This document shows, one piece after another, positions 1 through 34,545 of a stretch of 34,545 nt of DNA. The notes under the pieces are model-generated. The model made no database searches, was not told where the DNA came from, and worked only from the letters and a program-made list of their open reading frames with translations. Origin of the DNA: Oscillospiraceae bacterium (GTDB lineage: Bacteria; Bacillota; Clostridia; Oscillospirales; Oscillospiraceae); NCBI GenBank assembly GCA_009785525.1, contig WQWC01000022.1, positions 1 through 34,545 of the forward strand. The letters run 5' to 3'. Positions within the stretch are counted from its first letter, which is position 1. Each line of letters starts with the position of its first letter. Position numbers and translations under genes: made by a program.

Positions 1-28
1 CCGGCACATACTTTTTCTTTTCTGCCAA
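1..28 (-). CDS. 5' end of an unidentified gene running off the window
   Basis: A TTG codon at 28 is preceded on the minus strand by GGGAGGA with a 7-base spacer, a strong ribosome-binding site. It opens a frame reading M-A-E-K-K-K-Y-V-P before the window ends. It lies downstream of the membrane protein at 76-564 in the same direction, so it may be the next gene of that operon. Only nine codons are visible, so no function can be given. Confidence 0.4.
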
Positions 29-75
29 TTTCTTGTCCTCCCGTGATTATTTTATCTAGCTGTTGAAAATGCTTA

Positions 76-564
76 TTAACTGTGCGGTGGCAATAGTTGC
101 TTTGTTATTTTTTCAACGCACATTTCTGGGTTGTGTACAATTAATCTATACCGCCCATTTGTGGAACGAATAGATAGACCCCATCTTCGTTTCTTCAAAG
201 ACTTAATATCGTCATACCTAAGCTCAAAGTTATGCAGTCTTGGCCAGAAGTCCCAAGTCTTGAATCCATACCCCTCAATACCATTCTCATAGACATATAT
301 CTCGTTCCTGCTTATGACCTTCCCTGTTGTCCAGGCGAGGGCGATTATTAGGACGGCAGAAATCAACAGGTCTGCAAAAAACGGAAAGGCGGGTACTTCA
401 TCCCATAGCCAATAAAACTGAGTCCGTATTTGCCAGTTGTCCCAGCGGCGGTAGAAATTAAGGCCGCAAGCTATCAGAGAAAGAGCTACCGCAACCCATT
501 GTCGCTTTATCAAGGCATGATTTCTGCCGAACTCCGTAAACAGCAATTCTCTGGCGTCGCTCAT
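76..564 (-). CDS. Small two-helix membrane protein, PH-like C-terminal part
   Basis: I do not recognise a named family. The 162-residue product has a hydrophobic segment at about 22-37 and a second at about 60-78. Between them is a tryptophan-rich stretch, and after them a soluble beta-rich tail of about 80 residues. The layout (two N-terminal helices, then a tail with alternating aromatic and basic residues such as KKRRWGL) resembles bacterial PH-domain/YcxB-like membrane proteins, but that is a resemblance of plan, not a motif match. It lies 57 bases after prmC on the same strand and could be cotranscribed. No enzymatic residues are evident. The final residues LLPPHS end just before the possible gene at 28. 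Confidence 0.6.
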   Translation of the reverse strand: MSDARELLFTEFGRNHALIKRQWVAVALSLIACGLNFYRRWDNWQIRTQFYWLWDEVPAFPFFADLLISAVLIIALAWTTGKVISRNEIYVYENGIEGYGFKTWDFWPRLHNFELRYDDIKSLKKRRWGLSIRSTNGRYRLIVHNPEMCVEKITKQLLPPHS

Positions 565-621
565 AATCCACCGCCTAATATAATTTCCTGTATATCTACA
601 AAACAGCCGGGTGTTTTGTCC

Positions 622-1503
622 TTACCCCAATCTCCCAACCACAATGCGGTCAATGTCAAGCGTATCTTTCAACGTCCTCACGTCAACAAACCCATTTCCC
701 TCCATTATGCCGCGCAAAAATTCTGCCTGATTTATGCCACACTCAAAGGCAAGATATCCGCCGTCTGCGAGTCGGGATTTCCATTTCGACGCGATGGCGC
801 GGTAAAAGTCCAGTCCGTCAATACCGCCGTCTAAGGCGTGGGCGGGTTCATAATCCCGGACTGAGCTGTCTAGGCGCTCAATATCCCCTGTCGGGATATA
901 CGGCGGGTTGGATACAATCACGTCAAATCTGCCCAACAGCTCCGGCGGTTCTTTAAGCGCGTCTGCCTCAATTGCCGTAACATTGCGTGTAAGCCGGTTC
1001 TTAAGTATGTTCGCGCGGGAGAGTTTCAACGCTTCGTGGGAATTGTCCACCAGCAGCACCCGGCAATTCGGGGCATTCGCGGCGATGGCGAGGCCTATAC
1101 ACCCGCTGCCCGCGCAGAGATCTAATATCCTGCTTCGTTTGTTCTTGGCGATCGCTATCACCGCATCCGCCAAAAGCTCCGTATCCACGCGCGGTATCAG
1201 TACCGACTTGTTGACGATAATCGGCAGACCATAGAACTCCCACTCGCCGACGATGTATGCGACAGGTTCGCCGCCCAGCCGCCTAGCAACCATGTCCTCC
1301 AACACACGCAGTATCGCGCTGTCGGAAACGAAAAGGTTTTTCGATTTCACCAGCTCTTCGCGGGACTTCCCCGTCGCGCACCCGATAATCAGCCTCGCTT
1401 CAAGGTCGTGCGCCGATATGCCCCCGGTACGCAGACGCCGGCGCGTTTCTAAATAGATATCATTATATGTGTTCATATTCGGAAGCTTACCACTTATCTT
1501 CAC
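622..1503 (-). CDS. prmC: Release factor glutamine N5-methyltransferase PrmC
   Basis: Methylates the glutamine of the GGQ motif in peptide-chain release factors 1 and 2, using S-adenosylmethionine, in the cytoplasm. The 293-residue product has the N-terminal helical release-factor-binding region, then a Rossmann methyltransferase fold. Motif I reads ILDLCAGSGCIGLAIA and the diagnostic NPPY substrate motif is in VSNPPYIPTGD, which separates PrmC from other methyltransferases. The annotated start is a GTG overlapping the end of the DUF1385 gene by 17 bases and preceded by GAGGGCGAGG. A downstream ATG at 1476 is the alternative and gives the more usual N-terminus MNTYNDIY. The DUF1385-prmC order is common in Clostridia, where prfA often follows; here a small membrane protein follows instead. 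Confidence 0.95.
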   Translation of the reverse strand: MKISGKLPNMNTYNDIYLETRRRLRTGGISAHDLEARLIIGCATGKSREELVKSKNLFVSDSAILRVLEDMVARRLGGEPVAYIVGEWEFYGLPIIVNKSVLIPRVDTELLADAVIAIAKNKRSRILDLCAGSGCIGLAIAANAPNCRVLLVDNSHEALKLSRANILKNRLTRNVTAIEADALKEPPELLGRFDVIVSNPPYIPTGDIERLDSSVRDYEPAHALDGGIDGLDFYRAIASKWKSRLADGGYLAFECGINQAEFLRGIMEGNGFVDVRTLKDTLDIDRIVVGRLG

Positions 1504-2437
1504 CCTCGCCCTCTGGTATTACAAGCTTTAACGCTTCAATCGCCACTTCGATCATCTCATCATCCGGTTCTTGAGTCGTGAGGCGCTGCAACGCCTTGCC
1601 CGGCGCGGAGATGATTCTTGTCAGAAGATTGTCACGTCTTCCTGCCAGTTTTATTATCTCATAACTCACCGCGACAACGACCGGCAGCAACAAAAGCCTC
1701 AGCACAATGCGTATCAGCAGATTTTCCCAGCTTGTAAATGAAAACACCAATATGCTCACCAGCATAACTATAAATAAAAAGCTTGTCCCGCACCGCGGAT
1801 GCAGCGTACTCTGCGCACGGACATTTTCCACCGTCAGCGGCAGTCCCTTTTCATAGCAGTATATCGCCTTATGCTCCGCACCATGATACGCCCAGACGCG
1901 CTTCATTTCTTTCAGCCTTGTGGCAAGCCACATGTATATCAAAAATATGATAATACGCAGCGCGCCCTCAATCAGGTTCATAAGTATCGTGGACTCAATA
2001 AAACGTGAGACAAACCCCGCCAAAAATGTCGGCAATAGCATGAAAAGCCCGACCGAAAGCGCCACTCCGACAATGACGGCAAAAGTCACCAGCACTTTTT
2101 CAAGCGCGGCACTGCCGAAACGTTTTTCAACCCAGCTTTCGAACCTTGACGGTTTTTCGTCTTCGCCCAACTCATCGTCCGGCATGTGCTCTGCCGAAAA
2201 CATCAACGCGCGCACCCCGATAGCCATTGTGCTTATGAAATTGACCGCCCCACGTATGAACACAAAGCCGACTATCGGATACTTATCCTTTAGCAGTTTG
2301 TTATCCTCGACCTTTGTAACAAGCGCATCTTTTGTCCGGACCACTATGGCCTGCTTTTTCGGCCCCCGCATCATAATGCCTTCAATCAGCGCCTGTCCAC
2401 CGATTGAAGTGCGGAATTGCTTTTTATTTTCAGCCAT
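1487..2437 (-). CDS. DUF1385 (YqhQ-like) membrane protein
   Basis: The N-terminal motif IGGQALIEGIMMRGP is the hallmark of the DUF1385/YqhQ family, whose biochemical role is not established; some members are annotated as putative metal-dependent enzymes. The 316-residue length is typical. Visible hydrophobic segments lie around 114-145, 155-172, 218-235 and 243-262. A conserved block with AYHGAEHKAIYCYE and HPRCGTSF carries His, Glu and Cys residues that could bind metal. The gene starts 4 bases after the histidine kinase stop and overlaps prmC, so it sits in the middle of a translationally coupled operon. Confidence 0.88.
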   Translation of the reverse strand: MAENKKQFRTSIGGQALIEGIMMRGPKKQAIVVRTKDALVTKVEDNKLLKDKYPIVGFVFIRGAVNFISTMAIGVRALMFSAEHMPDDELGEDEKPSRFESWVEKRFGSAALEKVLVTFAVIVGVALSVGLFMLLPTFLAGFVSRFIESTILMNLIEGALRIIIFLIYMWLATRLKEMKRVWAYHGAEHKAIYCYEKGLPLTVENVRAQSTLHPRCGTSFLFIVMLVSILVFSFTSWENLLIRIVLRLLLLPVVVAVSYEIIKLAGRRDNLLTRIISAPGKALQRLTTQEPDDEMIEVAIEALKLVIPEGEGEDKW

Positions 2438-2441
2438 TTTT

Positions 2442-3890
2442 TTACCTCTCTATTTCGCCTGTCGCACTGCTTTGCGGCAGATATATTGTCACTAAGAATC
2501 CGCCGCCTTCGGCATTTTCAAGTTCCAGACTCCCGCCATGGTATTTTATTATCTCGTCGCACACCGCAAGCCCTATTCCACTGCCGCGGCCTTTCGAGTT
2601 GCTGCCTTTGTAGAACTTCATCTTGACATTTTCAATCTCATCTTCCGGCACGCCGGGGCCGAAGTCGCGTATATTTATCCTTACATACTCCCCCGCCATT
2701 TCTATCGAAACCTCAATCTGCTTCCCCTCATTCCCGTATTTAGCGGCATTGTCGAACAGATTCAGAAACACTTGCTTTAGTCTGTTCGGGTCACCCGGTA
2801 TCATCGGGGGTTCATCCAGAAGACACTCATAGCTGAACCCAAGCTCATCCTGATGCAAAAGCTCCCTATACGTGAAAATGGCGTCTTCAAGCTCCGCGGC
2901 GATATCTATCATTTCGATATTCAGCGTAAACCGTCCGTCCTCCATCCTTGTGAATTCTAGGAGTTCTTCTACCATCTTGGTAAGACGCCTGGCTTCTTTC
3001 AATATTATGGCGATTCCGCTTCTCGTCTCGTTTTCCAGCTGGTCGTTGTACATCAGCGTTTCTCCCCAGCCGGTTATCGCCGTCAGCGGAGTTCGGAGTT
3101 CGTGTGATATTGATGACAAGAATTCTGCCTGTATCTTTTCCGTCTGCGCAATTTTAAGCGACATTTCATTTATCGACTCAACCATCTCACCAACTTCATC
3201 TTTGTAGCTGTTGCTTATCTGAACACCGTAGCTACCCTCGGCAATGCGTTTTGACATTTTTGTTATCTCACTGACGGGAGCGATTACCGAACGGAGGAAA
3301 ACCACGTTCTGGAAGATGACAAACACCATAACAAGTGCCCCAACACCGATTATGGCAACGATATTCAATAACACCTGCCTGTCAACTTGCCGCAAACTTG
3401 TTACAAAGCGCATGACGCCTATCACATGTCCCCCGGAAAGCAGAATCGGCGCGGAGGCCGCCATGATGCGCTCCCCCGTCGCCTGATTACGCCCGACCCA
3501 GGTTGATATCTGCCGCGACTCAATGGCAGACCATATATCCGGCGTATTCGGCGAAGTGTCCGCCGCCATGGCAAACGTGGAAATCATTATACTTCCGTCC
3601 GGATTTAAAAACTGAAGCTCAAGCCTGTCTCGTTCCTGAAACGTCTCGGCAAATCGGAACGCGCTGTTATAATAGTCTGCGTACGACCGGACGCCGTGCG
3701 TAGCGAAGAAATCCGTCGCCGTGCGCGCTTTTGACTCAAGCCCCGTCCTGACGGTGGAATGGTAGTAATTATATATAATAACGGAGAATAGGCAAATCAC
3801 GACAACAAGCGCGGCCAACACCAAAAGCACCGTGCCTTTCAGCCATCGATGCCGCAGTCCCCTTGTAAAATACGTGAATGTGCCCTTCAA
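2442..3890 (-). CDS. Membrane sensor histidine kinase
   Basis: Kinase of a two-component system, presumably partnered with the response regulator at 4802-5488. The 482 residues show transmembrane helix 1 at about 19-40, an extracytoplasmic sensor of about 130 residues, helix 2 at about 174-196, a HAMP linker to about 250, and the dimerisation/phosphoacceptor domain with His263 in SSISHELRTPLT. The ATPase domain has the N-box around Asn381 (NLFDNAAKYG), G1 box DFGPGVP at 409-415, and G2 box GRGSGIGLAV. All catalytic boxes look intact. The start codon overlaps the stop of the epimerase-like gene (ATGA, 4 bases), implying translational coupling. The ligand is unknown; the sensor region has no recognisable PAS or Cache signature by eye. 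Confidence 0.95.
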   Translation of the reverse strand: MKGTFTYFTRGLRHRWLKGTVLLVLAALVVVICLFSVIIYNYYHSTVRTGLESKARTATDFFATHGVRSYADYYNSAFRFAETFQERDRLELQFLNPDGSIMISTFAMAADTSPNTPDIWSAIESRQISTWVGRNQATGERIMAASAPILLSGGHVIGVMRFVTSLRQVDRQVLLNIVAIIGVGALVMVFVIFQNVVFLRSVIAPVSEITKMSKRIAEGSYGVQISNSYKDEVGEMVESINEMSLKIAQTEKIQAEFLSSISHELRTPLTAITGWGETLMYNDQLENETRSGIAIILKEARRLTKMVEELLEFTRMEDGRFTLNIEMIDIAAELEDAIFTYRELLHQDELGFSYECLLDEPPMIPGDPNRLKQVFLNLFDNAAKYGNEGKQIEVSIEMAGEYVRINIRDFGPGVPEDEIENVKMKFYKGSNSKGRGSGIGLAVCDEIIKYHGGSLELENAEGGGFLVTIYLPQSSATGEIER

Positions 3891-4759
3891 GTTCTCTCTC
3901 CCATTGATTTTTTAATTATTTCCTGGCACATAATGCCAACTTTCAAAGCGATATCCTCATCGGAACTAATCATAGTCAGATAAAAATTACCGTCTTCACT
4001 CACCCGCAGCAATTCAGAATTATCGCAGCTCAACGCATTACAGTAGCTCTCAGTGGTTAACCGCTCGGGTCTGAGAGAAATGCTTTTGCCGCACTGCATT
4101 TGCAAAAGATTTACGCACTCGCCTATTGAAATGCGGTCACGGCTTATCAGATGCAAAACTCCCGATTTGCCGATTTCTATACAACTCATAACAGCTTGCG
4201 CCACATTGGGTGCTGTGTTTAAATTCATATAGAGATTTGAATATATGGGCTGTCCGCTTTCCGCCTGCTGAATCAGCGATTTCGCGTAATCAGTGGAAAA
4301 TATTTTAGGCAGCCGGATGGTTAAGCATTTCCCGCCCAGGGCGTTTACCAGTAATTCTTCACAAGACTTTTTGAATTTGCCGTATGCGCTGATGGGATAT
4401 GGTACACTGTCCTCCGAATGCTCACCTCGGACATCCCCGTCAAAAACATTTGCCGTAGACATAAAAATCATCCGTCCCGAAGTATCTTTTAAATATGCCG
4501 CAACCCGCCTGTGCGCGTCCATTTGCAACTCAAAGTCCCCGGTCAACGATGAAATAACCATATCCGGCCGAATAGATCCAAGGATTTCGTCAAGCTCGGC
4601 AGCATCTGAAATATCATATCCGCGCCAATATTCCTCACGTATATTATCCGGCTTATTCCTATTGAATGTGCCATAAACCGCATATTCCTTTGCGCCGGAA
4701 AGCACCTGATATAAGGCGCTTCCTATCGTGCCGCTTGCCCCCAAAACAAGGATTTTCAT
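3887..4759 (-). CDS. NAD(P)-dependent epimerase/RmlD-like reductase
   Basis: Extended short-chain dehydrogenase, cytoplasmic, of the kind that acts on nucleotide sugars (dTDP-4-dehydrorhamnose reductase or NAD-dependent epimerase superfamily). The N-terminus MKILVLGASGTIGSALYQVL gives the GxxGxxG dinucleotide-binding motif directly after the first strand. A serine-containing FMSTANVFDG segment and the YGKFK sequence (YxxxK) supply the catalytic Ser/Tyr/Lys set. I chose the ATG at 4759 because it places the Rossmann motif at the usual position; an upstream in-frame ATG at 4780 adds seven residues, and neither has a strong ribosome-binding site. It lies between a response regulator and its presumed kinase, which is unusual. 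The actual substrate is unknown. Confidence 0.82.
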   Translation of the reverse strand: MKILVLGASGTIGSALYQVLSGAKEYAVYGTFNRNKPDNIREEYWRGYDISDAAELDEILGSIRPDMVISSLTGDFELQMDAHRRVAAYLKDTSGRMIFMSTANVFDGDVRGEHSEDSVPYPISAYGKFKKSCEELLVNALGGKCLTIRLPKIFSTDYAKSLIQQAESGQPIYSNLYMNLNTAPNVAQAVMSCIEIGKSGVLHLISRDRISIGECVNLLQMQCGKSISLRPERLTTESYCNALSCDNSELLRVSEDGNFYLTMISSDEDIALKVGIMCQEIIKKSMGERT

Positions 4760-4801
4760 CTTTAATTCTTCACTTTTCATTAAACAATCGCAATTGCCGC
4801 C

Positions 4802-5488
4802 TCACAGTCCCCATTTGTAGCCATACCCCCAGACTGTCGTGATATACGTAGGATTTGTCGGGTCGTCTTCTACCTTAATTCTCAGTCGCCTGATATTGAC
4901 GTCAGCTATTTTCAGCTCCCCGAAATAGTCGCGCCCCCAGACTGTGTTGAGTATATCTTCACGCGAAAGCGCCTTGCCCGGATTGTCCATAAACATCTTC
5001 ATAATCGAATATTCCACCTGAGTGAGTTTTATACGCTCGCCGTTTTTCTCAAGTGTCCTGTTCCTCGTGTTCAACCTGAACGGCCCCTGCACTATCTCGC
5101 CCGATTCAGCCGCGCCGAGCGCGCCGGTTCGCCTGAATAGCGCATCAATCCTCGCCGTCAGCTCCGCTGGGGAGAATGGTTTTGTTACATAATCGTCAGC
5201 GCCGGTCATAAGACCCGTTACCTTGTCCATCTCCTGCGTCCGCGCCGTCAGCATGATGATACCGATATGCGGGTCAGCCGCGCGGATTTTACGGCAAACC
5301 TCAAACCCGTCCGTATCCGGCAACATGATGTCCAGTATCGCGACTTTGATATCCGGGTGTATCCGCAACTGCTCAAACGCCTCAGCGCCGGTTCCCGCCT
5401 CTATAACCTCGTAGCCCGCGCGGTTTAAATTGATAACCACAAAGCTGCGTATACTTGTCTCATCCTCAAGCACAAGAATTTTTTTCAT
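4802..5488 (-). CDS. OmpR/PhoB-family response regulator
   Basis: DNA-binding output of the two-component system whose kinase is two genes downstream. The 228-residue product has an N-terminal receiver domain with acidic residues in VLEDE, phosphoacceptor Asp53 in AILDIMLP, and the conserved Lys in VTKPFSP. The C-terminal winged-helix domain (about 130-226) includes LTQVEYSIMKMFMDNPGKALSREDIL, the RRLRIKVEDDP recognition-helix region and the terminal wing around TVWGYGYKW. It is the first gene of the apparent six-gene minus-strand operon. All phosphorelay residues are present. Confidence 0.95.
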   Translation of the reverse strand: MKKILVLEDETSIRSFVVINLNRAGYEVIEAGTGAEAFEQLRIHPDIKVAILDIMLPDTDGFEVCRKIRAADPHIGIIMLTARTQEMDKVTGLMTGADDYVTKPFSPAELTARIDALFRRTGALGAAESGEIVQGPFRLNTRNRTLEKNGERIKLTQVEYSIMKMFMDNPGKALSREDILNTVWGRDYFGELKIADVNIRRLRIKVEDDPTNPTYITTVWGYGYKWGL

Positions 5489-5526
5489 CTTACAATCCCC
5501 TTATATTAGACCTTTACAAAAAACCG

Positions 5527-5640
5527 CGTAGGGGCGCGCATTGCGCGTCCGATTAGAGTTGTTTTTTTGCGGACAGCCTATGGGCTCCTCCGGCGAATCA
5601 CAGATTCGCCGTGGCGAGAATGACCGCCCCTACATGCTTA
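5527..5640. repeat. Intergenic palindromic repeat pair (GTAGGGGCG family)
   Basis: Two copies in opposite orientation bracket the gap between the response regulator and the lipoprotein gene: GTAGGGGCGCGCATTGCGCG from 5528 and CGCCCCTAC at 5625-5633. Between them is a perfect 9-bp hairpin, CGGCGAATC/GATTCGCCG, at 5591-5599 and 5603-5611. The same core recurs at 9581-9589 and 28649-28675. It looks like a REP/MITE-type dispersed element rather than a gene. Confidence 0.6.
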
Positions 5641-5665
5641 GATAAACGTATACCTTTGCACAGCG

Positions 5666-6994
5666 CTACCACAGCCAGTCTGCATATACCAGCCTGAAAT
5701 TTGCTCTTATCAAATCTTCGTCAAACGTCAATCCGAAACTGTTCGGCGGCGCGATCAACTCAAGCGCGTAGATAGACGCGCCTTCCGTCCTCATAGCCGT
5801 TCTTCCCGGCAGATTTGCCCGCTGTCTGCCTCTGTCGCCTGTGAGTCTGTGTATTCTTAAAAAATCTTCAAAAGACCCGCCATCTCCTGCGATGTAGGAG
5901 AAAATTACAGTCCGCTCACCCTGCACTGCACCTTCCCTGCGTACGGAGACTCTGTCGCGCCAATCGAAAGGCAGTATCAGATACCATTCATCGAAAATGT
6001 TATGAAACGTCGTCAGCACAAGGCGGCTGTGGCCGCTGCTGTCGAACCCGTACCAGTCAATCGCATAATACTCCGTCTCCGACTGCGCCGCAAGCAGCCT
6101 CGGAACCGGCACTGCTATTCCGCCGTCCCTTACAATATCCGCACTGTTCATTCTGTCTCTGACAGTAAATGTACTTATACCCTCCGGCATTCTCATTGAT
6201 ATATTTACAAAAATCCCGTCCTGTAAAATGCAGATATCTGTTACGATACTGCCGTCGTTGAATCTGCCTTCACTCTCTATAAATACGGCGGACACACCAT
6301 CTGTCAGCATGCCTGTTTGGACTCTTGTGATCGCGTCAATCCCTTTTGACAAACGCGCCTCAAAACTTAATATCTCTTGGTCCGGCATCAATGTAAATAC
6401 CTCAGCAATAGCGACTGTGTCCGGCGTGGGCAGACGGATCGCGACAACATCAGAGTTGCCGTTTCCTGTTAAATCATGTACAGCAATCTCCGCGTACTCC
6501 ACACGAGCCAGCCTGACATGCTGAAAATCTCTGATTGAGAATATCTCCATATGTTGCAGCGCCGCGCCCATTTGCCAGCCAATGACAAGTTCCATTATCC
6601 CGTCACCGTCCATATCAACATATCTGATGCTCTCAATTGCCGTGCCGACACCTTCGATAATATCGGCAATTACATAGTCTCCGTCAACCATTTGGAAAAT
6701 ATATATCTTCTGCGTACCCTCTTCCGGGAGTGAGAAAAACGCGATCACCTCGTCAACCCCGTTACCGTTGAGGTCTTTCATCTGAACCGCCTGCCTGTTA
6801 GGCCCCCCGGTCGGTGGTGAAAATTCGGCACCGGTATCAAGCACTGCGCTAATGTGCCTTTGCAGCATTAAATCTTGTTCAGTAAGACGCGGCAGACTAT
6901 AAAGCTCTTCCGCCGTGATTCGCAGACAGCCGAATAGAACCACGGCTATGGAGGCTATACTCAAAGCTGTTAAAACTTTTTTGATCGTCTTCAA
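5666..6994 (-). CDS. Lipoprotein with repeat-like (FG-GAP/VCBS-type) segments
   Basis: Probably a lipid-anchored extracytoplasmic protein of unknown role. I place the start at the TTG at 6994: it follows GGAGAGGGGG by a good spacer and begins L-K-T-I-K-K, then a hydrophobic stretch ending in the lipobox-like VLFGC, a textbook lipoprotein signal. A GTG at 7036 in frame would add 14 non-hydrophobic residues. The mature part contains Asp/Gly-rich segments such as DLNGNGVDEVIAFF, DMDGDGIMELVIGW and DLTGNGNSDVVAI, typical of calcium-binding FG-GAP/VCBS beta-propeller blades. Family members are often surface or cell-envelope proteins; no partner is evident here. Confidence 0.8.
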   Translation of the reverse strand: MKTIKKVLTALSIASIAVVLFGCLRITAEELYSLPRLTEQDLMLQRHISAVLDTGAEFSPPTGGPNRQAVQMKDLNGNGVDEVIAFFSLPEEGTQKIYIFQMVDGDYVIADIIEGVGTAIESIRYVDMDGDGIMELVIGWQMGAALQHMEIFSIRDFQHVRLARVEYAEIAVHDLTGNGNSDVVAIRLPTPDTVAIAEVFTLMPDQEILSFEARLSKGIDAITRVQTGMLTDGVSAVFIESEGRFNDGSIVTDICILQDGIFVNISMRMPEGISTFTVRDRMNSADIVRDGGIAVPVPRLLAAQSETEYYAIDWYGFDSSGHSRLVLTTFHNIFDEWYLILPFDWRDRVSVRREGAVQGERTVIFSYIAGDGGSFEDFLRIHRLTGDRGRQRANLPGRTAMRTEGASIYALELIAPPNSFGLTFDEDLIRANFRLVYADWLW

Positions 6995-7046
6995 AATCTG
7001 TCGCCCCCTCTCCGGACATTGTCTCTCAAAAGACACTCGTTTTATT

Positions 7047-7102
7047 ATTATATCACAAATCTTTGATTTCCGCTAGTATTATCTCAATTTTTCACTTATA
7101 AT
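7047..7102. promoter_or_regulatory. Divergent -10 elements between lipoprotein and PPTase genes
   Basis: TATAAT occurs on the plus strand at 7097-7102 ahead of the phosphopantetheinyl transferase gene, and on the minus strand at 7052-7047 ahead of the lipoprotein gene. Neither has a good -35 hexamer at 17 bases, so they are weak candidates, but their placement in the divergent gap fits. Confidence 0.35.
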
Positions 7103-7140
7103 GACCAAAAACAGATTAAAAAACAGAGGGTATGGTTTTT

Positions 7141-7680
7141 ATGAAACTTTATTGCGCACCTATCAGCGGCGAAGGCAGGCGGGAGGCGGTTTATTCACTG
7201 CTTGAATACGCTTATCTGACTGAATACGGCGATTCTCTGCCTGAAATAAAAAAGACCCCTAACGGGAAGCCTTACTTCCCAGCCAGGGCCGACATACATT
7301 TTTCACTCAGCCACACAAAAACCCATGTGCTCTGCGCGATTTCCGCCACGCCTGTCGGGGTTGACATTGAGTCCCCCCGCACGATAAGCCCGCGGGCTGT
7401 CAAGTTCTTCGCCTCGGCTAAAGAACTCTCTATGTTCGACCCGCTTGACCTTTGGGTACTGAAAGAGAGTTATATTAAACTCATTGGCGACAGATTAATA
7501 TCCGTAACAAAACTGCGGTTTTCACGCGTGGGAGACACGATAGTAACCCCGGGTGAAGCGGTTTCGGCAAAGCTCTATCAGATAGACGGCTGCCGCGCCG
7601 CCGTTTGCGCGTTAGACACGGATTTGTCTGGTTCTGTCGAACTCGTCAACGGTTCTTGTGATTTATTCCGGCTTGCGTAA
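7141..7680 (+). CDS. 4'-phosphopantetheinyl transferase, Sfp type
   Basis: Transfers the phosphopantetheine arm of coenzyme A to a carrier-protein serine, activating acyl or peptidyl carrier proteins. The 179-residue product shows the superfamily signatures: an upstream HFSLSHT segment, the magnesium-binding GVDIES, and the catalytic WVLKESYIKLIG block (WxxKExxxK). The length is at the short end for Sfp-type enzymes. I chose the ATG at 7141 because CAGAGGG lies about 10 bases upstream; the ATG at 7132 abuts that site. No polyketide or peptide synthetase is in view, so it may serve fatty-acid synthesis or a distant cluster. Its last 18 bases overlap the 3' end of radA on the other strand. Confidence 0.88.
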   Translation: MKLYCAPISGEGRREAVYSLLEYAYLTEYGDSLPEIKKTPNGKPYFPARADIHFSLSHTKTHVLCAISATPVGVDIESPRTISPRAVKFFASAKELSMFDPLDLWVLKESYIKLIGDRLISVTKLRFSRVGDTIVTPGEAVSAKLYQIDGCRAAVCALDTDLSGSVELVNGSCDLFRLA

Positions 7681-9036
7681 GGTCGCCTCAATTGCCTCCG
7701 TGATTGTCTTAACCTCAATCAGCTTCAATCCCTGCGGCACGTCCAGTCTGTTTTTGATTCCGCGCGGCAACACACAGGCTGTGAAGCCCATCCGCGCGAT
7801 TTCAGACAGACGCGGATTAATCTGTGACACTTGACGCAGTTCTCCGGTCAGGCCGACTTCCCCCACCGCCACAATCTCTGAGTTCACCGGCGTATCCATG
7901 TAAGCCGCCGCCAGCGCCAGTATTGTAGCTAAGTCCGCGCCGGGGTCGTCTATACTCAAACCGCCTATCACGTTGATATACGCGTCGCAGCCGGAAACAC
8001 GCAATCCGCCGCGCTGCTGAAGCACAGCCAGCAGCATCTGGCTGCGGTTAAACTCAATGCCGTTTGAATTCCGGCGCGGCATGTTGGCGGCAGATGGCGT
8101 TACAAGCGCTTGAATCTCCGCCAGAATCGGCCGCGTGCCCTCTATAACGCACGTTACGCATGTGCCCGGAGTGTTCTCCGGCCTGCCGGCGAGCAGCATT
8201 TCCGACGGATTCAAAACCTCCGAAAGTCCCGTCCCAAGCATTTCAAATACACCGATTTCGTTCGTGGAGCCGTAGCGGTTTTTCGCGGCCCGTAGTATCC
8301 TGTAATTCATCGACTGTTCACCCTCAAAATACAGCACGCAGTCCACCATATGTTCCAACACTTTCGGCCCGGCGATGGCGCCCTCTTTATTCACATGCCC
8401 CACCAAGAATACCGTCACCCCGTGTCCCTTGGACAGTTGCAGCAGCGACATCGTGCAATCTTTCACCTGCGTCACGCTGCCGGGGGCAGAGCTGATGTCG
8501 GGATTATACAGCGTTTGAATCGAGTCCACAATCAGCACGTCCGGCTTTAAGTCCTCAAAAGCGTCTAAGACTTCCGATATATCCGTCTCCGCGAGGACGT
8601 ATGTACTCTTGCCGGTCACGCCAAGCCGTTCCGCGCGCATTTTTATCTGGCTTTCGGATTCCTCCCCGGAGACGTAAAGCACGGTCTGATTACCGTCCAG
8701 CTTCCCGCACAATTGCAACAGCAGCGTAGATTTGCCGATACCCGGCAATCCACCGACCAAGACCAGCGAACCTGTCACAGCCCCGCCGCCAAGCACTCTG
8801 TCGAATTCCTTATACCCCGTTCCAAAGCGCATTTCAGCAGTTATATTCAGCTCATCCAGCCTGCCGGGGCTTTTTTTATTTTTACGCGCGACGGTCTGCG
8901 TCTTCGTGGCCTTCTGCTGATACGACGCGGGCTGTTCCACGACAGTGTTCCAGCTGCTACAAGCCGGACATTGCCCCAGCCATTTCGGTGTCTCGTTTCC
9001 GCAATCTGTGCAGAAGAATACTGTTTTTGCTTTCAT
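7663..9036 (-). CDS. radA: DNA repair protein RadA
   Basis: RecA-like ATPase that promotes branch migration of recombination intermediates and helps repair stalled forks. The 457-residue length is normal. The N-terminal C4 zinc finger has Cys9, Cys12, Cys23 and Cys26 (CTDCG...CPAC). Walker A is GGLPGIGKST around residue 96-104, and the family-specific KNRYGS motif is present (AAKNRYGSTNEIGVFEM). A C-terminal Lon-protease-like domain carries PSAANMPRRNSNG and the GLTGELR segment. All motifs appear intact. The gene is convergent with the PPTase gene and overlaps its end. Confidence 0.97.
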   Translation of the reverse strand: MKAKTVFFCTDCGNETPKWLGQCPACSSWNTVVEQPASYQQKATKTQTVARKNKKSPGRLDELNITAEMRFGTGYKEFDRVLGGGAVTGSLVLVGGLPGIGKSTLLLQLCGKLDGNQTVLYVSGEESESQIKMRAERLGVTGKSTYVLAETDISEVLDAFEDLKPDVLIVDSIQTLYNPDISSAPGSVTQVKDCTMSLLQLSKGHGVTVFLVGHVNKEGAIAGPKVLEHMVDCVLYFEGEQSMNYRILRAAKNRYGSTNEIGVFEMLGTGLSEVLNPSEMLLAGRPENTPGTCVTCVIEGTRPILAEIQALVTPSAANMPRRNSNGIEFNRSQMLLAVLQQRGGLRVSGCDAYINVIGGLSIDDPGADLATILALAAAYMDTPVNSEIVAVGEVGLTGELRQVSQINPRLSEIARMGFTACVLPRGIKNRLDVPQGLKLIEVKTITEAIEATLRKPE

Positions 9037-9080
9037 ATGTATCTTCTCTTTCCCTGTTTTTATATGTCTGTAGAAAATGC

Positions 9081-9515
9081 TTATAATATCTCCCGTATCC
9101 TTTCTAAGACTATTGGTAATATTTCGTTTGTTACTTCCAAATAGGTTAAATTATCTGGCAGAGAATCAAATAAGCAAACTCTCTCCATTTCGCTTTGCTG
9201 TGGTATTTCGCCCAAAGAATAAACTTTTGCGATAAAAACCTGACTATTTCCAGAAACGTCTGCACCATTAAAGCTTCCCGAAAGAGAATAATCACATAAT
9301 GGCTCTATGTCAAAATCAATCGCTCCTGATTCTTCAAATAATTCTCTTTTTGCGGCTTCCAGTGGCGTTTCACCAGCTTCAATATGCCCACCCTGTGTTT
9401 CCCACGTCGTTCTTTCCTTGTGTTTACTGAGTAACCATTTCCCCTTATAAAAGGCAATAACATCAGCATATATATAGTTTCCAAGTGTATTAAATGGATA
9501 GGATCTACATTTCAT
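9081..9515 (-). CDS. Nudix hydrolase
   Basis: Hydrolyses a nucleoside diphosphate linked to some other group; the specific substrate cannot be told. The Nudix box GX5EX7REUXEEXGU is complete: it starts at GHIEAGE, continues through REL and ends with FEESGA. I took the ATG at 9515, with GGGG about 6 bases upstream; a GTG at 9527 would add four residues. The product is about 144 residues, a single-domain size. The DNA is visibly more AT-rich than radA beside it, which together with the GNAT gene suggests a separately acquired small cassette. Confidence 0.88.
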   Translation of the reverse strand: MKCRSYPFNTLGNYIYADVIAFYKGKWLLSKHKERTTWETQGGHIEAGETPLEAAKRELFEESGAIDFDIEPLCDYSLSGSFNGADVSGNSQVFIAKVYSLGEIPQQSEMERVCLFDSLPDNLTYLEVTNEILPIVLERIREIL

Positions 9516-9555
9516 ATTTAACCCCACAGTATATAAACTTTCTACATCCCTTCAA

Positions 9556-9590
9556 ACAACCCCCGCTGATTCAAGAAACCCGCCCCTACA
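9556..9590 (-). repeat. GTAGGGGCG-family repeat overlapping a gene end
   Basis: Read on the minus strand this is GTAGGGGCGGGTTTCTTGAA followed by a pyrimidine/purine-rich tail with GCGGGGGTTG. It shares the GTAGGGGCG core with the copies at 5528, 5625 and 28649. The TAG stop codon of the GNAT gene (9588-9586) lies inside the core. Confidence 0.5.
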
Positions 9591-10047
9591 CAAGCATAAA
9601 TTTGAACACATCCGGTCTCAAGCCGAACTCATCCTCACATGATTCAACAAACTGCCATCCCAATCTCCTGTAATAATTGCTGGTATGCTCCGTTCGAAGA
9701 TATACTTCACTATATCCTAAATCTTTAACAATGGTTTTTACACGCTCTATCAATTGTTCACCAATTTTAATGCCCCGATATTGTTCGTCAACATACAAGG
9801 CGGCAAGCCAAGGCGTATAGTCCCTGCATTTTAGGTCATTTCCCACAATAGCCGTAGTACCGACGCACTTATTATCTAACTTAGCAATCAAACGAATCGG
9901 CAATTCATTTTTATGACATGATTTCACAGATGTCAGCACTCTTTCATAAGAAATATCATTCCTTATGTCTTTAACAAATTCATTATATATCCACTTGGCA
10001 ACCGTTTCAACATAAACGATATTATCTGTTAAATATTCAATCGTCAT
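9586..10047 (-). CDS. GNAT-family N-acetyltransferase
   Basis: Acetyl-CoA-dependent acetyltransferase of the GNAT superfamily; acceptor unknown. In 153 residues the acetyl-CoA-binding motif A is seen as LYVDEQYRGIKIGEQLIERV (strand 4 plus the R-G-x-K-I-G pyrophosphate loop), followed by motif B with VYLRTEHTSNYYRRLGW, where the Tyr pair is typical. It follows the HTH gene by 12 bases, forming a DUF2975-HTH-GNAT operon. The stop codon falls within a dispersed repeat, so the C-terminus may have been reset by the repeat insertion. Confidence 0.88.
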   Translation of the reverse strand: MTIEYLTDNIVYVETVAKWIYNEFVKDIRNDISYERVLTSVKSCHKNELPIRLIAKLDNKCVGTTAIVGNDLKCRDYTPWLAALYVDEQYRGIKIGEQLIERVKTIVKDLGYSEVYLRTEHTSNYYRRLGWQFVESCEDEFGLRPDVFKFMLV

Positions 10048-10059
10048 CTTTGTACACCT

Positions 10060-10269
10060 CTAATCTTCACTTTCAACGTATTCCAAAATATCACCGGGCT
10101 GGCATTTCAGCACCTTGCAAATCGCGTCCAGCGTGGAGAAGCGGACTGCTTTCACTTTCCCGGTTTTCAAGTAGGACAGATTGACGTTTGTGATGCCAAC
10201 TTCTGCCGCAAGGTCATTCAGTTTCATCTTTCTGTCCGCTAAAACTCTGTCCAGCCTAATAATTATCAT
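10060..10269 (-). CDS. Cro/C1-type helix-turn-helix regulator (YozG-like)
   Basis: A 69-residue single-domain DNA-binding protein. The helix-turn-helix lies at about 17-40 (KLNDLAAEVGITNVNLSYLK), followed by the usual ALDAICKVLKCQPGDIL-type C-terminal helices, here with LDAICKVLKCQPGDILEY. Proteins of this shape are regularly encoded next to DUF2975 membrane proteins, as here: its ATG overlaps the stop of the DUF2975 gene by 4 bases. It may repress its own operon through the palindrome at the promoter (10872-10889); that is inference. Confidence 0.92.
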   Translation of the reverse strand: MIIIRLDRVLADRKMKLNDLAAEVGITNVNLSYLKTGKVKAVRFSTLDAICKVLKCQPGDILEYVESED

Positions 10270-10868
10270 AACGTATGGTCCGCCTCATCCTGAAGATGTA
10301 TGCCGTAGTGGATGATATACGCGGCGACAATAAACGCTATGCCCGAAACAGCATTATCAAACAGACGCGCCCTCATTAAGATTTGAATTTCACTGAAGCG
10401 GGAAAACGAGTTCGCAATGCCAACGATAAGTTGCAGAATAAACGGCAGCACAACCGCCAATACCCTAACCAGTCCGAAAAATAACAAGTATCTAGCGTTT
10501 CGATCGGTGAAAATACTGCCTTTACGCACATTCCCCAACACGCGGCCAAGAACCCAAAAACCAATCATCTGCGGTATGGAGCCGACAGCAAACATGACGA
10601 AAAGCCCGATCCGTGTCGCGATGTCAAACTGCCCGTTTGTAAATATTAACCATGTCTCGCTCGGCAAAATCCCGCTCACCCACGGACTAGACATATAAGC
10701 CAACAAGATTTGCCCATATTCGCCGGACAGAGTGAAGGTGAAGGCCTGCCGCAAAATGATGGCCACGCTTAACGCAAAAGCACATGTTACAAAGTAGCAA
10801 AAATACTCCATAATTTTGACAACAATCTTTGCGGGGCGTTCGTTGAGCAGTCTATTGAATCTTTCCAC
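10266..10868 (-). CDS. DUF2975 integral membrane protein
   Basis: About 200 residues with four hydrophobic segments at roughly 20-42, 80-105, 125-145 and 170-190 of the long form, the topology of DUF2975 proteins. Their function is not known; they are typically encoded with a small HTH regulator and are thought to affect its activity. The start is uncertain: GTG at 10868 (M-E-R-F-N-R) has AGGTGAT 8 bases upstream and gives a sensible leader from the promoter, whereas the GTG at 10877 lies almost at the predicted transcription start. It is the first gene of the operon and is translationally coupled to the regulator. Confidence 0.85.
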   Translation of the reverse strand: MERFNRLLNERPAKIVVKIMEYFCYFVTCAFALSVAIILRQAFTFTLSGEYGQILLAYMSSPWVSGILPSETWLIFTNGQFDIATRIGLFVMFAVGSIPQMIGFWVLGRVLGNVRKGSIFTDRNARYLLFFGLVRVLAVVLPFILQLIVGIANSFSRFSEIQILMRARLFDNAVSGIAFIVAAYIIHYGIHLQDEADHTL

Positions 10869-10871
10869 GTC

Positions 10872-10915
10872 AATCACCTCACGGTGATTATAATCCCATG
10901 CATAAAATATGTCAA
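10872..10915 (-). promoter_or_regulatory. Perfect consensus promoter with palindromic operator
   Basis: On the minus strand TTGACA (10915-10910) is followed after exactly 17 bases by TATAAT (10892-10887), an ideal sigma-A promoter. An 18-base palindrome, AATCACC-4-GGTGATT at 10872-10889, overlaps the -10 and the expected transcription start, and also contains the ribosome-binding site of the DUF2975 gene. This is well placed for repression, presumably by the HTH product of the same operon. Confidence 0.8.
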
Positions 10916-10935
10916 TAATTATTTAATGTTAATCA

Positions 10936-11655
10936 TTAATTTTCTGCAAATAACTCCCGCTGGCTCAAGAACCCCGCCGAAATAATCGCCGCGATTTTCA
11001 GGCGGTATTCGCCGGTTTTCAACAGCGCCTCTTCCTCCGGGTTGGAGAGAAATGCGCATTCCACGAGAATTGCGGGAACTGTAACTTGGTTCATCAGGAA
11101 AACATTGCCCGGCACTCTGGTCGCTGTGCGTCGATTCTGTGAGCCCATCGCGGTTATGAACAGCTGCTGCATACTTTTGGCAAACGCCTCGCTTCCAGCC
11201 GTTCTCGCGAATAGCACTTGCGTCCCGGACGGGCCGGGGGATGGGTATGTGTTCTGGTGAATGCTTATCAGCACCGCGTTTTCTATCGAGTTGATGAGAC
11301 TTACCCTGTTTCTTGTGTCCTCAACTTTCTTCGCGCGAATCGTATCGGCGCTTGGTGAGTATGTGATATCCTCCGAGTCGCGGGTCATCACGGTTCGTAC
11401 ACCAAAGAACCCCATAAGCTGGTCAAGCCGCTGGGCTATATCCAAGTTCACTTCACTCTCACGCAATCCGTTTGCCGACACCGCCCCGCCGTCCGCACCG
11501 CCATGTCCGGGATCGATAATCAGCGTCAGGCCTAAGCATATCTCCCGCGCTGCCGGCGTTGATTCCTCCGCTGGCCGGTGCCTGATTATTAACGTTGCGA
11601 TAATGGCAATTGCCGTAAGCAGAAGCGCGAATTTTAATAGTAAGCTTTTCTTCAT
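10936..11655 (-). CDS. cwlD: Germination-specific N-acetylmuramoyl-L-alanine amidase CwlD
   Basis: Cleaves the peptide side chain from muramic acid during spore cortex synthesis, the first step to muramic-delta-lactam, which marks cortex for germination enzymes. An N-terminal signal/anchor (about 3-25) leads into an Amidase_3 domain: IIDPGHGGADGGAV supplies the first zinc His, LRESEVNLDIA the Glu, SIHQN the second His, and VECAFLSNPEE the catalytic Glu. The length of about 239 residues fits CwlD rather than larger vegetative amidases. The ATG at 11655 follows GGGGAGGG; a GTG at 11661 adds two residues. It supports a spore-forming host. Confidence 0.88.
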   Translation of the reverse strand: MKKSLLLKFALLLTAIAIIATLIIRHRPAEESTPAAREICLGLTLIIDPGHGGADGGAVSANGLRESEVNLDIAQRLDQLMGFFGVRTVMTRDSEDITYSPSADTIRAKKVEDTRNRVSLINSIENAVLISIHQNTYPSPGPSGTQVLFARTAGSEAFAKSMQQLFITAMGSQNRRTATRVPGNVFLMNQVTVPAILVECAFLSNPEEEALLKTGEYRLKIAAIISAGFLSQRELFAEN

Positions 11656-11920
11656 TACCACCCTCCCCTTTCAAGAACATGCTATGAACCAGGGAGGCGG
11701 GATATGTATAGTTGTCTGAGGACTGCTGGCCTAATTATCGACACAGCTGTATAGTCTTATTTATTACCAGTATTAGTGCCATAGGCTTTATTTTTTTACA
11801 AACAAGACATTATTTCGTTAAATTATATCACATTTCCCGAAGAGTTAACAACACCTTTGATTCCTTCATAATATATTACGAGTAACTGCTTACTTAAAAA
11901 ATGATACTGGAGGAAAAACC

Positions 11921-12409
11921 TTGGAAGAGATGAATGTACATCAGGGCAGCAATATATCGCCGGGGACTGCGGAGAATACCGCACCGGCTTCCGCCCGGTT
12001 AAATAATGATGAAATGGCCGCCGTCAGCGTGTTTGAACCTATACCGCTAACAGCACCGATGGCTGCAGGCGTACCAGCTCCCGCCGACAGGTCGGGCAAC
12101 GCAAGACCCCCGCTGCCTCCCGCAATGCCGCGGTCTGAGGCTATGCCGATCATGCCACCATCTGTAATGCCGACGCCGGCTACAATGCCAAGACCCCAAA
12201 CCCCTCACATGCCAATAAAACCCGAAACGGAGGAGTGCGGATATAAAAAGGGAGAGCTTCCGCCATGCGCGCCGCTCGCCGCCGCTTTTGTACCGTTTCA
12301 ACAGAAAGATCCGCCGAAATACGCGGCCGCGGACGCCTTAACTCACGGGACACTGTTCCCCGGACTTGATCTGCCGTTTATGAATATCGCGAATAACACA
12401 CGTTGTTAA
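11921..12409 (+). CDS. cotJA: CotJA-like spore coat-associated protein with Pro/Met-rich N-terminus
   Basis: The C-terminal about 45 residues match the CotJA pattern: PLAAAFVPFQ, then KYAAADALTHGTLFPGLDLPF, with the diagnostic GTLFPxLxxPF block. CotJA is a small protein of the inner spore coat, normally made in the mother cell with CotJB and the manganese catalase-like CotJC. Here it is preceded by about 110 residues of low complexity, rich in Pro, Met and Ala with Met-Pro steps (AMPIMPPSVMPTPATMP), about double the usual CotJA length. The start is TTG at 11921, with GGAGG 6 bases upstream. No cotJB or cotJC follows; recombinase genes begin 34 bases later on the other strand. Confidence 0.75.
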   Translation: MEEMNVHQGSNISPGTAENTAPASARLNNDEMAAVSVFEPIPLTAPMAAGVPAPADRSGNARPPLPPAMPRSEAMPIMPPSVMPTPATMPRPQTPHMPIKPETEECGYKKGELPPCAPLAAAFVPFQQKDPPKYAAADALTHGTLFPGLDLPFMNIANNTRC

Positions 12410-12443
12410 GGAACATTTTAATATATAACCCGCAGCAAATGAG

Positions 12444-14063
12444 TTAATCCATACGCCCGGCAAAGCGGTAAGCTATTCTGACGCTTTGTCTTTTTTCTGA
12501 CCCTATACCCTCTCCAATCTCAATTCGTTCAATTAGCGCGGCTAGGGTTTCATTATCCACTTCTTCAAGCGATAAGAATGACCGCATACTAGCAACCCGG
12601 TTTTGCACGTCTGCTGTCTGCCGCTCAACTGCGGCAACAATTTTCGCCAGATTGCTGCACTCGGCCTGTTTTGCGGCTCGCTCCTCCTCGGCAGCGGCTG
12701 ATAGTGTTTTGAATGTATCAAGGCCAATCGTGCCATTCAGCCTGTCCTCATAAAGTTTCGTACCAAGCGTCTCCAGTTCAGTTAGCCGGGTCGCAAGCCG
12801 ATTAAGCTCGTGTTTTGCTTCTTCACCGGAAGTCTCAGAAATGCGTCTTTGGATTTCTTTCAGCATACATCTCTCATCAATGTTTATCCGCGCAAGATTC
12901 TGGCGAATATCCTGCCGTACAATCTCCATCAGTCTCAACTCCGATATTGAGTGCGGTGAACATTCAGAGCGCCCTGTATACGAGTACAAACCGCAAGAAT
13001 AATAGCGATGATTAACGATTTTCCCATCCTTTCGTGTTCGTTTTTTCACTGTGCAGGTGAATCCGCCGCCGCAATCTTCACATTTTAGTAATCCGGAAAA
13101 AAGTGCTTTCTCTCGTTCTGCCTTGCCTAATTGAGGCCAACAGTCTGCGCTGTACGAATGCGCCTTGTCCCACATTTCCTGACTGACAAGGGCGGGATGC
13201 GTATTTTTGCACCATACCCAACTATCCTTCGGCTTGTTAATCAAACGTTTATTCTTGTAAGACATCGTTCCCTTTTTGAATTTTACTGAATGACCAAGAT
13301 ACGCTTCGTTTTGCAGAAGCTGCCGAACTGATACTTTCTGCCACACATTGTTTTTGTTATATGGATTACGTTTCCCATCACGGTGATATCCGTAACTCTG
13401 CGGCGCCAGTATCCCGTCACAATTCAGCGCGGCGGCGATCTTTGCGTAACTCACGCCTTGCCCCCGCATTGTAAAAATCCGATGCACAACCTTGGCGGCG
13501 TAATCATCAACCGCAAGGCGTTTTTGTTCTTCGGAGGTTTTCATAAAACCATAAGGGGCGAAAGCCCCAACATAACCGCTGTTTTCGGCTCTCACACGAA
13601 GCGCGGATTTTACCTTTCTGCTTAAATCCTTCAAATAATAGTCGTTTAGCAGAGAGCGGAACGGCAGAAAGTCGGCATTGCTTTCCGAATCGATGTCATC
13701 CATCAAGGCGATAAATCTCACGCCCAACGACGGGAACACCTCATCGGTATAGCGACCGGTCTCAATATAATTGCGGCCAAGCCGGGACAGATCTTTTACA
13801 AGGATCATATCGATCAACCCGGCTTTCGCATCCTCAAGCATTTCAAGGAATGCCGGGCGGTCGTAGCTTCCGCCGGCGAATCCATCATCAATATAACTCC
13901 GCACAACATTCCATCCGCGAAGATGGGCATATTCATGCAGAATGGCTTTTTGGTTTTCGACGCTCGTTGACTCCTGCCGGAACGGGTTGCCGAACTTGTG
14001 AGCGTTCGTGGTATCTTCAACAGATAAGCGGACATACAACCCCGCATTATACAGCTTCTGCAT
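12444..14063 (-). CDS. Large serine recombinase (second of a tandem pair)
   Basis: Site-specific DNA integrase/excisionase. The N-terminal resolvase domain has the catalytic serine in GLYVRLSVED and the KDLSRLGRNYIETGRY motif. The middle Recombinase domain (about 170-280 of the long form) holds QGVSYAKIAAALN, followed by a zinc-ribbon with CEDCGGGF and later C residues, and a C-terminal coiled-coil/DUF4368-like part. I start it at the ATG at 14063 (M-Q-K-L-Y-N-A-G), preceded by GGGTGAAA and overlapping the upstream recombinase by 17 bases. A further upstream start at 14126 would overlap by 80. The domains look intact, so the enzyme is probably active. It belongs to an element with the recombinase at 14047-15702. 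Confidence 0.93.
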   Translation of the reverse strand: MQKLYNAGLYVRLSVEDTTNAHKFGNPFRQESTSVENQKAILHEYAHLRGWNVVRSYIDDGFAGGSYDRPAFLEMLEDAKAGLIDMILVKDLSRLGRNYIETGRYTDEVFPSLGVRFIALMDDIDSESNADFLPFRSLLNDYYLKDLSRKVKSALRVRAENSGYVGAFAPYGFMKTSEEQKRLAVDDYAAKVVHRIFTMRGQGVSYAKIAAALNCDGILAPQSYGYHRDGKRNPYNKNNVWQKVSVRQLLQNEAYLGHSVKFKKGTMSYKNKRLINKPKDSWVWCKNTHPALVSQEMWDKAHSYSADCWPQLGKAEREKALFSGLLKCEDCGGGFTCTVKKRTRKDGKIVNHRYYSCGLYSYTGRSECSPHSISELRLMEIVRQDIRQNLARINIDERCMLKEIQRRISETSGEEAKHELNRLATRLTELETLGTKLYEDRLNGTIGLDTFKTLSAAAEEERAAKQAECSNLAKIVAAVERQTADVQNRVASMRSFLSLEEVDNETLAALIERIEIGEGIGSEKRQSVRIAYRFAGRMD

Positions 14064-15702
14064 ATGTTTCACCCGTCCCAACTGCTTCTTCGTCGATTTC
14101 CCCAACAAAGCGGTATGAAATATCAACCTTGCAAATTCGCTGCCCGCCTATTTTTTTAGGTTCATACACTTTGATCTCGTCGATGAGTTCCAGCAGAATC
14201 GTCTGTGTCAGGGGTTCCAATTCGGCATACTCACGGATGAGATTAACCTGAGCACCTGCATCATTGTGGTCTGTTTCGCAGGCTTCTACTTTACTCCGCA
14301 GGACTTTGACCGTATTCGTTTTTTCTCCGCGCTCACACTCATATTTCCGCATCAGCGCGGCAAATATGCTTTCGGTAACCGTTCCGCTCATCCTATCTTC
14401 GTAAAGCATCGCAATTACTCCATCTAATTTTGCCAGCCTGTCCTCACACGCTTTTAATTCGCCTTTGTATGTATCAAGATATGCCGTGGTTGCGCTGCTT
14501 TTCTTTTTATTAATCGCAGCCATCACTCGCTCTTCGTCATACTCAGCCAATTCCGCATGCGCGCGTATTTCGTCCAGCACAAGTTGAATCAACGCCCTCT
14601 CGTTGATCGTGTGAACCGTACAGGCCGCTTTGCCGCTGCGGGCGTAGTTGCTGCAAATGAAATCCAGTGCCATGTGGATAGAACCGTCTTTGCGCGGGTA
14701 TTTTCTGCTCAATGCCCTCATGTTACACCCACAATCAGCGCATTTCAAAATGCCGACAAAAATGCTCCGGCATTCCCCGGTAGTATTGCGCGGTTTATAT
14801 TTCTTTTTTTCCAGCTCCCTGACCATGCTCCAATCTTCAATACTGATAAGCGGTTCATGGGTATTTTCCACTCGTATCCACGCTTCCTGCGGCTTATTGA
14901 CCAGCTTATGGTTTTTGTATGACATCGTGCCTTGTTTGCCTTGCACCATATGGCCTATGTAAACTTCATTGCATAATATGGATTTAACGCTGGTTTCATT
15001 CCACAAGCCGTTCTCTTTCAGCGGATTGCTCTGCCCATTTCTGCTGTAATAAATCGTTTTCGGTGACGGGACACACTCATTGTTGAATACGACCGCTATG
15101 GCGCGGTACCCAGCTCCGCCGCAACGCATTTCGAACATTCGCCGCACGATATGCGCGGTTTTATCATCTATGATAAGATGATGCTTATCCATCGGGTTCT
15201 TCTTATAACCCAGCGGCGCATATGTGCCGATAAATTTGCCTTGTTTCATATAAGCCAGCTTGACTGCCCGAACTTTCTTGCTGGTATCCTTTGAATGAAA
15301 TTCATTAAATAGGTTACGGTACACCATCATATCGTTATCGCCCAGCATGGAGTCTACTGAGTCGTTCAAGGCAATAAATCGGCAGCCCAACCGAGGCAAT
15401 GTCTCTTCGGTCAGCCGTCCGACTTCAATATAATTGCGGCCGAGCCGGGATAAGTCCTTGACGATAATCAGGTTTATGCGCTTATCTTCGGCGTCCCGCA
15501 TCATACGCTGGAATGCCGGACGCTGAAAGTTCGTGCCGGTGTGGCCATCGTCAATATATGTTTCCCTTATATCCCACCCTTTTTCCTGAGCATAATTCGT
15601 CAGCAAAAGCCGTTGATTTTCAATGCTGACAGACTCACCCACGCGCTCGTCATCCTTAGACAAGCGTAAGTATAATCCGGCTATGTATTTAGTATCGCTC
15701 AT
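14047..15702 (-). CDS. Large serine recombinase (first of a tandem pair)
   Basis: Paralogue of the downstream recombinase, with the same domain order. The resolvase domain has catalytic Ser in AGLYLRLSKDDE, IENQR, DDGHTGTNFQRPAF and KDLSRLGRNYIEVGR. The Recombinase domain includes CGGAGYRAIAVVFN, the zinc ribbon CADCGCNM, and a long C-terminal coiled coil with Lys/Glu-rich helices, ending in a DUF4368-like SYRFVGEID. I chose ATG 15702, preceded by GGAGG with an 8-base spacer; the upstream 10 residues are unlikely to be translated. Such pairs are typical of conjugative or mobilisable elements of gut Clostridia of the TnpX type. Both appear complete. Confidence 0.93.
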   Translation of the reverse strand: MSDTKYIAGLYLRLSKDDERVGESVSIENQRLLLTNYAQEKGWDIRETYIDDGHTGTNFQRPAFQRMMRDAEDKRINLIIVKDLSRLGRNYIEVGRLTEETLPRLGCRFIALNDSVDSMLGDNDMMVYRNLFNEFHSKDTSKKVRAVKLAYMKQGKFIGTYAPLGYKKNPMDKHHLIIDDKTAHIVRRMFEMRCGGAGYRAIAVVFNNECVPSPKTIYYSRNGQSNPLKENGLWNETSVKSILCNEVYIGHMVQGKQGTMSYKNHKLVNKPQEAWIRVENTHEPLISIEDWSMVRELEKKKYKPRNTTGECRSIFVGILKCADCGCNMRALSRKYPRKDGSIHMALDFICSNYARSGKAACTVHTINERALIQLVLDEIRAHAELAEYDEERVMAAINKKKSSATTAYLDTYKGELKACEDRLAKLDGVIAMLYEDRMSGTVTESIFAALMRKYECERGEKTNTVKVLRSKVEACETDHNDAGAQVNLIREYAELEPLTQTILLELIDEIKVYEPKKIGGQRICKVDISYRFVGEIDEEAVGTGETYAEAV

Positions 15703-15786
15703 TTCGTGTGCCTCCGATAAATGCGCAGCCAAGCCGGCAGTCGATATGTCCCTCCGGCTTAGCGTTAACTCTGATTGCTTGCTGCT

Positions 15787-15990
15787 TCAAGTGCGCAGCC
15801 ATTGCTTTGCCTTGCTGTCCATTTCGTTGAGAACGTGCCGGACGGCCAGCTTTTCTAACGTAGGGCCTAGTTCTTTCTCCCCCATATATATGCTGGTGAC
15901 ACAGTAAAGCGTCTTGCCTATTTTCACCTCGCGATAAGAAGATGTATGGTTTTCATTTATTGTATTGTCAACGCTATTATTTAAATGCAC
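15787..15990 (-). CDS. TnpW-like small transposon protein
   Basis: A small protein of about 67 residues from a GTG at 15990, lying directly upstream of the two recombinases in the same direction. Its core, KIGKTLYCVTSIYMGEKEL followed by GPTLEKLAVRHVL, resembles the short TnpW proteins that accompany serine recombinases in Clostridial elements; their role is not firmly known. A longer frame reaches back to an ATG at 16098, but that start lies inside a terminator hairpin and lacks a ribosome-binding site, so I reject it. GAGGCGGGTG lies shortly upstream of the GTG. The assignment is by motif recall and position. Confidence 0.55.
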   Translation of the reverse strand: MHLNNSVDNTINENHTSSYREVKIGKTLYCVTSIYMGEKELGPTLEKLAVRHVLNEMDSKAKQWLRT

Positions 15991-16079
15991 ATAATCACCC
16001 GCCTCTTGCACAATCCTATGAAATGTGAAAGTTGTCCTATTCAAAATAGTCCGCCGGTTTGGAAAAACGCCCTGGGCGG

Positions 16080-16113
16080 CAAAAGAAGCCGTCTGCACAG
16101 ACGGCTTCTTTTG
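16080..16113. terminator. Strong bidirectional hairpin terminator
   Basis: A 16-bp perfect stem (AAAAGAAGCCGTCTG at 16081-16095 against CAGACGGCTTCTTTT at 16098-16112, plus a flanking C-G pair) with a 2-base loop. U-rich ends on both strands suit termination of the AraC-type gene and insulation of the recombinase unit. Confidence 0.8.
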
Positions 16114-16195
16114 GTCATTTGCGTAATTTTATCGTATCTTGGCAGACGGAACTGCGTGATAGAGGATTTATATGGGCAAAGTGCAATAAAATAAT

Positions 16196-17635
16196 TTATA
16201 CTCCCTCTTTTTTTATTATTTTCTCAAATTGCTCAATGGCTTCCATATCTTTTTTCATAGCCTTGCGCCCCTCGTCGGCTAGGATTTTTCGTCCATCTTT
16301 TGAACGGAATTTTTCGAGTCCCGCTCCCTCCCAGCCAATGCCCTGCGACCACAAAAAGCCACCGTATTTTGAACATTCATCAAGTGCGTTAATAGCAATT
16401 TCCAGTTCGGTTTTCCATTCGGGAAAGCGTTCTGCGAGTGAACGGTAATATGGAAGGCCGCCGTTTCTTCCCCAGATTTGACACAAACCATCGCAGTATT
16501 GCCCCAATATATCATTCACTTTTTCCGATGAAAGTTCGCTTAAATCTTCATTTTCAAGCATATACAAAAACGCTTCCCATGCGGCAAAGCCGATGTTCGC
16601 CGAAGACACCCGCATTGTTTTGCTGTCTATTTTATCTTTGCGTTTTGAACGATTAACAATCAACTTCAACAAATCAAGAAAACGCACACGTTCAGGAGCA
16701 ACATCGTTTTTCTCTTTCAACAGAATATAATCTGTAATCGTATCTTCCCAATTATCTCGAGAAACGGTTTCTGATAGTTTTTCGTCATTCGGTCCGTCGA
16801 TTCCCTCTTTGCAAATGATTGTGCTTCCACCATTTTCGTAGCCGATAACTGCGTTGAATCTGTAATTTTTTGTACCTAACGACATAATCGGAAACCCTTT
16901 ATCAATGGAATCAACGAAGTCTTTTTTGATTTGTTCGTTATCCGTATTCAGCGGTTTTCCTTGGTTATCCCGAAGAACTTTGATACACTTAACTTCCCAT
17001 CCAAAGGTTTTTAGTAAACGCACGATGTCTTCATAAGGAGTTTCATCAATGCTTCCTAAACATTCACAACCACGGCTCCAACTTCCGGGTATCCAAACGA
17101 ATCGATTAGCCATTCCGCTGTACACGGCTAATTCCGCCAATTCCGTTTTATCTCCCGCTCCGTTAAAAATGGACGTCAAAAGACTGAAAGTATAGTCAAC
17201 TTCACTACCGTCGTAGTTGACTTCCGGTATATTCGGAATAATTTTTCTTTCCATGTTAAATCCACCCCGTATATAAATATCAATTGTAAGCGGATAAAAA
17301 TGTTTCAAATTGTCATTTGATACCCTCGCGGTTGCAGGCGTAATCCCATGAAACCGCGTAAACGCTTTCGTAAAACTATCCGGCGAATCGTAGTTATACT
17401 TCAAAGAAACATCAATAATCTTGGCTTGCGTATTTTTAATTTCCTCGCCTGCAAGCGTCAATCGTCTGTTTCTAATATATTCGCTTATGGACAGCCCCGT
17501 AGCAATATTGAATATCCTCTGGAAATAATCGGTTGATGAATGTATATGGGTGGCTACATTGTCAGCATTAATATTTTCCAAAAGGTTATTTTCAATGAAG
17601 TTTATTGCGTTTTGAATATCATTAATCCAATTCAT
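16196..17635 (-). CDS. AraC-family regulator fused to a C39/BtrH-like domain
   Basis: The N-terminal about 105 residues form an AraC/XylS two-helix-turn-helix DNA-binding domain: NADNVATHIHSSTDYFQRIF, then YIRNRRLTLAGEEIKN and the second HTH ending FTKAFTRFHGITPATA. The following 370 residues are not a usual AraC effector domain. A block with FVWIPGSWSRGCECLG, then a beta-rich segment (IMSLGTKNYRFNAVIGYENGG) resembles BtrH-N/peptidase-C39-like folds, and a helical C-terminus follows. The DNA is more AT-rich than the genes that flank it. It stands upstream of the flavoenzyme/molybdoenzyme cluster and could regulate it, but nothing in the sequence proves this. Function of the C-terminal part is unknown. 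Confidence 0.8.
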   Translation of the reverse strand: MNWINDIQNAINFIENNLLENINADNVATHIHSSTDYFQRIFNIATGLSISEYIRNRRLTLAGEEIKNTQAKIIDVSLKYNYDSPDSFTKAFTRFHGITPATARVSNDNLKHFYPLTIDIYIRGGFNMERKIIPNIPEVNYDGSEVDYTFSLLTSIFNGAGDKTELAELAVYSGMANRFVWIPGSWSRGCECLGSIDETPYEDIVRLLKTFGWEVKCIKVLRDNQGKPLNTDNEQIKKDFVDSIDKGFPIMSLGTKNYRFNAVIGYENGGSTIICKEGIDGPNDEKLSETVSRDNWEDTITDYILLKEKNDVAPERVRFLDLLKLIVNRSKRKDKIDSKTMRVSSANIGFAAWEAFLYMLENEDLSELSSEKVNDILGQYCDGLCQIWGRNGGLPYYRSLAERFPEWKTELEIAINALDECSKYGGFLWSQGIGWEGAGLEKFRSKDGRKILADEGRKAMKKDMEAIEQFEKIIKKEGV

Positions 17636-17712
17636 TTTATCACCCCATAAAAATGATATATTTTTTTGTGATTACTGTCCCGTCTTTTTTCGGTTTTATT
17701 TGTCCTTGTTAG

Positions 17713-17751
17713 GCAAATAACCCCCGGAAGTTCAAGCCGGGGGTTATTTGC
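17713..17751. terminator. Intrinsic terminator of the flavoprotein gene
   Basis: A perfect 15-bp inverted repeat, GCAAATAACCCCCGG at 17713-17727 and CCGGGGGTTATTTGC at 17737-17751, 9-base loop. It lies 9 bases beyond the stop of the minus-strand flavoprotein gene at 17760 and separates it from the AraC-type gene. Confidence 0.85.
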
Positions 17752-17759
17752 TTAACATA

Positions 17760-19718
17760 TTAAAACCTGCCGATATTCCTCGCGGTCATAAACGCCTCGC
17801 ATGTCGCGTCGGTGATATTCCGCGGCGACACGCAGTCGCCTATCATGTGGAACTCCGGCGCGCAGAAACGCAAATCCGCCGCCGCGTCCCTTGCCGGGGT
17901 CTGCCCTGTGGCGTAAATCACGGTATCAGCGGGAACTGTTTTTTCCCCGTCCGGTGTCTCGCAGACAACTCCGTCAGTTGCTATTTCCCTCACTTTTGTG
18001 TTGAATTTAATTTCAAGCCCGCGATCCCTGATTTCAGCTTTCAACCCGGGCATGTGCAGGAAATTGCCGCCGTCACTGATACTGCCGAGCTGTTCGATAA
18101 CCGTGACTTTCCGGCCGTTGTCAATCAGGTGCAAGCCCAACTCAACGCCAACAAGCCCCGCGCCTAGGATCACGACATTCTGTCCCACTTTATTGAGCTT
18201 AACATACGCATCTATCGCAGACAGGACGTTGTCACTGCCGATTCCTTTGATATCAGGCTTCAGCGGGGACGCGCCAAGGGACGCGATAATCACGTTGGGA
18301 CTCTCTTTAGCGGCATATTCCGGCGTCACCTCCGTGCCGAGCCGCAGGTCAATTCCGGACTGCTTAATCGCCGATTCCTGCTGATCTAAATAGTGTTCAA
18401 GATTCTTTTTAAAGTAGACGCCCTCTTCACATCTCAGCACGCCGCCGAGCCGATCGCCTTTTTCGCACAGGATGACATCATGTCCGCGGGATTCACACGT
18501 CAGCGCCGCCTGCATTCCGCCGATTCCGCCACCTACTATAAGCACTTTCTTTTTAATCGCCGGCGGGATATCATACCGCATCTCAAGCTCACGCCCGCTT
18601 TCCGGGTTGATCGCACAGTACGGCTGTCCGTAGTTCATCTCGTTTGAAAAACAGGCAAGGCACCTCAGGCACTTACGCGCCTCAACTCCAGCCCTTGCTT
18701 TGTTCGGGAGGTCTGGGTCTGCCAATAATGCCCGCGCGGCCTGCACGACATCCGCTTTGCCGGAGGCGATTATCTCTTCCATCAGCTCCGGGTCAGAAAG
18801 CGCACCGACCGTTGCCACCGGGGTTTTGACGTGTTTCTTGATTTCGGCGGCGTACTGCACGTTGCACCCATCCTCCAGAAACATGCTTGGATGCGTCACG
18901 GCAAAGACCTCCTCCACCTCATGGTTGCCGGCGGAGACGTGTATGAGATCTACATGCCCGTCCAGCTGGCGCGATATCGCAACACCATTATCTATATCGT
19001 ACCCGCCATCATAACATTCAGAGCCGCTGATGCGTATCTCAATCGGGAATCCGGGGCCAACGGCTTTTCGTATGGCATCGCAAACGGCCACGACAAATCT
19101 GGCGCGGTTTTCTATATCGGGGCCGCCCCATTTGTCGCGCCTGGTGTTCGTCTTTGGTGAGAGGAATTGGTGCAAAAGCCAGCCATGCCCGGCATGTACC
19201 GTGACCATTCCGAAGCCGCAGCGTTTCGCCATTGCCGCCCCCTCCGCGAATTTGCGTATCGTGCGCTCAATTATCTCCTCGTCCATCGCAAGGATTTGCC
19301 TGCCGTTAAGCTCACACTCGACCGGACCGTAGGCAATCCCCCTTGATTCCGCGCCGAAAAAGCCTAAATCCCGGTTGGCATACATCCCGGTGTGCTGAAG
19401 TTCCAGCGACGCGACAGCGCCATAGCTTTTAATTGCAACCGCCACAGCGGCGAGGTTGCGGCTGATATTAGGCGTATCCAGGCAGATATGCCCGGCCCCG
19501 CCTTTGCCGAACTCGGAATCCACCACACCTTCAAACGTCGCAACGGAAGCGGCGCCGCCCATCGCCTTTCTGCCGTAATAAGCGCCCGCGCCTTCGTTTA
19601 AGTACCCGTCCCCGTTTATGTTCTGATATCCGGTGGGAGAAGCAAAGATACGGTTGCGGAAGACGGTGTTTCCCAAAACTATCGGTGAGAATAAGTGCGG
19701 ATATTTGCATTTATACAT
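17760..19718 (-). CDS. Old Yellow Enzyme/2,4-dienoyl-CoA-reductase-type flavoprotein (copy 1)
   Basis: Cytoplasmic NAD(P)H-dependent reductase of activated C=C bonds, in the long form with an FMN barrel, a 4Fe-4S cluster and an FAD/NAD(P) module. Length of 652 fits this class (also BaiCD/BaiH and FadH). The N-terminal barrel starts FSPIVLGNTVFRNRI and carries VHAGHGWLLHQFLSP at 174-188, with the His pair that binds substrate. Cluster cysteines are Cys350, 353, 356 and 368. The FAD motif is GGGIGG at 396-401 and the NAD(P) motif VVILGAGLVGVELG lies near 510. It is divergent from the molybdoenzyme gene at 19966, so the two probably share a control region. Substrate is unknown; an enone or ring alkene fits the neighbours. 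Confidence 0.9.
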   Translation of the reverse strand: MYKCKYPHLFSPIVLGNTVFRNRIFASPTGYQNINGDGYLNEGAGAYYGRKAMGGAASVATFEGVVDSEFGKGGAGHICLDTPNISRNLAAVAVAIKSYGAVASLELQHTGMYANRDLGFFGAESRGIAYGPVECELNGRQILAMDEEIIERTIRKFAEGAAMAKRCGFGMVTVHAGHGWLLHQFLSPKTNTRRDKWGGPDIENRARFVVAVCDAIRKAVGPGFPIEIRISGSECYDGGYDIDNGVAISRQLDGHVDLIHVSAGNHEVEEVFAVTHPSMFLEDGCNVQYAAEIKKHVKTPVATVGALSDPELMEEIIASGKADVVQAARALLADPDLPNKARAGVEARKCLRCLACFSNEMNYGQPYCAINPESGRELEMRYDIPPAIKKKVLIVGGGIGGMQAALTCESRGHDVILCEKGDRLGGVLRCEEGVYFKKNLEHYLDQQESAIKQSGIDLRLGTEVTPEYAAKESPNVIIASLGASPLKPDIKGIGSDNVLSAIDAYVKLNKVGQNVVILGAGLVGVELGLHLIDNGRKVTVIEQLGSISDGGNFLHMPGLKAEIRDRGLEIKFNTKVREIATDGVVCETPDGEKTVPADTVIYATGQTPARDAAADLRFCAPEFHMIGDCVSPRNITDATCEAFMTARNIGRF

Positions 19719-19793
19719 AACTAACTGCGCCCCCTTTATAAATTTTCATATATTTAAATGTCCGTGATTTTATTGTAAATATTTCCCAACACG

Positions 19794-19821
19794 ATTATAG
19801 CACGGCCCACATATTTGTCAA
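19794..19821 (-). promoter_or_regulatory. Promoter of flavoprotein copy 1
   Basis: On the minus strand TTGACA (19821-19816) and TATAAT (19799-19794) are separated by 16 bases, an almost ideal sigma-A promoter, giving a leader of about 70 bases before the ATG at 19718. Confidence 0.75.
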
Positions 19822-19897
19822 GTGATTTTTCGTGTTTATTTGACACCGTACGCAAAATATTGGCGGCTTCCGCCTGCTCCAAAGCCGTACTTTAACA

Positions 19898-19926
19898 TTG
19901 ACAAATTTACTGACATGGGGTATCGT
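19898..19926 (+). promoter_or_regulatory. Probable promoter of molybdoenzyme large subunit 1
   Basis: TTGACA at 19898-19903 with, 17 bases on, TATCGT at 19921-19926 (4 of 6 matches). The imperfect -10 suggests activator dependence. A small GGCGG-CTT-CCGCC palindrome at 19862-19874 lies just upstream and could be an operator; that is speculative. Confidence 0.5.
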
Positions 19927-19965
19927 GTAATTGATATATCAAACAAAATCTGAAAGGACGAGCCT

Positions 19966-22689
19966 ATGAAAAAGAGTAAGTTCACGCCTGACAAGACCAA
20001 CATAGTAAGCTTCAGCCTTATGGGACCGGAATCCGGAGGGCCCTGCCTTGTGGACTCTAACGACGGCAAAATTACCAGGATAAGGCCGTACTTTTATGAC
20101 AAGGAATATACAGACAAATATTGCAATCCGTGGGAAATACGTGCCCGCGGGAGTTCGTTCCGCGCGCCGGAGAAAGTCACTATATCGCCGTTCGGCCTGA
20201 CATATAAGTCGCGGGTATACTCAAAGAACCGCGTTAAATACCCTCTCAAACGCGTCGATTGGGATCCGAAGGGCGAGCGCAATCCGCAAAACCGCGGGAA
20301 GTCAAAGTACGTGCGCATCTCTTGGGATGAAGCGGCGCAGATCGTCGCGGATGAGCTTGTGCGGGTCAAAGAAAAATACGGCCCCGAAGCTGTGCTGTGC
20401 CAGTCTGACATGCACGGAGAGGGTAAGCATGTCGCACCGAGTCACGGCTGCCCAAACCGCCTGCTGTCGCTGATGGGCGGCTATACGCTGCAAATGCGGA
20501 ACATGGACAGCTGGGAGGGCTGGTATTGGGGCGCCAAACACGTCTGGGGATGTGAGCCTGTCGGTGAGATGATGCCGATGACGAATCTTTTCCCAGATAT
20601 CGCCAAACACTCTGACATGCTGCTGTTTTGGGGCTGCGACCCGGAAGTGACGCCCCTCGGCGTTGTGGGACAGCTTCCCAGCCGAATGTGCTATTGGTTC
20701 AGGCAGATCGGCATTAAGAATGTATATATCTGCCCCGATCTGAACTACGGCGCGTCTCTGCACGCCGACAAATGGATACCCATTCTACCGAATACTGACG
20801 CCGCGTTACAGCTGGCGATAGCCTATACCTGGATTACCGAAGGTACGTACGACAAAGAATATATCGACACCCACGCCTATGGGTTTGAGAAATTTGTGGA
20901 TTACGTACTCGGCAAATCTGACAATACTCCAAAAACGCCGGAGTGGGCGACTGAAAAGTGCGGAATTCCGGAATGGACGATAAAAGCGCTGGCGCGGGAT
21001 TGGGCAAAGAAAATTGTCAGCATACTTCACGCCAACGGCGGCGGTTATATTCGCGGTCCGTATTCGTCGGAACCGGCGCGGCTTGAGGCTATGCTGCTCG
21101 GTATGCAAGGTGTCGGCCGGCCCGGCGTGCATCAGGCGAAAGTGATTGAATTCAATCTGTGGAATAAGGATTACCCAATACCGTACCAAGGCGAGTTTTT
21201 ACCAGTTGTTCCTCATGCCGGCGACCCGCTGCGCCCGGTTGACGGGGACGTCCCAGAAGAGATCAATATGAACAGGTTCACGCTGAATGACGCGCAGAAA
21301 GAGCGCGCGCCGGAGCTTATTGAGCTGTTCAAGCAGCACCCGGCACCGCAGCAGTTTATCCCGCGCACACTGATCCATAAGGCGATATTGGACGGCAAGG
21401 CTGAGTGGTACGGGATGCAGGTATTCAGCTCCAGCCAGATTCCGGATAAGGACAATAACCGGCTGCCGACCGGGTATTCCCAGTTTGAGAAAATCGTCTA
21501 TCCGCGCCCGGGGTTGTCGAAAATACACATGATGTGGACCACGGCGCCATGCAACACCACATGCTGGAATGACGGGAACATGATGATTCGCGCCATGCAG
21601 CATGCGGATATAGAGTGCATTGTCGCACAGCACCCGTGGCTTGAAAATGACTGCTGTTTTGCCGACATAATCTTCCCCGTGTTGACAAAGCACGAGATGA
21701 ATGATATTTGCAACGACCTGTCAAGCGGCGCGTTTGTATCGATCTATCTCACAAGGCCTCAGACAGACACTGTCGGCGAGTCTAAGTCCGACTTCGATGT
21801 CTGCGCCGAAGTCGCGAGAAAGCTTGGGCCGGATTTTTACAAAGCGTATACCTGCGACCTCACAGAAGAAGAGCGGGTGCGGTTCTTCTACGCCGCTACA
21901 GGCTGTGAAGATTATATGACTTGGGACGAGTTCAATGAACGCAGAATCTTTGTCGTGCCAATCAAAAAGGACGCTGATAAACTTCCAGCGGGAATGTATA
22001 ACTTCTATAAAGACCCAAAGAATCACCCGCTGGAAACGCCTACCGGTTTGTTGGAATTTTCATCGTCTGCCATTGAAAAGCACATGCCGAACGACCCGGA
22101 GCGCCCGCCCGTCCCCGCCTGGATTGAAAAAAGTGAGAGTCACGACGAGCGGCTGTCGAGCGAACGCACGAAGGATTATCCGCTGATTTGTATGTCGAAT
22201 CACGGCAGATGGCGTATGCACGCGCAGTGCGACGATATTATCTGGAACCGCGAGATTGAGACAATGAAGATCCGCGCCAAAGACGGTTATCAATATGAGC
22301 CATGCTGGATTAATCCGGCCGAAGCGGCAAAGCGCGGGATAAAGCACGGCGATATAGTAAAGGTGTATAACGAACGTGGAACCGTCCTGTGCGGCGCGTA
22401 TGTGACGGAGCGCTTGGTTCCGCAGGTGTGCTATGTAGACCACGGTTCGCGAGTGGACTCGATAATCCCCGGCGAAGTGGACAGAGGCGGCGCAATCAAT
22501 CTGATTACGCCGACGGCAATGACATCAAAGAACGCAACCGGCATGGCGACAACAGCGTTTTTGGTCGAGGTCGCGAAAGTAACGGACGAAGAGATGTCAG
22601 CTTGGAAACGCAATTACGCGGACTCGTTCGCCAGAAAAGTTGACCCTGCTGCCGGAGTTTGTCTGGAAGGCTGGATGTTGGACAGCTGA
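19966..22689 (+). CDS. Molybdopterin oxidoreductase, pyrogallol-hydroxytransferase-like large subunit (copy 1)
   Basis: Bis-MGD molybdenum enzyme of the DMSO-reductase family, cytoplasmic (no Tat signal), 907 residues. It resembles the large subunit of Pelobacter pyrogallol-phloroglucinol transhydroxylase: no N-terminal FeS cysteines, shared ERNPQNRGKS, RISWDEA, DSWEGWYWG, ADKW, and YDKEYI...YGFEKFVDYVLGK blocks. Compared with that enzyme from memory, His150 matches catalytic His144, Asp181 matches Asp174, Ser182 matches the Mo-ligand Ser175, and Tyr407 (PIPYQGE) matches Tyr404. The C-terminal MGD-binding domain has RGIKHGDIVKVYNERGTV. AAGGACG precedes the ATG. There is no small subunit beside it; it may share the one at 28706. 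It could transfer or remove ring hydroxyls; substrate unknown. Confidence 0.88.
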   Translation: MKKSKFTPDKTNIVSFSLMGPESGGPCLVDSNDGKITRIRPYFYDKEYTDKYCNPWEIRARGSSFRAPEKVTISPFGLTYKSRVYSKNRVKYPLKRVDWDPKGERNPQNRGKSKYVRISWDEAAQIVADELVRVKEKYGPEAVLCQSDMHGEGKHVAPSHGCPNRLLSLMGGYTLQMRNMDSWEGWYWGAKHVWGCEPVGEMMPMTNLFPDIAKHSDMLLFWGCDPEVTPLGVVGQLPSRMCYWFRQIGIKNVYICPDLNYGASLHADKWIPILPNTDAALQLAIAYTWITEGTYDKEYIDTHAYGFEKFVDYVLGKSDNTPKTPEWATEKCGIPEWTIKALARDWAKKIVSILHANGGGYIRGPYSSEPARLEAMLLGMQGVGRPGVHQAKVIEFNLWNKDYPIPYQGEFLPVVPHAGDPLRPVDGDVPEEINMNRFTLNDAQKERAPELIELFKQHPAPQQFIPRTLIHKAILDGKAEWYGMQVFSSSQIPDKDNNRLPTGYSQFEKIVYPRPGLSKIHMMWTTAPCNTTCWNDGNMMIRAMQHADIECIVAQHPWLENDCCFADIIFPVLTKHEMNDICNDLSSGAFVSIYLTRPQTDTVGESKSDFDVCAEVARKLGPDFYKAYTCDLTEEERVRFFYAATGCEDYMTWDEFNERRIFVVPIKKDADKLPAGMYNFYKDPKNHPLETPTGLLEFSSSAIEKHMPNDPERPPVPAWIEKSESHDERLSSERTKDYPLICMSNHGRWRMHAQCDDIIWNREIETMKIRAKDGYQYEPCWINPAEAAKRGIKHGDIVKVYNERGTVLCGAYVTERLVPQVCYVDHGSRVDSIIPGEVDRGGAINLITPTAMTSKNATGMATTAFLVEVAKVTDEEMSAWKRNYADSFARKVDPAAGVCLEGWMLDS

Positions 22690-22708
22690 TAAATAATCTA
22701 AGATACTC

Positions 22709-22735
22709 AGAACCACCCGTTTTACGGGTGGTTCT
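22709..22735 (+). terminator. Terminator of molybdoenzyme copy 1
   Basis: Perfect 12-bp stem AGAACCACCCGT/ACGGGTGGTTCT with a 3-base loop, followed by TGTTG, 19 bases after the stop codon at 22689. Confidence 0.8.
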
Positions 22736-22747
22736 TGTTGCACAAAC

Positions 22748-22776
22748 AAAGGCTCCGGGGAAACTCCGGAGCCTTT
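22748..22776 (-). terminator. Terminator of flavoprotein copy 2
   Basis: Stem AAAGGCTCCGG (22748-22758)/CCGGAGCCTTT (22766-22776) with a 7-base loop; read on the minus strand it is followed by GTTTGTG. It lies 4 bases beyond the stop of the minus-strand flavoprotein gene. Confidence 0.8.
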
Positions 22777-22780
22777 ACGT

Positions 22781-24742
22781 TTAAATTTCCCTCGTCGCCC
22801 AGAAAGCGCTGCCGATTGCGTCACCCATCACGCCTGCTTTTATAGCATCTCCAATTACATAGGTCTCGGGCACAATTTCGTTTAGTTCATCAATCATGCC
22901 CTTATCCGGCTTCAAGCCGAACGCTATGACGGCCGTATCGCACGGTATTTTTACCTCTCCGCCATCTGCTTTCCTAACGGTTACACCGTCATTTGTGAAT
23001 TCCTGAACCGCACACTCCGGCATAAGCTTTACGTTATTCTCCGCCAACAGCCGGGTCAGCGTCGGCCTGCTGAAATGCCGCATATCGCTGTAGAACTGGT
23101 CTTCAGTCAGTGTATCCACCAACGTGACGTCACGGCCCTCCATCGCGAGAGCGAGGGCGCATTCCGTGCCGGACAATCCGGCGCCGCAGACGACAACTTG
23201 GCTGCCTGTCTCAGTTTCTTTCCGATCAACTACACTGACGTCTTTAACATTCGGCCCGTCAATGCCTTTTATATCCAGGCGAATCGGTTCCGCGCCAACG
23301 GCAATGATGAGAGTGTCCGGCGACTCCGCGCGGACTGCCGCGGCGTCAGCCTTTTTGCCGAGTACGATCTTCGCACCGCTCTCTTTCGTTTTGCGCACGG
23401 CATATTCGGCATATCTGCGGAACCCGTCTTTGAAGCTCAGTGCGCCCGCTTCCGGCAATCGCCCACCAAGTTTGTCGCCCTGTTCGTACAGAGTTATCTC
23501 GTGTCCGCGCTCGGTCAGATACGTTGCCGCCGCCATTCCGCCGGGTCCGCCGCCTATTATCATAACTTTCTTTTTCTTCAGCGCCGGCAGCGGCGTTGAA
23601 AATCCCCGATATTCCCATCCAAGCGATGGGTTGACGGCACAGCTGTTCAGGTGCGGACCGAATTCCCGCAGGCAGTACATGCAGCGCAAACATGGCTTGA
23701 TATCAGCTTCCAGCCCTCTTGCGCCCTTATTTACGAAGTCTCCGTCAGCCATCAATGCCTTTGCCATCGCCACGATATCGGCCTTGCCCGATTTGATTAC
23801 CTCCTCGGCATGTTCCAGTGTGGAGATACCGCCCACGACCGATACGACCAGATCCGGGCACGCCTCTTTGAACGCGGCGGCATACGGTACATTGACTCCG
23901 GCCGGTATGTAGTAGTTTGGCATGTTATAGCTGAATGCCTCACCATACTCCAAGTTCCCCGCCGAGACAACGATCATGTCTATATACCTCTGCGCTTCTT
24001 TCATAAACCGGATGCGCTCTTCCAGCGTCGTGCCGCCGGGCAAGTATTCATTACCAACGACACGCATCTCAAGCGGCATCCTGCCCTTTACAGTGCCGTA
24101 AGCCGCCTCTAAAAGCTCCAGCGGGAATCTCCAGCGGTTCTGCTCTGATCCGCCGTACTTATCGCCGCGCTGATTCCACAGCGTGGAGAGGAAGCCGGAC
24201 ATAAGATTGCCGTGTGCGTAATGGATCATTGCCATGTCGAACTTTGCTGCCATGCAGCGTTTCAGTGCCGCGACGAAATCATCGATAACAGTCAGCATTT
24301 GCGTGCGCGTGATCTCCTGGAACCGGTGCGCGGGTTCGTGATACGGCGCGACGATGGACGGAACCCACGCCCTCCGCCCCTCCGGCAGAGTCATGGCACC
24401 CCACTGTCCACCATGGATAAGCTCTGCCGACAGTTTGCAGTCATATTTGTGCAGTTCGTTAGCAAGCATGGTCAGACCCGGCACGTCGTGGTCATTCGTC
24501 GCGGATAAACAGCCGTAGAAATCCCGCGCCTCCTCAAAGTTCACCGGCGTGGAGCCGATGGTAACAAGGCTCGCCCCCGTTTTGCCCTGACCGCTGACGA
24601 ATTCCAGCATCTCATGCGTCACTCTCCCGGACTCATAGTCCGCGTGGTTCGTCACGATAGGTGAATACTGGATACGGTTTTTCAACGTCATGTTGCCGAC
24701 CTGAATCGGCTGGTACACATGCGGATATTTAGTCAGCGCCAT
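22781..24742 (-). CDS. Old Yellow Enzyme/2,4-dienoyl-CoA-reductase-type flavoprotein (copy 2)
   Basis: Second long-form FMN/4Fe-4S/FAD flavoprotein, 653 residues, same architecture as copy 1 but clearly diverged. The barrel starts YQPIQVGNMTLKNRI. The substrate-site segment reads MIHYAHGNLMSGFLSTLWN around His174 and His177, where copy 1 has the commoner HAGHGWLLHQFLSP, so the pocket likely differs. Cluster cysteines are Cys351, 354, 357 and 368. The FAD motif is MIIGGGPGGMAA and the second dinucleotide motif VVVCGAGLSGTECALAL. AGGAGG lies 8 bases before the ATG. It converges on molybdoenzyme 1 and diverges from the SDR gene. A distinct enoate or cyclic-enone substrate in the same pathway is the simplest idea. 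Confidence 0.9.
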   Translation of the reverse strand: MALTKYPHVYQPIQVGNMTLKNRIQYSPIVTNHADYESGRVTHEMLEFVSGQGKTGASLVTIGSTPVNFEEARDFYGCLSATNDHDVPGLTMLANELHKYDCKLSAELIHGGQWGAMTLPEGRRAWVPSIVAPYHEPAHRFQEITRTQMLTVIDDFVAALKRCMAAKFDMAMIHYAHGNLMSGFLSTLWNQRGDKYGGSEQNRWRFPLELLEAAYGTVKGRMPLEMRVVGNEYLPGGTTLEERIRFMKEAQRYIDMIVVSAGNLEYGEAFSYNMPNYYIPAGVNVPYAAAFKEACPDLVVSVVGGISTLEHAEEVIKSGKADIVAMAKALMADGDFVNKGARGLEADIKPCLRCMYCLREFGPHLNSCAVNPSLGWEYRGFSTPLPALKKKKVMIIGGGPGGMAAATYLTERGHEITLYEQGDKLGGRLPEAGALSFKDGFRRYAEYAVRKTKESGAKIVLGKKADAAAVRAESPDTLIIAVGAEPIRLDIKGIDGPNVKDVSVVDRKETETGSQVVVCGAGLSGTECALALAMEGRDVTLVDTLTEDQFYSDMRHFSRPTLTRLLAENNVKLMPECAVQEFTNDGVTVRKADGGEVKIPCDTAVIAFGLKPDKGMIDELNEIVPETYVIGDAIKAGVMGDAIGSAFWATREI

Positions 24743-24870
24743 ATGAAGTTCCTCCTAAATTTATTTCCCTCACCGCCGAATTTGACGGCGTAATAACACA
24801 AAATTGCTGAAAGCTGCATGACCATTTCGATGATTTGCAAATATTGTACCACATTTTTCACCGCAATGCA

Positions 24871-24899
24871 TGGACTTTTTGGCGATTCAGATGTATAAT
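24871..24899 (+). promoter_or_regulatory. Promoter of the SDR-molybdoenzyme 2 unit
   Basis: TGGACT (24871-24876) and TATAAT (24894-24899) spaced by 17 bases, about 45 bases before the TTG start at 24944. On the other strand a TACAAT at 24848-24843 could be the -10 for flavoprotein copy 2. Confidence 0.6.
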
Positions 24900-24943
24900 T
24901 GCGTGGAGTGAATAAATTTTATATACGAAAGGAGCGGATTGTA

Positions 24944-25753
24944 TTGGCTATAGTAAAAAACCCGCCTATTGAGTCCATGACAGGGGCGTTCGATATAAAA
25001 GGGAAAAACGTTGTCGTCACAGGCGGTAACCGCGGTATCGGCCTTGGTATATCGACTGCCTTTGCCCAGTGCGGCGCGAATGTCGCTATACTGTGCAGGA
25101 ACGAGGAATCCGGCAAATCAGTGGCGGAGAGCTTCTCCAAATACGGAGGGCGGCATACCTGCATTCAAGTTGACATCGCGAACCAAAGCTCCGCCGCCGT
25201 GGCCGCGAAACACGTTTACGAGTTCTTTGACCGTGTGGACGTGCTTGTCAACAACGCCGGCATCGGTTCGACGACAAATTTCTTCGCGCCGAACGGGTTG
25301 CAGGAGTGGCACAAGATTATCAATACAAATCTGCACGGCGTGGCGAATATGGTTTATTCCATCGTACCCGGCATGAAAGAATCCGGCCACGGCGGCACGA
25401 TAATCAACATTTCCTCCGTCGGCGGCCAGCGCGTGTCAAACTCACGCGAACATGACAACTCCCCGTACAACGCATCGAAAGCGGGGCTTGATATTTTTAC
25501 AAAATACTTGGCGCTGACGTTGGGCGACTACGGCATACGTTGTAACGCGATTGCACCGGGGATGACGCATTCGGACTTGGACAAAGACCTGCCTCCGGCC
25601 GCATTTGAAATGGCTGAGAAGACATTACCGACACACCGCTTCGGCGAGCCGATTGAAATCGGAGCGCTATGCGTATTCCTGGCCTCCCCCGCAGGGTCGC
25701 AGATCACCGGCACAATCATGGTGCATGACGGCGGATTGATGACAATGGTGTAA
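24944..25753 (+). CDS. Short-chain dehydrogenase/reductase
   Basis: Classical NAD(P)-dependent SDR, 269 residues. The cofactor motif is TGGNRGIG at 26-33, NNAG at 103-106, catalytic Ser near 157 (INISSVGG), and YNASK giving Tyr175/Lys179; IAPGMTHSDL and the C-terminal ITGTIMVHDGG are normal. The start is TTG at 24944, 9 bases after AAAGGAG; the upstream frame to 24899 would overlap the promoter. It precedes molybdoenzyme 2 by 94 bases on the same strand and may be cotranscribed with it. The generic sequence matches FabG/gluconate-5-dehydrogenase-type members. Because known phloroglucinol reductases are SDRs and the neighbours resemble the transhydroxylase, a ring-ketone or phloroglucinol-like reductase is a reasonable hypothesis, not a demonstrated one. 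Confidence 0.88.
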   Translation: MAIVKNPPIESMTGAFDIKGKNVVVTGGNRGIGLGISTAFAQCGANVAILCRNEESGKSVAESFSKYGGRHTCIQVDIANQSSAAVAAKHVYEFFDRVDVLVNNAGIGSTTNFFAPNGLQEWHKIINTNLHGVANMVYSIVPGMKESGHGGTIINISSVGGQRVSNSREHDNSPYNASKAGLDIFTKYLALTLGDYGIRCNAIAPGMTHSDLDKDLPPAAFEMAEKTLPTHRFGEPIEIGALCVFLASPAGSQITGTIMVHDGGLMTMV

Positions 25754-25760
25754 GGATTTC

Positions 25761-25794
25761 CCCCTTTTCCCCTTCGCGCACGAAGGGGAAGGGG
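25761..25794 (+). repeat. Hairpin between SDR and molybdoenzyme 2 genes
   Basis: An inverted repeat with a 10-bp stem TTCCCCTTCG/CGAAGGGGAA and a 4-base loop, extended by a further CCCC/GGGG pairing across a 2-base bulge. No T-run follows, so it could be a dispersed palindrome, a leaky terminator or an RNA-processing site within the operon. Confidence 0.5.
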
Positions 25795-25847
25795 ATGTTC
25801 CCATCTGGCTATAAGTTAATTATAATTTGATTAAAGGAGGCATCCAT

Positions 25848-28637
25848 ATGGTGGTTAAACCTATTGATATCAAGGCCGATAAGCGGGTGTTTAAAGCTGC
25901 GAGTCTTATGGGGCCGCGCAGCGGACTGCCCACGGTGGTTGAGTCTGACAAGGACGGCAATCTGACGCGGATACGGCCTATGCATTATCGGGATTATGTT
26001 GACTGGGACAGCAAAAATCCCTGGAAGATCGAGGCACGGGGGAAAACACTTACCCCGCCGGATCGCACACTGCCGGGAGTCTACTACATGTCGTATAAAA
26101 AGCGCGTGTATTCAGAAAACCGGGTGAGATGGCCGTTAAAACGTGTTGACTGGGACCCGAAAGGTGAGCGCAATCCGCAAAACCGCGGGAAATCGCCCTA
26201 TGTACGTATTTCATGGGATGAAGCGGCACAGATCGTCGCTGATGAGCTGTTGCGTATGCGGGACACATACGGCATGTCGGCCGTGCTATCGCAAGCGGAT
26301 ATGCATGGTGAGGGCAAGCACGTCGCACCCAGCCATGGCTGTGCCAACAGATTGCTGTCACTTCTGGGTGGATACACAAGCCAAATGCGCAATCAGGACA
26401 GCTGGGAGGGGTACTCCTGGGGCTCGAAAAACGTCTGGGGTGGGGAGCCTGTCGGAGAAATGCAGCCCTCTGGCAATGTGTGGCCGGATATCGCGAAGCA
26501 TTCAGAACTTTTGCTCTTTTGGGCGGCGGATCCTGAAACCACACCGGTCGGGTTCGACGGGTATATGTCCAGCCGCCTCAATCAATGGCTGAAGAGCATC
26601 GGCCTCAAATACGTATATGTTGACCCCGCGCTGAACTACTCAGCGTGCTATATGGCTGACAAGTGGATCCCGATTTTGCCGAATACCGATGCCGCGATGT
26701 TTCTGGCGATTGCGTATGTATGGCTGACAGAGGATACGTACGACAAGGAATACGTAAAAACCCACGCGGTTGGGTATGAGCCATTTTTTGACTATGTGCT
26801 GGGCAAAGAGGATGGGGAGTCGAAAACCCCGGCGTGGGCCAGCGAAAAATGCGGCGTACCGGAATGGACGATCAAAGCCGTGGCGCGCGACTGGGCGAGC
26901 AAAATAACCAGTCTGACGATAGGCAACGGCGGCCCCGGTATCCGCGGCGCGTTTTCGACTGAACCTGCGAGGTTGCAGTCAATCCTGCTCGGTATGCAGG
27001 GCCTCGGCAAACCAGGCGTCCATCAGGCAAAGTGGCTGGAGTGGAATCTGCACACGCCTGTATATCAGATGCCGTATCAGGGTGAGGCGGTAATAAACCT
27101 GCCGCACCGCGCCGAACTTGTCCGCCCATATGATTCGTCCCGTGAGTGGCTCGCCAAATCGTTGGAAGTGCACAGCCCCGAACGGACTGACGAAGCCGCA
27201 AAAGAGGCAAAATCGGACGAGCCGTTTAAGATTCAGGATGATATAGGTCAGGGCCGCTATAAGTTAAGCGAAGTCGCAAGCACGATTGAAGAACTGGCGG
27301 AGCTGTGCAAGATCACCGATATCCCGCCGCAACAGTCTGTGCCGCGCTGTATGGTGCATGACGCCATATTGAAAGACAGCATAGAGTGGTGGGGACTGTA
27401 CTCATTCTGCGGACCAGCAGAGCAGCAGTGGACAAAGCATGTGTTTCCAAGACCGGGGCACTCCCGCCTGCATATGATCTGGACCGACGCGCCCTGTAAT
27501 GTCACCTGCTGGAATGATGGGTTCAACTTTGTCAAGGCATACCGTTCACCGGAAATAGAGTGCATTGTCGCACAGCACCCATGGATGGAAAACGACTGCT
27601 ATCTGGCGGACATCATACTTCCCGTCGCGACAAAGTTCGAGATGGATGATATCTGCGACGATGCCGGCGGCGGTACGCTGACATCGGTATTCCGCGAGTA
27701 TCCGGCCTGCCCGCCAATCGGGGAATCTCTCAACGATTTCGACTGTGTGGCGACTGTAGCGAGAAAAATCAGTGAAGACGTCTTTATGGCGTATACGGGT
27801 AACGATAAGGCAGTCGAGCGTGTTATTGAACTATTTTGGCAAGGCTCCGGCGTCGCGCATCTTGACACCGAAGATGAGTTCCACAAAAAAGATATCTTCG
27901 TTGTGCCGGGCGACACAAGAATTCAGGAGGCGCCGGCGGGGCTCGCCGAATTTGCCGGCAATCCGGATGAGCATCCGCTCTCAACACCGACCGGCAAGCT
28001 GGAGTTCACATCGACCGGATTGCTGGAACATTTCCCGAATGACGAGGAACGCCCGCCGTTTCCGAAATGGATAGAGAAAAGTGACCTGCATGATGAGCGG
28101 TTGTCAAGCCCGCGCGTGAAGGACTATCCGTATCTATGCATGTCAAACCACGGCAGATGGCGTTTCCACGCAAATCTTGACGACGTGACGTGGAGCCGTG
28201 AGATAGAGACGATGAAAATTCGCGCCAAAGACGGCTATCAGTATGAACCGGCGTGGATGCACCCGGCCGCGGCAAAAGAGCGTGGTATAGCGCATGGAGA
28301 TATAGTGAAGGTCTATAACGAGCGCGGCACGGTTCTGTGCGCGGCGTATTTGACTGAGCGGCTTATACCGCAAGTGATTTATGTCGATCACGGCTCGCGC
28401 TTTGACCCGATTGACGTTGAAACGCTTGACCGCGGCGGTGCGATTAACCTGATAACGCCGCACAACAACATTTCAAAACACGCAACCGGGATGGTTGTCT
28501 CCGGCTTCCTTGTCGGCATTGATAAAGTCACCGACGAAGAGATGGCCGGGTGGAAAGCAAAATATCCCGAAGCGTTTGCACGTAAAATCGATGAAGCCTG
28601 CGGCGTCTGTCTTGACGGCTGGCTGATTGACAGTTGA
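25848..28637 (+). CDS. Molybdopterin oxidoreductase, pyrogallol-hydroxytransferase-like large subunit (copy 2)
   Basis: Paralogue of copy 1 with about 929 residues from the ATG at 25848 (AAAGGAGG, 7-base spacer; an upstream TTG at 25827 precedes the ribosome-binding site). Long identical blocks with copy 1 include ERNPQNRGKS, RISWDEAAQIVADEL, DMHGEGKHVAPSHGC and the C-terminal MKIRAKDGYQYEP. Putative active-site residues by comparison with the Pelobacter enzyme are His153, Asp184, Ser185 (Mo ligand) and Tyr410 (MPYQGE). It carries an extra charged segment around 440-490 (SLEVHSPERTDEAAKEAKSD) absent from copy 1. There is no signal peptide and no N-terminal FeS cysteine motif. The iron-sulfur subunit follows 68 bases downstream, so these two form the obvious heterodimer. 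Confidence 0.88.
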   Translation: MVVKPIDIKADKRVFKAASLMGPRSGLPTVVESDKDGNLTRIRPMHYRDYVDWDSKNPWKIEARGKTLTPPDRTLPGVYYMSYKKRVYSENRVRWPLKRVDWDPKGERNPQNRGKSPYVRISWDEAAQIVADELLRMRDTYGMSAVLSQADMHGEGKHVAPSHGCANRLLSLLGGYTSQMRNQDSWEGYSWGSKNVWGGEPVGEMQPSGNVWPDIAKHSELLLFWAADPETTPVGFDGYMSSRLNQWLKSIGLKYVYVDPALNYSACYMADKWIPILPNTDAAMFLAIAYVWLTEDTYDKEYVKTHAVGYEPFFDYVLGKEDGESKTPAWASEKCGVPEWTIKAVARDWASKITSLTIGNGGPGIRGAFSTEPARLQSILLGMQGLGKPGVHQAKWLEWNLHTPVYQMPYQGEAVINLPHRAELVRPYDSSREWLAKSLEVHSPERTDEAAKEAKSDEPFKIQDDIGQGRYKLSEVASTIEELAELCKITDIPPQQSVPRCMVHDAILKDSIEWWGLYSFCGPAEQQWTKHVFPRPGHSRLHMIWTDAPCNVTCWNDGFNFVKAYRSPEIECIVAQHPWMENDCYLADIILPVATKFEMDDICDDAGGGTLTSVFREYPACPPIGESLNDFDCVATVARKISEDVFMAYTGNDKAVERVIELFWQGSGVAHLDTEDEFHKKDIFVVPGDTRIQEAPAGLAEFAGNPDEHPLSTPTGKLEFTSTGLLEHFPNDEERPPFPKWIEKSDLHDERLSSPRVKDYPYLCMSNHGRWRFHANLDDVTWSREIETMKIRAKDGYQYEPAWMHPAAAKERGIAHGDIVKVYNERGTVLCAAYLTERLIPQVIYVDHGSRFDPIDVETLDRGGAINLITPHNNISKHATGMVVSGFLVGIDKVTDEEMAGWKAKYPEAFARKIDEACGVCLDGWLIDS

Positions 28638-28648
28638 CAATCGTTAAT

Positions 28649-28675
28649 GTAGGGGCGGTCTGTGAGCGCCCCTGC
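28649..28675 (+). repeat. GTAGGGGCG-family hairpin between large and small subunit genes
   Basis: GTAGGGGCG (28649-28657) pairs with CGCCCCTGC (28667-28675) across a 9-base loop, with one G-U pair. It belongs to the same repeat family as at 5528, 5625 and 9581. It is not followed by a T-run; in the transcript it might alter the ratio of large to small subunit. Confidence 0.5.
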
Positions 28676-28705
28676 AAAGATACCATAATTAATTAGGAGG
28701 TTTTT

Positions 28706-29518
28706 ATGCCGAAAGTATTTACTGTTGATGTTGCTAAGTGCAACGGGTGTTATAACTGCCAACTTGCCTGTAAGGATGAGCATTCCGGCAATGATTGGAC
28801 GCCTTATGCCAAGCCGCAGCCGGATATCGGCCAGTTTTGGGTAAAGCTCCAGGAAAATGTAGGCGGTACGATTCCGAAAGTTAAGATACATTACATCCCG
28901 TATTTGTGCAATCACTGCGAGAAAGCGGCCTGTATGGAAGCCTGCGGAAGAGGGTGCTTCTACAGGCGGGACGATGGGCTTGTTATCCTTGCCCCGGAAA
29001 AATGCGATGGGTGCGGCAAGTGTATGAAGGCATGTCCGTATCACGCGATATTCAAAAACGATGAGTTGAAGATATGTCAGAAATGCACCGGCTGCGCGCA
29101 CTTGCTTGACAATGGCTATAAGTTGCCGCGCTGTGTGGAGGCGTGTCCGACTGATTGTTTGCAATTCGTTGAAGAAGCGGATGCACAGGCCTTCATCGTT
29201 GGTTCGACAGTCAATATGCCGGAGACGGGGCTGCGGCCTCGTGTGTTCTACCGCAACATACCGGGCAAATTTATTGCCGGGACAGTATACGACCCAGTTG
29301 AGAAAGAGGTTATCATCGGCGCGAGATGCCGGGCGACAAACGGCGGCAAAACTGTTGAGGTGCTCTCCGACGAATACGGAGACTTCTGGTTCAAGGACTT
29401 GGCAATGGGCAAGTACGATGTTGTCATAGAGGCAAAGGGCTATGAATACAAGACGTTCGACGCTGTTGACGCAACGATTGACGTCAACTTAGGCGACATC
29501 GCCATGGACCGGGTGTAA
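28706..29518 (+). CDS. Iron-sulfur small subunit with C-terminal Ig-like/carboxypeptidase-regulatory-like domain
   Basis: Electron-transfer subunit for the molybdoenzyme upstream, 270 residues, AGGAGG before the ATG. The ferredoxin part has four cysteine groups: Cys12/15/18/22, Cys68/71/76/80, Cys100/103/106/110, and Cys124/127/130 with 143/147/151. From about 190 to 265 lies a small beta-sandwich (Cna-B or carboxypeptidase-regulatory-like): GARCRATNGGKTVEVLSDEYGDFWFKDL... The same two-part plan is found in the small subunit of pyrogallol-phloroglucinol transhydroxylase, which strongly links the module to that enzyme. Unlike the Pelobacter protein, where I recall the third cysteine group as degenerate and only three clusters, this one seems able to hold four. 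Confidence 0.9.
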   Translation: MPKVFTVDVAKCNGCYNCQLACKDEHSGNDWTPYAKPQPDIGQFWVKLQENVGGTIPKVKIHYIPYLCNHCEKAACMEACGRGCFYRRDDGLVILAPEKCDGCGKCMKACPYHAIFKNDELKICQKCTGCAHLLDNGYKLPRCVEACPTDCLQFVEEADAQAFIVGSTVNMPETGLRPRVFYRNIPGKFIAGTVYDPVEKEVIIGARCRATNGGKTVEVLSDEYGDFWFKDLAMGKYDVVIEAKGYEYKTFDAVDATIDVNLGDIAMDRV

Positions 29519-29530
29519 TAGACTATACGC

Positions 29531-29572
29531 ACCGGAACCGCTCCGTCTATAATATAGAGGAGCGGTTCCGGT
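29531..29572 (+). terminator. Terminator of the molybdoenzyme 2 operon
   Basis: Perfect 14-bp stem ACCGGAACCGCTCC/GGAGCGGTTCCGGT with a 14-base loop, then TATTCATT, 12 bases after the small-subunit stop codon. Confidence 0.8.
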
Positions 29573-29604
29573 TATTCATTATGTTTTAGAAAGGTGATGA
29601 TATT

Positions 29605-29673
29605 ATGCCATATATCAGATTAAGCGTGACGCAAGGGCGTACTTTTACATGCGCACCCTTGGTCTGCGGATAA
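29605..29673 (+). pseudogene. N-terminal stub of a 4-oxalocrotonate-tautomerase-like gene
   Basis: A 22-codon frame with a real ribosome-binding site (AAAGGTGATG, then ATG at 29605) reads MPYIRLSVTQGRT, then diverges and stops. Tautomerases of the 4-oxalocrotonate family begin with the catalytic proline right after the initiator Met, followed by a strand of just this kind and a G-R-T turn. The rest of the about 60-residue protein is missing; the frame ends in a CAAGGGCG...CGCACCCTTG inverted repeat (29651-29670). It looks like the leftover of a tautomerase gene that once followed the molybdoenzyme operon. The evidence is short and could be chance. Confidence 0.4.
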
Positions 29674-29676
29674 TGC

Positions 29677-30258
29677 TTATTCGGTTTGGTATTGCGCGTC
29701 TAAAATGCTCATAATCTCAGCGCGCATTGCTCGCTCCGCGCCGGGATTCATCCGGTACCAGCGCCAGCGCTGTCCCCGATGATGATTCCGTGCCACAATG
29801 ATTTCACCTGTTCCCCAAGACCTGATTTCAGTGACGCCGTGTCCGCCCGCAGCCGGACAGTTAAAATACAGGTTCAAATTGTAATCATGTTCGGGGAGCT
29901 GAAATGTCCCCCCGCCGCGAGGATTAAAGATACCTCTCAAAAAACCTGGCAGCGTCCGGTGGTATCTGCGAAATGAATACCGGGCCACTATTTCCCGAAT
30001 CTGCATGAACTCCTCGGAATCATTTTCAAACCTATATACCCGAGAAGTCTCGATGATGTTGCCGTATTCATCAATGAGCCTGCCGTCCTCGACGGTGATA
30101 CCCTCGACGCGCTCAACATGGATAAGCATCAGCACATTCAAGCTCGCGTTATCGCATATGCGGTTTGCAAATGACAATGGCCATGCAAGCAGCAAAGCGA
30201 CGCCGATGATGACAATACCCGCCAGTACCCATGCAAAGAAGCGACGTTTCTTTTTCAT
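29677..30258 (-). CDS. Hypothetical membrane-anchored protein
   Basis: I do not recognise a family. The 193-residue product has a basic N-terminus (MKKKRR) and one hydrophobic helix at about 8-27, without a lipobox, so it is anchored with the rest outside. The external part is rich in Arg, His and Tyr with a GTFQLPEHDYNLNLYF segment that looks beta-stranded, a Gly-rich turn (PRGGG), and basic patches (RNHHRGQRWRW). GGGAGG lies before the ATG. It is convergent with the tautomerase stub and sits 46 bases after the HD-domain gene on the same strand. No function can be inferred. Confidence 0.7.
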   Translation of the reverse strand: MKKKRRFFAWVLAGIVIIGVALLLAWPLSFANRICDNASLNVLMLIHVERVEGITVEDGRLIDEYGNIIETSRVYRFENDSEEFMQIREIVARYSFRRYHRTLPGFLRGIFNPRGGGTFQLPEHDYNLNLYFNCPAAGGHGVTEIRSWGTGEIIVARNHHRGQRWRWYRMNPGAERAMRAEIMSILDAQYQTE

Positions 30259-30304
30259 TACTTTCCTCCCATTCAGAACGAGCCGCGCTTTTACATGTAT
30301 GTTT

Positions 30305-30898
30305 TTATTTAACCAATAAGCCCTTTGCTACGTTCTCTTCAATCGCATCTTCAACCCATTGCCATAGTGAGGGAATCGCTGTTTTGACAGGTAGTACGCG
30401 TGTTCTCGTACGCTCGGCGGTTGCTTTGAATTTTACCCACGCACTACCTGTACCGCTTTGATGAATGAGATAAAACGACTGAAACCTGTCTACTGCCGAA
30501 GCATAGATTGAATCCGGGGTTTCCATAGCATCAAACTCTTCCCAAAGATTACGATATTCATTCGCCTGTTCTTCGGGTAATAATGCAAACAATTTATCTG
30601 CCGCTTCACGTTCACGCTCTTCTTTGCCGACATTAGCGGCTATATCATTTGCAGGGGTATCGCCTGCAAAAACTTCTACCAAGTCGTGTACAATTGCCAT
30701 TTTAATTACACGATCAATGTTTATGCCATCAAGCACACAATGCTCAAACAAAGTCATCGCCATGAGTGCGAAATGCCATGAATGTTCCGCAGCATTCTCG
30801 TATCTTGAACCGTCAAACAATGTTGTTTGACGAAATACTTGTTTCATGCCATCAACGATTCCTAAAAATTTGAGCTGATTTTGCAACTTTCCAGTCAT
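30305..30898 (-). CDS. HD-domain phosphohydrolase (YfbR/HDDC2-like)
   Basis: Metal-dependent hydrolase of 197 residues. The HD signature is visible: EHSWHFALMAMTLFEH provides the first His, AIVHDLVEVFAGDTPA the His-Asp pair and a following Asp/Glu region. This pattern (His...HD...E-x-x-x-GD) is typical of the 5'-deoxynucleotidase YfbR/HDDC2 group, which removes phosphate from deoxynucleoside monophosphates. The exact substrate is not certain. GGAGGT is present before the ATG. The DNA is more AT-rich than the molybdoenzyme genes. No functional tie to the neighbours is evident. Confidence 0.85.
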   Translation of the reverse strand: MTGKLQNQLKFLGIVDGMKQVFRQTTLFDGSRYENAAEHSWHFALMAMTLFEHCVLDGINIDRVIKMAIVHDLVEVFAGDTPANDIAANVGKEEREREAADKLFALLPEEQANEYRNLWEEFDAMETPDSIYASAVDRFQSFYLIHQSGTGSAWVKFKATAERTRTRVLPVKTAIPSLWQWVEDAIEENVAKGLLVK

Positions 30899-30930
30899 TG
30901 TTTTACCTCCGAAAACATAAATCCCCCAAC

Positions 30931-32130
30931 CTACGCCGCTTTAACCCTCTTCGAGTGCCGTACGTTGCGTATGAACACGGCCGCTGCTACTACAAGGCAA
31001 ATCACACCGGTAAACTGATAGCGGAAGCGTGTGGAGTCCCCGCCTAGGGCATATGTCAGGTTTGTTATTATCACAGGCGACAGAAAGTTGCCAAGACCAG
31101 GGGCGATGCATAAAATAAACATCGTGGCCGTCGAAGAGTTTGACGGTTCCGTCATGTTCGAGACGTTGAATATACATTGCGGCATGAGAAGATTCAACGC
31201 AATGCCGAACATTACCATCGCCGCCATAGACATAGCAAGAGATGTCGGGAACAGATTGAAAATCGTAAATCCTAGGAAAAGCAGGAAGAACGCGGCGGTG
31301 ATCGTATGGTCATGCAGATACTTCGTTATTTTTTGAAACAAAAATCCGGCACAGACCCCGCCAACCAGCATCACCGATGTCGCTATCCCGGCAGTAGACG
31401 CGTCCCCAATGCCGCCGGCCGCGAGATGTGTTGACAGGTTCATCGCTGCGACAATGTGCAGCGTCGCGAACAAGAATATCAATAATGTATGATAGTACAC
31501 GCCACCGGGCAGCTTCGCCCTATTGTTTGTACCACCGGGCTTTATTTTTTTGTCTTTCGGCAGGAACATAAACACGGCCAGCGCGGACAGAAGTGCCGGC
31601 AGCGTCGTCAGATATCCGCCGTACCACACGATTGCTATAAGGAACCCACCAATCAAGCTTGCGGCTATGCCACCGATATTAAGGAACGCCGAAAATGTCC
31701 CCGACATAAACCGGCGCATTTTTTCGTCAAAGTTGTCGAACATTATGCTCTGCAGATTTGGGATGCACGTACCCATACCAATGCCGACAAAAACGCTCAA
31801 AAGACCTAAATGCCAGAACTGCGTATTCAGGAAAATTGCCGTGAGTCCCGCAAGTGCCATGATAGTAAATCCGGACATTACAGCGCCTTTTTTTGACATC
31901 AGCCCATATCTGATAAGCACAGCCGACGCCACGCCGCCCACAACCGACAGCATGGCGTTCAGTGACATCGCTGTTTGTATCGACTGCAGCGACCTCTCCG
32001 GGAAAACTTCAGTCGCAATAACGTCAATGGCGGGCATAACCGCGAATTGCGGCATCAGGACTAATGAGGCCAGAAGTATTGTCCACATCATCGCCCTTGT
32101 GCTGGGTGTTTTTTCTGTTTTTAGTGTCAT
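30931..32130 (-). CDS. MFS transporter
   Basis: Major facilitator superfamily permease, 399 residues, with about 12 hydrophobic helices in two halves. A charged cytoplasmic loop is visible around 190-200 (FLPKDKKIKPGG). Between helices 2 and 3 a reduced RYGLMSKKGAV motif A is recognisable, and GIGMGTCIPNLQS fits helix 4. It begins 6 bases after the stop of the broken flavoprotein gene upstream, so the two were one operon. A role in uptake of the aromatic-type substrate, or export of its product, is suggested by that linkage and is inference only. AAGGA precedes the ATG. Confidence 0.9.
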   Translation of the reverse strand: MTLKTEKTPSTRAMMWTILLASLVLMPQFAVMPAIDVIATEVFPERSLQSIQTAMSLNAMLSVVGGVASAVLIRYGLMSKKGAVMSGFTIMALAGLTAIFLNTQFWHLGLLSVFVGIGMGTCIPNLQSIMFDNFDEKMRRFMSGTFSAFLNIGGIAASLIGGFLIAIVWYGGYLTTLPALLSALAVFMFLPKDKKIKPGGTNNRAKLPGGVYYHTLLIFLFATLHIVAAMNLSTHLAAGGIGDASTAGIATSVMLVGGVCAGFLFQKITKYLHDHTITAAFFLLFLGFTIFNLFPTSLAMSMAAMVMFGIALNLLMPQCIFNVSNMTEPSNSSTATMFILCIAPGLGNFLSPVIITNLTYALGGDSTRFRYQFTGVICLVVAAAVFIRNVRHSKRVKAA

Positions 32131-32136
32131 TGAAAA

Positions 32137-32924
32137 TTAAATCCTTCCTATATTCCTTGCAATCGTATACGCAGACTGCGTCGCGGTCAGGATATTTTTA
32201 GGCGTCACGCAATCGCCGATCTGATAAAACTCCGGAGTGATACCGGACAGCGCGAACGCATCTTCACGCAACGGTATCCGCCCCAGCGGTCTGTTCTGTT
32301 GTTGACTATCGGTGACATGAATTGCGCCAGCAGCCAGCCGTGTCCGGCGTGGACTGTCACCATGTTGAATCCGCAGCGTTTTGCCCATGCTGCCGCCTGG
32401 CCAAACTTGTCGATGATATACAGTATCATCTCCTCGGTCATCGCTTCAACTTCGCCGTATTTGCTGTCGGCCATATACACAGGGCCGTACAGCGTCCCGC
32501 CCATCACGTCCACTTTGCGCCTGATGGCTTCGCTATTCGCGTCCGACCCGTAAGTTTTGCCGCCGGGGTCTTTGATGAATCGGGCGTACATCCCGGCATG
32601 ACTCAACTCGGCAGACGCCACCGCGCCGTTGCGCGTTATCGCGCTCGCCAATGATGACAGGCCGGGCAGGGTATTCGGGTCGTCCATGCGTATAAGATAC
32701 GGATAATGCGTACCGGTCGCGCTGTCCACAATACAGTCGCCGATACTGACTGACGCAAATCCGCCGACAGCCTTGCGCTCAAAAAAAGCGATTTCGTCAA
32801 GGCTTGGCAGATTATCCGCCCCTACATTGTAATACCCCTGCGGAGCCGAGAAGATGCGGTTACGGAACACGGTGTTCCCAATCGCGAACGGCTCAAACAA
32901 ACGCGGGTATTTTATTATGCTCAT
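32137..32924 (-). pseudogene. Old Yellow Enzyme-type flavoprotein gene with a large internal deletion (copy 3)
   Basis: The first 216 codons encode a barrel start closely related to copy 1 (FEPFAIGNTVFRNRIFSAP, and VHAGHGWLLAQFMSP at 191-205) up to the RWGG of the TDRWGG segment. The frame then shifts near 32277-32285 and continues in another frame as LREDAFALSGITPEFYQIGD and the terminal TIARNIGRI, which matches the C-terminus of copy 1. About 400 residues in between, including the cluster cysteines and both dinucleotide sites, are lost. GGAGGGG precedes the ATG at 32924. The protein can no longer be a reductase; the N-terminal piece may still be made. It stands directly upstream of the MFS gene. 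Confidence 0.85.
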
Positions 32925-32950
32925 TTTCGCCCCTCCATTTTATTCATGGT

Positions 32951-32981
32951 AAGACTCCCACCAAATACAGGTGAGAGTCTT
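32951..32981. terminator. Possible terminator hairpin between two gene remnants
   Basis: AAGACTCcCACC pairs with GGTGaGAGTCTT around a 7-base loop (one mismatch). It lies between the iron-sulfur remnant and the start of the broken flavoprotein gene. No clear T-run, so function is uncertain. Confidence 0.4.
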
Positions 32982-32985
32982 AAAT

Positions 32986-33164
32986 TTAATTATCCGTCCG
33001 GTTACGCAAGAGGGACATCCCCGGATTGGTATCGGCATCTGTGGTATCAATGTTGTCAAACCCCTTGATTGCCATCGGCTTTGGGCGATATTCAAATTCT
33101 CATTGAAGTATATCACGTCATAGGGGCAGGCGTCAACGCAATTGCGGCAGCCGGGGCATATTTT
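32986..33164 (-). pseudogene. Shard of an iron-sulfur small subunit gene
   Basis: Read on the minus strand, the sequence from about 33158 encodes CPGCRNCVDACPYDVIYFNE then NLNIAQ, closely matching the third cysteine group of the intact small subunit at 28706 (CDGCGKCMKACPYHAIFKND) and the ICQK that follows. The frame is then broken; a different frame reads MAIKGFDNIDTTDADTNPGM and ends with TAA at 32988-32986, plausibly the C-terminus of the same gene. The N-terminal cysteine groups and most of the middle are gone. This and the broken flavoprotein gene show that a further copy of the redox module once stood here. The rest of this gap holds the hairpin at 32951 and the promoter at 33198. Confidence 0.65.
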
Positions 33165-33197
33165 GAGACAATATGTACAAAGTAAACGCGCTAATTG

Positions 33198-33226
33198 TTG
33201 ACATTTGCCAAATATTGTGATATATT
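33198..33226 (+). promoter_or_regulatory. Near-consensus promoter of the exported-protein gene
   Basis: TTGACA (33198-33203), 17-base spacer, TATATT (33221-33226), then AGGAG at 33267-33271 ahead of the start. A strong sigma-A-type promoter. Confidence 0.75.
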
Positions 33227-33277
33227 AGAAATGGATTATTATATTTAATACATACAGATAACACACAGGAGATGATT

Positions 33278-34545
33278 ATGATGAAAAGGACGTTAGCACT
33301 GCTGCTGGCTTGCATATTAGTGTTGGGGCAAATTCCACTGATTTCCGCCAGCGCATTGACTGCCGGAGAAAGGCCCCCTATTGATATTCCTGCAACCATT
33401 ACCAATATCCCAACCGGCTATACTGTAGAACCCGGCACTGCCAATACAGTCGATTGGTCAGGTGTTTGGGATACATTGCGCCCCGGCCAGATTTGGACGG
33501 ATACGTCGGTGTATTATCCGCAAACAGGCGGGTATTACGATGGCACCGCCATCATTACCATTTATATTTGGGCGAAGCAGTTTGAGAAAGAAAACGGCGA
33601 ACTCGGCCTGCTGGGTGACGACAGTAACATCACCGTTGAAACAAGAATGGGGCATTTCTCGCTTTACGCGGTGGATTATCCGTTGAGCACAGATGACGCT
33701 GTGTTCTATCCACCGAGCGCAGCATCGGACAATGAGCATATTACCGGCGTTGACTTCTCACGAACCGATGACCGGATGCGGTGGAGCATTGATGAGTCGC
33801 ATATTATAGACGAAGAAGCGCCGTTTGCCATCCGCTACTATCTCTATTTAGCACCCAGAGACACATGGATGATCCGGTTCGCCTATACCACGCTGGGCTC
33901 TGAACTCGTGGTCAGGTTTGAGCCGGCGAACGACAACCCGGAATACTGGACGACTGTATGGGTTTTGTATGAGGCATTCTCCTTACAGAATGTGAGCTGG
34001 AACAACGGCAACGGCATGAACAGCGGATTCGTCACAGACAACGACCTGGGTATCACCTTTCAACTGGGTAGCAACGCCAATGGAAGCTATCAAAACCAGA
34101 CGGCTGAATCTGTCAGTTGGAGTGCTAGCAACCTCGCTAACCGCGTACACTGGGCCAACAATGCCCGCAACATAGCCACAGGGCAGCTTTATTGGTGGCA
34201 TCTGTACTGGTATTCTGGCTCTGGCACCAGAAACTTTGTTATCACCATCAAAGACGCATATACAGACATTGACGGCAATACCCAGGACAGGTCGTATCAC
34301 ATCGGCGTCCCTGGCGGCGGCGGCAACACGTCGATACCGGGTGACCTGGTGCTTTCCAGTGAAGTGCCTTTCAGAATACCGTTTCCGCCCGACAGTCCGT
34401 ATCGTTGGGACGGTGACACAGGTTATCTGATTTTTGAAGCGCCTTTGCACGCAGAAATTGTTCTGACTGACGAGTTGTGGGACACACTGCAGCCAAAAGG
34501 CAATGTCATCATTGAGAAGCAGTTCCCAGATTTCGATTTCAGAGA
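33278..34545 (+). CDS. Secreted, probably surface-associated protein (3' end outside window)
   Basis: Open frame from ATG 33278 (or 33281 or 33272; AGGAG at 33267-33271) to the end of the window with no stop, about 422 residues seen. The N-terminus MMKRTLALLLACILVLGQ, ending in an ISASAL-type cleavage region, is a Sec signal peptide. The mature part is rich in Tyr, Trp, Thr, Asn and Asp and looks beta-stranded. A segment VWDTLRPGQIWTDTSVYY near the start has a partial echo, ELWDTLQPKGNVIIEKQF, near the visible end, suggesting repeated modules. P-G-x-I-W-T-D-x-S-V is familiar from large Clostridial cell-surface/VWA adhesin-like proteins. A glycine stretch (GVPGGGGNTS) may be a linker. No enzymatic motif seen. 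Confidence 0.75.
   Translation, partial: MMKRTLALLLACILVLGQIPLISASALTAGERPPIDIPATITNIPTGYTVEPGTANTVDWSGVWDTLRPGQIWTDTSVYYPQTGGYYDGTAIITIYIWAKQFEKENGELGLLGDDSNITVETRMGHFSLYAVDYPLSTDDAVFYPPSAASDNEHITGVDFSRTDDRMRWSIDESHIIDEEAPFAIRYYLYLAPRDTWMIRFAYTTLGSELVVRFEPANDNPEYWTTVWVLYEAFSLQNVSWNNGNGMNSGFVTDNDLGITFQLGSNANGSYQNQTAESVSWSASNLANRVHWANNARNIATGQLYWWHLYWYSGSGTRNFVITIKDAYTDIDGNTQDRSYHIGVPGGGGNTSIPGDLVLSSEVPFRIPFPPDSPYRWDGDTGYLIFEAPLHAEIVLTDELWDTLQPKGNVIIEKQFPDFDFR

Follow-up and report, generated by a model that had tools for sequence, protein, structure and literature searches.

Two transhydroxylase-like molybdoenzymes in an Oscillospiraceae gene island belong to a sister clade of pyrogallol transhydroxylase

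Introduction

Pyrogallol transhydroxylase couples two half-reactions at one metal, so that one ring hydroxyl is stripped and one is added to a second phenol. The Pelobacter acidigallici enzyme (AthLS/PgtLS, PDB entry 4v4c) requires 1,2,3,5-tetrahydroxybenzene as cosubstrate. In its large subunit AthL we take Ser175 to be the Mo ligand, accompanied by Asp174, His144 and Trp176, and Tyr152, Tyr404 and Tyr560 to be substrate-site residues. The 3,5-dihydroxybenzoate hydroxylase DbhL is presumably also Ser-ligated and cytoplasmic with an aromatic substrate, the bile-acid set BaiCD, BaiH and BaiA presumably comprises two related long Old Yellow Enzymes (OYEs) and one SDR, and 5g4k is taken to be the solved phloroglucinol reductase (PGR).

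The resorcinol hydroxylase RhL, compared here by its description, is Ser-ligated and cytoplasmic and has an aromatic substrate (available part of PMC10100899), as is probably true of the enzymes studied below. The catechol dehydroxylases (Dadh, Hcdh, Cadh, Cldh) are similar in carrying bis-MGD, in targeting ring hydroxyls and in their proposed chemistry; the accessible text of PMC7028382 places them with acetylene hydratase, apart from the transhydroxylase. Phloroglucinol is degraded by PGR, DPGC, TfD and TAL (PMC10470551).

Here we describe an island whose two large subunits, THL1 and THL2, resemble AthL. The explanation that we favour, tentatively, is that THL enzymes would catalyse a redox half-reaction at the ring hydroxyls of phenols that derive from tannins; it is built from family, clade, residues, cluster ligands and co-occurrence.

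Organization of the Island

The window is an entire contig of 34,545 nucleotides (C22) from a 2.16 Mb genome, 96% complete in 70 contigs. The preliminary description had placed in it two molybdoenzymes, one small subunit, two OYE-type reductases and an SDR. Open reading frames and domain matches confirm this set: all six frames are open where they had been placed and their family matches lie far above chance (Table 1).

Table 1. Genes and candidate signals of the island. Promoter-like sites are consensus matches only.
Feature	Coordinates	Strand	Description	Basis
AraC-type regulator	16196..17635	-	479 aa; adjoins OYE1	HTH_18
OYE1	17760..19718	-	652 aa FMN/Fe-S/FAD-type ene-reductase (BaiCD/DCR-like)	PF00724, 186.6 bits; Pyr_redox_2
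Promoter-like site for OYE1	19794..19821	-	TTGACA-16-TATAAT	12/12 consensus match
Promoter-like site for THL1	19898..19926	+		10/12 consensus match
THL1	19966..22689	+	907 aa molybdopterin large subunit, THL clade group A	Molybdopterin, Molydop_binding, AhtL-like_1st
OYE2	22781..24742	-	653 aa FMN/Fe-S/FAD-type ene-reductase	Oxidored_FMN, Pyr_redox
Promoter-like site for SDR	24871..24899	+		10/12 consensus match
SDR	24944..25753	+	Dehydrogenase; probable TTG start	ORF opens at 24899
Hairpin in SDR/THL2 gap	25761..25794		Near-perfect, GC-rich; no T run behind	Read from sequence
Promoter-like site for THL2-THS	25798..25826	+		10/12 consensus match
THL2	25848..28637	+	Molybdopterin large subunit, THL clade group B	Molybdopterin, Molydop_binding, AhtL-like_1st
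THS	28706..29518	+	270 aa Fe-S small subunit, C-terminal CarboxypepD_reg domain	Pfam; Cys pattern

THL2 most likely starts at its ATG, which is preceded by the ribosome site AAAGGAGG, and not at the TTG (25827) where its frame opens. The SDR most likely starts at the tabulated TTG, preceded by GAAAGGAG, and not at the opening of its frame. Of the six genes, THL2 and THS alone have the look of an operon. OYE1 and THL1 diverge from each other, as do OYE2 and the SDR, and no small subunit gene adjoins THL1 as its own partner. The consensus scan of the region yielded 12 promoter-like sites against 10.5 expected by chance, and found none before OYE2. The AraC-type protein is, by its position, a possible regulator of the island. 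Rfam and tRNA scans gave no lead, and the island could not be placed by its left flank, since none of the 18 other genomes of the genus matches the flanking amidase at E 1e-40. Three MoeA_N matches are present in the genome.

Large Subunits

THL1 and THL2 are paralogs (59% identical), as first proposed, and their kinship to pyrogallol transhydroxylase is borne out by their best PDB match, the pyrogallol hydroxytransferase 4v4c (444 and 438 bits; E 1e-131 and 7e-130, respectively). A place closest to the acetylene hydratase and catechol dehydroxylase (Dadh) group is not supported: with acetylene hydratase (2e7z) as the member compared, the matches score about 43-44 bits, whereas those to 4v4c score 438-444 bits.

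Grouping with the characterised transhydroxylase itself did not stand. In trees rooted with TorA and DmsA, which hold no RhL or DbhL sequence, the THL clade and the AthL-like clade each have 100/100 support. Pelobacter AthL falls outside the THL clade, with L176 and further AthL-like rows, and the AthL-like member of the source genome lies on another contig (C28). Three of the proteobacterial homologs found by a plasmid search were put in the tree and are AthL-like. The supporting tree has 72 rows, some on branches that the program flagged as long. Groups A and B within THL were assigned by best hit: group A as called has a support of only 56 in this tree and group B is not monophyletic, L130_8971, L148, L166, L172 and L174 lying outside the 18-row clade of THL2. 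On these trees THL forms a sister clade of pyrogallol transhydroxylase and is itself uncharacterised. In a search of open-licence papers, no title or abstract opening described such a clade.

The AhtL-like domain 1 and the Mo-site core are common to THL and AthL. Across 152 aligned sequences (large subunits below 780 aa and copies with identical middles removed), the residues equivalent to Ser175, His144, Trp176 and Asp174 are conserved in 152, 152, 151 and 150, respectively, and all four are present in THL1 and THL2. The substrate-site tyrosines differ: Tyr152, Tyr404 and Tyr560 are Tyr in 38/38 AthL-like sequences and are replaced or deleted across the THL clade (P158, A418 and a deletion in THL1; P168, R428 and a deletion in THL2). 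Position 404, where the surrounding alignment columns contain gaps, is Ile in 71/84 group A sequences, yet Ala in THL1 itself, and Arg in 21 of the 24 from group B. An AlphaFold model of THL1, with a mean pLDDT of 41, lends this reading of the pocket no support.

Gene Neighbourhoods, OYEs and SDR

OYE1 and OYE2 are 33% identical and score above the Pfam cut-off for PF00724 (186.6 and 156.6 bits). Like the bile-acid set they form an OYE pair beside an SDR, and BaiCD (NF041087) is the best NCBIfam model for OYE2 and second-best for OYE1; the scores of 392 and 362 bits differ from a true match in lying far under the cut-off of 825 bits, and the OYE1 match to mycofact_OYE_2 (377 bits) is also below its cut-off. 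The closest PDB entry of both is 6qkg (OYE1 252, OYE2 230 bits), a code that occurs once in the text of PMC6502838. That text describes a similar FMN/Fe-S/FAD layout for the dearomatising OYE 2-naphthoyl-CoA reductase (NCR). The match is distant and no aryl-CoA genes were found beside OYE1 and OYE2; on these grounds the function of NCR is not transferable to them. In a further difference from the bile-acid set, the scanned genes around them in the window include neither a CoA ligase nor a CoA transferase.

The preliminary description had pointed to the known reduction of phloroglucinol by an SDR, a link that the matches of the window SDR do not support. It was rejected as a close PGR relative: 699 PDB entries match it and 5g4k is not among the best 60, which reach down to 111.9 bits. 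It is 27-32% identical to the SDRs found beside AthL-like genes. Two confirmed PGRs are 59.5% identical to each other (PMC10470551).

The neighbourhood search foreseen in the preliminary description succeeded in part: THL1-THL2 and OYE-THL2 linkage recur elsewhere, and the full six-gene set was in no other locus examined. Note that genes of relatives were called by codon usage, which drops true genes (e.g., the window AraC gene) and leaves neighbour lists incomplete. The OYE1-OYE2-SDR trio is not exclusive to THL islands: orthologs 75-77% identical occur without THL in a genome of another genus (G068, locus L213), and tblastn at E 1e-10 found neither THL nor AthL at any of the 14 SDR loci fetched from other genomes. 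A single six-gene pathway is therefore not shown. These findings speak for a chance or mobile assembly, with THL acting in the phenol pool and the trio on an unrelated plant metabolite, a reading that concerns the neighbourhood and is compatible with any function of THL. The two large serine recombinases adjoining the island (domain scan) point the same way, as does the lack of any shared word of at least 10 bases, a candidate operator, among the intergenic regions. Against it, an OYE gene lies within 6 kb at 7/22 group B loci compared with 3/71 of group A (p 0.0013; 0.0016 without the window), 1/6 of group C and 1/39 AthL-like loci, counted with repeated contigs removed and loci with less than 6 kb of total flank excluded. 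The group B cases span four genera (three of the seven from one) and differing OYE subfamilies, and L056 and L058 have their OYE gene immediately upstream, on the same strand. We regard chance or mobile assembly as a serious possibility, though less likely than not.

Small Subunit

The closest PDB match of THS is 4v4c_B (167 bits, E 4e-48), with which it shares an Fe-S domain followed by a C-terminal domain. THS differs from AthS, which has no ligands for one cluster, in carrying ligands for four [4Fe-4S] clusters, the fourth set being C80, C100, C103 and C106. The fourth-cluster ligands are found in 44/63 small subunits paired with THL versus 0/35 paired with AthL-like proteins (those below 230 aa and exact copies removed, near-copies kept). 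Since the other 19 THL partners have lost it, this cluster is not needed clade-wide and is no proof of net redox chemistry. At THL1 loci a small subunit gene lies within 700 bases in 39/62, and L155 has one farther off.

These data bear on the possibility that THL1 and THL2 are redox-neutral transhydroxylases for other isomers that feed AthL. Cell extracts of Pelobacter massiliensis reportedly carry out hydroxyhydroquinone and tetrahydroxybenzene transhydroxylation steps (in a paper of 1992). The family and Mo-site core shared with AthL are in its favour, as are the group A and B small subunits that resemble AthS in lacking the fourth cluster and the frequent proximity of the genes: an AthL-like gene or AthL-linked SDR is present at 22 of the 55 loci in the named scan that extend 6 kb or more to one side. 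The full relay of most THL partners, lost in all AthL-like ones, and the missing substrate-facing tyrosines speak against redox neutrality, and we regard it as a serious possibility, somewhat less likely than the favoured half-reaction.

Occurrence and the Phloroglucinol Pathway

THL is carried by 68 of 300 genomes of the family; in a class-wide draw it was found in 1/291, the source genome itself. An AthL-like gene is present in 56/68 carriers versus 15/232 non-carriers and a DPGC-like gene in 54/68 versus 10/232, with limits chosen here (1e-150 for THL and AthL-like, 1e-60 for DPGC-like) and on the assumption that the three draws cover the same 300 genomes. By genus, the only way in which kinship was handled, the figures are 31/33 and 29/33. 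The ring-degradation context suggested at the outset holds to this extent: in many gut genomes the clade is accompanied by AthL-like genes and by genes resembling those of the phloroglucinol pathway. Among the titles of named THL records are rumen, sheep, deer, buffalo, yak and horse samples; isolate codes suggest termite gut and digesters as further origins.

In the source genome the counterparts of the pathway all lie outside the window. C28 carries the AthL-like gene with a small subunit, a thiolase and an SDR, and C2 carries cyclase-family (DPGC-like) and 3-hydroxyacyl-CoA-dehydrogenase-type (TfD-like) genes; the names PGR, DPGC and TfD rest here on family and gene order. The naming is weakened by the AthL-linked SDRs, which match gluconate 5-dehydrogenases (146 and 143 bits) better than 5g4k (117 and 122 bits); no SDR close to the solved PGR was found among those examined (window and AthL-linked). 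A role of THL1 as AthL substitute beside an AthL-linked SDR was discarded, five such genomes (G243, G112, G282, G100, G237) carrying an AthL-like gene elsewhere, in G243 as two fragments only.

Nine genomes have AthL-like and DPGC-like genes without THL, which is thus not required for the phloroglucinol pathway. They also count against THL being RhLS-like hydroxylases that add a ring hydroxyl from water and release electrons, e.g., to make 1,2,3,5-tetrahydroxybenzene for AthL: linkage with AthL-like genes, the full THS relay and RhL as the other Ser-ligated aromatic hydroxylase in this part of the superfamily (available part of PMC10100899) agree with such a role, but electron disposal would be harder for a fermenter and the tree placing THL holds no RhL sequence, so that we consider it improbable.

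Proposed Function

For the favoured redox half-reaction we infer substrate, direction, electron route, cell compartment and any joint pathway as follows. THL1 and THL2 would be alternative catalytic subunits of Mo (or W) bis-MGD enzymes, probably cytoplasmic. THL2 would pair with the four-cluster THS, which THL1, having no adjacent small subunit, may share. Substrates would be small polyhydroxylated aromatics of the tannin and lignin phenol pool that drains to the phloroglucinol pathway in this herbivore- and termite-gut family, a neutral phenol for group A (THL1) and possibly an aromatic acid for group B (THL2), with its Arg at the Tyr404 position. On THL only one of the two half-reactions would take place, most probably the reductive loss of a ring hydroxyl, with electrons supplied by the cell through the full THS relay. 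OYE1, OYE2 and the SDR would be a separable ene-reductase/dehydrogenase module set beside THL here. Their genes are separate transcription units and recur without THL, which counts against a joint pathway.

The clade is deep, well supported and common in one mostly herbivore- and termite-gut family, and no characterised member was found. Homology-based annotation is likely to label THL as pyrogallol transhydroxylase, so metagenome claims of pyrogallol-phloroglucinol flux (e.g., in the accessible text of PMC12203004) may count another reaction. The AthL/THL pair, with an equal metal-site core, changed substrate residues and an Fe-S relay kept or lost, offers a clean test of redox-neutral transhydroxylase versus reductase or hydroxylase. 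Ring-hydroxyl removal by THL, if it occurs, could fill the gene gap for a conversion reported from the rumen, one that also consumes reducing power. According to the available part of PMC12249202, rumen microbes turn gallic acid into phloroglucinol or resorcinol, and unclassified Oscillospiraceae rose in rumen fluid under gallic acid.

We know of no genes assigned to the enzymes of the reductive resorcinol route. A fuller scheme, which we think quite improbable, would have THL and THS reductively dehydroxylate pyrogallol-type to resorcinol-type phenols, OYE1 and OYE2 act as ferredoxin-dependent ring reductases on the C=C of the keto tautomer to give a cyclic 1,3-dione, and the SDR reduce the ketone. 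Papers state that there is a ferredoxin-dependent resorcinol reductase (PMC10470551) and that gallate gives resorcinol in the rumen (PMC12249202); their connection with the island is our own. If the scheme is true, phenols from tannins would have a further outlet in addition to the phloroglucinol route.

Phylogeny of the THL proteins

The two molybdopterin large subunits THL1 and THL2 belong to a new and widespread sister clade of the known transhydroxylase. Against the large subunit of pyrogallol hydroxytransferase (4v4c) they score 444 and 438 bits, respectively, and THS scores 167 bits against the small subunit of that structure. Acetylene hydratase, the nearest kin of catechol dehydroxylases according to an excerpt of PMC7028382, scores 43–44 bits against THL1 and THL2. 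Two trees, one of 72 rows and one of 24 rows with a mixture model, both rooted on TorA and DmsA, split the THL clade by a fully supported branch from the AthL-like clade, in which Pelobacter AthL sits together with a copy on contig C28 of the same genome as the window. The root position is less certain than this split because the outgroup branches are long. THL1 belongs to group A, THL2 to a part of group B that comprises 18 rows, and the third group, C, takes in a copy on contig C1 of the own genome. Five genomes of the same genus have close THL1 orthologs; they may stem from termite gut. Group B, as assigned by best hit, is not monophyletic and group A, as assigned, has low support in the 72-row tree. 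The preliminary description of the genes was right; its interpretation holds in kind, though not in detail.

The group C gene at locus L036 of the own genome has its own small subunit and adjoins a radical SAM gene. An unusual expansion is found in G014 (loci L039, L050, L051, L188–L190), a genome of the same genus, where ten stretches match P0001 and correspond to about nine genes; those on C2 and C120 score equally and may be copies. A THL1-type gene on a 4.4 kb contig (L113) of a MAG labelled Synergistaceae reflects either transfer or a binning error.

Organization of the island

Gene calls and a domain scan place the six island genes where they had been described. The window is the entire contig C22 of a 2.16 Mb genome that is 96% complete.

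Features of the window and of related loci
Feature	Locus	Position	Strand	Description
Two adjoining large serine recombinases	window	12444–15732	-	Resolvase, Recombinase, Zn ribbon, DUF4368
AraC-type regulator	window	16196–17635	-	479 aa; Pfam match to HTH only
OYE1	window	17760–19718	-	long FMN / Fe-S / FAD-type Old Yellow Enzyme
THL1	window	19966–22689	+	molybdopterin large subunit, AhtL-like first domain
OYE2	window	22781–24742	-	long FMN / Fe-S / FAD-type Old Yellow Enzyme
SDR	window	24944–25753	+	dehydrogenase
Hairpin	window	25761–25794		between SDR and THL2; near-perfect, GC-rich, without T run
THL2	window	25848–28637 (start corrected)	+	molybdopterin large subunit, AhtL-like first domain
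THS	window	28706–29518	+	single small subunit of the set
Shortened OYE	window	32205–32924	-	239 aa; covers positions 2–197 of 342 of Oxidored_FMN; 45% identical to OYE1 over matched part
Third THL type	L036	5738–10591	-	group C
Five one-family genes	L046	706–9350		upstream of THL2-type gene
AthL-linked SDR	L035	3188–3994		
AthL-linked SDR	L093	2682–3479	-	

Judged from its layout, the operon-like arrangement looks limited to THL2-THS within the island; OYE1/THL1 and OYE2/SDR are divergent pairs. Promoter-like sites match the consensus at 12/12 positions before OYE1 and at 10/12 before each of THL1, SDR and THL2, the 12 such sites of the region being about chance level (10.5). The intergenic regions compared within the island share no word of at least 10 bases. 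The flanking pair of serine recombinases possibly marks a mobile element. A homolog (44%) of the AraC regulator adjoins another OYE gene of the same genome (L227).

Active site and Fe-S relay

AthL positions 144, 174, 175 and 176 hold the same residue in 150 to 152 of 152 aligned sequences. Tyr occupies positions 152, 404 and 560 in all 38 AthL-like rows; in the 114 rows of groups A, B and C, Pro or Ala stands at position 152 (Thr in a single row) and position 560 is deleted throughout. Position 404 is Ile in 71/84 group A rows (Ala in THL1), Arg in 21/24 of group B, including THL2, and is gapped in group C. Crystal-structure work of 2004 reportedly assigned functional roles to these AthL residues. 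The group B Arg could bind a carboxylate. At L046, a group B locus, the one gene scanned among the five is Amidohydro_2, a family that includes hydroxybenzoate decarboxylases; this neighbourhood is compatible with carboxylate binding by the Arg but is no proof of it.

THS carries Cys ligands for four clusters. The C80, C100, C103 and C106 set is present in 44/63 THL-paired small subunits (A 29/43, B 9/14, C 6/6) versus 0/35 AthL-like-paired ones (Fisher p 4e-13, kinship ignored). In the transhydroxylase one phenol loses a hydroxyl and another gains one, with two electrons each way. A full relay favours a half-reaction enzyme, since this needs an electron exit and a redox-neutral transhydroxylase does not. 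In THL the metal-site core and often the relay are retained, with substrate residues changed, and the simplest reading is that it would run one half-reaction coupled to the electron pool of the cell. Reductive hydroxyl removal would be the favoured direction, given that the hosts probably live by fermentation and that, according to an excerpt of PMC12249202, rumen microbes turn gallate into resorcinol or phloroglucinol. A redox-neutral transfer of hydroxyls on other isomers is a somewhat less probable reading: the 19 THL small subunits that miss the set agree with it, and make the relay a support for net redox short of proof, but its retention in the other 44, against none of the AthL-like-paired ones, speaks for the half-reaction. 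Hydroxylation like that of RhL, the resorcinol hydroxylase large subunit, is improbable. THL1 has no small subunit within 700 bases downstream at 23/62 loci, which suggests that small subunits are shared between large subunits.

The flavoprotein/SDR module

With repeated contigs removed and the window counted in, an OYE lies at most 6 kb away at 7/22 group B, 3/71 group A, 1/6 group C and 1/39 AthL-like loci. The seven group B loci span four genera, three coming from one genus. At L056 and L058 an OYE directly precedes THL2 in the same orientation; an OYE2 ortholog (59–60%) is the divergent neighbour less than 300 bases off at L048 and L063, and lies about 2 kb from the THL2-type gene at L062. 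The own genome has nine OYE matches, three of them on C22. Both OYEs match BaiCD-type models, but well below cut-off, and their best PDB match is 2-naphthoyl-CoA reductase (6qkg; PMC6502838, excerpt).

Eight of 14 SDR-ortholog loci from other genomes contain an OYE; a match to THL or AthL occurs in none of the 14. At L213, from another genus, OYE1 (77% identical), OYE2 (75%) and SDR (77%) occur together with genes that read as two alcohol-dehydrogenase-like and one aldehyde-oxidoreductase-like. The OYE1-OYE2-SDR module and the THL genes thus each occur separately too. Among the loci examined, the whole gene neighbourhood is found on this contig only. A resorcinol route uniting THL, OYE and SDR in one path, as gene position and analogy might suggest, is improbable.

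Linkage to phloroglucinol-pathway-like genes

The THL1 orthologs of relatives often adjoin, or are transcribed divergently from, clusters of AthL-like, small subunit, thiolase, SDR, MerR, cyclase-family (DPGC-like) and 3-hydroxyacyl-CoA-dehydrogenase-type (TfD-like) genes. The pathway names, from an excerpt of PMC10470551, are given by family and gene order; only the SDR was compared with a characterised protein. The AthL-linked SDRs of L035 and L093 resemble the solved phloroglucinol reductase (PGR) less than they do gluconate 5-dehydrogenases, so that this name is weak for them; the true reductase of these genomes may be encoded elsewhere.

The named scan gave 528 candidate stretches, 460 of which encode a relative; the best 80 of these were retained, and 55 of them have 6 kb or more of flank to one side. 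These 55 loci hold AthL-like genes in 20 cases, the AthL-linked SDR in 11, either of the two in 22 and DPGC-like genes in 12. Across 300 family genomes, THL is found in 68, AthL-like in 71 and DPGC-like in 64; 56/68 THL carriers also have AthL-like and 54/68 DPGC-like genes (31/33 and 29/33 by genus). The 12 THL carriers without an AthL-like match are all at most 90% complete, and nine genomes have AthL-like and DPGC-like genes without THL. In a class-wide draw of 291 genomes under the same limit, THL was matched in the own genome alone. This genome carries AthL-like, small subunit, thiolase and SDR genes on C28 (L035) and DPGC/TfD-like genes on C2 (L228), beside probable cleavage-enzyme and CoA-transferase genes judged from sequence reading. 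Elsewhere, THL1 and THL2 types share a contig at L039/L097, L057/L150 and L148, the THL2-type of the last falling outside the main group B clade.
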